64,000 bases of DNA from Microbulbifer sp. YPW1 (GTDB lineage Bacteria; Pseudomonadota; Gammaproteobacteria; Pseudomonadales; Cellvibrionaceae), in NCBI RefSeq assembly GCF_013367775.1, contig NZ_CP055157.1:1405001-1469000 (forward strand). The letters are read 5' to 3'. The translations under genes were made by a program, and so were the position numbers. This document shows, in pieces, positions 1 to 64,000 of this stretch (within the stretch, counting starts at the first letter, position 1; every line of letters begins with the position of its first letter). The notes below the pieces were generated by a model, which searched no databases, was not told the origin of the DNA, and saw nothing but the letters and a program-made list of their open reading frames with translations.

Positions 1-824
1 TTGCCCGGTCCACCATCAAGTTTGTTGGATACGGTACCGGAACCGATGATGGTGCCCGCGCCCAGGGGGCGGGTCTTGGCGGCGTGGGCAATCAGCTGAC
101 CAAAGTGGAAGGTCATATCGATGCCGGCATTCGGTTCGCCAAACTTGTCGCCGTTCAGTTCTGAAATCAGCGGCAGGTGCAGTTTGCCCTCCTTCCAGTT
201 ATCGCCCAGCTGCGCCGGTGTGACGCATACCGGGGAGAATGCACTGGAAGGCTTGGACTGGTAGAAACCAAAGCCCTTGCCCAGTTCGTTGGGGATCAAG
301 CCGCGCAGGGATACGTCATTAACCAGCATCACCAGCTTGATGTGCTTCAGAGCCTGCTCCGGGGAAACCCCCATGGGCACGTCGTCGGTGATGACCGCGA
401 TTTCCGCCTCGAAATCGATACCGAAGCCTTCGCTCTGGGGCATTTTTATCGGCTCACGCGGCGCCAGGAAAGTGTCGGAGCCGCCCTGATACATCAGCGG
501 GTCGGTCCAGAAGCTCTCCGGCATCTCGGCATTACGGGCCTTGCGCACGAGCTCCACATGGTTCACATAGGCGCTGCCATCGGCCCAGTGGTAGGCGCGG
601 GGTAGCGGGGAGTGACACTGAGCCTGGTCGAAAGGCTCGCCTGCGATCTCGCCGCTGTTCAGTTTCGCCTGGAGTTCTATCAGCTGGGCAGATTTCTTGT
701 CCCAGTTATCCAGGGCGCTCTGCAGGGTACGCGCAATATTGGCTGCTGACTCCATACGGGTCAGGTCATCACTGACCACTACGAGCTTGCCGTCGCGTCC
801 ACTTTTCAAGGTGGCTAACTTCAC
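1..824 (-). CDS. Fumarylacetoacetate hydrolase family protein (3' end outside window)
   Basis: The minus-strand frame is open from a GTG at 822-824 to the window edge, so the C-terminus is missing. The GTG is preceded by AGGAAGG at good spacing, and the frame begins MKLATLKSGRDGKLVVVSDD. Visible parts include SPLPRAYHWADGSAYVNHV, an acidic metal-site segment (GIDFEAEIAVITDDVP) and the glycine-rich GAGTIIGSGTVSN near the edge, all typical of the FAH fold. Family members hydrolyse 4-fumarylacetoacetate to fumarate and acetoacetate, the last step of tyrosine catabolism, or act on related beta-keto acids. It lies 44 bp downstream of a VOC gene and hppD on the same strand, which supports the tyrosine role. 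Homogentisate dioxygenase and maleylacetoacetate isomerase are not visible and may lie beyond position 1. Confidence 0.9.
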   Translation of the reverse strand, partial: MKLATLKSGRDGKLVVVSDDLTRMESAANIARTLQSALDNWDKKSAQLIELQAKLNSGEIAGEPFDQAQCHSPLPRAYHWADGSAYVNHVELVRKARNAEMPESFWTDPLMYQGGSDTFLAPREPIKMPQSEGFGIDFEAEIAVITDDVPMGVSPEQALKHIKLVMLVNDVSLRGLIPNELGKGFGFYQSKPSSAFSPVCVTPAQLGDNWKEGKLHLPLISELNGDKFGEPNAGIDMTFHFGQLIAHAAKTRPLGAGTIIGSGTVSNKLDGGPG

Positions 825-868
825 TGTGCCTTCCTCTTGATTGAATCGTTGGTTTTGGTTGTGTGGTG

Positions 869-1417
869 TTAAGGGTCCAGTGCCTTGAACTCTTCCTCAC
901 CGTGCATCCACGCCGCGTGGCGCGGTGCTTTCTTGGTGCGGGACCACTCTTCCAGCATATCTTCGGCGACACGCTTGAGCTCTTTATGCATACCGGGCTT
1001 GGCGGTATTGGCTGCGAGCTCGATGCGGTGGCCATTGGGATCGAAGAAATAGATGGATTTGAAGATGGTGTGATCGGTGGGCCCGAGCACATCGATACCC
1101 GCATCTTCGAGCTTCTGCTTCATTTCCAGCAGCTCGTCCATGCTCTCCACTTCCAGGGCGATGTGCTGCACCCACAGCGGGGTGTTTTCATCGCGCCCCA
1201 TGTCCGGGGAGTTGGGCAGCTCGAAGAAAGCGAGCACGTTGCCCTGCCCCGCATCCATAAAGATATGCATGTAGGGATCCGGTGCCCCCGTAGAGGGCAC
1301 CTTGTCTTCGGCAATCGCGAGCTGGAAGTCCATGCCCAGGAGATCGCGGTAGAACTCCACGGTCTCCTTGGCATCGCGGCAGCGGTAGGCCACGTGGTGG
1401 ATACGTTGTATAGCCAT
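869..1417 (-). CDS. VOC-family (glyoxalase/dioxygenase fold) protein of the tyrosine operon
   Basis: This 182-residue cytoplasmic protein opens with IQRIHHVAYRCRDAKETVEF, the usual first beta-alpha unit of the vicinal oxygen chelate fold. Candidate metal ligands are a His in IHHVAYR, a His in WVQHIALEVE and a Glu in GHRIELAAN. A charged tail of about 45 residues follows the fold. The gene lies 28 bp downstream of hppD and 44 bp upstream of the FAH-family gene, so it is almost certainly co-transcribed with them. VOC genes accompany hppD or hmgA operons in several proteobacteria, but the substrate cannot be told from sequence. It is too short to be HPPD and has no homogentisate dioxygenase features. 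Family call is firm; function is open. Confidence 0.85.
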   Translation of the reverse strand: MAIQRIHHVAYRCRDAKETVEFYRDLLGMDFQLAIAEDKVPSTGAPDPYMHIFMDAGQGNVLAFFELPNSPDMGRDENTPLWVQHIALEVESMDELLEMKQKLEDAGIDVLGPTDHTIFKSIYFFDPNGHRIELAANTAKPGMHKELKRVAEDMLEEWSRTKKAPRHAAWMHGEEEFKALDP

Positions 1418-1445
1418 GGTTGGCCTCCGGTTTACAGTAGATCGA

Positions 1446-2555
1446 TCAGGCTGCGTCTTCTTTACCCTGATCCCCGCCTGCTTTTCCGCCGATTACACCG
1501 CGCTTCAGCTGGTCGCGCTCGATGGATTCGAACAGTGCCTTGAAGTTGCCTTCACCAAAGCCTTCGTCTTCCTTGCGCTGGATAAACTCGAAGAATACCG
1601 GGCCGAGCATGTTGGCAGAGAAGATCTGCAGCAGCAGGCGCGGCTGGCCGCCTTCGGTGGTGCCGTCCAGCAGCAGACCGCGCTTTTTCAGCTCTTCGGT
1701 AGGTTCACCGTGGCCGGGCAGGCGCTCTTCCAGCATTTCGTAATAAGTTTCCGGGGGCGGGGTCATGAATTCCATGCCCTGCTTTTTCAGTCGATCCCAG
1801 CAGGCCACCAGATCGTCACAGGCAAAGGCGATGTGCTGGATGCCTTCGCCGTTGTACTTCATCAGGAATTCTTCGATCTGGCCGCCGCCACCGGCTGCTT
1901 CTTCGTTCAGCGGGATACGGATCTTGCCATCCGGCGCGGTCATCGCCTTGGACAGCAGGCCGGTGTACTCGCCCTTGATGTCGAAGTAGCGGATCTCGCG
2001 GAAGTTAAACAGGTCTTCGTAGTACTTGGCCCAGTAGTCCATGCGACCGCGGTACACGTTGTGGGTCAGGTGGTCCAGGGTGTGGAAGCCACAGCCTTCC
2101 GGATGCTTGTCAACGCCTTCCAGCCAGTGGAAATCGATATCGTAGATGGACTCGCCTTCTTTATAACGGTCGATCAGGTACAGAGTGGCACCGCCGATAC
2201 CCTTGATCGCCGGCAGGCGCAGTTCCATAGGGCCGGTTTCCACTTCTACCGGCTGGGCGCCTTTCTTGAGCGCTTCGTTGTAAGCGAAGGTCGCGTCTTT
2301 TACGCGGAACGCCAGGCCACAGGCGGATGGGCCGTGCTCGCGCGCATAGTAGTCCGCGTGGCTGCCCGGCTCGTAGTTGGTGATGAAGTTGATGTCACCC
2401 TGACGCCACAGTTCAACGTCTTTGGTGCGGTGGCGGGCGACTTTGGTGAAGCCCATGGCCTCGAAAACAGTCTCCAGAATGCCCTTCTCCGGCGCGGTGA
2501 ATTCCACGAATTCGAAGCCGTCCAGGCCCATGGGGTTCTCAAACAAATCGGCCAT
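1446..2555 (-). CDS. hppD: 4-hydroxyphenylpyruvate dioxygenase
   Basis: This 369-residue enzyme converts 4-hydroxyphenylpyruvate and O2 to homogentisate and CO2 in the cytoplasm, committing tyrosine to degradation. It has two VOC modules. The C-terminal one carries the complete Fe(II) facial triad: His162 in [14 protein letters not shown], His241 in [14 protein letters not shown] and Glu323 in [11 protein letters not shown]. These lie one residue from the positions reported for the Pseudomonas fluorescens enzyme. Length fits the bacterial family. The ATG at 2555 was chosen because AAGGAGGA lies just upstream; an upstream in-frame extension of 27 residues has no such site. It is the first gene of an operon with the VOC and FAH-family genes and has a sigma70-like promoter at 2639-2667. 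Confidence 0.96.
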
Positions 2556-2638
2556 GTGATCCTCCTTATACGGGATTTTTATGGTGGCCAGGGATGCCGC
2601 TTGTGGCGGCAAAGGCCTACTTGGTTTCAGGTGCAACG

Positions 2639-2667
2639 AATTTAGTTACGCGTGTAACCAATGTCAA
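2639..2667 (-). promoter_or_regulatory. Sigma70-like promoter with overlapping inverted repeat upstream of hppD
   Basis: Read on the minus strand, a perfect -35 TTGACA (2667-2662) is followed after 17 bp by TAAATT (2644-2639), which matches 4 of 6 of the -10 consensus. The spacer contains GTTAC-N4-GTAAC (plus-strand 2645-2658), a perfect inverted repeat where a repressor could block RNA polymerase. The predicted leader to the hppD ATG is about 77 nt. The cognate regulator is not in the window. Confidence 0.6.
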
Positions 2668-2824
2668 GCACCGGACTCAGACGGTTTGAAACGGCCCTAA
2701 AGTAATAGGCCCAAAAATAGGAAATAACCGGTAAAGAGATGACCAGCGAGAGGAAATGGGTGCTAGAAAAGCATAGAAAGGGATAACTCCCGACCGCATT
2801 GCGCGGCCAGGAGTCCAGTTACAG

Positions 2825-4519
2825 TCAGGCTTCGGTTTCGACCACTTTGGAGAGGTCGCCAACACCGGCTTCCTTCAACAGGGAATCGACCAGCGGCGCC
2901 ATAGCGCGGTGCTTCAGCGCGCTACCCACCAGGGCCTCGGGCAGGCTCTGGCTACCGGATTCGCCATCGCTGTCGACGATACCGCCGTTGGTACGACCGC
3001 CAACGCCGTTCAGGCCTTCCACAGAGATGATCTTCATACCTTCAATCTTCTCCAGCGGACGTACGCTCTCGCGCACGATGCCCGGCAGGTGCTCGTGCAG
3101 GCTCAGCACTCGCTTGAGGGCGATCTGCGCGTCGCTGAGGCTGTTCATGGCCTCGTTCATCAGCCGCTGACCTTCCGCATCAACCGCATATTTCTCGCGA
3201 TCGGCCTCGACCTTGATGCGTACGGCTTCGGCTTCTGCAGCCGCCTGCAGGCGGAGCGCTTCGGCCTTGTCTTCCGCTGCGGCCTTTTCCGCTTCCGCGG
3301 CAACCTTGATAGAGGTGGCCTGGCGCTCGGCCTCCTTCTGCGCCTCGATGATCTCGATACGCTTGTCACGCTCGGCTGCTTCCACGTCTTTCGCAGTCTG
3401 TACCTGCTCTTCCGCTTTCACTGCCTCCGCGCGTGCCACGTTAGCCTGCTGGTCCGCAAGGGACTGCTCCTTGGATTTTTCCGCAACGGCGATGGCGCGC
3501 TCCTGCTCGGCAATTTCCAGGGATTTCTGCTTGGAAATACGCTGTTCGTCGAGCACGCGCTCGCGTTCAATTTCCTGCTCCTGCAGGCGTTTTTCCTTTT
3601 CAATTTCCAGCAGACGTGTGGCCTGCTCGGCAGCAATACGGGACTGGTCGATTTCGCGCTCGGCTTCGATTTCCGCCTGGCGGGCGGCGCGCTCCTGAGC
3701 CGCGGTTTCCTTGGCCATATCCGCTTTCTGCGCCGCTTCACGGTTTTCCAGCTCGCGCTGCTGCTCCAGATAGGCGTAGCGTTTTTCCTTTTCGATCTCC
3801 AGGCGCTGGCGCTCCGCTTCCAGGTTCTTGGTTTCAATCTGAACCCGGGTCTCCTGTTCGACGTCGTTCACTTCCTTGCGGCGTGCCTCGATGGAGCGGG
3901 TCATGCTCGCAAGACCTTCCGCATCGAATACGTTGTCCTGGTTGAAGAATTCCTTGTGGGTCTGGTCGAGACCTGTCAGGGAAACGGATTCCAGCTCCAG
4001 GCCGTTTTTCAGCAGGTCTTCAGATACCACCTGCTGCACCTTCTGCACAAACTGGCTGCGCTGCTCATGCAGTTCCGCCATTTCCATTTCCGCTGCCACC
4101 GAGCGCAGGGCGTCGACAAACTTACCCTCGATCATTTCCTTGAGGGCTTCCGGATCCAGGGTGCGCACACCCAGGGTCTGTGCCGCATTGGCAATGGCAT
4201 CGGTGTCCGGCTTGACCCGCAGGTAGAACTCCGCGAGCACGTCGACACGCATACGATCCTTGGTGATCAACGCCTGGTGCTCCTTGCGGGAAACCGCAAG
4301 GCGCAGGGTATTCATGTTTACCGGAATGATTTCGTGCAGCACCGGCAATACCAGTGCGCCGCCATTCATGATCACCTTCTGCCCACCCATACCGGTGCGG
4401 ACAAAAGAACGCTCCTTGGAAGCGCGTGTATAGAGTCGCGCGAAGATAGTGCCGATGACGATCAGGCCGATCAGTACGGCACCTGCCATGATCCCTATGT
4501 TGGAAAGATTCTGAATCAC
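2825..4519 (-). CDS. yqiK: Flotillin-family inner-membrane protein (YqiK-like)
   Basis: This 564-residue protein starts with a GTG preceded by GGAG. It has one N-terminal membrane segment (about residues 8-28, GIMAGAVLIGLIVIGTIFA), an SPFH/band-7 domain (about 30-200) and a very long Glu/Ala/Arg-rich coiled coil (about 210-430), then a small C-terminal region. That is the flotillin/YqiK layout: an anchored scaffold that oligomerises at the inner membrane and organises membrane microdomains. It is the last gene of a four-gene operon with a YqiJ-like NfeD/OB-fold partner (15 bp upstream), PspA and an RHH-like protein. The set suggests envelope-stress or membrane-fluidity maintenance. Function is inferred from family and context. 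Confidence 0.9.
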   Translation of the reverse strand: MIQNLSNIGIMAGAVLIGLIVIGTIFARLYTRASKERSFVRTGMGGQKVIMNGGALVLPVLHEIIPVNMNTLRLAVSRKEHQALITKDRMRVDVLAEFYLRVKPDTDAIANAAQTLGVRTLDPEALKEMIEGKFVDALRSVAAEMEMAELHEQRSQFVQKVQQVVSEDLLKNGLELESVSLTGLDQTHKEFFNQDNVFDAEGLASMTRSIEARRKEVNDVEQETRVQIETKNLEAERQRLEIEKEKRYAYLEQQRELENREAAQKADMAKETAAQERAARQAEIEAEREIDQSRIAAEQATRLLEIEKEKRLQEQEIERERVLDEQRISKQKSLEIAEQERAIAVAEKSKEQSLADQQANVARAEAVKAEEQVQTAKDVEAAERDKRIEIIEAQKEAERQATSIKVAAEAEKAAAEDKAEALRLQAAAEAEAVRIKVEADREKYAVDAEGQRLMNEAMNSLSDAQIALKRVLSLHEHLPGIVRESVRPLEKIEGMKIISVEGLNGVGGRTNGGIVDSDGESGSQSLPEALVGSALKHRAMAPLVDSLLKEAGVGDLSKVVETEA

Positions 4520-4534
4520 TACGTTTTCTCCAAT

Positions 4535-5194
4535 TTAATTGTTTTCAGTCAGGTGCTTGTTGGTGGGCTTGATGACGCGAAAATTGGCTCCGCGCTCCTC
4601 CACCAGCAATACCTGCTGTCCCTGTGTAAAGGTTTCCCCATCATCCGGCTCCACCATCACGTAGTGGGTGGTACCAAATTCGTCCTTGAGCCGGGCTTCT
4701 GCCGGTGATCCAACGACGGCCTCGCCGATCGTGATCACCGCGACCCGGCCGATAAATGAAGTGCGTCCGACCGCCTCCGTCTCGTCGCCGACCGCAAACC
4801 TGCGCAGCAGGTTGCCCACAAAGCGGACCTGCGGCAGGGCCAGAAACAGCACCGGGATGGCGAGCAGCCAGCCGGGCAACAAAATGCCGAGCAGGGATTC
4901 GGAGAACATCTGAATCAGCAGGCCACTGACGCCGAAGCTGACCAGGAAGGCGACCAGCAAAATGAGTGCGGGCACCTCGCCAAAACGCAGCCAGCCCAGC
5001 AGCTTGGTGAGTACGCCACCGGCCTCGGTATCGGGGGCGTCGAGATCGATGTCCATATCTGGCAGCAGGTTATCCAGCAGATCCGAGATACCGACACCGA
5101 TCAGCATCATCACCCCTTCGAGTACGGCAATCATCAGCATCAGTACCAGCGCACCGGTAAATAGCTGATTGCCGTCTTGCAGAAAGAAAGCCAT
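4535..5194 (-). CDS. yqiJ: YqiJ-like membrane protein with C-terminal OB-fold
   Basis: This 219-residue protein has about four membrane segments in its first 130 residues (for example LFTGALVLMLMIAVLEGVMM and VPALILLVAFLVSFGVSGLL). A soluble C-terminal OB-fold-like domain (about 145-215) reads VGRTSFIGRVAVITIGEAVV and QQVLLVEERGANFRVI, as in NfeD/YqiJ proteins that partner flotillins. The ATG at 5194 overlaps the pspA stop by one base (TGATG), indicating translational coupling, and the flotillin gene follows 15 bp downstream. It probably anchors or regulates the flotillin assembly. Confidence 0.86.
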   Translation of the reverse strand: MAFFLQDGNQLFTGALVLMLMIAVLEGVMMLIGVGISDLLDNLLPDMDIDLDAPDTEAGGVLTKLLGWLRFGEVPALILLVAFLVSFGVSGLLIQMFSESLLGILLPGWLLAIPVLFLALPQVRFVGNLLRRFAVGDETEAVGRTSFIGRVAVITIGEAVVGSPAEARLKDEFGTTHYVMVEPDDGETFTQGQQVLLVEERGANFRVIKPTNKHLTENN

Positions 5195-5862
5195 CAAGCC
5201 TCCGTCTGGGATTTGATTTTGGCCAAGCGTTCCTTGATCCGGTTGCCCCGCGCCAGTTCTTCCAGTTCGGCGAGTTTGCTGACGTCGGCGCTGGATTCTG
5301 AGGCCGGCACGCCCGCCTGTTCCAGAATGCGATTGAACGCGCCGGAGGCCTGATCCACCTTGTCGGCGGTCGCGCGGCTGTTGCCTTGCTGCTCGCCCGC
5401 GGGGCCATTGCTGACATGTTCACTGGCCTTGATGAATTCCCGCAGCTGCTCGCGCATCTCGCGCTTCTTGCCCTGCAGGGCGCCGATATAGGAATTCAGT
5501 TCGGTAATTTCCTGGTCGGTTTCCGCGATGGCTTTTTCCAGTACCGGAATCTGCGCTTCGATATCCATCTGCTTGGCGATGGCGGCCTCGGCGAGATCGT
5601 CGCGGCCTTCCTGCACGGCAACTTCGATCTGTGCGCTCAGTGTGCCGTGACGGCTGTTCTCATCGTTGAGGGTTTTGCTGCTCAGGTATTTGGCCGCTTC
5701 CGCCTTGCCGAGCTGATCGCGCACGTCGGCAATCGCATCGTCAATTTCACGGATGGCCTGCTCCATGACCAGCTGTGGAGTAGCGTTTTCTACGGAATCC
5801 ACCACCGCATTGGCGGAAGCGGAGATGATGCGGGAGATACGTTTTATCAATCCTTCTTTCAT
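5194..5862 (-). CDS. pspA: PspA/IM30 family membrane-stress protein
   Basis: This 222-residue protein is almost entirely helical. It begins MKEGLIKRISRIISASANAV, an amphipathic membrane-binding helix, followed by the family segment NATPQLVMEQAIREIDDAIA and long coiled coils (about 30-150). The last 60 residues are less structured and rich in Ala, Ser and Glu. PspA/IM30 proteins bind damaged inner membrane from the cytoplasm and form ESCRT-III-like assemblies. A purine-rich AGGAAGG lies before the ATG. Placement between an RHH-like gene and yqiJ-yqiK indicates a joint membrane-integrity operon; no PspF, PspB or PspC is visible, so the classical sigma54 Psp circuit is not evident here. Confidence 0.92.
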   Translation of the reverse strand: MKEGLIKRISRIISASANAVVDSVENATPQLVMEQAIREIDDAIADVRDQLGKAEAAKYLSSKTLNDENSRHGTLSAQIEVAVQEGRDDLAEAAIAKQMDIEAQIPVLEKAIAETDQEITELNSYIGALQGKKREMREQLREFIKASEHVSNGPAGEQQGNSRATADKVDQASGAFNRILEQAGVPASESSADVSKLAELEELARGNRIKERLAKIKSQTEA

Positions 5863-5914
5863 TGTTTTTCCTTCCTCTTGTCGATCTGTTTGGGTAAGCC
5901 GGCAACGCTGGGAA

Positions 5915-6370
5915 TCAGCGCTGCAAAAGATCCTTGAGTCGCTGCTGTAGTGTCTGCGCCGCCCCCGGGTCGATCAGCCGGGGATCTTTCTGCACAGCAA
6001 CCAGCAGGATTTTTTCCAGGAAAGTCTCGATGGCCGGCAGGGCTTTCTGTTCCAGCGCCGGTGCCAGTGGCTCCTCGTCGGCACAGGCCTGAATCGCGGC
6101 GGCGCCTTCGACCACCATTTCCAGCAAGGCCTCCACCAGCAGGCTGCGCTGGTTTTCATCCACATATCGGGCCTTGGTCGGCAGCATGGTTTCGGCAGAC
6201 GCGAGATAGGCGCGGGCAAAACTTTCGACACCCACGGATTCGCGGGCCATGGCGATCAGCTCGCGCACTTTCTCGCTCTGGGTGACAGCGCCATTGCGGT
6301 CAATGGACATCAGGTAGGTGTAGTCCTCTGACGAAAGGCGCGCCGAGATGGATTGGGTTTTGTTGAGCAT
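5915..6370 (-). CDS. Small RHH-like protein, probable operon autoregulator
   Basis: This 151-residue protein starts at the ATG at 6370, preceded by AGGGA. A 22-codon in-frame upstream extension would run through the promoter region and is rejected. The N-terminal part, NKTQSISARLSSEDYTYLMS followed by TQSEKVRELIAMARE, has the strand-helix-helix layout of ribbon-helix-helix DNA-binding domains. The remaining ~100 residues are helical, Leu/Ala-rich, with no recognised domain. It is the first gene of the operon with pspA, yqiJ and yqiK. Four related hexamers just upstream (6391-6442) are plausible operators. The DNA-binding role is inference from motif and context. Confidence 0.65.
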   Translation of the reverse strand: MLNKTQSISARLSSEDYTYLMSIDRNGAVTQSEKVRELIAMARESVGVESFARAYLASAETMLPTKARYVDENQRSLLVEALLEMVVEGAAAIQACADEEPLAPALEQKALPAIETFLEKILLVAVQKDPRLIDPGAAQTLQQRLKDLLQR

Positions 6371-6390
6371 GGCATTCCCTGACTTGCGAT

Positions 6391-6442
6391 GTATACAAAA
6401 GTACACACGCTTTGTCGCGCGGTCAATTACACACACTTACAC
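6391..6442 (-). promoter_or_regulatory. Array of four related hexamers over the RHH-pspA-yqiJK promoter
   Basis: On the plus strand the hexamers GTATAC (6391-6396), GTACAC (6401-6406), TTACAC (6427-6432) and TTACAC (6437-6442) form two pairs. Within each pair the starts are exactly 10 bp apart, one helical turn; the pairs start 36 bp apart. Read on the minus strand, a weak promoter TTGACC-N17-TACTTT lies between and over them. Tandem, helically phased half-sites are typical of RHH regulator operators. Confidence 0.5.
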
Positions 6443-6531
6443 GGACGGGTTCCGTCGGACTTTCCTCCAGAAATGCACTAAAAAGTCAGGAATGGCACAA
6501 ACGTGAAATCCGAGGCGGAGGAGATGATAGG

Positions 6532-6569
6532 AAAAATTGAGCACCAAATGGTTATTCAATTCGGTGCTC
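6532..6569 (-). terminator. Rho-independent terminator downstream of the first G8 gene
   Basis: The arms GAGCACC and GGTGCTC (plus-strand 6539-6545 and 6563-6569) form an 11-bp stem with one mismatch. On the minus strand it is followed by AATTTTT. It lies about 155 bp past the stop of the G8 lipoprotein gene and is oriented to end its transcript. The rest of 6443-6722 holds nothing else recognisable. Confidence 0.55.
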
Positions 6570-6722
6570 GTCTAAGTTGAAATTGTTTTATGGCCAAACG
6601 TTCATTGAGAAACGCAACATTAGCATCGTTCGGGGTCTAATAGACTGAATTTACGGTAGTCAACATCCGATCTGGGTTAATATTTTAGTCTCATAGATTT
6701 TACCATCTGGAGCCATCCAACA

Positions 6723-9584
<2,862 letters not shown>

Positions 9585-9968
9585 GGCACATCCTACCTCT
9601 CTACCTCGTTACCTCATTTCATCTCCGTCTTTAAGCACTAACCACTTAGCTTCAACCACAACATCAAGTGACCACAATAAGCAAAGCAGCAAATTTAAAA
9701 TCCACACAAATCGCAGGTACAGAAAACCGCCGGACGCAAAAATAGGAGACCAGCATCACAGTAGCGACGCTTAAGCGTGGCGGTTGCCACAATTGTGTGC
9801 AGAGAAAAAGGGGGCTGTTCGAACTTGGTGCGAGCCTACAATTCATACATTTGCAAGCCTGAAAAGAATAACTATGCGCCAATCATGATAAGTACGTCAC
9901 CTTTTCGTTGACTGATTTGCCAATGCCATGGTACCAATTGCGCAAAATCGACAAGCAGGTGACAAGGA
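9585..9968. other. Intergenic region between divergent genes
   Basis: This 384-bp A+T-rich region separates the minus-strand G8 gene from the plus-strand HPPD-like gene and must hold promoters for both. No promoter, repeat or small gene could be called with confidence. Confidence 0.5.
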
Positions 9969-10637
9969 ATGTCAAAAATTAACCGCGTTGATCATATTAC
10001 CTATGCCGTAGCGGAAGGGATGATCGAAAAATGGGGCTGGTATCACATTGAAGTGGAAGGCGGAAAACTGACCAAGCGTATCGACGATGTACGCCCTGAT
10101 GACCCCCATAGCAGTATGAAGCTTTGGTGTATCGATTTTATCAACTTCGGGATTGTGCTGGTCGAGGGCATCGACCGGAGCAAAGTCAGCCAGGTATCTG
10201 CTTTCGCCAATCGACACGGCGATCACAGCGTACAGCATATTGCTTTTGATACTCCCTGCCTCGAAGAATTTGTTGGTCATGCCATGTCACTGGGTACAAA
10301 TTTGCGTGGTAGCCAGCTCATAAACGATGACGGCTTCGGTAGACTCAAGCAGCTATTCGGTAAAGGATATGCAAAACAAGATCCTGCCGAAATGTCTTTC
10401 CCGGAATATATCGAACGCCCAAGGGGCGGCTCTGAAGGGAAGGAAGTGAATACGGACGTCCCGCAAAATACCGGAAAGAATTTTTATCAGCGTATTGAAG
10501 ACGCCCGAATAAACAATGACACCTCTACTTTGACAGACTTTTCGATGATGCCGGCAGGCTGGCGTCCGTCAACCGTAAAACCTGAGAGTCGAACCACAAC
10601 GTCATCTACTTCCGAGGCTGAAGCCGAACTCTTTTGA
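9969..10637 (+). CDS. Stand-alone HPPD-like VOC dioxygenase (half-size)
   Basis: This 222-residue protein resembles only the catalytic C-terminal half of 4-hydroxyphenylpyruvate dioxygenase. The three metal ligands are all present in HPPD-like contexts: His9 in NRVDHITYAV, His90 in DHSVQHIAF and Glu146 in SFPEYIERP. The N-terminal HPPD module is missing, and the last ~55 residues after NFYQRIEDAR are low-complexity. A Fe(II)-dependent dioxygenase, perhaps acting on an alpha-keto acid, is the likely role; substrate unknown. It leads a plus-strand cluster, 81 bp before the adenylation-carrier-thioesterase gene. A true hppD lies 7.4 kb away, so this is not the housekeeping enzyme. AGG and AAGGA lie close before the ATG. 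Confidence 0.75.
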   Translation: MSKINRVDHITYAVAEGMIEKWGWYHIEVEGGKLTKRIDDVRPDDPHSSMKLWCIDFINFGIVLVEGIDRSKVSQVSAFANRHGDHSVQHIAFDTPCLEEFVGHAMSLGTNLRGSQLINDDGFGRLKQLFGKGYAKQDPAEMSFPEYIERPRGGSEGKEVNTDVPQNTGKNFYQRIEDARINNDTSTLTDFSMMPAGWRPSTVKPESRTTTSSTSEAEAELF

Positions 10638-10718
10638 GATTATTTTTAAACCAGAATTTTTCGCCCTAACTACTATAGGGAAAAATTGGCTGTTGCAGGA
10701 AGCAACTAGGAAACGAGC

Positions 10719-13700
10719 ATGGACGCTTCGTTGGCGCACAAGCCAGACCCGGTTACCGCTGTCAAAACGAATCACGGGATTCCACCTTTTCTCGTAATTG
10801 AAAACGCAATAGTTGATTCTGCTGCACAGCAGAATGAAAATTGCGCAAGAAAAATCATAGACGAGGACGCTGAAAGCACAGCTCTATGGTTAGCAGGGGA
10901 ATCAAATACGATAGAAACCGACACGGTCACCCTTCTAGCGCTATATCTTCTTGGTTTGTATCGAGTTACGCAAACCGAGAGTTTCGCCATACCGCTATAC
11001 GTCTTAAATAATAATAATCGGCATACGGTCAAGACGCTTTGCTTTTTTGCAGGCGAAACTTTGCCACAAATTCGCGAACGCGTCCGCCAACGTCTAGAAG
11101 TCCCCGGAACACCTATATCGGCCTATTCAGAAGGCGACAACCCGCTACCAAACTCCAGCTGCGCAGCTGCGCTACTTCCAGAAGGTCACGCAACGAAATT
11201 CCCGCAGGATCTGCTTCCGCCGTACGGAACGAATCTTTGTCAGACGATTTTGACTGTGGTAAACGCAACCGGCGGCGAGCCTTCTTATACATGGTTGACG
11301 CGAAAAACTGGCCAAAACGACAAACAAAATCCGTCACTAAAAACGTTCTTCGAGCGCTTGATCGATGTTCATTTACGGATCCCCGGCATAGACTTACACG
11401 GCGTCGACCTGTTATCGAAAGAAGAAATTCTGCAACAGCAAGGGTTTTCTTCCGACATCATCGAAGCCGTATCGCACACCCCGGTTTACCGGCAGGTAGA
11501 GCGTTTTGCTGAAAACACGCCTGACGCTAACGCAGTTAGTGTATCGGGCCGGTCACTGACGTATCGTCAGCTGAACAGTCTATCAAACCTGATTGCCCGT
11601 GAGATGGCCGTCAAAGGCGTTACTCATGGCAATTACGTGGGTGTTCTCATTCAACCATCGCCGTTTATCTTTGCCAGCATTCTGGCGATCCATAAGCTGG
11701 GGGCAATATACGTCCCGCTGGATGCGTCATTTCCGGAATCGCGGCTAAAGAAAATCATAGAGACCGCACCGCCAACTCTTATATTGTATGACGCATCTGG
11801 TGAGAAAATGATAGCCCGGTTGGGCGTACCCGCTTTCAACCCTGCGCACCATATAAGTAATAAAGATCTCGCGGACAACATACCGAACCCATCGCACGAC
11901 GTTTCCATCGGATCGGCGTCACATGTATTTTTTACTTCTGGAACTACCGGAAACCCGAAAGGGATACTTGCAACGCACAAAAACTTCTCCCATAGCCTGT
12001 ACGCCGGCGTGCGCCGATACGGCTTTACCAGTGCAGATCGGTTCATTGCTGTCGCGCGATGCACATTCAGCATATCCATGTTCGAATACTTTACAGCGCT
12101 TACGCTTGGCGCAAGCGTGGAACTGATAGCTCCTGACACCATTTCAGATAAAACACAGTTTATAGCGCGATTGCGAACGGCCTCTGTTGTACATATGGTG
12201 CCCAGTCTTTTGCGGCAGATTTTGGATTATCAAGCTCCAGCGGGAACCGAAATTACGCTACCGAGCATTCGATATCTACTGACGGGCGGCGATATGGTTC
12301 CCGCTGAGACCCTGGAAAAATCACGCTCGATATTCACGCAGGCCCGCATTTTCGTTAATTACGGATCAAGCGAAATCAGCTGCATGGGCTGTACCTATGA
12401 AATTGACCGTGGTCAGGCGAAAATTCGCACGAAGATCGGCAGGCCTCACCCGAACATGAAAGTACTTATCCTTGATAAGAACAAAAACAAACTTCCACTG
12501 GGTTCCTGCGGTGAGTTGCATTTTTCCGGTGATGGTATCGTTCCTGGTTATATTAACAAAGGCGATCTTAACCGACGAAAATTCATCGACATCGATGGCG
12601 AACGTTTTTTTGCGATCGGAGACATAGGGCGATTTGACCACCAAGGAAATATTGAACTTCTTGGTCGTGAAGACTTCCAGCTACAGATAAACGGTATCCG
12701 TATCGAACCACCTGAAATTGAATATCGTCTGAAGCAACTGCCATCTATACGTGACTGTGTGGTAGTTGGCCGATCTATAAGTAAAAGCAAGAATAACTCG
12801 CTCATCGCATATATCGTGGAAGGTGAAGCACTGCCGACACCAAATGAATTAACGGATCATCTCCGCAGCCACTTACCCGAATACATGTGCCCATCAGCAT
12901 ATATTGCGCTGACGGAATTACCGACAAATCACAACGGAAAAATAGACAGGGCACAACTCCCTGAGCCGACCGCGCAAAATATATTGTCGGTGGAGTCTAC
13001 AACCGGGAAGCGCACAAAACTTGAAGAAGAATTAATTGAAATTTGGGAGCGGACTTTCGACCTCAATGGATTGCACCAGGACCACGATTTCTTCGAAATC
13101 GGAGGCACCTCACTTGATGCAATCAGCATGCTAACGACAGTCCATGATACGTATGGAAGAAAGATATCCTTACCGCACTTCCTTTCCAACCGGACCGTAA
13201 AGAAGCTGGCACGAGCACTTTCAATAAACGATGATTCTCTTGAAAATGAACATGTTACGGTGTTAAAGGATGGGGACGCAGATCTTCCACCTTTATTCTG
13301 CTTGAACGGATCTATCCAGTATCGAGAGCTGGCGTCGACCATCGACATACCGAACCAAGTCGTTTCTGTCACGCTTCCGGAAGAGGAAGAGATTATTAGT
13401 GATGGCTCGATGACAGGTGCATTTTCAGAAATTTCAGACTTTCAACGGATTACGCAAAAATATCTGGATGCCATTCTGCGCTATCAGTCTGAGGGGCCCT
13501 ACCTTTTGACGGGCGCCTCATTTGGCGGCCTTATTGCATTTGAAGTTGCCCGAGATCTCTTAAGGTCCGGGAAAAAAGTAGATCTTGTCGGACTGTACGA
13601 TACCTGGGTGCCAGGATACAGAGAAAAAGCCAAACCGGTTAGCCGAGTACTGATCGGGCTTAAGAAGATTCATGAGTCCGGACTATCGCAACTTCGCTCG

Positions 13701-14054
13701 TATGGCCTCCGCGTGATCAAACGGTTAAGCGGCCGTCAGAAAGTTACTCATGGTCCCGAGAATACCGATATACGCGACGTGCTGCGTAGCACTGCGCTCG
13801 CCAAATTTAAGCTACGCCCCCAGAATCAAAGCGTTTTGCTGTTCAATGCGATCGATCGACCGCGTTATTACGGTGAGCGCAACGAGGAACATCTCGGCTG
13901 GAAGCGCTACGCATCTAGCGTAGAAGTTTGCAAGGTCCATGGCGATCATATTGGCATTCTCAAATATCCGCACGTGCTTTGCATCGCTGAGAAACTTGAA
14001 GAACGAATTTCAGCACTGGCCGATTGCGACGGTGCAAGTAGAGCTATGCATTAG
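10719..14054 (+). CDS. NRPS-like enzyme: adenylation - carrier - thioesterase
   Basis: This 1111-residue cytoplasmic enzyme has an N-terminal ~240-residue segment resembling the end of a condensation domain (GIDLHGVDLLSKEEI precedes the A domain) but no HHxxxDG. The adenylation domain (about 250-760) has FFTSGTTGNPKG, NYGSSE, FAIGDIGRF and the catalytic Lys741 in NHNGKIDR. The carrier has Ser798 in FFEIGGTSLDA for phosphopantetheine. The thioesterase has Ser934 in GASFGG and His1077 in VHGDHIGIL. At the position of the amino-group-binding Asp235 of GrsA there is Ser451 (CTFSISMFEYF), so the substrate is probably not an alpha-amino acid; an aryl, keto or hydroxy acid is more likely. AGGA precedes the ATG. 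It is flanked by a dioxygenase-like gene and two acyltransferases. Confidence 0.87.
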   Translation: MDASLAHKPDPVTAVKTNHGIPPFLVIENAIVDSAAQQNENCARKIIDEDAESTALWLAGESNTIETDTVTLLALYLLGLYRVTQTESFAIPLYVLNNNNRHTVKTLCFFAGETLPQIRERVRQRLEVPGTPISAYSEGDNPLPNSSCAAALLPEGHATKFPQDLLPPYGTNLCQTILTVVNATGGEPSYTWLTRKTGQNDKQNPSLKTFFERLIDVHLRIPGIDLHGVDLLSKEEILQQQGFSSDIIEAVSHTPVYRQVERFAENTPDANAVSVSGRSLTYRQLNSLSNLIAREMAVKGVTHGNYVGVLIQPSPFIFASILAIHKLGAIYVPLDASFPESRLKKIIETAPPTLILYDASGEKMIARLGVPAFNPAHHISNKDLADNIPNPSHDVSIGSASHVFFTSGTTGNPKGILATHKNFSHSLYAGVRRYGFTSADRFIAVARCTFSISMFEYFTALTLGASVELIAPDTISDKTQFIARLRTASVVHMVPSLLRQILDYQAPAGTEITLPSIRYLLTGGDMVPAETLEKSRSIFTQARIFVNYGSSEISCMGCTYEIDRGQAKIRTKIGRPHPNMKVLILDKNKNKLPLGSCGELHFSGDGIVPGYINKGDLNRRKFIDIDGERFFAIGDIGRFDHQGNIELLGREDFQLQINGIRIEPPEIEYRLKQLPSIRDCVVVGRSISKSKNNSLIAYIVEGEALPTPNELTDHLRSHLPEYMCPSAYIALTELPTNHNGKIDRAQLPEPTAQNILSVESTTGKRTKLEEELIEIWERTFDLNGLHQDHDFFEIGGTSLDAISMLTTVHDTYGRKISLPHFLSNRTVKKLARALSINDDSLENEHVTVLKDGDADLPPLFCLNGSIQYRELASTIDIPNQVVSVTLPEEEEIISDGSMTGAFSEISDFQRITQKYLDAILRYQSEGPYLLTGASFGGLIAFEVARDLLRSGKKVDLVGLYDTWVPGYREKAKPVSRVLIGLKKIHESGLSQLRSYGLRVIKRLSGRQKVTHGPENTDIRDVLRSTALAKFKLRPQNQSVLLFNAIDRPRYYGERNEEHLGWKRYASSVEVCKVHGDHIGILKYPHVLCIAEKLEERISALADCDGASRAMH

Positions 14055-14602
14055 TGCATGGGGCTATATTTGGAGTATTAACGTTGAAAGACCATAAAAA
14101 TATAGACTGGCAAACCCCGGACTGGAGCAGGGAAAAACCACGCCGTTTCTGGGATCCGAGCAGGAAATTGCTTGGAGCCATTCGCGATTTCCAAAAAATT
14201 CAGCACAAGAGTGATCCAATCACCTACTTAAGGAAAAAGTATTGCAAGTTGCGGCACCGTATTTGGACCATCGTAACGGGCGCCGAGATTGATCTCCATT
14301 GCCGTATAGGGGGCGGGCTGCTTATCCCACACCCGAATGGTGTGGTAATACACCCCGACGCGATCATCGGCGCGAACTGCCTTATATTTCAGCAAGTAAC
14401 GCTCGCCGGAATCGTCGAATTGGACTACCACGTAGATATCGGTGCCGGGGCAAAATTACTCGGCCCGTTAAAGGTCGGTCACAGCGCAAGGATCGGTGCC
14501 AATGCGGTGGTTACACATAATGTTTCATCAAACCAAACGGTAGTCGGCATTCCGGCGCGGCCGATAGCTATAAAGTCCAGCGAACCCGCCACAAATAATT
14601 AA
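14054..14602 (+). CDS. Serine O-acetyltransferase-like hexapeptide acyltransferase
   Basis: This protein of 172-182 residues has a C-terminal left-handed beta-helix of hexapeptide repeats (about 75-170) with GAEIDLHCRIGGGLLIPHPN, the His-containing GVVIHPDAIIG and VVGIPARPIAI. This is the CysE-like acyltransferase layout. The usual long N-terminal SAT domain is largely absent, so an acetyltransferase for a sugar or small acid in this cluster is more likely than a cysteine-biosynthesis enzyme. The GTG at 14054 overlaps the previous stop by one base; a TTG at 14084 with GGAG upstream is an alternative start. It is probably co-transcribed with the NRPS-like gene and the acyltransferase 3 gene 9 bp downstream. 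Confidence 0.8.
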   Translation: MHGAIFGVLTLKDHKNIDWQTPDWSREKPRRFWDPSRKLLGAIRDFQKIQHKSDPITYLRKKYCKLRHRIWTIVTGAEIDLHCRIGGGLLIPHPNGVVIHPDAIIGANCLIFQQVTLAGIVELDYHVDIGAGAKLLGPLKVGHSARIGANAVVTHNVSSNQTVVGIPARPIAIKSSEPATNN

Positions 14603-14611
14603 GAAGCTTTT

Positions 14612-15787
14612 ATGAGTACTCAACAAGCACAAGGATACATGCCGCAACTGGATGGTTTGAGAGGTGTAGCCATTCTTGCCGTGATGACCGTGCATTTTGG
14701 TCTGGGCTCACTACTTCCAAGCGAGCAGTACAGTACCGCATTCCGCGGAGCAGGATTAAGTGCATTTTTTGTTTTGAGCGGTTTTTTGATTACTGAGAAT
14801 CTTCTCAAGCAAAGGCCCGGCCATCCTCTCACGATGGGCTTATTTGGTAAGCACTTACTGATATTCTTTATGAGACGTGGATTTCGAATATACCCGGCGT
14901 ATTTTTTCCTGATCTTGACCCTGACGATTATTGGATTTGAGGGTATTAGCAAGGTAGCAATTTGGCACTATATATTTGTTGCCAATATGGATTTCGCGCG
15001 TTATGTGGACATCACGTCAAGTTACGCGCTTGCACACGCGCCTACGGCACATTTGTGGTCCATATCGGTACAGGAGCAATTTTACCTTGTGTTACCGCTC
15101 GCAATATTTCTCCTTAGGGGCCGCGCGCTCGTAGTCGCCATTATATCGGCAATTCTTATCGCGCCTTTGTGGCGGTTTTACTGGATTTTTGTCGACAATT
15201 CCTCGACCACAATTCACCATCTCTTCGCATTGCCATCGCTGCTGGACACTTTGCTGAGCGGATCCCTACTTGCACTCTATAAACGGGACTATTGTGGAAT
15301 CAGAAGTCAATGCTCCAGGTACATGAATAGGGTCGTGCCCTTAGCTGTGGCAATTACAGTCCTAATGATTTGCAGCAAGGGCGCCGGTATAGGTTCTCGC
15401 TACACCACCCTCCTTTTTGACCCGTTTTTTGCCATCAGTATCGGCTATGTCATCTACAACGCATCCAATAATGTCAATAACGCCGCGGGCCGCTTCCTCA
15501 ACTTTAGGTTCTTACGCTTCCTCGGCCAAATCAGTTTCGGGCTTTATCTATACCATGCGTTTGCACCACATCTAGCGGACTTCGTATTTTCCGGCACTTC
15601 ACTATCACCAGATAGGTCATCGCTGCTATGGGTGCTGTCTTACATAGCGATCTCCGTTCTGTTGGCGTGGGCATCACTGAAAATCATAGAAAAGCCTGCT
15701 CTGGCTTTCCGCTCAAAAATTATCCACCGCATCAGGTCCAGCGCCAACAGGAATATCGGTACACAGGGACTTCAGCCGCATACGTAG
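14612..15787 (+). CDS. Acyltransferase family 3 membrane protein (OafA-like)
   Basis: This 391-residue protein has about ten membrane segments and the signature start QLDGLRGVAILAVMTVHFG, including the conserved Arg and the catalytic His. LWSISVQEQFYLVLPLAIFL is another family hallmark. Such proteins move acetyl or other acyl groups across the inner membrane onto polysaccharides or glycolipids. There is no SGNH domain at the C-terminus. It ends the cluster with the dioxygenase-like, NRPS-like and SAT-like genes and lies just before the exopolysaccharide biosynthesis operon, so O-acylation of that polymer is plausible. Confidence 0.9.
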   Translation: MSTQQAQGYMPQLDGLRGVAILAVMTVHFGLGSLLPSEQYSTAFRGAGLSAFFVLSGFLITENLLKQRPGHPLTMGLFGKHLLIFFMRRGFRIYPAYFFLILTLTIIGFEGISKVAIWHYIFVANMDFARYVDITSSYALAHAPTAHLWSISVQEQFYLVLPLAIFLLRGRALVVAIISAILIAPLWRFYWIFVDNSSTTIHHLFALPSLLDTLLSGSLLALYKRDYCGIRSQCSRYMNRVVPLAVAITVLMICSKGAGIGSRYTTLLFDPFFAISIGYVIYNASNNVNNAAGRFLNFRFLRFLGQISFGLYLYHAFAPHLADFVFSGTSLSPDRSSLLWVLSYIAISVLLAWASLKIIEKPALAFRSKIIHRIRSSANRNIGTQGLQPHT

Positions 15788-16103
15788 CCGGTATATAATG
15801 CTGCACTTCACAAAATTTGATATTGGCATGGACATTGCTCACAAATTTTGTAAGGCCTCGCAGGTTTGCCGTAACGATTGCGTCAATAACCGGGCAATAA
15901 GAAGAACTGTAACTCGGCTTCGATAAAATATGGCTGTGCGAGGGATGCGGGACCAGCTCCAAGCTTTTGCGCTGACACAGCTCACAAGAAGACGACATTA
16001 ACGTTTAGCTGATTTGTACGCCAATTCTATCGTTGGCGATCAACAAACTGTACTGCACCTAAAGGAATTTGGTGCCACTAATGCCCACGGGGGAGGGGCA
16101 ACT
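15788..16103. other. Intergenic region before the exopolysaccharide operon
   Basis: This 316-bp stretch separates the acyltransferase gene from the initiating glycosyltransferase gene. It contains the inverted repeat at 15810-15851 and a TATAAT-like hexamer near 15794. No RfaH ops/JUMPstart element was seen. Short frames on either strand look spurious. Confidence 0.5.
15810..15851. promoter_or_regulatory. Perfect 10-bp inverted repeat, candidate operator
   Basis: ACAAAATTTG (15810-15819) and CAAATTTTGT (15842-15851) are perfect inverted copies separated by 22 bp, with centres 32 bp apart (about three helical turns). Each arm is itself nearly palindromic. No T-tract follows, so a terminator is unlikely. 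A dimeric or tetrameric regulator of the downstream polysaccharide genes could bind here. Confidence 0.45.
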
Positions 16104-17516
16104 ATGAATCAGGGATGGATTCGCATTCACCGCAGCAGGTTAATCGCCTACTATCGTCTGCTCGATTTAACCTTCATATTCGGCACACTATTGGCGTGCC
16201 TGTTTTTCCTGGACCATACACTGACCAAAGACTGGTTTATTGCCGCTCTACTGGCCACTATCTTTTTCGCAGTCCTATCCGAATCATTTGAGCTCTATCG
16301 CTCCTGGCGTATCGACTCTTACCTAAAGATGTGCGGTAAAACGTTCCTTGCCTGGGGTGCTGTGTGCTCGCTACTCCTGCTTATCGCTTACTTTGCCAAG
16401 GTGGGTGAGCACTATTCTCGCTTGGTGATTGGCCTCTGGTTCTTAACCACACTGGTTGTGTTGAATCTATGGCGTTTCACGTGGCGCCAGGTCCTGTTTT
16501 CTCTCCGTATGCATGGGAGGAACGTACGTCAGGCGGTAATTATTGGTGTAACCGACTCCGGCATAAAACTCTATGAGGACTTTGCGTCCAGCCCGCAGCT
16601 CGGAATTACCGTGAAAGGATTTTATAGTGCGGATGTGAAGTTTCCCGAGTCCGAAGTGTCCCAAACCAACAAAGCCAAAGTTAACCTTCTCGGTACTGTT
16701 GAAGACGCGGTGGCTCTGGCCAAGGTGGGGGAACTCGATCTTGTATACATCGCACTCCCAATGCGGGAAGAAGAAGCCATTGGCGATATTCTCACCCGTT
16801 TCGGAGACACCACTGCAACTGTGCATATTTTGCCGAACTTCTTTGTTGCCAACATGCTCCATGCGCGCTGGCATCAAGTAGGCCGAAGTAACTTGCTCAG
16901 TATCTATGACACACCTATAGAGGGCTTCAATAGCTGGCTGAAACGCCTCGAAGACCTGGTCTTGGGTACTTTGATTCTGATTCTGCTTTCGCCTGTCATG
17001 CTATTTGTATCGGCGGGCGTGTTAATTTCTTCTCCGGGCCCAGTTCTGTTCAAGCAGCGCCGCTACGGACTGGATGGAAGAACGATTGACGTTTGGAAAT
17101 TTCGCTCAATGGTGACTCAGGATAATGGCGTCCAGGTCAAGCAAGCTACGCGCAACGATGCGCGAATTACAAAATTTGGCAGCTTTATTCGCCGCACTTC
17201 ACTGGATGAGCTCCCGCAGTTGTTCAATGTCATTCAGGGTCATATGTCTATCGTTGGTCCTCGCCCACATGCGGTGGCTCACAATGAGGAATATCGGCGG
17301 TTGATCAATGGCTATATGCTTCGCCACAAAGTGCGTCCCGGAATAACCGGGTGGGCACAAATCAACGGTTGGCGTGGAGAGACAGACACTCTTGATAAAA
17401 TGAGCAAACGAATTGAATACGATCTGCACTATATAAGGAATTGGTCACTTTTTTTTGACTTTCGCATTCTTTTCTTAACGATATTCCGCGGTTTTGTTTC
17501 CAAAAATGCCTATTAG
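16104..17516 (+). CDS. Undecaprenyl-phosphate glycosyl-1-phosphate transferase (WcaJ/EpsZ type)
   Basis: This 470-residue inner-membrane enzyme transfers the first sugar-1-phosphate onto undecaprenyl phosphate and so starts repeat-unit synthesis. It has four N-terminal membrane segments, a Rossmann-like CoA-binding middle region (about 145-260) and the C-terminal bacterial sugar transferase domain after a further hydrophobic segment. Motifs seen include KQRRYGLDGRTIDVWKFRSM, SLDELPQLFNVIQG, SIVGPRPHA and GITGWAQINGWRGET. The ATG at 16104 follows GGGGAGGGG; a frame reaching 30 codons further upstream is rejected for lack of a ribosome site. It heads the plus-strand export genes. The sugar is probably glucose or galactose. 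Confidence 0.93.
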   Translation: MNQGWIRIHRSRLIAYYRLLDLTFIFGTLLACLFFLDHTLTKDWFIAALLATIFFAVLSESFELYRSWRIDSYLKMCGKTFLAWGAVCSLLLLIAYFAKVGEHYSRLVIGLWFLTTLVVLNLWRFTWRQVLFSLRMHGRNVRQAVIIGVTDSGIKLYEDFASSPQLGITVKGFYSADVKFPESEVSQTNKAKVNLLGTVEDAVALAKVGELDLVYIALPMREEEAIGDILTRFGDTTATVHILPNFFVANMLHARWHQVGRSNLLSIYDTPIEGFNSWLKRLEDLVLGTLILILLSPVMLFVSAGVLISSPGPVLFKQRRYGLDGRTIDVWKFRSMVTQDNGVQVKQATRNDARITKFGSFIRRTSLDELPQLFNVIQGHMSIVGPRPHAVAHNEEYRRLINGYMLRHKVRPGITGWAQINGWRGETDTLDKMSKRIEYDLHYIRNWSLFFDFRILFLTIFRGFVSKNAY

Positions 17517-17555
17517 AACTAGGTGTATGACTGAAATACTATCGGGGGAAGATCA

Positions 17556-18755
17556 GTGAAAATTACCAAGCTGCAATCGAATACATGTTTAGCGGTGGGA
17601 CTCGGAAGTTTTTTGGCAACGTCCGTTTCTGCAACACCGATAGCGCTTCCAGGCGGCATAGACCTGAAGCCATCCCTGGATAGCGCACTTAATTATGACG
17701 ATAACGTTACCAATTCCAGTACCGATCAGATTGAAAGCTGGCTAAGTACACTTACTCCAACCCTTCTCTTTGAAGCAAGTAACGGCGTAGATTTCTATAC
17801 ATTTGAATATTCATTGGAAGGTGGTCACTATTTTTCCAGTGAGAGCGATAATTATACAGACCATTCTCTTTCTGGTAGTGCCAAATGGGAAATAACAAAT
17901 AATTTTGACATCGAACTAGATGTATCCTGGTTAAAGGATCATTTAGAGCGAGGCATTGGATTTACACAAGGCATCGGCAACCTTGCTGATGGCCCCGATA
18001 AGTTTACCGAAGGCCAGGTAAAAACGACATTTAGTTATGGCAGCGCGTCAAATCCACTGATATTCGATTTCTCATTGGGCGCTGACAATACCACTTACGA
18101 CCGCATCTTGCCGCTACCAGGACGCGACCAAAAAAGTCAGTTTGCTGGTATTAGCACGGGCATTCAGGTCGGAAGCCGGACAGCCGTTGTCGCAGAAATT
18201 GATTACAGTGAAATTGATTTCGATTTCACAGTCAATGGTGCTCCGGCCTCTTCACGCGGGCTGGACAACGAGCAGATCGATTATCTTGGCGGTATCGACT
18301 GGAGTAGTGCAAAAACAGATTTGAGTATTCGAGTGGGTGAGCGTCACAAACGGTTCATCAACAATAGCCGCGAAAATTTTGTTGGCCCAAGATGGATACT
18401 CAGTGTCTCTTGGTCCCCTCTGACCTATAGCGCCATTTCCCTTACAAGCCAGCGCCGCACCGACGAGCCCCGCGGCTTCGGTGATTTTATCGATACCACC
18501 GCGCATTCGGTTAGTTGGCGACATAATTGGACGACCAGACTCGGGACCACACTGGCCCACGCCCGACAAAAGAGTGATTACTTTGGCATCGAGCAGGTTG
18601 ATAGCAGCCATACCAGCACAGCTTCACTCAGCTACAATTTCAGGCCGTGGATGAGCTTTCAGGTGGGAGCTTCTCACTTCAACCAAACGTCGACGCTAGA
18701 CCGATTGAATTTTGAGCGCAACATTTCGTTCATACGAGCGACTGTTTCCCCTTAA
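17556..18755 (+). CDS. Outer-membrane beta-barrel of the exopolysaccharide locus (EpsL-like)
   Basis: This 399-residue protein starts with GTG behind GGGGGAA and has a signal peptide ending near SVSATPIA. The mature part shows alternating hydrophobic and polar strands throughout (for example DFYTFEYSLEGGHYF and FDIELDVSWLKDH) and ends in an aromatic/hydrophobic strand ISFIRATVSP, as barrels do. Such proteins accompany EpsL-type exopolysaccharide operons. It lies between the initiating transferase and a short OPX protein, so it may provide the outer-membrane pore that the OPX lacks. No enzymatic motif was seen. Confidence 0.8.
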   Translation: MKITKLQSNTCLAVGLGSFLATSVSATPIALPGGIDLKPSLDSALNYDDNVTNSSTDQIESWLSTLTPTLLFEASNGVDFYTFEYSLEGGHYFSSESDNYTDHSLSGSAKWEITNNFDIELDVSWLKDHLERGIGFTQGIGNLADGPDKFTEGQVKTTFSYGSASNPLIFDFSLGADNTTYDRILPLPGRDQKSQFAGISTGIQVGSRTAVVAEIDYSEIDFDFTVNGAPASSRGLDNEQIDYLGGIDWSSAKTDLSIRVGERHKRFINNSRENFVGPRWILSVSWSPLTYSAISLTSQRRTDEPRGFGDFIDTTAHSVSWRHNWTTRLGTTLAHARQKSDYFGIEQVDSSHTSTASLSYNFRPWMSFQVGASHFNQTSTLDRLNFERNISFIRATVSP

Positions 18756-18799
18756 AAAAAGCATGCCCAACGCCTTAAAACGAATGTAATTCTATTGAT

Positions 18800-19345
18800 A
18801 TGAGAATAAATACACTGCATCAGTTAGTTCTAATTGCGATTTCATTGGTTGGTTGCACTCAAGCAATCGCGCAGGGGTTCAATTCTTATGATTACGAGCT
18901 TGGTCCCGGAGACCAGATAGAAATCGTTGTGTTTGGCGAAGACGATTTAAGCATCGACTCTCAGATAGGCGATAACGGGGTCATAAATTACCCGTATATC
19001 GGTGAGCTTCATGCTTCAGGATTAACGATTCGCGCGTTACAGGACATGATAAAGAGCGATTTAAAAGGTGATTATCTGGTCAACCCGATCGTACAAATAT
19101 CCATAGCACAATATCGGCCTTTTTTTATCGATGGGGAGGTCGAGGTTCCGGGTGGCTATCCCTTCCAGCCTGGCCTTACGATTTTGAAGGCAGCTGCACT
19201 TGCACAAGGCTTTACTGAGCGCGCGTCTCGCGAAAAAATATTCATTACACGTGAGATTAACGGCGAAGAGAAAATAGTAAAGGCAGAGTTAGGTACCCAT
19301 ATTCGCCCGGGCGATATCGTAACGGTCGAACAGAGATTTTTTTGA
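18800..19345 (+). CDS. Polysaccharide export (OPX) lipoprotein, short form
   Basis: This 181-residue protein has a signal peptide with lipobox LVGC (Cys19). It then has a Poly_export domain (YELGPGDQIEIVVFGEDDLS) and one SLBB-like domain (FIDGEVEVPGGYPFQPGLTI). It ends shortly after GDIVTVEQRFF, so it lacks the additional SLBB repeats and the C-terminal amphipathic helix that forms the Wza pore. OPX proteins of this kind need a separate outer-membrane partner, plausibly the beta-barrel encoded just upstream. Its stop overlaps the Wzc-like start (TGATG). Confidence 0.9.
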   Translation: MRINTLHQLVLIAISLVGCTQAIAQGFNSYDYELGPGDQIEIVVFGEDDLSIDSQIGDNGVINYPYIGELHASGLTIRALQDMIKSDLKGDYLVNPIVQISIAQYRPFFIDGEVEVPGGYPFQPGLTILKAAALAQGFTERASREKIFITREINGEEKIVKAELGTHIRPGDIVTVEQRFF

Positions 19346-21693
19346 TGAATAATATAGATTCGAATCACTATGGTGATAGCTTTTCATCGGAGGAATTTGT
19401 AGACCTTCGAAAATACTTCAGCATACTCTGGTCTTACAAATTTCCTATAGTAACAGTCGGGCTAATTGCCGGAATCTTGGCTGCTGGTTTTATGTGGCTT
19501 CAGCCAAAACAATATCAGGCAACATCCACTATTAGCTTTGCAAGTGGTCGCGCCAATATCGTGCAAATTCGTGAAATTGTAGAAACCGGCAATGAAAACC
19601 GAGACTATTTGCAAACCCAGGCAGAAGTAATCCGTTCCCGTCAGCTGGCTTCTCGCGTTGTCGAACGACTCCAACTCACAAAAGCTTCTTTCGACGCACC
19701 GCCAAACGCGATCACCAGTTTATTTGAATTAAACGGCCCAACCAAACCTGCCTCAGAGTTAGACAGCGACGCGGCAATGCAACAGGCAGATCAAGCCGCG
19801 CAGGAAAGCAGTGAAACCGTTCCTGTTTCAGATGCCCGCACTTCAGAGCTTACCCCTGAAGAGGTGGTATCGGCCAATAGCGCCCCCACCAGTGCCCTTC
19901 TGGTCAATATGCTTATTAAAAACCTCTCGGTAGAGCTAGTCCGGGGGACACAGCTGATTACCATTTCCGTAGTCACCCATTCTTCAGAACTTTCCGCCGA
20001 AATTGCAAACACACTTGCAGAGGAATATCTCGCCAGCCAATTAGAACAGAAACGTGACGTGGCCTCCGAAGCAACTGACTGGCTGGGCGAACGGCTCGAT
20101 GTGCTACGCACTAATCTGGAAGAGTCTGAACAGACGCTTCTCGCGTTCCAGCGCGCGGAAAACCTCGTAGATGTCGATGGTGTGCGTGGACTGGCCGCAC
20201 AGGAACTCAATGAAGTCACAACACAATTGCTTGTGGCAAAACGTCAGCTTCAACAGGTCTCTACCAGCTATCAGCTGGTTCGACGCAGAGGAGACGACAC
20301 TGAAGCGCTGGCTTCGCTTCCTCAAATTCAGGAACAACCAACGATTCTGGCGTTACGCCAACAGGTATCTGACATTCGGCGACAGATATCCGACCTCCAG
20401 CTTCGCTATGGTGCAAAACATCCGCGCATGATCGCTGCGGTCAATGAGCTTGATTCTGCAAATAATGCATTGGCGGACGAGATTACGGGTATAGTTTCGG
20501 TAATTGTTGGCCAATACGAAGCCGCTCAAGCGAACGTAAATGCACTCGAGGCTGAGCTCCAGCGGGTGAAGGATGATTTTCAGGAGCTTTCCCGAAAGGA
20601 AATCCAATTTGAAGAACTGAAACGCCAGGTAGAAATTAACCGTGAGCTCTATGACACCTTTCTAACCAGAGCCAGTGAAACTTCACAGGGAACAGGATTT
20701 GATAAAGGCAACGCGCGCATCACGGACCCGGCCGTGCCACCCCTCGAACCACTTGACAACAAATTTAATTTGATTGTTTTCGCAGTCGTTATTGGTTCAG
20801 TTTTATTATCTTCCGTTTTCGTTCTGATATACGAAATGGTACAGGACAGCATACGAAATCCGGACGACGTGGAATTAGTGTTAAAACAAAAAATGTTTGG
20901 ACTGATTCCATTACACAAACAAAATAATACGGAGAGTAATTTCTCAGCAAGGTCGTACTTTGATGAGACATATTTTCAATATGCCGAATCCATTAAGACA
21001 TTGCGCACAAGTCTTGTACTGTCACACCTTGATACACCGGCTAAGATCATTGCCTTGACATCATCGGTGCCAAGCGAAGGAAAAACAACAGTTTCGACTA
21101 GTTTGGCATTCGCATTAGCACAAAATGAGCGTGTTTTGTTAATTGATGCTGACTTGCGTAGGCCTTCCGTGGGAAAAACCTTTGGTTTTGCAACCAAGGT
21201 ACCAGGCCTCACCAACCTTATCGCGGGCACTCACAAAGCCACAGAATGCGTGCACCGGGACGATGCTTCCGGCCTTGATGTCATGCCGTCAGGTCCGATT
21301 CCCCCCGACGCACAACAATTACTAAATTCACTGCGGTTTAGCAATACAGTTAAATTACTGTCCAAGCAGTACGACCGTATCGTGATTGACACCGCGCCGG
21401 TGAATGCGGTCAGTGATGCACTGATGATTTCACGTATATCGGACGCAACATTGTTTGTGGTCAAATCTGGATCAACTCGTCGGAAGGTGATCCTGAGAGG
21501 CATTGAACGATTGACTCAGGTGGGCATAAATATCGATGGCATCATTCTGAATCAAGTGGATGTGAACTCCAGGTTCGCGCGCTCTGAAGAGTTCTACGGT
21601 TACTATGGCGGTCAATACGGTTATGGTCAGTCTACCGATGACCGCAGTGAGAGCTTAGCGGCTCCCCGCTCGGTAAAGCTTGAGACTGTATGA
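19345..21693 (+). CDS. Wzc-like polysaccharide co-polymerase with tyrosine autokinase domain
   Basis: This 782-residue protein has a Wzz domain with membrane segments at about 34-52 and 475-495 enclosing a periplasmic coiled coil with a ~45-residue acidic, Ala/Ser-rich insertion (about 133-175). A cytoplasmic BY-kinase domain follows, with Walker A SSVPSEGKTTVS, Walker A' VLLIDADLRRPSV and Walker B YDRIVIDTAPVN. A Tyr cluster near the C-terminus (EEFYGYYGGQYGYGQ) is the autophosphorylation site. It controls chain length and export of the polymer. The ATG at 19345 overlaps the OPX stop, and its own stop overlaps the phosphatase start, so the three are translationally coupled. Confidence 0.95.
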   Translation: MNNIDSNHYGDSFSSEEFVDLRKYFSILWSYKFPIVTVGLIAGILAAGFMWLQPKQYQATSTISFASGRANIVQIREIVETGNENRDYLQTQAEVIRSRQLASRVVERLQLTKASFDAPPNAITSLFELNGPTKPASELDSDAAMQQADQAAQESSETVPVSDARTSELTPEEVVSANSAPTSALLVNMLIKNLSVELVRGTQLITISVVTHSSELSAEIANTLAEEYLASQLEQKRDVASEATDWLGERLDVLRTNLEESEQTLLAFQRAENLVDVDGVRGLAAQELNEVTTQLLVAKRQLQQVSTSYQLVRRRGDDTEALASLPQIQEQPTILALRQQVSDIRRQISDLQLRYGAKHPRMIAAVNELDSANNALADEITGIVSVIVGQYEAAQANVNALEAELQRVKDDFQELSRKEIQFEELKRQVEINRELYDTFLTRASETSQGTGFDKGNARITDPAVPPLEPLDNKFNLIVFAVVIGSVLLSSVFVLIYEMVQDSIRNPDDVELVLKQKMFGLIPLHKQNNTESNFSARSYFDETYFQYAESIKTLRTSLVLSHLDTPAKIIALTSSVPSEGKTTVSTSLAFALAQNERVLLIDADLRRPSVGKTFGFATKVPGLTNLIAGTHKATECVHRDDASGLDVMPSGPIPPDAQQLLNSLRFSNTVKLLSKQYDRIVIDTAPVNAVSDALMISRISDATLFVVKSGSTRRKVILRGIERLTQVGINIDGIILNQVDVNSRFARSEEFYGYYGGQYGYGQSTDDRSESLAAPRSVKLETV

Positions 21694-22436
21694 TTGACTT
21701 GCATTGTCATATTCTCCCGGGGATTGATGATGGAGCAAAGGATCTTGCGCACGCATTGGAACTTGCCCGAGCGGCGACAGAAAATGGTATTACGCACGCT
21801 GTATTGACACCGCACATTCATGTCGGCCGCTATCTAAACGACCGCGCATCAATTTCGTGCGTATTTGAAAGGTTTCGCACCGAACTAATGCGGGCACGCA
21901 TCCCATTACGTGTTTCCTTCGCTGCCGAGGTCCGGCTTGGCAGCGATATTCCGAGAATGATAAGGAATGACCAGATCCCCTTTTTGGGTAACTGGGAAGG
22001 TAAACGCGTCCTGCTACTCGAACTCCCCTATCAAGGGATCCCTCCCGAGACATCACATTTTGTGAAGTGGCTTTTAAAAAATGACATCTGTCCTCTAATA
22101 GCACATCCGGAGCGGAATAAAGGTGTTCTGCGCAACTTCAATCAGGTATTTTCCTTGGCCAGAATGGGGTGCCTCTTCCAGGTGACCGCCGGTTCAGTTA
22201 CTGGTGCCTTCGGTGAGCCCGTGAGGTTGTGTGCCGAAAAGCTGCTTAAGACAGAACTCGTCACAGTTTTAGCGTCCGATGCACATCATTTGTCGCGCCG
22301 ACCGCCAATCTTGGAGGCCGGCCGTATAGCAACAGAAAAAATCCTGGGCGAATCAACTTCTTGGGAACTTGTACTAAGTAACCCCGGTCGAATTGCGAGC
22401 TGCCACTTTTCAACTCAGGTGGGACGGGCGCAATAG
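21690..22436 (+). CDS. PHP-domain tyrosine-protein phosphatase (CpsB/YwqE-like)
   Basis: This 248-residue cytoplasmic metal-dependent phosphatase is expected to dephosphorylate the Tyr cluster of the kinase encoded just upstream. Metal-binding motifs of the PHP fold are present: DLHCHILPGIDDGAKD at the N-terminus, LTPHIH at about residue 47, HPERN and the C-terminal SDAHH. The ATG overlaps the kinase stop (ATGA). Gram-negative clusters more often use low-molecular-weight phosphatases, so the PHP type with a fused-kinase Wzc is a notable combination but occurs elsewhere. Confidence 0.92.
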   Translation: MIDLHCHILPGIDDGAKDLAHALELARAATENGITHAVLTPHIHVGRYLNDRASISCVFERFRTELMRARIPLRVSFAAEVRLGSDIPRMIRNDQIPFLGNWEGKRVLLLELPYQGIPPETSHFVKWLLKNDICPLIAHPERNKGVLRNFNQVFSLARMGCLFQVTAGSVTGAFGEPVRLCAEKLLKTELVTVLASDAHHLSRRPPILEAGRIATEKILGESTSWELVLSNPGRIASCHFSTQVGRAQ

Positions 22437-22456
22437 ATAGATAACAAGAGATAACA

Positions 22457-25186
22457 ATGTTTCATAAGCTATTTACGGTTAGCATTTTTTTCCTGTTTTT
22501 AACCGGTTGTGGAGGCGGCGGAGGTTCCTCCGACACTACTGAAGCCAATCCTGATCCTGACCCGGATCCACCCGTACCCACGGAGCCACAACCCGAAGCG
22601 GACCCTTGGGAAGTCAACTGTTTTACCCAGCCGCTCGAAAGCAGCAACAACACTCAACTTCCGACATTAACGGAAGGGCCAATGCCCAATCACAGCGGTT
22701 CCATGTTGACTGAACATATGGCGGCGCTCGATCTGGTGGACTACCAACAGGCCACTCACGTGGCGGTCGCCAATGGAGACTGGTGTGACGCCACCGTCTG
22801 GCATAACGGTGACGTACCAGGAACAGACGCAAGGGTCGTAATACCGGAGGGCTTCAAAATTACTTACGCCTCGGTCAGCGATGCAGATCTAAAAACCCTT
22901 CGTGTCGATGGCGAGCTGTCCTTTGCAACAGACAAACCCAGTTATTTACTTGTCGATACCATATTTATCGATCCAAGAGGACGCCTTGAAATCGGCACTC
23001 CTGAAAAGCCGGTTGCGGCAAACGCTCGTGTTGCCATTGTGTTTAGTGATCGAGGTGCGATTGATACCAGTTGGGATCCGCTGGTTCTTAGTAGAGGCCT
23101 AATTGCGCATGGGCAAACGACAATCCACGGCGAGCGAAAAACAACGCATTTGAAGGTAAAAGAAGACCCAGCAAAAGGTGACGACACCATAGTACTGGCC
23201 GAAACACCGCGCAACTGGCATACCGGGGACCAAGTTGTCATCGCGGGGACCTATTACAGTGGCTGGAAATGGGACAATGACGCGCAAGAAGAACGCTATT
23301 TCGGCACCCAGGATGAGGTCCGCACGATTGCAAATATCAATGGAAATGTAGTCACGCTATCGGAACCCCTGAAGTATGATCACTTTACGCCACGTGCCGA
23401 TTTACACACGAGCGTTGCGAACTTTTCCCGCAATATCACTTTTCAAACCGAAAATGCCGACGATCTTCCGGTTTTCCGCCGGGGACACGTCATGTTCATG
23501 CACAGCGATAAGGTCGATGTCCGCTATGCAGAATTCCGGCAATTAGGCCGAACCGATAAGTCCGTTCCCAGCTCAGAAGTTGATCAACTGGACATCGTTC
23601 GTGCTGATAGCAACGTCCGCGGCCGGTATCCCTTTCACTTCCATCGTACAGGGCTAGACGATCCGAAGAACCCGGCAATTGCGGTCGGGAATGCGATTTT
23701 TGGGTCGCCTGGCTGGGGCCTTGTACATCACGATAGCCACGCAAATTTTTACGAAAATGCCAGTTTCGATACCCACGGTGCAGGATTTGTCGCGGAGAGT
23801 GGCAATGAAACCGGTGACTGGGTCAGAAATATCGCGATTAAGGCCCAGGGAACGAAGAATTTTAACCCCAAGAATGGCATGGACCGAGAAACCTATGACA
23901 TAGCCCGTACAGGCGAAGGTTTTTGGTTTCAAAGTCGTATGGTTCGTAGTTTTGCCAATATTGCCGCCAGCGTAAATCATGGCTTCGTATACCTTCATCG
24001 AGGTACCGGCATGATCAACTTTCCTGCGCAGCAATATATGCTACCCGAGGCGCTAGGCTATGGAACGCTAGTCGCGCCCGACGACGTGCCTATTCGAGCA
24101 TTCGATGATAATGAAGCGTTTGGCTGTCAGGTGGGGCTATATATCGTGAAGGCCAACCCCATGCAGCAACATGATATCTATACGGTTCTGTCTGATTTTA
24201 CGGCATGGGAAGTAGAAGCCGGCGCAGCTGCTGAATACACTTCTCACTACTTGTTCAAAAACTTTGATGTTATCGGCAATACGCCAGAAGAATATCGGGA
24301 CCCTGTATTTGGCATAGAAATGGGTAATAATTCTTCCGATATGGTAGTACGAGACAGCCGTATAAAAGGATTCCCGGAAGGTATTCGCCTAAGTAAGTTC
24401 CACACGGAAGACAGGTGGAAAGGTAAAGACCAGTTTGTATTGATCGATAACCACATTGAAGGCGCTGCCACGGAGTTCGTTGAACTAGATACAGACGCGG
24501 ATACCTTTGTAAACGGGGCCGACCTGGTTACGAGTCGTTTTGAGATTCATCTCAATGACGACCTGCCGATTGAGTATCTAGACCCTTCCACGGCAGATGG
24601 AGCGGGGATTTCCTATTACGGCAGAAAAGTAGATAGTATTGGTGAAAACCCATTGCCCGGTGGTGGGGATGAGCTACTTACCGTGGCTGCGGACATGATC
24701 GGCCAGCTAAAGCATGAGGGTTACCGGGAGACCAGCTCCGGAGATGCCTATACGGTAATCGAACAGTATTTTAGTGATCGTGCGACCGGCCGTATCCACA
24801 AAGTAGGACTGAAAACACGCTTGGGAGATAATGTCATCGCCGCGATCAACAAAAATGACAGCCCCTGGAGTGTTGCAAGATTCGATGGCTCCATAGACTT
24901 GGAAAGCCGGCCTCCGTCTGTAGTCGACGATGAAGCCCATACGGCTTTTGAGCAATCAGTAGTAGTTGATGTACTGAAAAATGACTCCGATCCCGACGGG
25001 GATTCAATCTCAATCGATGGAATTGTCCAACCGAGAAACGGTGTCGCATTCAAAAATACAGATGGTACTTTCGAATACAGACCCAATATAGGCTTTAGTG
25101 GCGTTGATATTGTTCAGTTCTGGGTATCTGACTCAAATGGAAATTTCGTTGAATCAAATTTAACCGTAAACGTCGCCACACCTTAA
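22457..25186 (+). CDS. G8-domain beta-helix lipoprotein with C-terminal Ig-like domain (paralogue 2)
   Basis: This 909-residue protein has a lipobox LTGC followed by Gly5 and a short Asp/Pro-rich linker. Next are a G8 domain (about 100-240; NGDWCDATVWHNGDVPGTDA), a beta-helix region with VRGRYPFHFHRTG and HHDSHANFYENASFDTHGAG, and a cadherin-like/VCBS Ig domain (about 825-905; VDVLKNDSDPDGDSISIDGI). Similarity to the 6723-9584 product is high along the whole length except the linker. It follows the PHP phosphatase gene by 20 bp and is surely part of the polysaccharide operon. By analogy to CEMIP/TMEM2-like G8 proteins it may trim, bind or anchor the polymer at the cell surface; this is inference. 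Confidence 0.87.
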   Translation: MFHKLFTVSIFFLFLTGCGGGGGSSDTTEANPDPDPDPPVPTEPQPEADPWEVNCFTQPLESSNNTQLPTLTEGPMPNHSGSMLTEHMAALDLVDYQQATHVAVANGDWCDATVWHNGDVPGTDARVVIPEGFKITYASVSDADLKTLRVDGELSFATDKPSYLLVDTIFIDPRGRLEIGTPEKPVAANARVAIVFSDRGAIDTSWDPLVLSRGLIAHGQTTIHGERKTTHLKVKEDPAKGDDTIVLAETPRNWHTGDQVVIAGTYYSGWKWDNDAQEERYFGTQDEVRTIANINGNVVTLSEPLKYDHFTPRADLHTSVANFSRNITFQTENADDLPVFRRGHVMFMHSDKVDVRYAEFRQLGRTDKSVPSSEVDQLDIVRADSNVRGRYPFHFHRTGLDDPKNPAIAVGNAIFGSPGWGLVHHDSHANFYENASFDTHGAGFVAESGNETGDWVRNIAIKAQGTKNFNPKNGMDRETYDIARTGEGFWFQSRMVRSFANIAASVNHGFVYLHRGTGMINFPAQQYMLPEALGYGTLVAPDDVPIRAFDDNEAFGCQVGLYIVKANPMQQHDIYTVLSDFTAWEVEAGAAAEYTSHYLFKNFDVIGNTPEEYRDPVFGIEMGNNSSDMVVRDSRIKGFPEGIRLSKFHTEDRWKGKDQFVLIDNHIEGAATEFVELDTDADTFVNGADLVTSRFEIHLNDDLPIEYLDPSTADGAGISYYGRKVDSIGENPLPGGGDELLTVAADMIGQLKHEGYRETSSGDAYTVIEQYFSDRATGRIHKVGLKTRLGDNVIAAINKNDSPWSVARFDGSIDLESRPPSVVDDEAHTAFEQSVVVDVLKNDSDPDGDSISIDGIVQPRNGVAFKNTDGTFEYRPNIGFSGVDIVQFWVSDSNGNFVESNLTVNVATP

Positions 25187-25228
25187 TACAATTACCTGAG
25201 CCGTCATCTGTCTACACTGCCGCAGCAA

Positions 25229-26617
25229 TTACGCAATGGTGACGGCCAGGTAAATTCCTATCATTAAAAGACCGGCAATATCTGCCAAGACATTTGCGTA
25301 GCGATTTACTATGGCGTACGCGAGTGAAATCAAAAATGCAAGTGCCGACCCCAAACATAGACCATAGAGCATACCCGATACGGTTTCCGTGGCCCAATAG
25401 CCAGCCAACATACATCCATATCTCAATACCGCCATAGAAAGCGATATATAAAAATGGCTTCGGCTATCGCCAAGCACCAACAATGTATTCTGATATAACA
25501 GCTCTAAAAATCTCAGTGCACTGTTAACAGCGAGAATACTGAGGAAAGTACCTGCCAGGGTATATCGTTCATCATAAAGTAGCTTCACCAGATAAGGCCC
25601 AAATACAGAGAGCGCAAGAAATACCGGGATAATAGCCAGGTTGCTCGCCCAACGCAGCCTATATACGATCGCGGGAAGCTTTTCACGATCCTCTCGTACA
25701 ATTCTGGACAGCGCCGAAAACCCTACATTAGTGATAATACGCTGAATAAGTTCCTCGAATACCATTACGAGCGTACGAGCAATCGTAATCAAACCCAGAA
25801 CTTCGATCGTGACTAACGCACCCTGAACCAGCGGTAAACCATGCCCACTAAAGAAATTCACCATCGTGGCCAGCAATATCCAACGGCCAAAATGAATAAT
25901 TTCACGCGCACTGTCTTTCTGAATCGTGAAGTGGTGCGCATGATATGGTAAGACCAGATACCCCAAAACAGTTTTTATGAGGCTGGCCGCTATAGAGCCC
26001 ACCGCCAGAGCCCAAACCGTATCATAGACATACGCAAATGCGATGGTTATCGCCGTTCCAGCGAATGTAGACAGAAATTGTACGGCGATAACCCGCGCCA
26101 AACGCAACTTCCGCATTTCCAAAAATTCAGAAATTGACCCGAACCCTTCAATGACTGCTGAGAATCCCAAGAAGCAGATCAATGGGAAAAGAATATTTTC
26201 GCCATAAAAAATCGCCATCGGAGCAGCCAGAATGCAGGTAATCAACCATAGCACCGCTCCACGAATGATTTTTAATGTCCACGCAGTATTAACGAATTCC
26301 GGTGAATCACCTCGGGTACTTTTTACGACCGAAGACCGAATACCCAGATCACTGAACATGGCTAACGCAAGAACAACGACATTCGCGATTGCCATGAGCC
26401 CGAACGCTTCCGGGAACAGAATGCGAGTAAGTACAAGGCTAGACACAAGTTGGATAGCTTTTTGTCCACCAAAACCGAGGACAAGCCAAAATGATCCTCG
26501 TAATGAAGACGCTCGTGTCCCATTCCCTTGAAAATGGGACATCAGGGATTGGACGCGAAACGCTATTCTTCCTTTTATTCCATGCGTCGAAGATCGGTGT
26601 ATTAATTCGGACTGCAC
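25229..26617 (-). CDS. Oligosaccharide flippase (Wzx/MOP family)
   Basis: This 462-residue protein has about 12-14 membrane segments and begins, after a basic N-terminus, with SFWLVLGFGGQKAIQLVSSL and LTRILFPEAFGLMAIANVVV, typical of polysaccharide flippases. It would move undecaprenyl-linked repeat units across the inner membrane. The GTG at 26617 has GGAG five bases upstream; an ATG at 26542 is an alternative start without such a site. It is the last gene of the minus-strand operon, 44 bp after the glycoside hydrolase gene, and converges on the G8 lipoprotein gene. No terminator is evident in the 42-bp gap between them. Confidence 0.9.
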   Translation of the reverse strand: MQSELIHRSSTHGIKGRIAFRVQSLMSHFQGNGTRASSLRGSFWLVLGFGGQKAIQLVSSLVLTRILFPEAFGLMAIANVVVLALAMFSDLGIRSSVVKSTRGDSPEFVNTAWTLKIIRGAVLWLITCILAAPMAIFYGENILFPLICFLGFSAVIEGFGSISEFLEMRKLRLARVIAVQFLSTFAGTAITIAFAYVYDTVWALAVGSIAASLIKTVLGYLVLPYHAHHFTIQKDSAREIIHFGRWILLATMVNFFSGHGLPLVQGALVTIEVLGLITIARTLVMVFEELIQRIITNVGFSALSRIVREDREKLPAIVYRLRWASNLAIIPVFLALSVFGPYLVKLLYDERYTLAGTFLSILAVNSALRFLELLYQNTLLVLGDSRSHFYISLSMAVLRYGCMLAGYWATETVSGMLYGLCLGSALAFLISLAYAIVNRYANVLADIAGLLMIGIYLAVTIA

Positions 26618-26661
26618 ATAGACTCCATAAATATTTCCCTATATTTTTCAAACATACGCCG

Positions 26662-28686
26662 TCAATTTGGTCTGGTATTCGAAGTCGAAATTGAAAGCCA
26701 GGGCGATAACGGGTCTGGCTTCAATCGCACTGTGCGTGAACTCCATGTCGAATTCTTCGTTACGCCGTCGCCAAATGACGATCGGAACTCTTTGCCCGTC
26801 CTCACATCCAAGACGCGCTGATGAGAAGGATAATCGAGACTTATCGAAAATTTATTGTCGCTGGCGACAGCGGTTAAGAAGCCTTTTGTACAGGACGCCA
26901 GTCTCCCGGAAATGCAGATCATTGAAAAAGATCCTTTACCACCCTGAAGTCTTACGCGATATCCGCCGATATCCCGAAAAATCGGCTTTTTCGAGAAGTC
27001 ACCCGATACAGCTAGTATCCTTGACGAGCGCGCAATAAACTGCCGATTTTCGACATCGCGGAAAAACTCGTTTTCAAACTCCGAGCTCGAGGCCTTTTGG
27101 GCACCAGGTCTGGATTTCACTGGAGGTTGGACGGTAATTTCAAAATCACTCCGCTCTTTTCCGGGAGTATTTCTTGCGTCGGGGCTCAACCAGGGAAATA
27201 TACTGCCGTAACTCATATCTACAGAAAATCTATGCTTCTCGATAGCGTCGCGTATTGCGATATTTTCGCCCACGGAGAGCTTTCCGCTTAACAGAGTCTC
27301 AATATTCGCGGACAAAATAGCGTCGGCATCAGGTCTAGGTAATAATTTATTGCGAAAGATATACGATGAAGCGGGCATCATCGCAAGCAATTGGTAGTCA
27401 TTATATTGTGACCACTGATCATCATGGAGGCTCCCGGGGCCATTAAGCGGCCGCTGAGAATAACCATATTGCAGCATGGCGTCCCATCCCTGCCTTACCC
27501 CTACAGCTGCCAACCAGATCGGCAGGGAATCCCTTCCATCCTGTTTCGGGACCTTTGTATTCCACTCACTGACGGTAAGTGGTTTTCCGGCGACCTGCGC
27601 AGCGCCGACCCAGTGCACCATTCCCGCATCAATTTTTGGGCCAATTTCAATCTCTTGTGGCTCTCCGTAAATGTGTACATCGATAAAGTCGCCACTTGCA
27701 AGCGATGGGAGGGAATCCGGGCCCATTTTACCCCAGCTGCTCGCACCAGAAACGGGGACCCTTACGCCAATCTTTCTCAACTCAGATTGCATTCTCTGAT
27801 AATAACTCGCCTCCAAAAAATTCCATTGGAGCTTCTGCTTCGCGCCTTTTGTGAACGTATATTCCTCCTTTCCGACGTAATCTGATTCGATCTTCCACTG
27901 CCGCAATAATATGAGCATATTTTTGTTATGCAACGGTGCCTCACGCTCATGCATATTGGCACCAAAATGTCGTGTTAGATCATTTTCATTATTGACGAGA
28001 ATCATTGCAATCGCCGGATCGTTCCTATATTCAAGCCCGCTATAGCTATTTCTGTGCGTTAAATATAGCTTCGCGAACTCCAGCATTTTGTCTTGCATCG
28101 AAGCGTTTACATAGAGATAACCCTTGGGGGAACCAAGACGACCACCGTGCCTGGTTTCACTAAACGCAGCTATTTTTTCTTCTTTGTTAAACACTCTACC
28201 GCTATGAAGATCAAGCCAGATATAAATGCCTTCCGCCGCAAGGCAGTGTATCCACCAATCCAATTTTTCTATGGATTCTTCGCGAATATATGCACGGCCA
28301 ATATCATCGTAATCGATAAGATTCGGTACTACCCAGGGTGAATCATGGTGGTGGAACCTGACCAAATTTATCCCCATGGCCGCCATTCTTCGCGCATGTT
28401 TTCTGACGTTTTCCCGAGATGTGCCAAACAAGGCATATGCCTGTAGATTCACTCCCCAAAAGCGGGCCTCATTTCCGTTATCAAATACAAATTTCTCGCC
28501 ATTTACTCGCAAAAAGCCGGGGTTTGAATCCTGCCTTGAAATTCCAATCTCGGGAAAAACACGATTTAGTTCTCGCCATGGGAGATCTTTTGGCGCAGCC
28601 GCATTAGCGTGTAGAGAGCAGAGAAAGCCTATAAGCAGGCAGGTCGTAAGGGATACTACATTGTATCTCGAATTTAGGATGTGCAT
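26662..28686 (-). CDS. Secreted glycoside hydrolase, GH5-like clan A
   Basis: This 674-residue protein has a signal peptide (hydrophobic core LTTCLLIGFLCSL, cleavage near ANAAAP). A TIM-barrel hydrolase (about 65-430) starts RFWGVNLQAYALF and has the clan A proton donor in MILVNNENDL and nucleophile in PLTVSEWNTK. The C-terminal ~200 residues look beta-rich, perhaps a carbohydrate-binding module. It is cellulase/GH5-like, but the exact family needs a profile search. Its start overlaps the ligase/polymerase gene by 13 bp, inside the polysaccharide operon. A periplasmic hydrolase here probably cleaves the polymer during export or clears failed product, as PslG and PelA do in other systems. Confidence 0.85.
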   Translation of the reverse strand: MHILNSRYNVVSLTTCLLIGFLCSLHANAAAPKDLPWRELNRVFPEIGISRQDSNPGFLRVNGEKFVFDNGNEARFWGVNLQAYALFGTSRENVRKHARRMAAMGINLVRFHHHDSPWVVPNLIDYDDIGRAYIREESIEKLDWWIHCLAAEGIYIWLDLHSGRVFNKEEKIAAFSETRHGGRLGSPKGYLYVNASMQDKMLEFAKLYLTHRNSYSGLEYRNDPAIAMILVNNENDLTRHFGANMHEREAPLHNKNMLILLRQWKIESDYVGKEEYTFTKGAKQKLQWNFLEASYYQRMQSELRKIGVRVPVSGASSWGKMGPDSLPSLASGDFIDVHIYGEPQEIEIGPKIDAGMVHWVGAAQVAGKPLTVSEWNTKVPKQDGRDSLPIWLAAVGVRQGWDAMLQYGYSQRPLNGPGSLHDDQWSQYNDYQLLAMMPASSYIFRNKLLPRPDADAILSANIETLLSGKLSVGENIAIRDAIEKHRFSVDMSYGSIFPWLSPDARNTPGKERSDFEITVQPPVKSRPGAQKASSSEFENEFFRDVENRQFIARSSRILAVSGDFSKKPIFRDIGGYRVRLQGGKGSFSMICISGRLASCTKGFLTAVASDNKFSISLDYPSHQRVLDVRTGKEFRSSFGDGVTKNSTWSSRTVRLKPDPLSPWLSISTSNTRPN

Positions 28687-30170
28687 TGTTCCGCACGGCT
28701 CCTCGACGAGATGAGAGTCAATTGTGCAGTTTGTCTCTTCGCAGACCCAGTTGAATCGGCAAGATTATTTCGTGCAAATGCGCCTGGATTAGAAGGGGGT
28801 GTTCGGGCTGGCTTACCCGGTATCAGCTTCGAGTTTTTACGGTGAACAAGGCGTACAGGTTTTGTCGAGGTCACACCCAAAACCGCACCCGCAACAAACC
28901 AGACAATTTCACTCAATGAACTATTGGGAATCTGATCCACCATCAGTACGACAAGCAAGATCGAAATGCCGGAAAATATTTGTTTTTGACCAGCATCACG
29001 ACCGCCAAATACCAGCTTCCCTGCTCTTAATATGGGAGAGATCAGTAGGCCACTAATGGCCAGATAACCCAGGACGCCAGCGGTTCCCAATACCATCACC
29101 CAGTATCCATCTGTTACGGAGTCGTGAAGACGATTCCGTCCCCACCCGCCCCAACCCAGCCACATCTTTTCTTTTGCGTGGATCAGCAAAGCGGATTCAT
29201 GATTGAATCGGAAGGCAAGTGAATCCGCGCGATCCTGTCCAAATACCGCTGCCGCATCCAGTACCGACTCTATCGGGAACCATCCAAGAAGTGACATTAA
29301 TGGGTAGAACACAACGAGTACCGCAATCGACAATGCGGTAATTTGCTTTACTCTCGGTGGTACCACCAGGATGGTTAGGATAGCGACCATACCTAAGATC
29401 CATGCTCCAACCGATTTGCAGAGCAGAAGAATGACCAGAAGAGAAATCAAAATAAGTAGACCGGGAATGCGCGTCAATGAGAGGCGCATGGTCGTGAGAA
29501 TAGCGGCCGCCGTGCATGAAATGACCATCAGCATCGATACAAGCAGGCCGTGGCCGATAAATACGACAGGTCTAAACCCTCCGAACCGGACTTGCTGAAT
29601 AAAATCATGGGGGAAAAATCCATATACCCATGTGTGCAATTGTGGGCTCATGCGGATTTCAAACAGGATTGCCGGTGTATAAACAATCCCAGCAATAATC
29701 AACAACCGGACTAACTGTACCAACTCCGCTCTTGTCCGGACGACCGCAGCCCCGAGCAAAAATGGTACAAGGTCAAAATACGATTTCAGGGAGAACGAAA
29801 TTCCATCATATAACGTTAATCCCTGTATAGTTTCCTCACCATTAAAATAGGGTTCCGGGTTATTTAGGGCGGAAAACAATGGAAAAACTATTACAGAAAT
29901 AAATAGGATTTTTTCTCGTAAATTACCGGGGGTTAATGGCACCCACCTTCTTTTTACTACCAGACACCACAACATTGCAGACAATGCGGGTATCGACGTT
30001 TTGTCAAATGCAGGCAGCATTGGGAGGTCAATTCCAACGCGAACCGGCAGTAGCAAATAGCCACCAGCGATAGTCCAGAATGTTGCATTGAGGGCCGAGA
30101 GACGACAGTAAAGCACAAAGGATACCACCGGCCAGGCAAGCAACATAAAATACGCAAAACTATTTGCCAT
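28674..30170 (-). CDS. O-antigen ligase/polymerase-like membrane protein
   Basis: This 498-residue protein has about 11-12 membrane segments, a large periplasmic loop (about 300-350, with AKEKMWLGWGGWGRNRLHDS) and a charged cytoplasmic tail of ~60 residues rich in Lys, Pro and Ser. The loop motif, an aromatic-Gly stretch followed by a charged segment, is typical of the Wzy_C/O-antigen ligase family. Within this Wzx-Wzc locus it is most likely the polymerase (Wzy) rather than WaaL. It follows the WecG-type transferase by 21 bp. Confidence 0.82.
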   Translation of the reverse strand: MANSFAYFMLLAWPVVSFVLYCRLSALNATFWTIAGGYLLLPVRVGIDLPMLPAFDKTSIPALSAMLWCLVVKRRWVPLTPGNLREKILFISVIVFPLFSALNNPEPYFNGEETIQGLTLYDGISFSLKSYFDLVPFLLGAAVVRTRAELVQLVRLLIIAGIVYTPAILFEIRMSPQLHTWVYGFFPHDFIQQVRFGGFRPVVFIGHGLLVSMLMVISCTAAAILTTMRLSLTRIPGLLILISLLVILLLCKSVGAWILGMVAILTILVVPPRVKQITALSIAVLVVFYPLMSLLGWFPIESVLDAAAVFGQDRADSLAFRFNHESALLIHAKEKMWLGWGGWGRNRLHDSVTDGYWVMVLGTAGVLGYLAISGLLISPILRAGKLVFGGRDAGQKQIFSGISILLVVLMVDQIPNSSLSEIVWFVAGAVLGVTSTKPVRLVHRKNSKLIPGKPARTPPSNPGAFARNNLADSTGSAKRQTAQLTLISSRSRAEQCTS

Positions 30171-30191
30171 ATTGGATATCCATTTACCCGT

Positions 30192-30971
30192 TCAATATCC
30201 ACCTGGAATTGGCTTAACGGGTCTAATATAGGCTTGCCGGAGAAATACTACGATAGATGGAAGATTAAATGCATTCCGCGCATATCGTTTTAACAGTCTT
30301 CTTGGGTTTAAAGCGAGGCGAAACAGCCACTCACAGTGAAGCTTCTGCATCCACAACGGCGCGCGGCGCTCTTCTTGCGCGATAAAATTCAGAGAGGCGC
30401 CAACACATAGTGCAACGCCTTTATTCAAAACATCTGCCAGTTTGTGGGCAAATATTTCTTGTTGAGGTGCACCAAGCGCAAGAAAAATATAATCAGCGTC
30501 TGCTTCTTTACAAAACCGAGCAAGATTCGCCACCTCATCAGGTTTATTTATGAATCCCATAGAAGGGTTTTTATGAAGAATACACAGACCCGAATATTTT
30601 TTTCTGACTTTATCTACGACGGATTCGGTTCCTCCAATAATTAGCACGCGATCTTCTTTCATAAGAAAGCGCTCAAATATATTAACTGTCAGGTCACTTC
30701 CAGTCATCAAGCTCGTTTGACCGTGACCGGTCATTACAAGGATCTTTTGTAAGATTCGACTGTCACACAGAGACAGTCCAGCGTACTTGTATATATCGAT
30801 TAATATATCGTCTGCGGGCGCTTTAATTATGTTTTGCACATGATCGATATTAGGAGTGACTATGTACTGGTAAGATCTCTGTTCATCAGATTTATTGCTA
30901 CGTAAAAACGTGAACACATATTCCGTGTCTACATCATCTACATAAAATCGTCCAAGATTTTTTCGGTGCAT
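30192..30971 (-). CDS. WecG/TagA/CpsF-family glycosyltransferase
   Basis: This 259-residue soluble or peripheral enzyme belongs to GT26. It shows VTPNIDHVQNIIK, the GGTESVVDKVRKKY segment and ADYIFLALGAPQQEIFAHKL. Members transfer ManNAc(A) or another sugar to a lipid-linked acceptor in the early steps of polymer assembly. A strong AGGAGG precedes the ATG. It lies between a GT2 gene (28 bp upstream) and the ligase/polymerase gene. The donor sugar is not predictable from sequence alone. Confidence 0.92.
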   Translation of the reverse strand: MHRKNLGRFYVDDVDTEYVFTFLRSNKSDEQRSYQYIVTPNIDHVQNIIKAPADDILIDIYKYAGLSLCDSRILQKILVMTGHGQTSLMTGSDLTVNIFERFLMKEDRVLIIGGTESVVDKVRKKYSGLCILHKNPSMGFINKPDEVANLARFCKEADADYIFLALGAPQQEIFAHKLADVLNKGVALCVGASLNFIAQEERRAPLWMQKLHCEWLFRLALNPRRLLKRYARNAFNLPSIVVFLRQAYIRPVKPIPGGY

Positions 30972-30999
30972 TATTTACGTCCTCCTATTCCTTTATGAG

Positions 31000-32181
31000 T
31001 TACGCTCGGTCAGTTCTGACCCAATCCTTTTGTGGCTTCCTCATAAAGAATCGTATGTAGATGGTTAACTTTTTGAGAAAAAATGGAAAAATTTTTAACA
31101 AGTCTGATGAATCTATTAATCCCCGCCCCACAATAAACCAGGCAAGTAATAGAGCGACGCACACAATCGACAAGTTCAGCAAAGACAACAATAATGGAGC
31201 AGATCCGCCAACTGCAGTATATAAGAACGTTAGCGGCGCATTAATCAAGACCACAAGTAGTAGCAGTGAGACCGGCGGTATTGCAATATCCAGTCCGACG
31301 GTAAGCAAATTTAAATCTCGCCGTTTAACGGCGCGCATAAACGTGCGCGGGAAAACATTAAATATCGTCGATAAATGGCCGTGCTCCCATCGAGTTCTTT
31401 GTGTCACCGCAGATTGCTCGGTCGCTGCCATTGGACTCCATACGTTTATTTCCGGCAAGAACTTTGCAGACCTGCGTTTGACTGCCAGGTCGATTCCCAA
31501 CTGCATGTCTTCGACGATATTGTCTGTTCCCAATTGAATCCCGGAGAAATGGGCTCTTTGAAACGCCATACCTGTACCCATTAGTTGGCAAGGTAATCCT
31601 AGAAATGCCAATCCACTCGGTCTCAGGTAATTTTTTACGCGCCAGGCGAACTGCGATATTCTCGCTGAAAGCTTTTCGGAGTTTCTGGTTAATTGATAGT
31701 TTGCTTGAACGGGTCGGTCATACTTTTTGACGGCTGCCGCAAGTTTCGGTAGAGCAGATTTTTCTACATAACAATCTGCATCAAGCACGATTATTATACC
31801 TTCAGGCTGAGGCCTCGTGTCTTCAATGCCCTTAGATAGGGCGTACCCCTTGCCTCGCCTTGATGAATCATTTCTTTCAATTACCTGAGCGCCACACGAA
31901 CGCGCGATATCTGCGGTATTGTCACTGCAATTGTCAGCGATCACATATACTTTTTTGAGATGGCCGAGATCAGCTCGCAACGCTGCCAATGTCTCTTCTA
32001 TAATCAGCGCCTCATTATGTGCGGGCATTAGCACGATAAAATCATCTGAAAGGTCTTTATTCTCGGAGACTCGCGCTCGATTAATACTGAAAGCACCTAT
32101 CGCGACTTCCAATAAAAATAAAGATGCGAGCACCAAAATACAGATGCATATCAATGTGAGTAAAATATCAAAAAAAATCAT
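31000..32181 (-). CDS. Membrane-anchored family 2 glycosyltransferase
   Basis: This 393-residue GT2 enzyme has an N-terminal membrane segment (about 5-30), a catalytic domain with VLMPAHNEALIIEETL, YVIADNCSDNT, the metal-binding VLDADC and the QxxRW motif as QRTRWEHGH, then C-terminal membrane segments (about 300-370). This is the processive-type layout of cellulose/chitin-synthase-like enzymes, though length and context suit a repeat-unit transferase. It starts three bases after the GT4 stop, indicating tight coupling. Confidence 0.9.
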   Translation of the reverse strand: MIFFDILLTLICICILVLASLFLLEVAIGAFSINRARVSENKDLSDDFIVLMPAHNEALIIEETLAALRADLGHLKKVYVIADNCSDNTADIARSCGAQVIERNDSSRRGKGYALSKGIEDTRPQPEGIIIVLDADCYVEKSALPKLAAAVKKYDRPVQANYQLTRNSEKLSARISQFAWRVKNYLRPSGLAFLGLPCQLMGTGMAFQRAHFSGIQLGTDNIVEDMQLGIDLAVKRRSAKFLPEINVWSPMAATEQSAVTQRTRWEHGHLSTIFNVFPRTFMRAVKRRDLNLLTVGLDIAIPPVSLLLLVVLINAPLTFLYTAVGGSAPLLLSLLNLSIVCVALLLAWFIVGRGLIDSSDLLKIFPFFLKKLTIYIRFFMRKPQKDWVRTDRA

Positions 32182-32184
32182 AGG

Positions 32185-33396
32185 TCAGCTCGAAAAGTGT
32201 ATGGCCAGCCGCGACGCCTCGGTTGCCGAATTGTGATACTGCTCGACCTTTCGATACCCGGATAGGCCCATCTTTTCACACGTGGTATTGGAAGCCTGAA
32301 CCGCCTCGATTAATGCTTCAGTCAACCGCTGTCTCGATCCAGCAGGGATTACCCATCCTTGCTCGCGATGTTCAACCAGTTCAGGTATGCCAGCGATATA
32401 CGTGGTGATTACTGGCTTTCCCACCGCCAGAGCTTCCATAATTACGACCGGCAGCCCCTCAGCGAAGCTCGGCAAAACCATGGCTTTACAGCTATTGAGG
32501 TATTCTTTTACTTGTAAACTGTCGATCCAGCCGGTGATCTCTATATGGCGGTCAAGGTTGTATTCGGCGATCTTGCGCTCCACTTGTGGGCGCATTGGCC
32601 CGTCACCGGCCAAAATAAGCCGAATCGGGTAGCCAGCTGCGACGACGTCTTTTACTGCTTCGACCAGTAATAGCTGCCCCTTTTGCTCACATAATCTGCC
32701 AATGCAGACAAAGGTATTGTTTTCAATGGAAGGACTTGTCGTAGCCATTTCCAGCTTTTCCTGGAGAAAAGATTGATCAAGTCCGCAGCGTACAATATGG
32801 ATCTTGTGCCACGTATCGGAATCCACCAGTCGATACAATTGGCTTCTGCAGTAGGATGATATGGCAATCACAAATTTTGCAGCGCATATCTTTTCAGGAA
32901 GGTTAATGGCAGCTGGCTTGTCAAATTCTTCCGGGCCATGAACCGTAAAGCTGTAGGTAAAGCCCCCTAATTTAGCCGCCAGCATCGCAACGGTTGTGGA
33001 ATTCGTGCCGAAATGCGCATGTATATGTTGTATTTTTTGCTCCTTTAGCCAGTAGTGCAATATTATCGCTTCGATAAAATAGGCAATATGACGAAGAATC
33101 CCCCGCTCCGACTTGTGGCCCATTTTCATTGCGAAAACTAAGGTTGCGAGCATCGTTACGTTTTTCTCAAATAGGCATTTTGCCACTGCAGTTACAATCG
33201 CCGTCTTTGGGCATTCAAGAATATATCGTGTTTTTTTTAGTTCCTCTTTATCTAGAGGGTCTATCACTTTTTGGCGGTCAACCTTTACCGCAAAACGAGC
33301 GACATCTACATTTTTTTGTTCAAGAGCAAGAATTTCTCGCCGGATAAAGCTATGACTTACCGACGGATATTGGTTGACAAAGTATGCTATCTTCAT
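32185..33396 (-). CDS. Family 4 (GT-B) glycosyltransferase
   Basis: This 403-residue enzyme has two Rossmann-like domains. N-terminal motifs are AYFVNQYPSVSHSFIRREI and HIHAHFG; the C-terminal half has FVCIGRLCEQKGQLLLVEAV, LAGDGPMRPQVE and the nucleotide-sugar EX7E-type motif SFAEGLPVVIMEALAVGKPV. Retaining GT4 enzymes add sugars from UDP- or GDP-donors to lipid-linked repeat units on the cytoplasmic face. It is 12 bp downstream of a GT2 gene in the same operon. Acceptor and donor are unknown. Confidence 0.92.
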   Translation of the reverse strand: MKIAYFVNQYPSVSHSFIRREILALEQKNVDVARFAVKVDRQKVIDPLDKEELKKTRYILECPKTAIVTAVAKCLFEKNVTMLATLVFAMKMGHKSERGILRHIAYFIEAIILHYWLKEQKIQHIHAHFGTNSTTVAMLAAKLGGFTYSFTVHGPEEFDKPAAINLPEKICAAKFVIAISSYCRSQLYRLVDSDTWHKIHIVRCGLDQSFLQEKLEMATTSPSIENNTFVCIGRLCEQKGQLLLVEAVKDVVAAGYPIRLILAGDGPMRPQVERKIAEYNLDRHIEITGWIDSLQVKEYLNSCKAMVLPSFAEGLPVVIMEALAVGKPVITTYIAGIPELVEHREQGWVIPAGSRQRLTEALIEAVQASNTTCEKMGLSGYRKVEQYHNSATEASRLAIHFSS

Positions 33397-33408
33397 GGTG
33401 GAATATTT

Positions 33409-34413
33409 TTATTTATACTCAATAATTGTATATTTGCCCGACGAAAGATATCGACGCATGAACTTCAATGCGCCTAGCGCCTGGAAAAATTTGCCAATCA
33501 CCAGAAAAAATGCGTACATAGATGCGGTTCCGGTTTTCATGTGCCGGTGTCGCAGGTTGGAATATGTAATTTTCAGATAGAGCAATGGATAAATGAGTAA
33601 CGCAGACAAGACGAAGGCATTTATAGTAATGGCCGTTAACATAATGACTAATGGCAGTCCGGCGCCCCAAAACAAGATGCTCAAAAGTTGCCTTAACTGA
33701 AATTTCTCTGGACTCTGGCCATGCATTGCAACTGCCTGTGCATAGGCGTGCCCACTTCTTTCCGACCGCTTCGCAAACTGTCCAAAACGATACATTGCTG
33801 CATCGTGAATCGTCATTTCCTCGTTTAGCCGAGCAATTTTCCAACCTTTATTTCGCAATCTAAAACAGAGCTCAGGCTCTTCTCCAGCAATAACCTCCGG
33901 GTCAAATCCATCGACAAGCTCGAACAGTTCTCGTCGAATCATGAAATCACCACCGCATTCTTTGGCGTCGCCGATCGCTGTGTCCCATTCAATATCACAG
34001 AGCATGTTGTATACGCTGGCCTGGGGCGCGATTTCACGTCGCCTACCGCAAGCGATGGCAGTATCTGGATGGTTATCAAGGTAGGTTTCTGCGGTCATCA
34101 GCCAGTTTTTGTCGAGGATGCAATCGCCATCGACAAACTGTATATACTTTAGCTGCGGACATTTTTTTATAAGCGTATGAAATCCGGCGTTCCTGGCCCG
34201 ACCAGCACTAAATATTTCCGAAGTGCTGAGTTCATAAACGGTGCATCCAGCGTTCTTAGCCGTTTCAATACTGCTATCGGTAGAACCGGAATCTACGTAT
34301 ACGGTTTGCAGTCCATACTCCTTTAATGAGTCCAGGCATCGCCTGAGTCGTGGACCTTCATTTCTTCCGATAATTACAATACCGATTTTTGGTACAGAAG
34401 CTGTTCCGCTCAT
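33409..34413 (-). CDS. Family 2 glycosyltransferase with C-terminal membrane segments
   Basis: This 334-residue protein has a GT-A catalytic domain: IGIVIIGRNEGPRLRRCLDS, VYVDSGSTDSSIETAK, the metal site FVDGDC and a C-terminal catalytic stretch AGEEPELCFRLRNKGWKIAR. It ends with a hydrophobic hairpin near 245-280. The start overlaps the sulfotransferase stop (ATGA). It probably extends the repeat unit; sugar specificity is not visible. Confidence 0.9.
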   Translation of the reverse strand: MSGTASVPKIGIVIIGRNEGPRLRRCLDSLKEYGLQTVYVDSGSTDSSIETAKNAGCTVYELSTSEIFSAGRARNAGFHTLIKKCPQLKYIQFVDGDCILDKNWLMTAETYLDNHPDTAIACGRRREIAPQASVYNMLCDIEWDTAIGDAKECGGDFMIRRELFELVDGFDPEVIAGEEPELCFRLRNKGWKIARLNEEMTIHDAAMYRFGQFAKRSERSGHAYAQAVAMHGQSPEKFQLRQLLSILFWGAGLPLVIMLTAITINAFVLSALLIYPLLYLKITYSNLRHRHMKTGTASMYAFFLVIGKFFQALGALKFMRRYLSSGKYTIIEYK

Positions 34414-35324
34414 GAGGCGACCCCGACTTTTTCTGTAACCTGGTGTTCAGGCAATTCTACTCTTCCAGCTAACTGCTGTGAGACGTCTTCATAATAGGTA
34501 TCACACGCATGGGTTCGACCCAGGAGTGACTCGAGAATTTTAAAGTCTTCATTGAATATTATTTTTAATTTTTCTTCAGCTTCCTTGGAAATTTCTGGTC
34601 TATTTTGCATGCTTAGTTTGGTTTTGATTTTCTCGCGCACATATTTGGGTACCAAATTTCGTCTGATTGACCTTAGTAAGCTATTGTCCAAAAGAAATTT
34701 ATCTAATGGGAATCTGCGAATGCGCTTACTTGAAATATTACTGGGCGCCTTTTCATACTTCCACGTCACGCTTGCGTCATATCCAATAAACTCACACACG
34801 CTCTGCAGAACGGGTGTGGGGGAGCTCTTTATCTGCTCAAAATGAACAAGAAGGATATTTTCCCGCCCAAAGCGGTCCACGAATGGCTTAATTTGCATTC
34901 CATATTTACTGTAATCGATCAACTCCGGGTGCGTTTTCAGAGCATCCTCGATGGGACAGCTAATCACGCCCTGGCTCCACTCATGAATGTACTGTGATAT
35001 CAACCTGTCTACCGGGTGCCTGATTACGTAGATGAGCTTGGGTTTTTTTATGTTTTTTGCAATACGCTCAACTGTTTTAGGGTAAGTTGGCAGTTTCGTG
35101 TAGTGTGTACTGGCTTCACCGCATATATCGCCATCAACAGCTTCAGCAAACAGCGATTGGTACCATCGTGGTCCTTTTCTATAAATTGCATCGTCACTGA
35201 AATAATTAGGCTCTTTGAGTTCCGGCATATATATGCCCGGCAACTCCCGTAGCTGTTCGTATAGTGAAGTCGTGGCACATTTCATAGCGCCTATGATCAG
35301 AAAGCTGGGCGGGTTATTTTCCAT
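34410..35324 (-). CDS. Carbohydrate sulfotransferase (PAPS-dependent), first of two
   Basis: This 304-residue cytoplasmic protein starts PPSFLIIGAMKCATTSLYEQ, the 5'-phosphosulfate loop of PAPS-dependent sulfotransferases. The 3'-phosphate site follows as LIYVIRHPVDRLISQYIHEW. It resembles heparan-type/NDST-like bacterial sulfotransferases more than aryl ones. It would transfer sulfate from PAPS to a sugar hydroxyl or amine of the lipid-linked repeat unit. It is coupled to the GT2 gene downstream by a 4-bp overlap. No PAPS synthesis genes lie in the window. Confidence 0.9.
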   Translation of the reverse strand: MENNPPSFLIIGAMKCATTSLYEQLRELPGIYMPELKEPNYFSDDAIYRKGPRWYQSLFAEAVDGDICGEASTHYTKLPTYPKTVERIAKNIKKPKLIYVIRHPVDRLISQYIHEWSQGVISCPIEDALKTHPELIDYSKYGMQIKPFVDRFGRENILLVHFEQIKSSPTPVLQSVCEFIGYDASVTWKYEKAPSNISSKRIRRFPLDKFLLDNSLLRSIRRNLVPKYVREKIKTKLSMQNRPEISKEAEEKLKIIFNEDFKILESLLGRTHACDTYYEDVSQQLAGRVELPEHQVTEKVGVAS

Positions 35325-35345
35325 TGTTTTGTCACACGCAGAGAA

Positions 35346-36362
35346 CTATGAACGGGTCATTTTTGGCAAGACCCAGATGTCTTTCCACTCACTCACCGAG
35401 GCTGATGTATCTTTGCGGCCTGCAAAGCGTTTTAGCTGACGTAGCGCGTGTCCTGCCAACCAGCAGATATTGGCAAATACGAGCTTTGGGTAGCCGCCGC
35501 GCAGCATAAAGTACCTTGCGCGTGACTCATAAAAATATTCCGGTAATCGTTTTTTTTGTATTGCCCGCCGTTTGACACTCGAGCTACCACCGCGCAGATG
35601 TACGATCCGCGCTTGTGGTTCATGTCCAATACGCCAGCCAGCGTTTCTTGCCCGACGACAGAACTCTGCATCTTCGAAATACATGAAAAAATTTTCGTCG
35701 AGCAATCCAATTTGCTCAAATACCTGTCTTCTGATCAGTACACAGGCGAAACTGGTCCAATCTATCGTCGATAGCGTATCGCCGATTTCTATGGCAACAA
35801 CTTTGTGTCGAAATAGTCGCATGGCGACACTCAATTGCGCACCACGCAAGAATTCACTGGTCACCCCTTGATCTCTAAAACAGCTCTCCTGCGGATGACC
35901 GTCAAGGAATTCGAGTCTCGGCCCCAACAGGCCTATTTCTTCGTCGGACTCTATTTTACGCATGAGGGTTTTGATGCTTTCTGGTCTGACAATAGTATCG
36001 CTATTCAGAAGCAGATAATATTTCGCATCGATAATTCGGATGCCCTGATTATTACCAGCGGCAAATCCGCCATTCTTGTCCGACTCGACAAGCGTGATTC
36101 TCTCGCGACTTTCCTGTGGCAGTGTGTTGCACCAGCTCCGAATACTGAGCATAGAATCGTCACCAGATTTATTGTCAACAATGGCGATTTTCGCGGAGAT
36201 AGGGGCTAGTTCCGGCAGCAGACTTTCCAGGCAATCGATTACCATTGTTGGCGTGCGATAATTGACAATCACAACGCCAAGACAAATTCTTGTTTCGCTA
36301 TCCATAGCTTGTCCGTCGTCATTTGAAGGTTTTGAAAATTTCAATGCAGTTCTCATCTGCAT
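35346..36362 (-). CDS. Family 2 glycosyltransferase (rhamnosyltransferase-like)
   Basis: This 338-residue GT-A enzyme has LGVVIVNYRTPTMVIDCLES, KIAIVDNKSGDDS, YLLLNSDTIVRPESI as the metal site and MYFEDAEFCRRARNAGW as the catalytic acidic region. These match WbbL-like rhamnosyltransferases of GT2. The start is uncertain: TTG at 36368, ATG at 36362, or ATG at 36305, which has GGA at good spacing and gives a more usual N-terminus. It sits between the two sulfotransferase genes. The acceptor is unknown. Confidence 0.9.
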   Translation of the reverse strand: MQMRTALKFSKPSNDDGQAMDSETRICLGVVIVNYRTPTMVIDCLESLLPELAPISAKIAIVDNKSGDDSMLSIRSWCNTLPQESRERITLVESDKNGGFAAGNNQGIRIIDAKYYLLLNSDTIVRPESIKTLMRKIESDEEIGLLGPRLEFLDGHPQESCFRDQGVTSEFLRGAQLSVAMRLFRHKVVAIEIGDTLSTIDWTSFACVLIRRQVFEQIGLLDENFFMYFEDAEFCRRARNAGWRIGHEPQARIVHLRGGSSSVKRRAIQKKRLPEYFYESRARYFMLRGGYPKLVFANICWLAGHALRQLKRFAGRKDTSASVSEWKDIWVLPKMTRS

Positions 36363-36387
36363 GTCCAATTAGATTAATTCAAAAACG

Positions 36388-37389
36388 CTATTTCAGCGCT
36401 TCTGCGTCGATTGCATTTGTCTTTAATATTGTTTTACCTTCCCAACGGGTAGCATTCAGCTTTCTGGCTACCAACTGTTCCAGCCACAGAAAGAATCCCC
36501 ATTTTCGAATCTTAAAATGTGTTTTATAGATTCTGTTTTGGAGTGGTATGTAAAACTTTTCCCAGGGTGAAAGTGGCTGATGGGAATAACTGGTGACTTC
36601 AAAGCCTGCTCGAGGTATCAATGAACCTAGTCGAAGTTCCACCCAACGCACATCCCGGGAGGACATTTTGGTTCGCCATCTGTTGGCGTATTTTTCGGAG
36701 GGAAAGCTGTAACTGGTGTCCTTTTCAATTTGTACCATCGCCGGATCGAAATTAACGCCCAGGAACGCACAAATGTCTTTTAGCACTTCAGACGGAGACG
36801 AAACGAGTTTCTCGTAGCTTACTTCCAGAATTTGCTCAGCTTTGACTCTGCTTCGCAAAATAGTCCGGTGCTGCTCCACTTTTTCCCAGAAATATGCGCC
36901 CTCATAAGTATTTCCCGCCCATCCCATGCCAATACATGAATTGGCAACGTCGCGTGGGTCCCTATTGAGGCTTATAAAACGAGCGTCTGGCCAGATCGCT
37001 GGCAACAGGTCTATACGCGAATGTACAGTTGCACCTATAACGCGCCGGGGATTACGCCGATGAATTTGGTTCAGAAAATCCCGGATAAGCTCTACATAAT
37101 CAAGCTCGGCCTTAAACTCTAACCCCAGCGCCAAAGTTTGACGGTCAGTGGCGATGAATCTCTTGTAATCCGACAATAAAGGCCATTGATTTCCATTGGC
37201 CTGTGACACAGCGCCTTCGAACTCTCCAAAAATTCGAATTTCCGGGTGATGGTCGAGAAGTAGACGTAATAAGGTAGAACCAGAACGTAGTGGACCAACA
37301 ACGAACACCGGGCTGGTGACTGGATCTTCGTGTTGACCCATCGTAAATTGAGACATTTCCCTGATCTCTCCATCTGCACCTGAATCCAT
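36388..37389 (-). CDS. Sulfotransferase-family protein, second of two
   Basis: This 333-residue protein shows SPVFVVGPLRSGSTLLRLLL as 5'-PAPS loop and FISLNRDPRDVANSCIGMGW as 3'-phosphate site, followed by SYEKLVSSPSEVLKDICAFL, a typical sulfotransferase-family segment. It differs clearly from the other sulfotransferase in this operon, so a different position or sugar is probably modified. It is the first gene of the ten-gene minus-strand operon. An ATG at 37356 preceded by GGAGAG is an alternative start that removes 11 residues. Confidence 0.9.
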   Translation of the reverse strand: MDSGADGEIREMSQFTMGQHEDPVTSPVFVVGPLRSGSTLLRLLLDHHPEIRIFGEFEGAVSQANGNQWPLLSDYKRFIATDRQTLALGLEFKAELDYVELIRDFLNQIHRRNPRRVIGATVHSRIDLLPAIWPDARFISLNRDPRDVANSCIGMGWAGNTYEGAYFWEKVEQHRTILRSRVKAEQILEVSYEKLVSSPSEVLKDICAFLGVNFDPAMVQIEKDTSYSFPSEKYANRWRTKMSSRDVRWVELRLGSLIPRAGFEVTSYSHQPLSPWEKFYIPLQNRIYKTHFKIRKWGFFLWLEQLVARKLNATRWEGKTILKTNAIDAEALK

Positions 37390-38181
37390 GGCACAGTATT
37401 TTTAGTATCACCGCCTATTTGGTTACAGCCAGTGAATCGATTCCGATAGCTTTAACTTGCGATCTCGAGGACTAAAGGCGCCCACATAACAATCCGCATG
37501 CAAATACGTGACCAATTCCGTATGACGAATCACGCTACATGAAGTTTGTGAAAATATTGGTAAGGATTGAAAACTGGAAGGACAAAAAAGCCGCCCATGA
37601 ACACCAGAAAGGTATCCGGACTTGCGATCCGTGGGGTATCCAATGCAATCCTTGCACTGCCGCTAACGGCTTGAACGATATTCGCGCTTGGGTTAACTGA
37701 CGCCAAATCCATTTGTCTGTTGGCGCATGCTGTTATCCGAGAACTAGATCACACTTTATCAGGGAAATGGGATAATGCAAAACTTCGTGCCTTTTTTTGC
37801 TCTTTTTTCAGGAAATTCACCAGTATTACGCTACGCATCTAAAAGGCCTTAGAATCCTCACAGTTAACCGGTATTTACTGTTATGTTTTTTCTATTTTTC
37901 GCAGATTTATGTGATAGCTATTTCTAGCAGGTATCGTCGGAATACCAATCGACCTAGTCTAATCGGTTACCGCAGCACGCGTATTTCGTGTTCCGCTCGC
38001 CGAGACAGCGCAGCTCAGCCCCAATCCGGATCACTTCAGCGACTCGGGCCTTTACAAAATGATCCGTACGCGATTATCTGTAGCGCTTACCCGCCGCGAT
38101 CCGGCGGCAATAACAATAAGCAGTCTTCCGGTTCCCCCACTTATCCAAGGCGGGTTCCGGACCGGGAGCCCGGGGAGGACA
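37390..38181. other. Long intergenic region between the polysaccharide locus and the tldD operon
   Basis: This 792-bp region separates divergent operons and should hold both promoters. A short frame at 37597-37674 (25 codons, signal-like MNTRKVSGLAIRG...) and a 60-codon minus frame at 37530-37712 are present but unsupported; they may be remnants. Base composition shifts from A+T-rich to G+C-rich across it, near 37.9-38.1 kb. Confidence 0.5.
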
Positions 38182-39813
38182 ATGGACAGACGTAATTTCA
38201 TCAAGCTCGGGGGCGTGGGTGCCAGCGGCATATTGCTCCCCATATCCGGTATCGCGGTCTCTGCGGAACAACTTGCCGGCAACGGTATGGATGTGGGGCA
38301 GAAGAAGGTCCTCGCCGATATCGTCCTCAACGCTGCGCGCAAGGCCGGCGCTTCCTATACCGATGTGCGCATCGGTCGCTACCTCAACCAGTTCGTCATC
38401 ACCCGCGAGACCAACGTCGAGAATATCGTCAACACCGAGTCCTTCGGTGCCGGTATCCGCGTCATCGCCAACGGCACCTGGGGCTTTGCCGCCACCAATG
38501 ACCTGACCAAAGACGGTATTGCCAGGGCTGCGCGACAGGCGGTGGAGGTGGCCAAGGCCAACGCCAGGTACCAGAGCGAGCCGGTACAGCTGGCCCCGGT
38601 AAAGGGCGTGGGCGAGGTCTCCTGGCAGACACCGATTCAGAAAAACGCCATCGATGTACCCATCAGCGAAAAGGTGGAGTTCCTGATGGACGTCAACAAC
38701 GGTGCCCTGGAAGCCGGGGCGAGTTTCATCAACTCCTCCCTGTACCTGGTGAACGAACAGAAGTATTTCGCATCCAGCGACGGTTCCTATATCGATCAGG
38801 ACGTACATCGCCTGTGGGCACCGATGCAGGTTACCGTGGTCGACAAGAAGACCGGCGTGTTCAAGACCCGCAATGGCCTCAGCGATCCGGTGGGGCGCGG
38901 CTACGAGTATCTGGACGGGCGCGAGGAAGACAAAATCCACGGCCAGACCACCCTGTACAAGAACTCCTACGATATGGCCGAGGATGCGCGTCTCGCGGCA
39001 GAACAGGCGAAAGCCAAACTGACGGCGAAATCCATCGAGCCGGGCAAGTACGATCTGGTACTGGAGCCCTCACATCTGATGCTGACCATTCACGAATCCG
39101 TGGGCCACCCGCTGGAACTGGACCGCGTGCTCGGCTACGAGGCCAATTACGCAGGCACTTCTTTTGCAACCCTGGATAAATGGCGCAGCGGCAAGTTCAA
39201 GTACGGTAGCGATAAGGTCAATCTGTTCGCGGACAAGCTACAACCAGGCTCCCTGGGCGCGGCGGGCTATGACGATGAAGGCGTGAAAACCAAGCGCTGG
39301 GACCTGGTCAAGGACGGCGTGCTGGTCAATTACCAGGCTACGCGCGACCAGGTACACATGATCGACCAGAAAGAGTCCCACGGCTGCTGCTATGCGGACA
39401 GCTGGTCCAGTGTGCAGTTCCAGCGCATGCCGAACGTTTCGCTGGCGCCGGGTGAAGAAAAGTACTCGGCCAAAGAGATGATCAAGGATGTGGAGAAAGG
39501 TATCTATATTCTGGGTCGCGGCTCCTACTCCATCGACCAGCAGCGCTACAACTTCCAGTTTGGTGGACAGCTGTTCTACGAGATCAAGGACGGCGAAATT
39601 GTCGGTCAGGTAGAGGACGTGGCGTATCAGTCCAACACCCAGGAATTCTGGAATTCCTGTTCGGCGATCTGTGACAGCAGCGACTACCGGCTCGGCGGCA
39701 CCTTCTTTGACGGCAAGGGACAACCCAGCCAGGTGAGCGCCGTTTCCCACGGCTGCTCGACCACGCGCTTTGACAAGATCAATGTCATCAATACCAAACG
39801 CAAGATCGGCTAA
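38182..39813 (+). CDS. TldD-family metallopeptidase with twin-arginine-type signal (copy 1)
   Basis: This 543-residue protein begins MDRRNFIKLGGVGASGILLP, a twin-arginine-type signal, which is unusual because E. coli TldD is cytoplasmic. The zinc motif HESVGHPLELD corresponds to HExxxH of TldD. At the C-terminus, where E. coli TldD has MCGKDGQ with its metal-binding Cys, this protein reads TFFDGKGQ; the Cys seems absent, though the alignment is by eye. TldD/PmbA pairs degrade unfolded peptides and mature peptides such as microcin B17. The ATG at 38182 has GGGGAGG before it; a longer upstream frame is rejected. Close similarity to 41350-42981 indicates duplication around pmbA. Confidence 0.88.
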   Translation: MDRRNFIKLGGVGASGILLPISGIAVSAEQLAGNGMDVGQKKVLADIVLNAARKAGASYTDVRIGRYLNQFVITRETNVENIVNTESFGAGIRVIANGTWGFAATNDLTKDGIARAARQAVEVAKANARYQSEPVQLAPVKGVGEVSWQTPIQKNAIDVPISEKVEFLMDVNNGALEAGASFINSSLYLVNEQKYFASSDGSYIDQDVHRLWAPMQVTVVDKKTGVFKTRNGLSDPVGRGYEYLDGREEDKIHGQTTLYKNSYDMAEDARLAAEQAKAKLTAKSIEPGKYDLVLEPSHLMLTIHESVGHPLELDRVLGYEANYAGTSFATLDKWRSGKFKYGSDKVNLFADKLQPGSLGAAGYDDEGVKTKRWDLVKDGVLVNYQATRDQVHMIDQKESHGCCYADSWSSVQFQRMPNVSLAPGEEKYSAKEMIKDVEKGIYILGRGSYSIDQQRYNFQFGGQLFYEIKDGEIVGQVEDVAYQSNTQEFWNSCSAICDSSDYRLGGTFFDGKGQPSQVSAVSHGCSTTRFDKINVINTKRKIG

Positions 39814-39954
39814 GGAACGCCTGAAAAACTACTGCGCGTGCGCCTGATAACGGCCGGCGGTGCTCGAAATGCTCATGTATAAACTATACATTCCGCTTTC
39901 TGCGCTCCGGCGGCCATCACCAGCCACCCGCTCGCGACGTTTTTAAGGTGTTCC
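39814..39954. repeat. 141-bp imperfect palindromic element, MITE-like
   Basis: The element starts right after the tldD stop with GGAACGCCTGAAAAAC and ends with GTTTTTAAGGTGTTCC, near-perfect terminal inverted repeats. Its centre is the palindrome ATGTATA-AAC-TATACAT (39875-39891). The two halves match loosely along their full length, so transcripts would fold into one long hairpin. It has no coding content. This is the layout of a miniature inverted-repeat or repeated intergenic palindromic element; copy number cannot be seen here. Confidence 0.65.
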
Positions 39955-39990
39955 TAACACGAACAACAATAAATTTTTGGAGCAACCAAT

Positions 39991-41322
39991 ATGGCAATTT
40001 TATCCAGAAGTGAAGCCAAGAAAATTCTCGACAAGGTGCTGAAGTACAGCAAGGCAGAAGCGGCCAGCGCACAATTGAGCGGCGCGGAGACCGGTAACAT
40101 CCGCTACGCGCGCAACAGCGTATCCACCAGCGGTATCGTCAACGATATCGAACTGGCGGTAGAGGCGCGCTTCGGCAAGAAATCCGGTATCGCCACCATC
40201 AACGAGTTCAGCGACGCATCTCTGGAAAAAGTCATGCGCCGCGCGGAAGAGCTGGCCAAACTTTCTCCGGACAATCCCGAATCCATGCCGCTGCTGGGCG
40301 AACAGAAATATCAGGCAGTGAACGGGTTCTCCAAGTCCACCGCCGATATCACTCCGGACCAGCGCGCCAAGGCCGCCGCCGATTCCATCGCCGCGGCGAA
40401 AAAGAAAGACGTTGTCGCCGCCGGTTACCTGGAAGACGCGCGTTCGTTTGCCGCTGTCGCCAACACCAAGGGACTGTTCGGTTACTACGCCTCTACCTCT
40501 GCCAACTTCACCGTCACCATGCGCACCGAAAACGGTCTCGGCTCCGGCTGGGCGCAGAGCGACGTGACCGACTTCACCAACATGAATACCGCAGCCAGCT
40601 CCGGTGTCGCCATCGACAAGGCGGTACTGTCACAGGAAGCGCGCGCGCTGGAGCCCGGCAAATACACCGTGATTCTGGAACCGAGTGCGGTGTCCGGTCT
40701 CGTCGCCTACATGATGGGTAACTTCGACGCGCGCAACGCCGACGAAGGTCGCAGCTTTATGAGCAAGAAAGGCGGCGGTAATCGCACCGGCGAGAAGATG
40801 TTCGACAAGCGCATCAACATCTACTCCGACCCGTCCGATGCCAATGTGCCGGCACAGCCCTGGTCCGACGAAGACTATATGGCAATGCAGCGGGTCGACT
40901 GGATCAAGGACGGCGTGGTCGAGAACCTGCCCTGCAGCCGCTACTGGGCGGAACAGTCCAAGGGAAAGGCGATCCCCTCACCGAATAATCTGATCATGGT
41001 GGGTGGCGACAAGTCCACCGAGGAACTGATCAAGAAAACCCGTCGCGGCGTACTGGTAACCCGCACCTGGTATATCCGCATGGTTGACCCGCAGTCACTG
41101 CTGCTGACCGGCCTGACCCGGGACGGAACCTTCTATATCGAAAACGGCAAGATCAAGTATCCGATCAAGAATTTCCGCTTCAACGAAAGCCCGGTCATCA
41201 TGCTGAACAACATCGAGGACATGGGACGCCCGCAACGGGTCAGCATGTGGGGTGGTCCGGCGATGATTCCCGCACTGAAAGTGCGCGACTTCACCTTCAG
41301 CAGCCTGTCCGACGCCGTTTAA
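39991..41322 (+). CDS. PmbA/TldE-like protein
   Basis: This 443-residue protein belongs to the TldD/PmbA family but lacks the HExxxH motif (at the corresponding place: KYTVILEPSAVSGLVAYMMG), as PmbA/TldE subunits do. In E. coli the TldD-TldE heterodimer needs only the TldD zinc site. There is no signal peptide, in contrast to the two TldD paralogues flanking it. SRYWAEQSKGKAIPSPNNLI and GLTRDGTFYIENGKIKYPIK are family segments. GGAG lies before the ATG. If the TldDs are exported folded through Tat, this subunit could be carried along. Confidence 0.9.
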   Translation: MAILSRSEAKKILDKVLKYSKAEAASAQLSGAETGNIRYARNSVSTSGIVNDIELAVEARFGKKSGIATINEFSDASLEKVMRRAEELAKLSPDNPESMPLLGEQKYQAVNGFSKSTADITPDQRAKAAADSIAAAKKKDVVAAGYLEDARSFAAVANTKGLFGYYASTSANFTVTMRTENGLGSGWAQSDVTDFTNMNTAASSGVAIDKAVLSQEARALEPGKYTVILEPSAVSGLVAYMMGNFDARNADEGRSFMSKKGGGNRTGEKMFDKRINIYSDPSDANVPAQPWSDEDYMAMQRVDWIKDGVVENLPCSRYWAEQSKGKAIPSPNNLIMVGGDKSTEELIKKTRRGVLVTRTWYIRMVDPQSLLLTGLTRDGTFYIENGKIKYPIKNFRFNESPVIMLNNIEDMGRPQRVSMWGGPAMIPALKVRDFTFSSLSDAV

Positions 41323-41349
41323 TCAACCGCAGAAAAAGAGGAACACATT

Positions 41350-42981
41350 ATGGACCGTAGAAAATTTCTGCAGTTGAGCGGCGCCGGTATGGGCGCATCC
41401 ATGCTGCCGCTGTCCGCGAGCGTGATTGCCGAGAGCCAGTTGACCCAGAGCGGGCTGGATGTGGCGGTGAAGAAAGAGTTCGCCGATGCTGCGCTTAACA
41501 CCGCGACCAAAATGGGCGCGTCCTATGCGGATGTGCGTATCGGCCGCTACCTGAACCAGTATGTAGTCACCCGCGAGATGAAGGTTCAGAACGTGGTCAA
41601 CACCGAGTCCATCGGTATGGGCGTGCGTGTGATTGCCAACGGTACCTGGGGTTTCGCCGCGACCAACGACATGACCATCGATGGTATCGCGCGCGCAACC
41701 GCGCAGGCAGTGGCGACGGCCAAGGCCAACTCCAAGTACCAGCAGGAACCGGTGGAACTGGCCCCGGTGAAAGGCCACGGTGAAGTCAGCTGGAAAACAC
41801 CGATCGAGAAAAACGCCATGCAGATTCCGTTGGCGGAAAAGGTCGACCTGCTGATGGAAGTCAACAAGTCGGCACTGGATGCCGGGGCCAGCTTCGTCAA
41901 TTCCATGCTGTATCTGGTGAACGAGCAGAAGTACTTCGCTTCTACCGACGGCTCCTACATCGATCAGGATGTACACCGCCTGTGGTCTCCATTCAGTGTC
42001 ACGGCAGTGGACAAGAAAGATGGCGGCTTCCGCACCCGCGACGGCCTCGGCATGCCCGTTGGCCGCGGTTTCGAATATCTGGATGGGCGCGCGGAACACA
42101 AGGTACAGTCGCAGACCGTTCTGTACGGCGACTCCTACGATATGGTCGAGGACGCACGCCTCGCCGCCGAGCAGGCACAGGAAAAGCTTACTGCGAAGTC
42201 CGTCAAACCGGGCAAGTACGATCTGGTACTCGACCCATCACACCTGTGGCTGACCATCCACGAGTCCGTCGGCCACCCGCTGGAACTGGACCGAGTTCTC
42301 GGCTACGAGGCCAACTTTGCCGGCACTTCGTTCGCCACCATCGACAAGTGGCGCAGCGGCAAATTCAAATACGGCAGCGACAAGGTCAACCTGTTTGCGG
42401 ACAAGGTGCAGCCGGGATCCCTCGGTGCCGTGGGTTACGACGATGAGGGTGTGAAGACCGGTAGCTGGGATCTGGTAAAAGAGGGTGTACTCACCAACTA
42501 TCAGGCGATTCGCGATCAGGTACATATGCTGGATCAGAAAGAGTCCCACGGCTGCTGCTACGCGGATAGCTGGTCCAATGTGCAGTTCCAGCGCATGGCC
42601 AACGTCTCCCTGTTGCCCGGCAAGGAAGAGCTGAGCCTGGACGACATGATCAAGGACGTGGAGAAAGGTATCTATATTGTCGGCGACGGCTCCTTCTCCA
42701 TCGACCAGCAGCGCTATAACTTCCAGTTCGGCGGTCAGCTGTTCTATGAAATTGAGGACGGCAAGATCACCGGCATGCTGGAAGATGTAGCCTATCAGTC
42801 CAATACCCAGGAATTCTGGAACTCCTGTTCACAGATCTGCGACAAGCGCGATTATCGCCTGGGTGGCTCTTTCTTTGACGGTAAGGGGCAGCCGATGCAG
42901 GTGAGCGCGGTTTCTCACGGCAGCTCCACCACGCGTTTCGATGGAGTGAATGTCATCAATACCAAGCGCAAGCTGGGTTAA
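41350..42981 (+). CDS. TldD-family metallopeptidase with twin-arginine-type signal (copy 2)
   Basis: This 543-residue protein has the same length as copy 1 and is highly similar along its whole length. It starts MDRRKFLQLSGAGMGASMLP, a good match to the Tat consensus (RRxFLK-like). The zinc site is HESVGHPLELDRVLGYEANF. The C-terminal region again has SFFDGKGQ in place of the E. coli MCGKDGQ, and where copy 1 has SHGCSTTRF this one has SHGSSTTRF. It lies 27 bp after pmbA. Two near-identical TldDs with one PmbA suggest alternative heterodimers. Confidence 0.9.
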   Translation: MDRRKFLQLSGAGMGASMLPLSASVIAESQLTQSGLDVAVKKEFADAALNTATKMGASYADVRIGRYLNQYVVTREMKVQNVVNTESIGMGVRVIANGTWGFAATNDMTIDGIARATAQAVATAKANSKYQQEPVELAPVKGHGEVSWKTPIEKNAMQIPLAEKVDLLMEVNKSALDAGASFVNSMLYLVNEQKYFASTDGSYIDQDVHRLWSPFSVTAVDKKDGGFRTRDGLGMPVGRGFEYLDGRAEHKVQSQTVLYGDSYDMVEDARLAAEQAQEKLTAKSVKPGKYDLVLDPSHLWLTIHESVGHPLELDRVLGYEANFAGTSFATIDKWRSGKFKYGSDKVNLFADKVQPGSLGAVGYDDEGVKTGSWDLVKEGVLTNYQAIRDQVHMLDQKESHGCCYADSWSNVQFQRMANVSLLPGKEELSLDDMIKDVEKGIYIVGDGSFSIDQQRYNFQFGGQLFYEIEDGKITGMLEDVAYQSNTQEFWNSCSQICDKRDYRLGGSFFDGKGQPMQVSAVSHGSSTTRFDGVNVINTKRKLG

Positions 42982-43016
42982 TTGGTGCAAGTACCTTCCA
43001 ACTAAAAAAGCCCGGA

Positions 43017-43040
43017 GGCGGTGCTATACCCGGCACCGCC
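43017..43040. other. Intercistronic hairpin
   Basis: GGCGGTGC (43017-43024) and GCACCGCC (43033-43040) form a perfect 8-bp stem with an 8-base loop between tldD copy 2 and the DUF4159 gene. There is no T-tract on the plus strand, so it is more likely an RNA-stabilising or processing structure than a terminator; an A-run at 43004-43009 would only serve minus-strand termination. Confidence 0.4.
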
Positions 43041-43116
43041 CCTTCGCAGAAGCCAAAAATTAAATAGACAGTAGTTATAAAGTCTTCGTAGTCTTAGAGA
43101 TTCCAGAGCAGTAACC

Positions 43117-43830
43117 GTGTCCCTTACCCGAAAACAGTTCCTTCAGCGTCTTTTGTTCGCCGGTGCCGGTTGCGCACTGCCGGTAGCACTACGCGCGCAA
43201 ACTGCGGGTAAGCCACACTATGATTTTTATTTCACTCGCCTGATGTATGAATCCGGTGACTGGGATGTGGATCAGCGCATGCCGTCCAATGTGCTGAATT
43301 CCCTGATCGAATACACCAACCTCAAAGTCGATCCGAAAGAACATATTGTGCCGCTGGCAGACCCGGAAATGCTGCTGGCACCTTTCTGCTACATGGCTGG
43401 CCACAAACTGGTGGAATTCACCGAAGCAGAAGCGCGCAATTTCCGCGATTACGTCAATCGCGGTGGTTTTATTTTTGTCGATGACTGCAACCACGATATC
43501 GACGGGCTGTTTGCCAAATCTTTTGAAGCGCAGATGGTCAAACTGTTCGGTGAGGACTGCCTGCAGAAGTTGCCGGACGACCACGACCTTTACCGCTGTT
43601 TTTTCCAGTTCGATGAATTGCCGGTTACCAGCTTCGAGCTGAATGGCTGGGGGGACGACTTGGTACACGATTACCTCAAGGCAATCGTGGTCAACGGTCG
43701 TATCGCCGTGCTGTACAGCAACAAGGATTTTGGCTGCGAGTGGGATTACGACTACCGCAACAAACGCTGGCTCGCGATCGACAACACCAAATTTGCTATC
43801 AATATTGTTATTTACGCACTCACTACCTGA
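43117..43830 (+). CDS. DUF4159-family exported protein
   Basis: This 237-residue protein starts at GTG with a signal peptide LTRKQFLQRLLFAGAGCALP that resembles a Tat leader with Arg-Lys instead of Arg-Arg. The mature part reads YDFYFTRLMYESGDWDVDQR and then NRGGFIFVDDCNHDID, a glutamine amidotransferase-like fold segment typical of DUF4159, and ends CEWDYDYRNKRWLAIDNTKF. The biochemical role of the family is unknown. DUF4159 genes often accompany MoxR, DUF58 and BatA genes, as here (MoxR begins 6 bp downstream). Confidence 0.85.
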   Translation: MSLTRKQFLQRLLFAGAGCALPVALRAQTAGKPHYDFYFTRLMYESGDWDVDQRMPSNVLNSLIEYTNLKVDPKEHIVPLADPEMLLAPFCYMAGHKLVEFTEAEARNFRDYVNRGGFIFVDDCNHDIDGLFAKSFEAQMVKLFGEDCLQKLPDDHDLYRCFFQFDELPVTSFELNGWGDDLVHDYLKAIVVNGRIAVLYSNKDFGCEWDYDYRNKRWLAIDNTKFAINIVIYALTT

Positions 43831-43836
43831 ATCGCC

Positions 43837-44847
43837 ATGCATATCACCACGCCGGAAAGAACCGAACAGATGATCGAACAACAGCAGCAGGCGCTGGCAA
43901 CATTGCGCGCAGAGATCGGCAAGGTCATTGTCGGGCAGCAGGAGGTCGTGGAGCAGATGTTGATCTGTCTGCTGGCGAAAGGTCACGCACTGCTCGAAGG
44001 TGTTCCCGGTCTCGGTAAAACGCTGCTGGTAAAAACCCTGGCAGACGCATCGAGCCTGGCGTTCAAGCGGGTGCAGTTCACTCCGGACCTGATGCCCGGG
44101 GATATTCTCGGCAGTGAAATCCTGGAAGAGGATCACTCCACCGGAAAACGCTTCTTCAAGTTTCAGGCCGGGCCAATTTTCACCAACATCCTGCTGGCAG
44201 ATGAAATCAACCGCACCCCCCCCAAAACCCAGGCTGCACTGCTGGAATCCATGCAGGAGTACTCCGTGACCGTGGCCGGAGAAACCATGGCCCTACCGGA
44301 TCCCTATTTTGTGCTCGCCACCCAGAACCCCATCGAACAGGCGGGTACCTATCCGCTGCCGGAAGCGCAGCTCGATCGCTTTCTGCTGAACATCCATATT
44401 GACTACCCACAAGAGCAGGATGAGGTGGAAATTCTGCGCGCGACCACCGGTGGCGCGCTGGAAAAACCAGTGCCGTGTATGGACGCCGAACAGCTGCAGG
44501 CACTGCAGAAACTGGTGCGGGAGGTTACGGTGAGTGATGCACTCTACCAGTATGTGGCGCAGCTGGTACGCGCCACACGCGCTACCGACAAAGCGGATTC
44601 CACACTGGGCCAGTGGATCAAATGGGGCGCGGGGCCCCGTGCCGGACAGGCATTGATTCTCGCCGCCAAGGCGCGCGCCTTCCTGCAGCAGCGTCTCGCG
44701 GTGACCCGTGAAGATATCCGCGCGCTGCTGCTGCCGGTCTTGCGTCACCGTATTTTGCTCAGCTTCCATGCCCAGGCCGACGGAGTGACCGTCGAGCAGG
44801 TGATCCAGGCGCTGGTGCAGTCTGTAGCAGAACCCGGTGCAGACTGA
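43837..44847 (+). CDS. MoxR-family AAA+ ATPase
   Basis: This 336-residue cytoplasmic ATPase has Walker A EGVPGLGKTLLVK, Walker B ILLADEINRTPPKTQAALLE, sensor 1 ATQNPIEQAGTYPLPEAQLD and a C-terminal helical lid. MoxR proteins act as chaperones for metal or cofactor insertion and complex assembly, working with vWA/DUF58 proteins. It lies between the DUF4159 gene (6 bp) and the DUF58 gene (18 bp). The operon suggests it activates a membrane-bound complex that includes the Bat-like proteins. Confidence 0.95.
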   Translation: MHITTPERTEQMIEQQQQALATLRAEIGKVIVGQQEVVEQMLICLLAKGHALLEGVPGLGKTLLVKTLADASSLAFKRVQFTPDLMPGDILGSEILEEDHSTGKRFFKFQAGPIFTNILLADEINRTPPKTQAALLESMQEYSVTVAGETMALPDPYFVLATQNPIEQAGTYPLPEAQLDRFLLNIHIDYPQEQDEVEILRATTGGALEKPVPCMDAEQLQALQKLVREVTVSDALYQYVAQLVRATRATDKADSTLGQWIKWGAGPRAGQALILAAKARAFLQQRLAVTREDIRALLLPVLRHRILLSFHAQADGVTVEQVIQALVQSVAEPGAD

Positions 44848-44865
44848 CCGCAGCGGAGTCCAGGC

Positions 44866-45762
44866 GTGCAACTGATCGACCCCCTGACACTGGCGGCAAC
44901 CCGCGATCTCGCGTGGCTCTCGCGGCATATTGCCGAAGGCATGTTGCTGGGTATGCAACACAGCCAGCGGCGCGGTGCCGGTATCGAATTCCAGCAGTAC
45001 CGCAGCTACGAGCCCGGAGACTCCATTCGCAATATCGACTGGAAGCTGTTCGCGCGCTCGGACCGCTACTATGTGCGCGAGGCAGACCAGGAAAGCCAGA
45101 TGCATGTGTGCATCGTGCTGGATGCCAGCGCTTCGATGCAGCAACCGAGTTTCACCTATCCCGAATTAAACAAACTGCACTACGCAAAGTGCTGGGTGGC
45201 GACCCTGTGCTGGCTGCTTTGCCGGCAGGGGGATCGATTTTCACTGCTGGTGCTGAACGATAGTGGGCATCATTACGTGCCCGCCGGCCAGGGTGATAGT
45301 CATCACCGCCGTATCGCCCTGGCGCTGGAACAGGTACAGGCGCGCGGGCACTGGCCGCAAGGGTCGCAGCTGTCCGCGGTGTGGCAATATTTCGAGCAGC
45401 CCTGCCAGACCGTGCTGGTGAGTGATTTTTTTGAGGCGTCACAGGACGCTGGCATGTCCGCATTTGCTGCGCGCCTGCACGCGGCGAACCGACCCTGCCT
45501 GCCACTGCAGATACTGGTGGAGGCAGAGCAGACTTTCCCGTTCGACGGTGAGTTGAAGATTGTCGATCCAGAGGGCGGTGAAATTCCCGAGCTGGGCGCG
45601 CACCAGCAGCGCGATGATTACCTGCGGGCATTTAACGCCGCACAACGCGAGCTTGCCGCACAGTTTGCTGCGCGCGAATGCCCGCTGAGCGTCGCCACTG
45701 TGGAAACCCCGGTAGAGCGATCGCTGCGCGCATTCATCCGCGCCCACGGGAGGATTGGCTGA
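44866..45762 (+). CDS. DUF58 (vWA-like) protein
   Basis: This 298-residue protein starts at GTG and shows the DUF58 core GAGIEFQQYRSYEPGDSIRN followed by IDWKLFARSDRYYVREADQE. A MIDAS-like VLDASASM near residue 85 points to a vWA fold. MoxR and DUF58 proteins are near-universal partners. The stop is one base before the ATG of the BatA-like gene. No membrane segment was seen, so it is cytoplasmic or peripheral. Confidence 0.93.
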   Translation: MQLIDPLTLAATRDLAWLSRHIAEGMLLGMQHSQRRGAGIEFQQYRSYEPGDSIRNIDWKLFARSDRYYVREADQESQMHVCIVLDASASMQQPSFTYPELNKLHYAKCWVATLCWLLCRQGDRFSLLVLNDSGHHYVPAGQGDSHHRRIALALEQVQARGHWPQGSQLSAVWQYFEQPCQTVLVSDFFEASQDAGMSAFAARLHAANRPCLPLQILVEAEQTFPFDGELKIVDPEGGEIPELGAHQQRDDYLRAFNAAQRELAAQFAARECPLSVATVETPVERSLRAFIRAHGRIG

Positions 45763-45763
45763 T

Positions 45764-46978
45764 ATGCCGTTGGCCGCAACCCCGATGCTGCCGTTGCAGT
45801 GGTTACAGCCACAGTGGTTGTGGCTACTGCTCGCACTCGCCGTTCCCCTGCTTATTCACCTGATACGCCGCAGCAGGCCGCGACAAATCACGTTTGCCGC
45901 CGCCCAGTGGCTGCTTCCCCGCCAGCAACGCCGCTGGAACAGGTTTGTGCTGCGCGATCGCTTGTTACTGCTGTTGCGCCTGATGCTGGTGACACTGCTC
46001 GCGTTTTTACTGGCGCAGCCATTACTGAACAGTGACACACAAGCGCGGGAAGATGTGCTGCTGGTAGATCCGCGGATCCAGGCTTCGGCGCTGGATGAAT
46101 TTCTCGTGCAACACCCGCAACTGAAGCAGATGTTCTGGCTACAACCAGAGCCGCTGGCAATAACTGCACCCCGGCCCGCGCCCCAGGATATCTGGCGGGT
46201 GCTGTCTCACTTGTCCACAGGTGAGACATTCCGACGAGCACATATCCTGTTGCTGGACGCGGAAAATCCCAGCGGGCATAGCACCCTGCAGGTGAGCCCC
46301 AACTGGCAATGGCATCAAATTGCGGATACCGCTGCTCCTGCAGCGTCGGAACTGCCGCGTATCGCACTGGCCGGTGACGCGCCCGCCTGGCTGCAGCCGG
46401 CGATGGAAGAGTTGCGCGAGAAGCTGGGTTCCGGCCTGTCCTTTATTACTGACAGCGATATCGAAACCCTCATGGGCGGCTCCACTACAACCCGACCGCA
46501 CTGGCTGATTTACGATACTGCCGGCCCGCTACCCGCTGCACTGCAATCCTTTGTTCGCGAGGGCGGCCTGCTGATTACCGACCAGCGGGTACGTTGGGAT
46601 GCGGTAGATAATTTCACATCGCTGGATTCGCAACCGGCTGCCGAGGCCGCGCCGGTCGCTCGCGGCAGCTGGCTTCGCTACAAACAGGACTGGCACAGCG
46701 CACCGTTCTATCAACAGGGCACGCTGCCGGAATTATTGTGGCAGCAGTGGTCGGCACAGGACTGGCAACTCCAGTTTCGCAGCCGCAGTCACTGGTCTGT
46801 GGACAACAGGCCCGAGATACCGGTGCCGGACGATCGGGTAACGCAGTACCGGGAAATCCCCCTGGATCGCTGGCTGTTGATCTTGATTGCGCTGCTGCTG
46901 TTACTCGAACGCGGCATCGCACTATCGCGACGCGATACCGGCGCAGTCACTGCCGCGGGAGACAAGAGCCATGAATGA
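45764..46978 (+). CDS. BatA-like membrane protein
   Basis: This 404-residue protein starts with the BatA N-terminal domain: LQWLQPQWLWLLLALAVPLL, a membrane segment, then RRSRPRQITFAAAQWLL and a second membrane segment LLLLLRLMLVTLLAFLLAQP. A periplasmic region of ~250 residues with no vWA MIDAS motif follows, and a C-terminal membrane segment WLLILIALLLLLERGIAL. The ATG at 45764 has GGAGGA nine bases upstream. Its stop overlaps the next start by 8 bp. It is inferred to form an inner-membrane complex with its neighbours. Confidence 0.88.
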   Translation: MPLAATPMLPLQWLQPQWLWLLLALAVPLLIHLIRRSRPRQITFAAAQWLLPRQQRRWNRFVLRDRLLLLLRLMLVTLLAFLLAQPLLNSDTQAREDVLLVDPRIQASALDEFLVQHPQLKQMFWLQPEPLAITAPRPAPQDIWRVLSHLSTGETFRRAHILLLDAENPSGHSTLQVSPNWQWHQIADTAAPAASELPRIALAGDAPAWLQPAMEELREKLGSGLSFITDSDIETLMGGSTTTRPHWLIYDTAGPLPAALQSFVREGGLLITDQRVRWDAVDNFTSLDSQPAAEAAPVARGSWLRYKQDWHSAPFYQQGTLPELLWQQWSAQDWQLQFRSRSHWSVDNRPEIPVPDDRVTQYREIPLDRWLLILIALLLLLERGIALSRRDTGAVTAAGDKSHE

Positions 46979-49178
46979 AATCCCGGCGTCGCTCACCCGG
47001 GCCCGGCAACACTGGCGTGTCGCCAGTTTGATGCCCTATTTCACTTTGGCCTTTGCAGCGCTTCTCCTATTGCTGCTGCTATCCGCACTGTTGGAACTGC
47101 CGCTATGGCTGGCCGCCGTGACCGGTGGATTTTTTGTCGTGGCGGCGTTGATCGACGGACAGTGGCGACTCCCACTAGATGAGACCTGCAGCAAACTGGA
47201 TGCGCGCTTTGCGGAATTGCAGGACAGTAGCGGGCTACTGTTGCAAGACCCGGAGCAACTATCGCCACTGGCGGAGCTACAGCGCAGTCGCACCGCAGAT
47301 ACGCTGCAAAAGTTACTCGATGCCGAAAGACTCAAGGACTTTCGCCCCGCGAGTTTACGCAGTCCGTTGCTCGCCGCCATCGGTGCCACGTTGGGCTTGG
47401 CTTCCTATGTTGCCCTCGGCCAGCTTCAGGGTGCGAGCACCACAGATATACCGGCACACATTAGCGGTAGCGGGGCTGTACACGCGCAAATGGCGCAACC
47501 TATCCTCGAAGCAGTGACCACCATTGAGCCACCCGCGTATACCAACCTGCCCAGACGCACGCAGTCGCTGGACGTTCATGCCCCGGAGGGTTCGCGGGTG
47601 ACCTGGGAAATTACCCTGGAACAACCGGCCTACGCCCTGCGTATGGTCGCCGCGGAGAAAACGTTCGACTTTGCCACTCAGGAAGCCTTGCCGAGTCGCA
47701 GCTGGAAGCTTACACGCACTCTGCTCGATACCGATTTCTATCAGCTCAGCCTGCTGGAAGATAATCAGGCCAACAGCAGGGACAATTACCGTCTGCAGCC
47801 GGAAATTTACAATATCGAACTGGAACCGGACCGGCCGCCGGAATATACCTTCGACTATCCCAAGGACAATGTAACAGTCGTCAATGTTGAAAAGGACAAG
47901 CAGGCAAGCCTGCTCAATGTCAGCGTAAGAGTCAGCGACGACTTCCAGCTGGTGGAAACCGACCTGCTGCTTACCCTGGCCAGTGGTAGCGGCGAGAACG
48001 TGCGCTTTCGCAACGAACGTATAAAACTGCAGCCTGCCAGCATCGATATCGACGCAGATGGCAGTACCAATCACTACCGGTTCACTATCCCGGTGGAGCG
48101 CTACGAGATTGAATCCGGCGATGAACTCTACTGGTACCTGGAAGCGCGCGACAACCGCACACCCGAGGCGAATGTACGCAAGAGCCAGCACTTCATCATT
48201 CGCTGGCCACAGGAAGAAATATTCGGACTAAGCGACGCGGAAGGCATGGCGATAAAAATCCTGCCCGAGTATTTCCGCAGTCAGCGCCAGTTGATCATCG
48301 ATACCGAAGCTCTTCTCGAACAGGAAAAACAAATTACCCCGCAGGCATTCCGCAAGCGTGCGGAAAACCTCGCGTACGAGCAGAACCTGTTGCGCATGCG
48401 CTATGGCCGCTTCCTCGGTGAAGAGGATTCGGCCATGGAGCACAGCGATGAATCGGCAGAAGCAGAAGAGACGCACGGGGATCAAGACGACCATACCGGC
48501 CACGATGACGCGGACAGCCACGCGGGTGAATCGTCACAGCGCTTTGGCGATGCGACCGGGGTAGTGGCGGCGGCTGGCCACCAGCACGACAGTTCCGAGC
48601 ATGCGACGCTGTTCGATCCGCAAACCAAGGAACTGCTGCGCAGCGCACTGAATGCCATGTGGAGTGCGTGGCGGGATCTTTCGGTTATTGAGCCCAGGGC
48701 TTCCCTGCCCCACCAGCACTCGGCGCTGCGCTATATCAAGGAGGTGCAACAGGCTTCGCGAATTTATCTGCAGCGTGTGGGCTTTGAAGCGCCCGCACTG
48801 GATGAGACCCGCCGCTTGTCCGGTGAAATGGAAGAGATAACCCCGCCGCGAGTGACTGCGCAGCGCGATGACGGTGAGCGCGCACAGGTACTTGCCCTGC
48901 TGCAAACCCTGCGCCGCTATGAACCCATCGATGAGGCACAAGCCTCGACGCTGCAGCAGTTGTCGGCGGTAAAGGATTCCGCAACCACCCGTATCGAGCT
49001 CGCCAAACAGCTGCGCCGCTACCGCCAGCAGCCCGCCTGTGATGAGTGCCGCCAGGCGCTGTCGTCCCTGTTGTACCAGCTGCTGCCGGCGCCGCTGGCC
49101 GAGCCGGGATTGCCCAACGTCAGCACGGAGCGCGGCAGTTATCGCCAGTGGCTGCAACAACAGGGGGAGGCCCGCTAA
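46971..49178 (+). CDS. DUF4175-type large membrane protein with His/Asp-rich stretch
   Basis: This 735-residue protein has two N-terminal membrane segments (about 20-60), a third near 125-145, and a long mostly periplasmic region with beta-rich (about 170-420) and helical (about 425-700) parts. A His/Asp/Glu-rich stretch (about 490-530; HGDQDDHTGHDDADSHAG) could bind metal or be a flexible linker. The layout and operon position after BatA match DUF4175 proteins. Function is unknown. The ATG at 46971 lies within the end of the BatA-like gene; a longer frame is rejected. The next gene starts at its stop (TAATG). Confidence 0.82.
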   Translation: MNEIPASLTRARQHWRVASLMPYFTLAFAALLLLLLLSALLELPLWLAAVTGGFFVVAALIDGQWRLPLDETCSKLDARFAELQDSSGLLLQDPEQLSPLAELQRSRTADTLQKLLDAERLKDFRPASLRSPLLAAIGATLGLASYVALGQLQGASTTDIPAHISGSGAVHAQMAQPILEAVTTIEPPAYTNLPRRTQSLDVHAPEGSRVTWEITLEQPAYALRMVAAEKTFDFATQEALPSRSWKLTRTLLDTDFYQLSLLEDNQANSRDNYRLQPEIYNIELEPDRPPEYTFDYPKDNVTVVNVEKDKQASLLNVSVRVSDDFQLVETDLLLTLASGSGENVRFRNERIKLQPASIDIDADGSTNHYRFTIPVERYEIESGDELYWYLEARDNRTPEANVRKSQHFIIRWPQEEIFGLSDAEGMAIKILPEYFRSQRQLIIDTEALLEQEKQITPQAFRKRAENLAYEQNLLRMRYGRFLGEEDSAMEHSDESAEAEETHGDQDDHTGHDDADSHAGESSQRFGDATGVVAAAGHQHDSSEHATLFDPQTKELLRSALNAMWSAWRDLSVIEPRASLPHQHSALRYIKEVQQASRIYLQRVGFEAPALDETRRLSGEMEEITPPRVTAQRDDGERAQVLALLQTLRRYEPIDEAQASTLQQLSAVKDSATTRIELAKQLRRYRQQPACDECRQALSSLLYQLLPAPLAEPGLPNVSTERGSYRQWLQQQGEAR

Positions 49179-50896
49179 TGCTGTTCTGGTTCAACCTGCT
49201 GTGTATTGCCGGACTACTGGCCTCGCTACTTTTTATTCTGCGTCACAAAACCTCGCTTGCCAGACGTATCGGCCACGGCCTGCTGCAGACACTGATCTGG
49301 GGCCTGGTGTGGGCACTCGCTCACCCGCCGGCACTGCTGCCAACGGCGGCTGGCGGTGAAACTATCCGATTGAATAGCGAGGACGGTGCCGCGGCGCTGT
49401 CAGATCTCACACCTGCGGAGCTCCATCGGTTGGGCACGCTCGAGCTGGACGGCGATGGCCTGCGCCGCGACCTGCTGCGGGATATGCCTCCGGTACGTCT
49501 GCATCCCGACCAGCACAGCCAGACCGAGGCGTGGTCGCTGCAGTGGCCGCACAATCTCACTCTCGGCGGTCCGCTGGAGCTGACCATTACCCGCACCCAA
49601 GGTGGCGCCGCGCCCATCAGGTTCACACTGGAGGATCCATTCGGAAATTCCGTGGACAATGCCACGCTCTCCGCCGAAACGTCACAAATCACTCTCCGCG
49701 ATCGGCCGAAACTGGTGGGACAGTGGGAATACCGGATACACATAGATCCCGAAACAACAGCATCGGGAACACCACCGTCAGCGCGCTCCGAAATACTGCC
49801 GGTATCGGTGCACACCACTCGCAGGCCCACGGTGCTGCTGTGGCTGGCGCGCCCGGGGTTTGAATCTGCGGCCCTGTCCCGCTGGCTGCGTCAGTCCGGT
49901 TCGCCGACGCAGGTGGTGACCCGTCTGGCGCCAGATATGCTGCGGCGCCAGACCTTCAACGATCAGGAACCCGTGGAAGGCAATCTCCTCGGAGCCGACA
50001 GTCCGTTCGACCTGTTGATTCTGGACAGCCGTCTCTGGCCACAATTATCCGCGCAGGATCGCCAACGGCTGGGCGCCATCGCCGAGGAGAAATCCCTGCT
50101 GTGGTTGCTGCACGCAGATACCGGCAAAGCCTTTTTCGACTATGCCGCGACCGTAAACATGCAGCTGGATGAGTCCGCGGCACTGGAGGCCGCTTATCGC
50201 CCACCGGGTTATTCCAGCGAATCCGAAATACCGTCACTACAGGTGGCGGGGGTTCAGCCCGCCGCGACCGCAGCAACGGATAGTCGCGTCACCGCCGGCG
50301 AACACGTGATCTACTGGGCGCGCACCCGTCCCCGGCAATCGCTCGGCTTTGTTTTTTTCCTAAACAGTTATCGCTGGCAGACCGCCGGCTTTGACAGCGA
50401 GTTCTCCCGTCTGTGGGCAGATATTTTTTCCGTGCAGCTCAGGTGGCAAGGGGGTGAAGCGCCGATCGCCCTGCAGCAATCGCTACCGCGGGAAAATGAG
50501 CGACTTACCCTGTGCAGCACTGGCTTCAGCACCGAGTCGGCACCCGCGGTGCGCGCCAGCATAAACGATGCGTCGACATCCTCCGCTTTGCCGGCGGCAG
50601 CGGCGGGGATCAGTGCGGCAGGCAACTGTTACAACTACTGGCCCACAGGATCGGGATGGTATCAGGTGGGAGATGGGGACTTCTCGTTCTATGTGTTCCC
50701 GCGGCAAAGCTGGGCGGAATGGCAGACCCACTTGAGACGCAAAGACACTGCGCAGATGGCCGCCGCGCGCCTCGGCCCGGTGGATAGCTCACAAGACACT
50801 GCCCGCGGAGACGCGCTGCCGCGCTACTGGATCGCACTGTTGCTGTTGTTGCTAATGGCCGGAACCTGGTTGCGCGAGCGCGGCACCCTGCGCTGA
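49178..50896 (+). CDS. Membrane protein of the MoxR-Bat operon, unknown function
   Basis: This 572-residue protein has two N-terminal membrane segments (FWFNLLCIAGLLASLLFIL and LLQTLIWGLVWALAH), a ~490-residue periplasmic part and a C-terminal membrane segment YWIALLLLLLMAGTWL followed by a short basic tail. The middle shows a receiver-like or GATase-like stretch PFDLLILDSRLWPQLSAQDR. There is no vWA motif. It closes an eight-to-nine-gene run from tldD; the ATG overlaps the DUF4175 stop (TAATG). I do not recognise the family; it is probably a Bat-type complex subunit. Confidence 0.8.
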   Translation: MLFWFNLLCIAGLLASLLFILRHKTSLARRIGHGLLQTLIWGLVWALAHPPALLPTAAGGETIRLNSEDGAAALSDLTPAELHRLGTLELDGDGLRRDLLRDMPPVRLHPDQHSQTEAWSLQWPHNLTLGGPLELTITRTQGGAAPIRFTLEDPFGNSVDNATLSAETSQITLRDRPKLVGQWEYRIHIDPETTASGTPPSARSEILPVSVHTTRRPTVLLWLARPGFESAALSRWLRQSGSPTQVVTRLAPDMLRRQTFNDQEPVEGNLLGADSPFDLLILDSRLWPQLSAQDRQRLGAIAEEKSLLWLLHADTGKAFFDYAATVNMQLDESAALEAAYRPPGYSSESEIPSLQVAGVQPAATAATDSRVTAGEHVIYWARTRPRQSLGFVFFLNSYRWQTAGFDSEFSRLWADIFSVQLRWQGGEAPIALQQSLPRENERLTLCSTGFSTESAPAVRASINDASTSSALPAAAAGISAAGNCYNYWPTGSGWYQVGDGDFSFYVFPRQSWAEWQTHLRRKDTAQMAAARLGPVDSSQDTARGDALPRYWIALLLLLLMAGTWLRERGTLR

Positions 50897-50917
50897 CCCG
50901 CCAGCTTCCCGCAGGCA

Positions 50918-50940
50918 TAAAAAAACCACCCGGAGGTGGT
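50918..50940 (-). terminator. Rho-independent terminator oriented minus
   Basis: ACCACC-CGGA-GGTGGT (50925-50940) forms a 6-bp stem with a tetraloop. On the minus strand it is followed by a run of Ts (plus-strand A-run 50918-50925). It is oriented to end the fpr transcript, whose stop is about 220 bp upstream on that strand. Confidence 0.65.
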
Positions 50941-51162
50941 ATCAGTACAGGGCTTGTTGACGGTCACCCATGTTTCACTGGAAATGTGATTGTCACCACC
51001 GGGGCAACAAAACACTGGGGTCGACACTTTAAAAACCCGCGAATCCTTCGCTCTCCTTGCGCAATCCCTCACGCAGACATCCCCAAAGTACCGACGCCAG
51101 TATCCTGTTCCATTCAGGTGGCAGTTGCGCGGTGCCGCACGAAGCAGCACCACGACTTTCAC

Positions 51163-51939
51163 TTACTTCTCGACAAAGGCCCGCTCGATCACGTACTCGT
51201 GCGGCACGCCCGCGCGGGTTTCCTTGAAACCCCAGTCGTCGAGAATACTGGTCAGGTCTTTCAGCATCGCCGGTGAGCCGCACAGCATAAAGCGGTCTTC
51301 TTCCACATTCGGCTTGGGCAGGTCCAGATCGCTGAAAATCTTGCCGGACAGCATCAGGTCGGTCAGGCGGCCATTGTTGCGGTAGGGCTCGCGGGTGACC
51401 GTGGGGTAGTACAACAGCCCCTGTTGTACCATCTCGCCGAAATACTCGTGTTCCGGCAGTTCCTTCTCGATGTAGTCCTGGTAAGCCAGTTCGGACTTGA
51501 AGCGCACACCGTGGGTCAGGATGACCTGGTCGAAACGCTCGTAAACATCCGGATCCTTGATGATGCTCATAAATGGCGCCAGGCCGGTACCGGTGGACAA
51601 CAGCCACAGACGCTTGCCCGGGAGCAGGTGATCGGCGACCAGGGTACCGGTGGGTTTGCGGCTGACGAAAATCTCGTCGCCGGGTTTGATCTTCTGCAGC
51701 TGCGAGGTCAGCGGGCCATCGGGGACCTTGATGCTGAAAAACTCCAGCTCGTCCTCGTAGTTGGCACTGGCAATGGAATAGGCGCGCAGCAGCGGACGCC
51801 CGTTGGGCTGCTCCAGGCCGATCATGGTGAAATGGCCATTTTCAAAGCGGAATCCGGGATCGCGGCTGGTCTTGAAGCTGAACAGGGTGTCGTTCCAGTG
51901 ATGGACTTCGAGCACCGTTTCCTTATTCAAATTTGACAT
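51163..51939 (-). CDS. fpr: Ferredoxin/flavodoxin-NADP+ reductase
   Basis: This 258-residue FAD enzyme exchanges electrons between NADPH and ferredoxin or flavodoxin in the cytoplasm. It has the FAD motif RAYSIASANYEDELEFFSIK, the NADP-binding STGTGLAPFMSII and the C-terminal AFVEK ending typical of the Azotobacter/Pseudomonas-type bacterial Fpr. Length matches the family. It is divergent from a LysR regulator gene 136 bp away; in Pseudomonas the neighbouring FinR activates fpr under superoxide stress. A perfect inverted repeat (52028-52048) lies in the shared promoter region. Confidence 0.95.
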   Translation of the reverse strand: MSNLNKETVLEVHHWNDTLFSFKTSRDPGFRFENGHFTMIGLEQPNGRPLLRAYSIASANYEDELEFFSIKVPDGPLTSQLQKIKPGDEIFVSRKPTGTLVADHLLPGKRLWLLSTGTGLAPFMSIIKDPDVYERFDQVILTHGVRFKSELAYQDYIEKELPEHEYFGEMVQQGLLYYPTVTREPYRNNGRLTDLMLSGKIFSDLDLPKPNVEEDRFMLCGSPAMLKDLTSILDDWGFKETRAGVPHEYVIERAFVEK

Positions 51940-52027
51940 AACAATAGTACCACTTATTCCTGCGCTGTTTGCCCGGTGAATTCTAGCGCTGGCATATCTA
52001 TTGGCAAAATGGGATATTTCGATATTC

Positions 52028-52048
52028 GTTATCTATTTTACAGATAAC
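52028..52048. promoter_or_regulatory. Perfect inverted repeat between fpr and the LysR gene
   Basis: GTTATCT-N7-AGATAAC is a perfect 7-bp inverted repeat in the 136-bp divergent promoter region, 28 bp before the LysR ATG. It contains an ATCT-N7-AGAT core that fits the T-N11-A LysR box. It is a good candidate site for autoregulation and fpr control. Confidence 0.6.
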
Positions 52049-52075
52049 TAAAAGGTATCCCGAGAGACCCATCCC

Positions 52076-52957
52076 ATGCGCTATTCCCTACGTCAGCTGG
52101 AAGTGTTCCTCGCCTGCGCACATTACCAGAATGTGAGCCGCGCGGCGGAAAGCCTGAACATGTCGCAGTCGGCGGCGTCCACCGCGCTGAAGGAGTTTGA
52201 GCAGCAGTTCGACCTGCGCCTGTTCGAACGCACCGGCAAGCGGCTGCGCCTTAATGAACTGGGACGACAGCTGTGGCCGCGTGCGGAGGAGCTGCTGGAG
52301 CGGGCCCGCGAGCTGGAGGCCACCCTGCTGGTGCACAGCGATCTGGGACGCCTGAAGATCGGCGCCACCCTGACCATCGGCAACTACCTGGCCGCGGGCA
52401 TTATGGCCCGCTATATGGAGGAACAACCGGGGGCGCGGGTGGAACTGGAAGTGGCCAATACCGCGGCCATTGCTCAGGGCGTGCTGAACTTCGAGCTGGA
52501 TCTGGGACTGATCGAGGGGGAACTGAACCATCCCGACCTGGAGATGATCCCCTGGCGGGACGACGAACAGGTGGTGTTCTGCGCGCCGGACCACCCCCTG
52601 GCCAAGCGCGCCCAGTTGACTGACGAAGACCTGCGTGAGGCCACCTGGATACTGCGGGAAACCGGCTCCGGTACCCGCCAGACGTTCGAGCGGGCCCTCG
52701 CGGGGCTGCTGCCGGAACTGAATATACGCCTGGAGCTGCAACACACTGAGGCCATCAAGCGCGCGGTGGAAGCCGGGCTCGGCATCAGCTGCCTGTCCCG
52801 GGTATCCCTCACCGATGCCTTCAAGCGCGGCGCGCTGGTAGAACTGCCGGTGCCACAGCGGGATTTCAGTCGCGAGTTCTATTTCGCCCTGCACCGGCAG
52901 AAATACCGCAGTGCCGGTATCGAGCGCTGGCTGGAACTGTGCCGCCAAACCCCCTGA
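52076..52957 (+). CDS. finR: LysR-family regulator, FinR-like
   Basis: This 293-residue protein has an N-terminal winged helix-turn-helix (RYSLRQLEVFLACAHYQNVS, then AAESLNMSQSAASTALKEFE) and a C-terminal two-lobed effector domain (about 90-290). FinR of Pseudomonas lies divergent from fpr and activates it during oxidative stress; position and orientation here are the same. Identification as FinR rests mainly on this context. The inverted repeat at 52028-52048 is a probable binding site. Confidence 0.88.
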   Translation: MRYSLRQLEVFLACAHYQNVSRAAESLNMSQSAASTALKEFEQQFDLRLFERTGKRLRLNELGRQLWPRAEELLERARELEATLLVHSDLGRLKIGATLTIGNYLAAGIMARYMEEQPGARVELEVANTAAIAQGVLNFELDLGLIEGELNHPDLEMIPWRDDEQVVFCAPDHPLAKRAQLTDEDLREATWILRETGSGTRQTFERALAGLLPELNIRLELQHTEAIKRAVEAGLGISCLSRVSLTDAFKRGALVELPVPQRDFSREFYFALHRQKYRSAGIERWLELCRQTP

Positions 52958-53005
52958 CCTGCCACACACCAGCGTGCGGGGCGGGCGCCAACAAAATACA
53001 CGTGG

Positions 53006-54472
53006 TTATTCCTGTCCCGCCTTGCGCGCGTCCAGGCGACGGATAAATTCCTGCAGGATCAGCCGGTAGAGTTCCTTGCCCAGATATTTGTCTTCCACCC
53101 CGCTGTCGATGGACGGGTTGTCGTTCACCTCGATGACATACCCCTTGCCCGTGGATTCCTTCACGTCCACGCCGTAAAAACCGTTGCCGATGGGACGGGT
53201 GGCCTTCAGGGCGGCCTGCAATACCGGCTTGGGCACTTCAAATGTTGGCAGAGTGGTAAATCCGCCGCTGACATTTTTCTTGCTGCCGTGGTTGTAGATC
53301 TGCCAGTGATTTTTGGCCATGTAATAACGGCAGGCATACAGCGGCTTGTTGTCGAGCACACCAATGCGCCAGTCGAACTCCGTGTACAGGAATTCCTGGG
53401 CCAGCAGCAGGCTGGATTCTGCGAACAACAATTCCAGTTGCTGATGCAGCTCCTCTTCCGTTTTCACTTTCACCACGCCGCGGGAGAAAGAGCCATCGGG
53501 GATTTTCACCACCATCGGCAGGCCCAGCTCCTCCAGCGCCACCTTCAGCCCCGCCTCATCGCCGCGGCGCAGAATACAGGTGCGCGGTGCCGGGACCTTG
53601 TTGTTGCGGAACAGATCCGCCAGGTAGATCTTGTTGGTACAGCGCAGAATACTCGTAGGATCGTCCAGTACCACCAGCCCCTCAGCCTCGGCTTTTTTAG
53701 CGAAGCGATAGGTATGGTGATCGATGGCGGTGGTCTCGCGGATAAACAGCCCGTCGAACTCCGACAGGCGCATGTAATCCCCGGGGCCAATCAGCTCTAC
53801 CGACAAACCCAGCTCGCGTCCGGCACCGATAAATTTCTTGATCGCCGCCGCGTCGGACGGCGGCAGTTTCTCTTCCGGATTCACCAGGATCGCCAGGTCG
53901 TAGCGACTGTTGCCAGGCTTTTTATGCTGGCGCCAGACCTTGTTGCTGAAGTTATCCAGAGCCTCGGCAAACTCGGTTTCCTCGGCCTCGTTCAGCTCGC
54001 GGTGGGAGCAGATTTTCAGCTCGACAATTTCCCACTGGGGGTCTGCGCGCAGGTGGATTTCCAGCACCGGGCAGGCAAAACGGTCGAACAGCGCCCGCGC
54101 CAGCGGCTGCAGTGCCGGGTCCGCGCAGCGCCCAAAATAGGACTTCACCACCCGCTCGGAACCCGCGGCGGGCAGCGGCAGTTTCGCCAGTACCGGCAGT
54201 GCCTGGGACAGCTGCAGCTTGTACAGCTGCGGCAGGGCCAGGTCGTTTAGGGTGCGCACGCTGGGCAGCACATTGTGACTGCGCGCCTCGGCGAGCAGCG
54301 AACAGTAGTAGCCCTCGCCGCGGTAGTCGTAGCTGGCACACAGGTTAATTACCCGCACCCGTTGCTGGCGTGCCGGCAGAGCCAGGTAATCGGCAAAGGT
54401 GATGACCCGCTCGCTGGGGTAGTAGGGAGCCCAGTCGTCGGGCTCGTCGATCACAATAAGGACCTGGGACAT
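53006..54472 (-). CDS. RimK-like ATP-grasp ligase with RLAN N-terminal domain
   Basis: This 488-residue protein has an N-terminal domain (about 1-200; QVLIVIDEPDDWAPYYPSER) like the RLAN domain found before some RimK-type enzymes. The ATP-grasp domain (about 260-480) has LDDPTSILRCTNKIYLADLF, MVVKIPDGSFSRGVVKVKTE, the DWRIGVLDNKPLYACRYYMA segment and metal-binding YVIEVNDNPSIDSG. Such enzymes link amino acids, often Glu, to a peptide or small molecule. The ATG at 54472 is preferred to a 21-codon longer frame. It diverges from a GNAT-peptidase C39 fusion; that pairing is known from comparative genomics of amidoligases, but the product is unknown. Confidence 0.88.
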   Translation of the reverse strand: MSQVLIVIDEPDDWAPYYPSERVITFADYLALPARQQRVRVINLCASYDYRGEGYYCSLLAEARSHNVLPSVRTLNDLALPQLYKLQLSQALPVLAKLPLPAAGSERVVKSYFGRCADPALQPLARALFDRFACPVLEIHLRADPQWEIVELKICSHRELNEAEETEFAEALDNFSNKVWRQHKKPGNSRYDLAILVNPEEKLPPSDAAAIKKFIGAGRELGLSVELIGPGDYMRLSEFDGLFIRETTAIDHHTYRFAKKAEAEGLVVLDDPTSILRCTNKIYLADLFRNNKVPAPRTCILRRGDEAGLKVALEELGLPMVVKIPDGSFSRGVVKVKTEEELHQQLELLFAESSLLLAQEFLYTEFDWRIGVLDNKPLYACRYYMAKNHWQIYNHGSKKNVSGGFTTLPTFEVPKPVLQAALKATRPIGNGFYGVDVKESTGKGYVIEVNDNPSIDSGVEDKYLGKELYRLILQEFIRRLDARKAGQE

Positions 54473-54671
54473 GGATGCTGTTGGCGCCTCGGGAGGGAAA
54501 AAGTGAGACCAAAATAGAGCCCAGAAGAGGCCCATCAGATGTGCGAAAGATAGAAGACTTTTTACCCAACACCTAATATTTTTTTCATCCAGCCACTAGT
54601 TTTTTTCCACCGGTTTGCTAGCTTTCCCGGGCCGCACCTTTGCGGCTCTATTCCGGTGCCTCACCCCCAAA

Positions 54672-55802
54672 ATGCCACACCGCTCCCCCACCCCGAATGC
54701 TGTCGTACAGCTGCAGATTCGTGCAGCCGAAATCCGCGATCTGGACCCGTTGTGCCGGCTGGAAGAAGCCAGCTTCAGCGGCGACCGACTCAGCCGCCGC
54801 CGCTTGCGCCACTGGCTCAAAACCGACAACAGGGTCTTCCTGGTCGCGGAACACGATGGCGCGCTGCTGGGCTACGCCCTGGTATTGCTGCGCCGTGGCA
54901 CCCGTCTGGCGCGCCTGTACTCTATTGCGGTCGGCACAGCCGGGCGCGGCAAGGGTATCGGCAAGGCACTGTTGATGGCGGCCGAGGATGCCAGCAGCCG
55001 CGCCGGCCGCCTGTATATGCGCTTGGAAGTGGCGGAGCAGAACAGCGCCGCCATCGGTTTGTACCAGCAGCTGGGGTACCGCACCTTCGGCAGCTATAGC
55101 AATTACTACGAGGACGCCGGCAACGCCCTGCGCATGCAGAAGCGCATCCGCTATCGCCCGGAAAACCTGCACACCGCGGAAGTGCCCTGGTACGGACAGC
55201 GCACCGAGTTCACCTGCGGCCCGGCGGCGGCGATGATGGCCATGGCCGGGCTGGATCCCGACTATGTTCCCAACGGCAGCGATGAACTGACCCTGTGGCG
55301 GGAAGCCACCACCATTTTCATGACCTCCGGCACCGGCGGCTGTCATCCCATCGGGCTGGCACTGGCGATGCAGAAGCGCGGCTTTGCCTGCGAGGTGTAC
55401 CTGAACCAGTCGAGTCCGCTATTTCTCGACAGCGTGCGCAGCGCGGAAAAAAAGACGGTCATCGAACAGGTGGATGCGGACTATCGCCGGCAGGCCAGGG
55501 ATACCGGCCTGCCGGTAATCGCGCAAGACTTTACCCAGGAACAGTGCCAGCAGTGGCTGGAGGAAGGTGCGCTGGTGTTATTGCTGATCAGTACCTACCG
55601 GCTGGACGGCAAGAAAGTACCCCACTGGGTAACCCTGACCGGAATGGACGACGCCTGCTTTTACGTGCACGACCCGGACGTGGACGACGAGGACAACCCG
55701 CTGGACAGCCAGTACCTGCCCATCGCCCGCGATGCGTTTTCGCAGATGTCACTGTTCGGCAAGGACCGGCTGCGCACCGCGGTGGTGGTCAGGAAAAGCT
55801 GA
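54672..55802 (+). CDS. GNAT acetyltransferase - peptidase C39-like fusion
   Basis: This 376-residue protein has an N-terminal GNAT domain (about 12-160) with the acetyl-CoA loop VGTAGRGKGIGKAL and RLEVAEQNSAAIGLYQQLGY, resembling RimI. The C-terminal half is papain-like C39-type: catalytic Cys182 in TEFTCGPAAA, His318 in VPHWVTLTG and Asp334 in YVHDPD. There is no transporter domain, so it is not a bacteriocin exporter. The start at 54672 lacks a clear ribosome site. It diverges from the RimK-like gene, and together they look like a peptide ligation, acetylation and cleavage system. Confidence 0.88.
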   Translation: MPHRSPTPNAVVQLQIRAAEIRDLDPLCRLEEASFSGDRLSRRRLRHWLKTDNRVFLVAEHDGALLGYALVLLRRGTRLARLYSIAVGTAGRGKGIGKALLMAAEDASSRAGRLYMRLEVAEQNSAAIGLYQQLGYRTFGSYSNYYEDAGNALRMQKRIRYRPENLHTAEVPWYGQRTEFTCGPAAAMMAMAGLDPDYVPNGSDELTLWREATTIFMTSGTGGCHPIGLALAMQKRGFACEVYLNQSSPLFLDSVRSAEKKTVIEQVDADYRRQARDTGLPVIAQDFTQEQCQQWLEEGALVLLLISTYRLDGKKVPHWVTLTGMDDACFYVHDPDVDDEDNPLDSQYLPIARDAFSQMSLFGKDRLRTAVVVRKS

Positions 55803-55807
55803 CGCGG

Positions 55808-57502
55808 CTAGTTTTCCCCAGCAAACAATTCGCCGAAGAAATCCCCGCGGTTCCAGTATGGCTTGCGCTCCGCATCGGCCACATCCCAGGCAATCGCGAA
55901 ATTCACCTCGGCAAACTGCTGCGCGGCGATATAGCTGATCTGTTCGTCCGCCTCGTCTTCCGGGCGGTGGTAGCGGCCAATCAGAAAATCGAGCTGCGCC
56001 TGGGTGCCATCAATGTTCTTGTCGATCGCCTCGCGCCCGCTGATCAGGTAGATCGACGGCACCCCCTGGCGCACAAAGCTGTAGTGGTCGCTGCGCACGA
56101 AAATCACCTGCTCCGGCATCGGGTCCGGGCTCAGCTTGAGGCCCGCCCGCTGTGCGGCGCGCGCGGCACTTTTGCCCAGGCTGGAGTGTTCGGCACCGAA
56201 CGCGATCACGTCGCGGAACGGATACAACAGCATGGGCATATCCAGATTGATGTTTGCCACCATCGACCGGGGCGGCACCGGTGGGTGCCGGGCAAAGTAG
56301 TCGGAACCCAGCAGGCCCTCTTCCTCTGCAGTCACCGCCACAAACAGGATCGAGCGACGCGGTGCGCGACCGGACTCCGCAAACATGCGCGCCACCTCCA
56401 GCATCACCGCGATGCCGGCGGCGTTGTCCTGGGCACCGTTATTGATTCGGTCCGGGTTTAACTGATCGTGGACATCGCCCTCCCCCGACCCAGCGGCATC
56501 CATCCCGATGTGGTCGAGATGGGCAGTGAACACCACATACTCGTCGCGCAACCCGGGATCACTCCCCGGCAGCAGGCCGACCACGTTGGGGCTGACTACC
56601 TTGCGGTGTTCGCCACCACTGGTGAGGGTCGCGCTGTAGGGCAGCGCGAAGCCCCTGGGCACTACGCCATTGTCCATCTCGGTAAAAATGGTATCGAGAC
56701 TGCGCTGCGCACCCATAAACAGCTGGCGCGCGGCGGGCATATCCAGCACAACGCCGGGGTGCATACCGGGAATGGCGTTGCCCGGTATATCGTCCGCACG
56801 CAACCAGTCGAAAGTCGGCTCCTGGATATGTTCGCCAGAGCGGGCAAACGAACGCCGCGCTTCCAGCGCCGGAGTATTGAGGTTGATATAACCAACCGCA
56901 CCGTGACGGGCGGCGGTTTCCCGCTTGGTACGCCCGGAGGCATAGTGGGCGCCCACTTCGTTGGGAAGCTGCGGCGGGCGGCCATCCAGCACTACTACGA
57001 TTTTGCCCTGCACATCCAATCCGGCGTAATCGTCGAATCCGAATTCCGGCGCTTCAACGCCGTAGCCGACGAACACCAGCCCCGCGGAGGTGACGGTGTC
57101 CTCGCCGATGGTAGGTGGTTTGGCGAGAAAGTCAGCGCCCATTTCGAAGGTGATATCCCCATCGCGGCCGTGCAACATCAGGGTCGCCTGGTGCCCGCCC
57201 CAGCGCGCCTCGCGAAACGGCACCTGCTGGAAGTAGTCATCGCCGGTAATCGACCTCAGGCCCAGTTCGGCAAAACGGTCGGCCACGTGCTGAGCGGCCT
57301 GTTGATAACCGCGGCTGCCGGTCTTGCGCCCGGCGAGGGCGTCGGCGGAAAGGTACTCTATATCCGCGCGCATGCGCTCCATATCCGCGCTGGGGATGGG
57401 CGCGAATGCCCCGGTGCTGACGCAGGAAATAATGCCGGTGCTGAGCAGTGCAGCCAGGGCGCCCGCCGCAAGGAAGCGGCGGGTGAAGTGATTGATTCGC
57501 AT
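55808..57502 (-). CDS. M28-family metallopeptidase lipoprotein with PA domain
   Basis: This 564-residue protein has a signal peptide ending in lipobox IISC, so it is probably anchored to the envelope. A PA domain insert lies at about 130-290. Zinc ligands of M28 follow in order: TAHLDHIGM, QDNAAGIAVM, the EEEGLLGSDYF pair, NLDMPM and RSDHYSFVRQGVPSIY. Members are aminopeptidases or glutaminyl cyclase relatives that trim peptides outside the cytoplasm. It is convergent with the GNAT-C39 gene (5 bp apart), with no terminator seen. Confidence 0.93.
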   Translation of the reverse strand: MRINHFTRRFLAAGALAALLSTGIISCVSTGAFAPIPSADMERMRADIEYLSADALAGRKTGSRGYQQAAQHVADRFAELGLRSITGDDYFQQVPFREARWGGHQATLMLHGRDGDITFEMGADFLAKPPTIGEDTVTSAGLVFVGYGVEAPEFGFDDYAGLDVQGKIVVVLDGRPPQLPNEVGAHYASGRTKRETAARHGAVGYINLNTPALEARRSFARSGEHIQEPTFDWLRADDIPGNAIPGMHPGVVLDMPAARQLFMGAQRSLDTIFTEMDNGVVPRGFALPYSATLTSGGEHRKVVSPNVVGLLPGSDPGLRDEYVVFTAHLDHIGMDAAGSGEGDVHDQLNPDRINNGAQDNAAGIAVMLEVARMFAESGRAPRRSILFVAVTAEEEGLLGSDYFARHPPVPPRSMVANINLDMPMLLYPFRDVIAFGAEHSSLGKSAARAAQRAGLKLSPDPMPEQVIFVRSDHYSFVRQGVPSIYLISGREAIDKNIDGTQAQLDFLIGRYHRPEDEADEQISYIAAQQFAEVNFAIAWDVADAERKPYWNRGDFFGELFAGEN

Positions 57503-57576
57503 ACAGGACTCGTCGAGATCGGATACGGCGCCAGCTTAGCACGCTCGCCATACCGGTCTCCGACGATTGGCGGGCA

Positions 57577-58323
57577 TCAATGACGTGGTGCAAGTCTCAT
57601 AAAGCTACTGTCCACGGCGCGCTCTGCGAGCTCGTGGGCACGATCCGCACAAAAGTCCCCATGGCCACCGAGCAGGTGCTGGAAAGGCAGGTTAAGCAGG
57701 CGCTGAAAATCCGCGGCCAGCCAGCGCTGGTTGTTCTCGTGATCCGGCGTGGCGCGACGACACCAGGCGGGTGCGACCTGCATCCCCTGGTGCACACCGC
57801 TCAGGCGCAGCATCCACTTCCCGGCCCAGCTGCAGCCGGCCCAGCCACTCCAGAACTGCAGCGCGTCGCAGGTGAGCAGCAGTCCTCCGGATAGGGGCAG
57901 CAGCAGCGCCGCCTCGGGCACCCGGCTGTTGCTGAATTCAAATACCCGACCGCCGGTTACCGGACAGGTGCCGCCATCGGCGAGAAACTGATCCGCCGGG
58001 GGCAGTGGATAGTGATCGGAGTGGGCCTGTCGCCAGAAGAAAACATTGAAGCGATCGCGGTAATAGAGGTCGTCACAGCCGTGGTAGTAACCGAGCCTGA
58101 CGGCCTGGCGCACCCGCCCCAGTTCACACAGGCGCTCTTCCTCCATCCGGCGCAGACGCACCGGGTTCACCAGCAGCAGATCGTCGCCGCTGCGCACGAT
58201 GCCCATGTTGCGATTGACATAAACCCGCGGCGCGATGCGCGCAGTACCGCGCACCACAAAAAAGTCCGGCAACACCTGGCGGATTCGGCCGTGTGGTAGC
58301 GGAGCGGGATAGGCAATATGCAT
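57577..58323 (-). CDS. Metallo-beta-lactamase-fold-like protein, degenerate
   Basis: This 248-residue protein has a pattern that suggests the metallo-beta-lactamase fold: VYVNRNMGIVRSGDDLLLVN near the N-terminus and FQHLLGGHGDFCADRA near the C-terminus. The HxHxDH motif is absent; the nearest segment is RQAHSDHYPLP. It is therefore probably non-hydrolytic or binds metal differently. There is no signal peptide. It lies 74 bp upstream of the M28 gene on the same strand. Function not recognised. Confidence 0.65.
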   Translation of the reverse strand: MHIAYPAPLPHGRIRQVLPDFFVVRGTARIAPRVYVNRNMGIVRSGDDLLLVNPVRLRRMEEERLCELGRVRQAVRLGYYHGCDDLYYRDRFNVFFWRQAHSDHYPLPPADQFLADGGTCPVTGGRVFEFSNSRVPEAALLLPLSGGLLLTCDALQFWSGWAGCSWAGKWMLRLSGVHQGMQVAPAWCRRATPDHENNQRWLAADFQRLLNLPFQHLLGGHGDFCADRAHELAERAVDSSFMRLAPRH

Positions 58324-58394
58324 GGTCTCAGGAAGCTCCTCAGCGGCGCTCCCTGCCGGATATCTGTTTTCTCCGTCAGCGCGGTTGGCGCTGA

Positions 58395-58805
58395 TCAGCT
58401 GTACTGCAATCGATTGCTGATACCGTACAGAACCTGCATGGCCTGCTTGGCGTCATGCTCGCTGACCAGCAGATGCTCGTGACAGCGCGCCGATACCACA
58501 TTGGCCTGGATACCGGCGTCTGCCAGTTCGCGCACGATGGTGGCGGCGAGTCCCGGCACCTGCAGGCCGCCGGTGTACTGCAGGGTAATCTGGCGGTAAC
58601 TGCCGTCTTCCGGCAGTGATTCGCGCTCGGCAACGTCCTTGGGCAGCAGCGCGCAGATACCCTCGCGCTCGCGGAAGATACACAGGCACTCCTGCAACAA
58701 TGTGCGCAACTGGGCTTCATCCAGCTGACACATCACCAGCTGCTCACGGTTCAGAATCGGGGTGAGGCGCTGTAACAACTGGTCGATTTTTACCTGGGCA
58801 TTCAT
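58395..58805 (-). CDS. Small ACT-domain-like protein
   Basis: This 136-residue cytoplasmic protein has RQITLQYTGGLQVPGLAATI and ELADAGIQANVVSARCHEHL followed by DAKQAMQVL, which fit the beta-alpha-beta-beta-alpha-beta pattern of ACT/CASTOR-like regulatory domains. It has no enzyme domain. It may bind an amino acid and regulate a partner. It lies between the MBL-like gene and a secreted protein gene, with gaps of 71 and 37 bp. Confidence 0.75.
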   Translation of the reverse strand: MNAQVKIDQLLQRLTPILNREQLVMCQLDEAQLRTLLQECLCIFREREGICALLPKDVAERESLPEDGSYRQITLQYTGGLQVPGLAATIVRELADAGIQANVVSARCHEHLLVSEHDAKQAMQVLYGISNRLQYS

Positions 58806-58842
58806 GGTGATCTCACTCTCCGGATACTGACTTGGGGCGCGC

Positions 58843-59703
58843 TCAGTTCGCGCCGCGTTTTTTCGGTTTCGGCTGTTTGCCGGTGCCGCCCTTCACCCGC
58901 GCCCTGGCGGTATTCTTGCGCTGCTGCGGCAGCTTGCCCTTGGGGGCTTTGGCGGCAGGGCCGAATTCTTCACCGTCGAACTCCGGCTCGCCCTCCACCG
59001 GGGTGGTATCTACCAGAGTTTCCTGGCGCTGCGCTTCCAGCTCCCAGCGGTCGAGGGCGATATCGATATCTTTTTCAACATCCATACGCGGGAACTCGGG
59101 ACACGGGGCGTCTTTCTGCGGGTTGTGCCAGCCGGACAGCGGGGCGACAAACACCACCAGGGATTTGTGCAGGTAATTGCGGCCGATGCTGGCTTCGGTC
59201 CAGGTGGTCTGCCAGGCGTATTTGCCCTTGACCGCGTAATCGCTCTCGTAGGATTTGAGGGTCAGGAAGTAGGGATACAGACGGCCGCCGCGGCAAACGA
59301 TGCGGCGCTCGGTCTTGATATTTGCCATCTGGGTAAACGGATCGAAGTACCAGCGGATATCGTAGCCATAGGAGAATTTCATTTTTTCCCCGTGCTTGCT
59401 GAACGCGTAGGAACGACCGGTGCCATCCCGGTTCAGGCTCCACACGTGCTGGGCTTCGCCGTCGCGGGAGATCAGCCAGTTGCCAACCCACTGGCTGGCT
59501 TCCAGGCGGGAGTCCGCGTCCCACCCCGGGTACCGGGTTTTGTTCTCCGCCTGCGCCGCGCTGTTCGCGATATCCGCTGCGCTGGCGTCGGCGGGCGCCC
59601 CATCCTGCGCCTGCAGGCTGGGACATACACCGCACGCAACCACCGCAGTCACCAGCAGGACCGGTTTCACGAATCCGGAGGGAATAAAGCGAGGCTGCTT
59701 CAC
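58843..59703 (-). CDS. Secreted protein of unknown function (tandem paralogue 1)
   Basis: This 286-residue protein starts at GTG 59703, chosen because GGAGA lies six bases upstream; a longer frame to 59814 is rejected. It has a signal peptide (VKPVLLVTAVVACG, cleavage near SLQAQD), a core with SQWVGNWLISRDGEAQHVWS and LNRDGTGRSYAFS, and a conserved CPEFPR stretch. A ~60-residue basic, Lys/Pro-rich tail ends the protein. The core matches the next gene's product (QWAGNWLVVGQGDEQLVWQL), so the two are paralogues. The fold may be lipocalin-like; no function recognised. Confidence 0.75.
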   Translation of the reverse strand: MKQPRFIPSGFVKPVLLVTAVVACGVCPSLQAQDGAPADASAADIANSAAQAENKTRYPGWDADSRLEASQWVGNWLISRDGEAQHVWSLNRDGTGRSYAFSKHGEKMKFSYGYDIRWYFDPFTQMANIKTERRIVCRGGRLYPYFLTLKSYESDYAVKGKYAWQTTWTEASIGRNYLHKSLVVFVAPLSGWHNPQKDAPCPEFPRMDVEKDIDIALDRWELEAQRQETLVDTTPVEGEPEFDGEEFGPAAKAPKGKLPQQRKNTARARVKGGTGKQPKPKKRGAN

Positions 59704-59835
59704 GGCTTGTCTCCGCTTGCGCTTTATTCGTCCCTGAAGAATTGGTCGCCCACCTGGGGTGTCGACGGGTCCTTCCTGACCGGGCCGACGCTCGGGCGCT
59801 GAATCCTGAACCATCGCGTGGGCAGCCGCCGGTGC

Positions 59836-60381
59836 TCAGTTGCCCGCAGACGCGGTCTGCTGGGTTTCCTTGCGTTCACCGTCGTACAGGTTCGGGCACT
59901 CGGCCCCGTGATTGGGGGTCTGCCAGTCTGTCAGGCGACGCTGGAAGGCCAGGATGCCGCCGTTGTGCTGGCGCCAGTGACGCCCGTCGATAACGTTGAA
60001 GTCTAGGGTGACCGGACTCCAACCGGTAAATTGCGCGTACACCATGCCGCTGTTGCAGTGCAGGGTGCCACCGGTGCGGATACGTACCGTATCTCCCTCG
60101 ATTCGCCAGGAAATGGCGAACCCGTGGGTGAGCTGGCCATCGGCGCGGAAGCCGTGGGCAAAACCGGTGCCATCGGCTTTCAGTTGCCACACCAGCTGCT
60201 CGTCGCCCTGCCCCACCACCAGCCAGTTACCGGCCCACTGGTGGGCGGTGGACTGATCCGGGGTCTGGCTCTGGGCGGAAGCGAGCATCGGAAGTAACAG
60301 GAATATCGCAAGCACCAGGCCATAGACCTGCAGCAGGGATAGGAGAACGGGACGGAAGGACAACTGACGCAACAACTTCAT
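59836..60381 (-). CDS. Secreted protein of unknown function (tandem paralogue 2)
   Basis: This 181-residue protein has a signal peptide (VYGLVLAIFLLLPMLASA, cleavage near ASAQSQ). The mature part begins HQWAGNWLVVGQGDEQLVWQ and LKADGTGFAHGF and ends with LTDWQTPNHGAECPNLYDGE, each matching a segment of the 58843-59703 product. Two Cys residues (CNSG and ECPN) may form a disulfide. It lacks the basic tail of its neighbour. Function not recognised; the strand composition suggests a beta-barrel lipocalin-like fold. Confidence 0.75.
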   Translation of the reverse strand: MKLLRQLSFRPVLLSLLQVYGLVLAIFLLLPMLASAQSQTPDQSTAHQWAGNWLVVGQGDEQLVWQLKADGTGFAHGFRADGQLTHGFAISWRIEGDTVRIRTGGTLHCNSGMVYAQFTGWSPVTLDFNVIDGRHWRQHNGGILAFQRRLTDWQTPNHGAECPNLYDGERKETQQTASAGN

Positions 60382-60507
60382 GCGGCACTCTTCTCTGTTG
60401 GGTTCTACGACTGGCGGTTATTTAATCAACCTAATTAAAAGCCTAGTCGTAAATCTCAACTGTGGCAGCGGATGCGACAAAATTCTTTGTTTCCGCGCCA
60501 ATGCACA

Positions 60508-61728
60508 CTACGAAGTTCCGGTTTTGCCCCTGGGGCGGCGCAATCTGTACCACAAAAGCCCGCCAACCCCGAGGGCGATCACCAGGAAAAACACCGCCCA
60601 CGCGTAGATTGCGCTGCCAGAGGTGGGCTGTAACTGTTCCCGCGCGCGCACCACGTTGGCCTGCAGACGCTGGAACTGTTCGATGATTTCATTGCTCGGG
60701 GCGCGGTCGAGGATGGACTGGCGCAGTTCCTGCCACTGCTGGTCGAGCTGGGCGGTGAGCGCCGGGTTGCGCTCGGCCAGCTGCGGACGGGCCTGGGCGT
60801 AGCCCTCGCGCAGGCCGAGCATCAACTGGTGATAGGCACTCGCGGAATCGCCGCCGCGATAGGCCGCCTGCCCCAGGTACAGCAGCCCGGCGGCCCGCGC
60901 CAGTGGGTGTTGCAGATGCGCGGTCTCCTGCGGGTGCGCGCGCCACCACATCAGCGCGTCACGGGCTTCGTCGGGCAGTTCCACCGGCCGCAGTACCGCC
61001 ATTCCCGGCAGCCCCACCAGCGCCGGATATTCCTGCGCGCGGCGCGCTGACGGCGCCATCTCCGGCGCGGCAAAACCCGCCACCATCACCGCCAGAGCCC
61101 AGCGCTCGCGACTGCTGAGATCGCCATCGATGTCACGGTTGTGGGCGTCGTTGCGCGTGGGCTCGAGCACGTTATAGAAATCGTACAGACTCAGGTTTGC
61201 CATGCGTGCGGGATCGGTCAGCTTGCGCTCCGCCTGCGGTGCATCCCCGTTTTCGCCGTGACAGTTGCGGCAGCGATCCTGGTACAGCGCGCGCGCCTCT
61301 TGCGCCGACGGCAGCGGCTCTGCCGGCGAGCGCGGCAGCTGGTAGAGCGCCGCAAAGCGATCCGCCGCGGCGTTTGCGCGCTGGCGTACCTGTGCCGGCG
61401 GCGCGCGGCTTTCAATCTCCGCGGCGAGGTCTTGCAGGGTGCGCTGCAGCTGATTGCGGCCGGGCTTTTCGGGCAGCTTTTCCAGCAGCGACGCAGCCAC
61501 CTCCACATTGCCCTGCAATTGACGATACAGGCTGCGATCCCGCATCCCGTCCCCATCGTCACTGACCGCCTCCGGATAATCCACGGCAACAAAGGACAGC
61601 AGGCTCACCGCGCGCGCCGCGGTATTCTGGGTTTCCTTGTCTGCAGTGGGCTGCGCCCACGCCGCGCCCCCACCCAGCAAGGTGGCAAGCAACAGTATCA
61701 GCAGCGGGGTTTTCGGCGTTCTCGGCAT
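60508..61728 (-). CDS. Membrane-anchored cytochrome c with FTR1-type N-terminal domain
   Basis: This 406-residue protein has a signal peptide (LLILLLATLLGGGAAWAQ), then AVSLLSFVAVDYPEAVSDDG, which resembles the periplasmic N-terminal domain fused to some bacterial FTR1 iron permeases. A single haem site is Cys153-x-x-Cys156-His157 in YQDRCRNCHGENGD. A helical region and one C-terminal membrane segment (AIYAWAVFFLVIALGVGGLL) follow, but the FTR1 permease is absent. It may serve iron oxidation for uptake; that role is inference from the N-terminal similarity. Confidence 0.75.
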   Translation of the reverse strand: MPRTPKTPLLILLLATLLGGGAAWAQPTADKETQNTAARAVSLLSFVAVDYPEAVSDDGDGMRDRSLYRQLQGNVEVAASLLEKLPEKPGRNQLQRTLQDLAAEIESRAPPAQVRQRANAAADRFAALYQLPRSPAEPLPSAQEARALYQDRCRNCHGENGDAPQAERKLTDPARMANLSLYDFYNVLEPTRNDAHNRDIDGDLSSRERWALAVMVAGFAAPEMAPSARRAQEYPALVGLPGMAVLRPVELPDEARDALMWWRAHPQETAHLQHPLARAAGLLYLGQAAYRGGDSASAYHQLMLGLREGYAQARPQLAERNPALTAQLDQQWQELRQSILDRAPSNEIIEQFQRLQANVVRAREQLQPTSGSAIYAWAVFFLVIALGVGGLLWYRLRRPRGKTGTS

Positions 61729-61814
61729 TGGGCAGTGGCGGATTTTTTTGCGGTATCCCGTTTCAGACTAGCAGTATTGCTCCGGACACGGCTCGCACGG
61801 CAAACCGCGGGCAT

Positions 61815-61840
61815 AAAAAAACCCCGCATCTGCGGGGTTT
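61815..61840 (-). terminator. Rho-independent terminator after dsbA
   Basis: AACCCCGCA-TC-TGCGGGGTT (61820-61839) is a 9-bp perfect stem followed on the minus strand by a T-run (plus-strand A-run from 61815). It lies 16 bp after the dsbA stop. Confidence 0.9.
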
Positions 61841-61855
61841 CCGTCGCGGTGGCAA

Positions 61856-62533
61856 TCAGCCCTTTTCCGCGCGCTCTTTCTCGACCAGATAGTCGACAAC
61901 TTCCAGCATCAGCTCCTGACCGTTGGACTTGCCTTTGAAGCCCGGCAGCGAGGTGCTGACACGGTACTTGCCGGCCACAACCATTTCCGGGGTGCCGGAA
62001 AGCTTGTAGGCGCGCTGCTTGGCCTGGCCCTGCTTGATCTTGCTGTTGATGGCGAAGGAGTTCATCAGCTTCACCGCTTTGTCACCGTCGGCACCATTGT
62101 TGGTGAACATGGCGGCAATGGCGCTTTCGTCCGGGGTCCACTCACGGCCGTTGCGGTCGGCGAACATTTTGCGCTGCTGGGCGATGGCACCAAAGATCGG
62201 GTCGTGCACCTTGTCCAGCACGCCCATGGCGTCCGCCACGTAGAACATACGCGCGTGCACTTCCATTACCGGCTGCCAGATTGCCGGGATCTTCTTCAGT
62301 GCGACATCCGCAGGCATGGTTTTCTGCCACTTTTTCAGCGGTCCTTCAAAGTGGTAGCAGTGGCCACAGCCGTACCAGAACAGTTCGGTGACTTCGATTT
62401 TGCTGTCGTCATCCTGGGCGACGGCCTGGGGCAGCACTTCGTAGTACTCGCCCGCTTTGAATTTTCCCGGGGTATCCTGGGCACAGGCTGCGAGGCTCAG
62501 CAGCATGGTGAACAGTGCAACGACGGCTCTCAT
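61856..62533 (-). CDS. dsbA: Thiol:disulfide interchange protein DsbA
   Basis: This 225-residue protein has the active site Cys56-Gly-His-Cys59 in LFWYGCGHCYHFEGPL and a helical insertion, then the cis-Pro region LSGTPEMVVAGKYRV. DsbA oxidises cysteine pairs in periplasmic proteins. The signal peptide ends LLSLAAC, which fits a lipobox, so this copy may be lipidated rather than free in the periplasm. It follows cytochrome c4 on the same strand, the usual order in pseudomonad relatives. A terminator at 61815-61840 follows. Confidence 0.95.
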   Translation of the reverse strand: MRAVVALFTMLLSLAACAQDTPGKFKAGEYYEVLPQAVAQDDDSKIEVTELFWYGCGHCYHFEGPLKKWQKTMPADVALKKIPAIWQPVMEVHARMFYVADAMGVLDKVHDPIFGAIAQQRKMFADRNGREWTPDESAIAAMFTNNGADGDKAVKLMNSFAINSKIKQGQAKQRAYKLSGTPEMVVAGKYRVSTSLPGFKGKSNGQELMLEVVDYLVEKERAEKG

Positions 62534-62670
62534 AAAGACTTACTCCAAACATTATTCTTGGTTCCGGCGGTCAGTATGGCTCGCATAAGCTGACGCCCGG
62601 CTGAATATAGACCGCGGGAATTATTGAAGTTCCCGCACTGCGGTGCAACCCGGGTGCGATGGCCGGACAG

Positions 62671-62699
62671 CAAAAGGCCGGTCAGCGACCGGCCTTTTG
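62671..62699 (-). terminator. Symmetric terminator hairpin after cytochrome c4
   Basis: A 13-bp perfect stem CAAAAGGCCGGTC / GACCGGCCTTTTG with a 3-base loop lies 40 bp after the cytochrome c4 stop on the minus strand. The A- and T-ends make it functional on both strands in principle. Confidence 0.85.
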
Positions 62700-62738
62700 T
62701 GAACTGGGACCGATTCCGGTGATCCGGCAGGCCAACAG

Positions 62739-63389
62739 TTACTCGGTGAGGCCCGCAACGTAGTTGGCCACAGCCTTGATCTCGGCGTCGGACAGCTGCT
62801 TGGCTACACTGCGCATTACGCGGGTGTCGCCATCGTTGTTACGCGCACCTTCGCGGAAAGCCTTCAGCTGCTTCTCGACGTACTGTGCGTACTGACCGGA
62901 CAGGCGCGGATAACCCGCAGGAGCGTTGCCCTGGCCGGTGGGAGAGTGACATCCCATACACGCCGGCACACCGGAGCTTGGGTTGCCTGCACGGAAAATC
63001 TTGCGCCCCAGGGCCAGACCGTCGACGTTATCGCCGTTGTTCAGCATGACCGAGAATGCCTCGGAGCCGGAGATCTGGATATTCTGGGCGGCGAAGTAGG
63101 CGGCGATGTCCGCCATGTCCTGGTCGCTCATGTTGTCGAGCTGGCCGGTCATCTCTGGTACCTTGCGCTCACCGCTCTTGATGTCGTGCAGCTGCTTGAG
63201 CAGGTATTTCTCGCCGAGACCGGCGATTTTTGGAAAGGTCGGCGCCGGGCTGTTGCCGTCCGCACCGTGACAGGCGGCACAGGCGGCAGCCTTGGTTTGC
63301 CCCGCAGTGGCGTCACCGGCGGCGTGGCCCACCTGAGCAAATGCCACCATCCCCAAAGCCAGAGCGGCCTTCTTTATAATGCTGTTCAT
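62739..63389 (-). CDS. Diheme cytochrome c4
   Basis: This 216-residue protein has a signal peptide ([20 protein letters not shown], cleavage near GHAAGD) and two haem sites, [11 protein letters not shown] and [11 protein letters not shown], each at the start of a c-type domain with a later axial Met candidate (VPEMTGQL and TRVMRSVAK). Cytochrome c4 passes electrons to terminal oxidases in the periplasm. The ATG at 63389 is preferred to a longer upstream frame. The order c4-dsbA next to divergent engB is conserved in related gammaproteobacteria. Confidence 0.95.
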
Positions 63390-63482
63390 ACGTCGTCCTG
63401 TTGCGCGCTGAAGTTTTGCACCCGATCTTCGCTGCTGGCAGCAACCTTGCCCGGCAGCCATCAGCGACGATAAAACCGCGGC

Positions 63483-63511
63483 ATTATATACTTGCGCGCC
63501 ATCTGAGTGTA
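63483..63511 (-). promoter_or_regulatory. Promoter for cytochrome c4
   Basis: A perfect -10 TATAAT lies on the minus strand (63488-63483), about 94 bp before the ATG, with a weak -35 TACACT (63511-63506) after 17 bp. Confidence 0.5.
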
Positions 63512-63523
63512 CCGGGAAGACTC

Positions 63524-64000
63524 ATGTCTGAATCCAATGTAGAACGAATCAATTACCGTCGCGCCGAATTTCTGATCAGCGCCCCCACCCTGGCGGAGTG
63601 TCCGGAAGATTCCGGCGCCGAAGTGGCCTTTGCCGGACGCTCCAATGCCGGCAAATCCAGCGCCATCAACGCCCTGACCGGCAACGGCAAGCTCGCGCGC
63701 ACCTCCAAGACCCCGGGGCGCACCCAGCTGATCAACTTTTTCAGCCTGAGCGAACAGCAGCGGCTGGTGGATCTGCCGGGCTACGGTTACGCCAAGGTAG
63801 CCCGCTCCATGAAGGACGAGTGGCAGCGCCACCTGGCGTTCTATCTGGAACAGCGCCGCTGCCTCAAGGGGCTGGTGCTGTTAATGGATATCCGGCAACC
63901 ACTAAAAGAGTTTGACCTGCATATGCTCACCTGGGCGGTGAATGCCGGCCTGCCCGCGCACATCCTGCTGACCAAGGCGGACAAACTGAAGAACGGCCCC
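63524..64000 (+). CDS. engB: Ribosome biogenesis GTPase EngB/YihA (3' end outside window)
   Basis: The frame opens at ATG 63524 and runs to the window edge, giving 159 residues. It shows G1 [13 protein letters not shown]2 [15 protein letters not shown]3 DLPGYGYA, and G4 [10 protein letters not shown] at the edge. EngB/YihA is an essential GTPase for 50S ribosomal subunit assembly. It lies divergent from cytochrome c4, as in related organisms. Confidence 0.97.

Follow-up and report, generated by a model that had tools for sequence, protein, structure and literature searches.

Among systems that decorate envelope polymers by way of a carrier protein, the main known example is D-alanylation by the Dlt system (DltA, DltC, DltB, DltX, and DltD), in which an adenylation enzyme and a carrier are followed by an MBOAT and an SGNH protein and an acyl group reaches an envelope polymer; Dlt has no thioesterase. 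Proteins with the domain order adenylation, carrier, thioesterase (A-T-TE) elsewhere make quinones and furanones (atromentin and ralfuranone type), and the known A-T-TE quinone synthetases use aryl-pyruvates. To our knowledge, an NRPS-like activating enzyme beside AT3/OafA, PatAB, or AlgIJ is not part of any described polymer O-acetylation system. According to the available text of PMC9558356 and PMC12148441, the latter systems use acyl-CoA, shown as the donor for AT3 (PMC9558356) and for a PatA-type MBOAT (PMC12148441), and MBOAT/SGNH pathways other than Dlt are stated to be without such a carrier (PMC12148441).

The locus analyzed here lies in a window of 64,000 nucleotides from the genome of Microbulbifer sp. 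YPW1 (G000). A sequence-only reading had proposed that four plus-strand genes, located upstream of exopolysaccharide (EPS) genes, form a set without a described counterpart. All four open reading frames are present, and WcaJ, BBP2, Wza, Wzc, and CpsB follow them according to Pfam and NCBIfam. No characterized pathway matched the set, and a literature search found no paper on a cassette of half-HPPD, A-T-TE protein, and acyltransferase. For its GS-III strains, the available text of PMC12538549 mentions GCF 12, a single-module NRPS family called cryptic; the A-T-TE protein of the cassette may or may not belong to it.

Gene content of the cassette

The features of the locus are as follows.

9969–10637, + strand: half-HPPD, a single-module HPPD/hydroxymandelate-synthase-like dioxygenase (222 aa)
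10719–14054, + strand: A-T-TE protein (1111 aa)
10719–11468, + strand: first ~250 residues of the A-T-TE protein, without a Pfam match
11499–12941, + strand: adenylation domain (AMP-binding and AMP-binding_C, Pfam)
13029–13220, + strand: carrier (PP-binding) domain, phosphopantetheine Ser798 at 13110–13112
13308–14054, + strand: type I thioesterase domain, S934/D961/H1077, Pfam match at residues 864–968
14054–14602, + strand: hexapeptide (SAT/EpsC-like) acyltransferase (182 aa), Hexapep match
14612–15787, + strand: AT3 membrane acyltransferase (391 aa), Acyl_transf_3, without a fused SGNH domain
16014–17516, + strand: WcaJ-type undecaprenyl-phosphate glucose phosphotransferase, first EPS gene downstream of the cassette
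17556–22436, + strand: EPS export and assembly (BBP2-type outer membrane protein, Wza, Wzc, CpsB; Pfam/NCBIfam)
25229–37389, − strand: remaining EPS region (Wzx-type flippase, WecG, glycosyltransferases, two sulfotransferases)
within 25229–37389, − strand: Wzy_C-type protein, weak match
1494–2519, − strand: canonical full-size HPPD, 398 bits to TIGR01263 (context only)

The four genes are operon-like, with spacings of 81, −1, and 9 bases, and another 226 bases separate the last of them from the TTG listed as the WcaJ start; comparison with relatives suggests that the true start is probably ~90 bases downstream of this TTG. The canonical HPPD is 7.4 kb away from the cassette, on the minus strand. 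Rfam and tRNA scans gave no matches.

Among the Pfam and NCBIfam models, the half-HPPD matched only TIGR01263 (26 bits, cut-off 277), over model positions 155–246 of 353, in the C-terminal half. The 2-His-1-Glu metal triad is intact: H9 (9993–9995), H90 (10236–10238), and E146 (10404–10406) are invariant across a 42-sequence alignment and align with the HPPD ligand motifs DH, QH, and FxExIQR. An hhalign comparison with full HPPDs gave a probability of 89, for the first two ligand regions only. The predicted fold, taken from the best of five models (pLDDT 45.7 to 81.1 across the five), is that of the C-terminal module of HPPD or hydroxymandelate synthase with its closing helix. The C-terminal match, the triad, and this fold agree with the stand-alone HPPD catalytic module that had been proposed. 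Compared to 4-hydroxyphenylpyruvate dioxygenase and 4-hydroxymandelate synthase, the protein is half the size and lacks the N-terminal module, having one module in 222 aa rather than tandem VOC modules in ~350–400 aa. The one-module family comprises 549 proteins at E ≤ 1e-3. A split HPPD was considered and rejected: by eye, the short N-terminal-type TIGR01263 matches in G835 and G836 look like a protein related to methylmalonyl-CoA epimerase, and that in G432 like another short VOC protein.

All matches of the second protein to AMP-binding, AMP-binding_C, PP-binding, and Thioesterase were above the Pfam cut-off, and with Ser798, S934, D961, and H1077 intact it belongs to the NRPS-like A-T-TE proteins. 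Its earlier description by these three domains was sound but incomplete, as it left out the ~250 extra N-terminal residues; these are probably what remains of a former condensation domain, their end resembling, by eye, an NRPS C-A linker. The adenylation pocket consists of S451, I452, F455, M493, L521, G523, N547, C555, M556, and K741, where S451 (12069–12071) occupies the Asp235 position, which holds alpha-amino groups. A Ser was found there in 19/19 A-T-TE proteins compared and an Asp in 16/17 controls (of the 14 A-T-TE relatives, P0124, P0126, and P0121, the last identical to L018, were left out). By this position, the protein falls outside the amino-acid-activating NRPSs, and a pocket lacking the amino-acid-binding Asp is common to all 19, as is an intact Ser/Asp/His in the thioesterase. 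The domain order is that of the A-T-TE quinone and furanone synthetases, and a non-amino-acid substrate is suggested. Unlike these synthetases, the protein is encoded among EPS genes, together with an HPPD-type enzyme and a membrane acyltransferase, and some members carry the extra N-terminal region.

The two acyltransferases had been read as OafA-like and SAT-like. The former is an AT3 enzyme, above the Acyl_transf_3 cut-off (PF01757, 76.6 bits against 31). The latter has a Hexapep match but only resembles serine acetyltransferase, scoring below the NCBIfam equivalog cut-offs of EpsC (102 bits against 150) and CysE (84 against 211); it is probably a separate sugar O-acetyltransferase.

Distribution in Microbulbifer and beyond

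Lack of co-conservation was the refutation that the sequence-only reading had named. The exact four-gene set is not conserved, since the hexapeptide gene had no relative in 18 other loci (0/18 at E 1e-4), but a three-part core is: a half-HPPD, then an A-T-TE protein and a membrane acyltransferase, was found within the EPS locus of 12 of the 48 Microbulbifer genomes. A 13th genome carries a broken half-HPPD and misses the other cassette genes at the same locus, and is the only one of the 48 with a half-HPPD but without the rest. In a 14th, G002, a polysaccharide region holds a related A-T-TE gene paired with one for a full-size HPPD, and no acyltransferase was seen adjoining the pair. An HPPD-type enzyme, of one of two types, adjoins the A-T-TE gene in 13/13 cases with visible surroundings, and canonical HPPD was found over the TIGR01263 cut-off in 48/48 genomes of the genus.

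A membrane acyltransferase follows the A-T-TE gene in 12/12 cassettes, and no match to it was found in the M. elongatus locus or in five EPS-only loci (one cut). This enzyme is an AT3 in three cassettes, an AT3-SGNH in one, and an MBOAT with a DltD-like SGNH protein in eight. The DltD-like assignment is based on VIA-align and motifs, Foldseek alone being weak (best E 2.7e-4), and three of eight SGNH-like proteins tried had no useful Pfam match. The MBOAT ends in FLYFNF, an FXYXXF-type motif, in 8/8 genomes that have one; the window has no MBOAT.

The distances of the half-HPPD correlated with those of the A-T-TE protein (r 0.90), and equally with those of WcaJ (0.90) and Wzc (0.90), which indicates that the whole EPS locus travels. 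Among the nine closest genomes, the A-T-TE protein correlated with WcaJ at 0.70 and with the half-HPPD at 0.61. The distance tests did not include G038, and the tree did not include G007, whose branch is very long. Joint absence of the cassette genes is weak evidence, because one deletion can remove neighbors together.

At E ≤ 1e-20, the half-HPPD was found in 2/369 Gammaproteobacteria (G000 and G432), in 1/3 genomes of the order of G432 (G432 itself), and in 1/398 genomes of the phylum sample (G000); a plasmid search gave no match. When an A-T-TE relative from Thiohalomonadales (P0133) was searched against the 369 genomes, with two candidates scored in each, G000 alone had a distinctly higher score (670 bits, against 418 for the runner-up). 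Outside Microbulbifer, the half-HPPD occurred without an A-T-TE gene in 3/3 wide loci; its chemistry thus does not depend on the cassette. In four non-Microbulbifer loci it lies beside a divergent Lrp/AsnC-type regulator gene (by Pfam in three, by eye in the fourth, a cut ORF).

A role of the half-HPPD as the tyrosine-catabolic HPPD of these hosts was rejected. Canonical HPPD was found over the cut-off in 0/4 of them (G432 being 71% complete), and TIGR01015 (hmgA), which other HmgA forms would escape, in 0/4 of them and 0/4 Microbulbifer genomes searched. In G007, a gene near the HPPD looks, by eye, like another HmgA form.

Possible route and destination of the acyl group

The sequence-only reading had suggested that an unusual aromatic or acyl group is made, activated, and either attached to the polymer or turned into a free molecule. 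This idea stands, and the comparative evidence favors the polymer branch; we see about an even chance that the cassette decorates EPS with an acid made by the HPPD-type dioxygenase. Judging only from family resemblance, the half-HPPD would turn an alpha-keto acid into an aryl acid such as homogentisate by oxidative decarboxylation, its most likely substrate being 4-hydroxyphenylpyruvate or a closely related aryl-pyruvate. The adenylation domain would adenylate this acid and load it onto the carrier domain, from which the acyl group might move, directly or via the thioesterase, to the membrane acyltransferase (the AT3 here, AT3-SGNH or MBOAT with a DltD-like SGNH protein in relatives), which would transfer it through the membrane onto the polysaccharide or a lipid-linked precursor. 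The analysis shows the gene order, the intact catalytic residues, the predicted half-HPPD fold, the co-occurrence, the swapping of acyltransferase types, and the shared adenylation pocket; the substrate, the product, the thioesterase role, the acceptor, and the carrier-to-acyltransferase transfer are inferred. Use of the HPPD-type product by the adenylation domain is likely, while attachment of the acyl group to the polymer could go either way.

The main rival, possible if somewhat doubtful, is that the half-HPPD and the A-T-TE protein make a free aryl-acid-derived ester, lactone, or dimer released by the thioesterase, the AT3 or MBOAT and the hexapeptide protein being ordinary EPS O-acetyltransferases that merely adjoin them. 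The intact thioesterase (19/19) predicts release, quinones and furanones are products of A-T-TE proteins elsewhere, and the G002 pair was seen without an acyltransferase. Acetylation is also the commonest sugar acylation, and acyl-CoA is the donor shown for AT3 and PatA in the available text of PMC9558356 and PMC12148441. A free product would leave unexplained why a membrane acyltransferase follows the A-T-TE gene in every cassette and is unmatched in the M. elongatus and EPS-only loci, why one and the same position is taken by two enzyme families in three arrangements, and why the cassette lies within the EPS locus in 12/12.

It seems unlikely that the substrate of the A-T-TE protein is the alpha-keto acid itself or some other non-amino acid, with the half-HPPD acting elsewhere, for example in removing a competing keto acid or in aromatic catabolism. 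The absence of Asp235 fits keto acids equally, aryl-pyruvates are what the known A-T-TE quinone synthetases take, and Lrp/AsnC-type regulator genes, seen in the four non-Microbulbifer loci, often adjoin amino-acid catabolism genes. However, the constant adjacency of either HPPD type to the A-T-TE gene (13/13) fits substrate production better than removal, and all 48 genomes already have a canonical HPPD. That the genes share no pathway and simply travel with a hypervariable EPS locus is very improbable: the locus does vary as a block, uncorrelated with the neighboring hpd gene (12 genomes), but the exact 12/12 nesting, the operon spacing, the damaged half-HPPD where the A-T-TE gene is missing, and the independent G002 pairing with the same pocket signature all speak against it.

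For decoration of the EPS, the best reading of the cassette's logic is by analogy with Dlt D-alanylation, except that another acid would be used and a dedicated oxygenase would supply it. Eight of the 12 cassettes have an MBOAT and a DltD-like SGNH protein beside an adenylation enzyme and carrier, and in these the MBOAT C-terminus carries a motif resembling the FXYXXF shuttle motif of Dlt; the window has the AT3 instead. Unlike in Dlt, the adenylation and carrier domains are fused with a thioesterase, the adenylation domain lacks the amino-acid Asp235, an HPPD-type enzyme is dedicated to the system, and the polymer is a Wza/Wzc-type EPS. The same membrane acyltransferase families fill the acyl-transfer slot as in AT3/OafA, PatAB, and AlgIJ O-acetylation, whose acyl-CoA differs from the donor proposed here. 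This donor, the carrier-free MBOAT/SGNH pathways other than Dlt, and the lack of a thioesterase in Dlt count against the decoration reading.

Tentatively, Microbulbifer may make a hydroquinone-bearing (homogentisate-type) EPS, in which a one-module HPPD, or a second full-size HPPD in one species, feeds the A-T-TE protein and interchangeable AT3 or MBOAT/SGNH enzymes write the aryl acid onto the exported polymer; the slime would then be redox-active and possibly cross-linking or metal-binding. If true, carrier-based polymer decoration would come to include AT3 enzymes and an aromatic acid made by an oxygenase, and the unnamed one-module HPPD family would gain a handle. An EPS that carried a redox-active aryl ester would matter for adhesion, for metal binding, and for the chemistry of biofilms.

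The cassette and its exopolysaccharide locus

The four genes described in the sequence-only reading are present, all on the plus strand with intergenic gaps of 81, −1 and 9 bases, and are followed by the WcaJ, BBP2, Wza, Wzc and CpsB genes of an exopolysaccharide (EPS) locus.

Genes of the locus and its surroundings in the window
1494-2519, minus: canonical full-size HPPD (hpd)
2825-5862, minus: flotillin, YqiJ-type and PspA/IM30-type genes adjoining hpd
6723-9584, minus: G8/CEMIP beta-helix protein with cadherin-like domains
9969-10637, plus: single-module HPPD-like dioxygenase (half-HPPD)
10719-14054, plus: adenylation-carrier-thioesterase protein (A-T-TE)
14054-14602, plus: hexapeptide gene
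14612-15787, plus: Acyl_transf_3 membrane acyltransferase (AT3)
22457-25186, plus: G8/CEMIP beta-helix protein with cadherin-like domains

The genome is a single contig of 4.58 Mb (window at 1405001-1469000), and its canonical HPPD lies 7.4 kb upstream of the half-HPPD. A TIGR01263 match over the cut-off was found in all 48 Microbulbifer genomes; in the 13 with a half-HPPD, the two genes are always 3.5-11 kb apart, and the spot beside hpd is the position of the EPS locus. Large G8/CEMIP proteins stand on both sides of the EPS export genes. The TIGR01015 homogentisate dioxygenase was not found in the four genomes searched (G000, which holds the window; G002; G011; and G028), all of which have a canonical HPPD; a ring-cleavage enzyme of another type may take its place.

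The half-HPPD occurs in 13 of 48 Microbulbifer genomes (drawn from 96 relatives, a weak match in another genus at E 1e-4 being left out). When as many as 15 candidates were scored in each genome, exactly 12 genomes gave an A-T-TE match of more than 500 bits; all are among these 13, and the match adjoins the half-HPPD. A search of 18 other loci at E 1e-4 did not find the hexapeptide gene, which is best taken as an additional O-acetyltransferase. One stop was counted within the A-T-TE matches of G015, G001 and G002, which we read as terminal because the called ORFs run to 929, 898 and 847 residues. In the exception, M. elongatus SaN0-4, codon 22 of the half-HPPD is a stop and 9 bases of the gene are deleted, and the 0.76 kb before WcaJ held no recognisable remnant of the other cassette genes (tblastn best E 1.1; no blastn match at E 1).

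Eighteen of the 48 genomes have EPS genes next to hpd, namely all 13 with a half-HPPD and five without; in the other 30, at most 19 kb is visible on one side (much less in G007 and G025), and EPS loci could be missed. An hpd tree of 47 rows, built without G007, requires seven gains or losses to account for the 12 cassette genomes, at least four of them forced by well-supported branches, and the distribution is therefore patchy. Across these 12, the distances of the half-HPPD track those of the A-T-TE (r 0.90; none of 2000 permutations as high), while hpd distances are followed by neither. WcaJ and Wzc distances correlate equally well with both (0.90-0.93), so the travelling unit is the EPS locus; among nine close genomes the half-HPPD/A-T-TE value drops to 0.61. 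The correlations show linkage, not function.

All four cassette-free EPS loci in which the flank of WcaJ could be seen carry a phosphopantetheinyl transferase gene (PF01648) there, a hint of another carrier-dependent decoration. In L092 there is a polysaccharide pyruvyl transferase as well.

Phosphopantetheinyl transferase genes (PF01648) in cassette-free EPS loci
L092: 10129-10995
L093: 8046-8840
L095: 9804-10694
L102: 6973-7740

The HPPD-like family

Nothing in Pfam matched the half-HPPD, and TIGR01263 gave only 26 bits, confined to its C-terminal half. The family to which it belongs gave 549 matches at E <= 1e-3, of which 120 were listed. Among these, rows P0018-P0120 share 52-61% identity with the half-HPPD over the aligned part, and the few that carry a name come from groups such as Actinomycetota, Gammaproteobacteria and Sorangium. 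The residues H9, H90 and E146, which align with the three HPPD ligands, do not vary in a 42-sequence alignment; among 120 sequences, H9 is kept in 119 and the other two in all. Q75, Q89, Q128, F130, F144 and F172, which we take by eye to correspond to HPPD pocket residues, are also invariant in the 42. The best of five predicted models (pLDDT 81, pTM 0.74; the others, pLDDT 78 to 46) is structurally closest to hydroxymandelate synthase and HPPD.

Three Acidimicrobiaceae loci have a half-HPPD without A-T-TE; a gene encoding Lrp/AsnC domains lies next to it in divergent orientation. In L025, a short gammaproteobacterial contig, it is divergent from a cut ORF that by eye looks like an Lrp/AsnC-type regulator, giving this arrangement in all four loci (L022-L025). 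Their four genomes gave no canonical HPPD over the cut-off and no TIGR01015 hmgA.

Adenylation pocket and acyltransferases

All 19 A-T-TE proteins compared, covering the 12 cassette genomes, G002 and relatives P0132-P0134 (outside the genus or without a name), have S-I-F at 235/236/239, G301, C330, M or L331 and K517, in what we take to be PheA numbering. This signature occurs in none of 17 other Microbulbifer adenylation domains (one per locus L040-L056; overall identity 28-33%), 16 of which have D235; the sole one without it, from an NRPS in L046 (G019), reads S-I-L at 235/236/239. The 19 enzymes therefore probably have in common a substrate other than an alpha-amino acid.

The gene after A-T-TE is AT3 in three genomes (G000, G011 and G018), AT3-SGNH in one (G045) and an MBOAT with a second protein in eight (Pfam typed the AT3 of the window, the AT3-SGNH and a single MBOAT; tblastn typed the others). 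Pfam gave no useful match for the second protein; one predicted structure aligns with SGNH enzymes, including DltD over 237 residues, and all eight carry GSNS and DTEYH motifs. All eight MBOATs end in FLYFNF, a sequence consistent with the FXYXXF shuttle motif reported in DltX and PatA (PMC12148441).

Polymer acylation or a free metabolite

G002, which lacks the half-HPPD, encodes an A-T-TE 30% identical to that of the window, directly followed by another, second HPPD of full size, which scores 334 bits against TIGR01263 and passes its cut-off. Upstream are genes judged by eye to be rmlA, C, D and B, two of which show nucleotidyl transferase and dehydratase domains, a WcaJ-BBP2-Wza-Wzc-CpsB operon lies ~20 kb downstream, and no adjoining acyltransferase was seen. 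This is an independent pairing.

The sequence-only reading had left the choice between a group attached to the polymer and a free small molecule. On the best reading of the sequences, a carrier-based system would acylate the EPS with the product of an HPPD-type enzyme. Since a full HPPD is the partner in G002, homogentisate would be the simplest candidate. Carrier activation needs a phosphopantetheinyl transferase, and the window's genome has such a gene. The weak points of EPS acylation are the thioesterase domain and the fact that AT3 and PatA-type MBOATs customarily use acyl-CoA, and a free metabolite as the product is a serious rival. No description of the cassette was found in the literature searched, with its limited coverage of subscription journals. 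With EPS acylation as the preferred reading, the cassette would be a form of carrier-based polymer acylation with a supply enzyme from an uncharacterised HPPD-like family.
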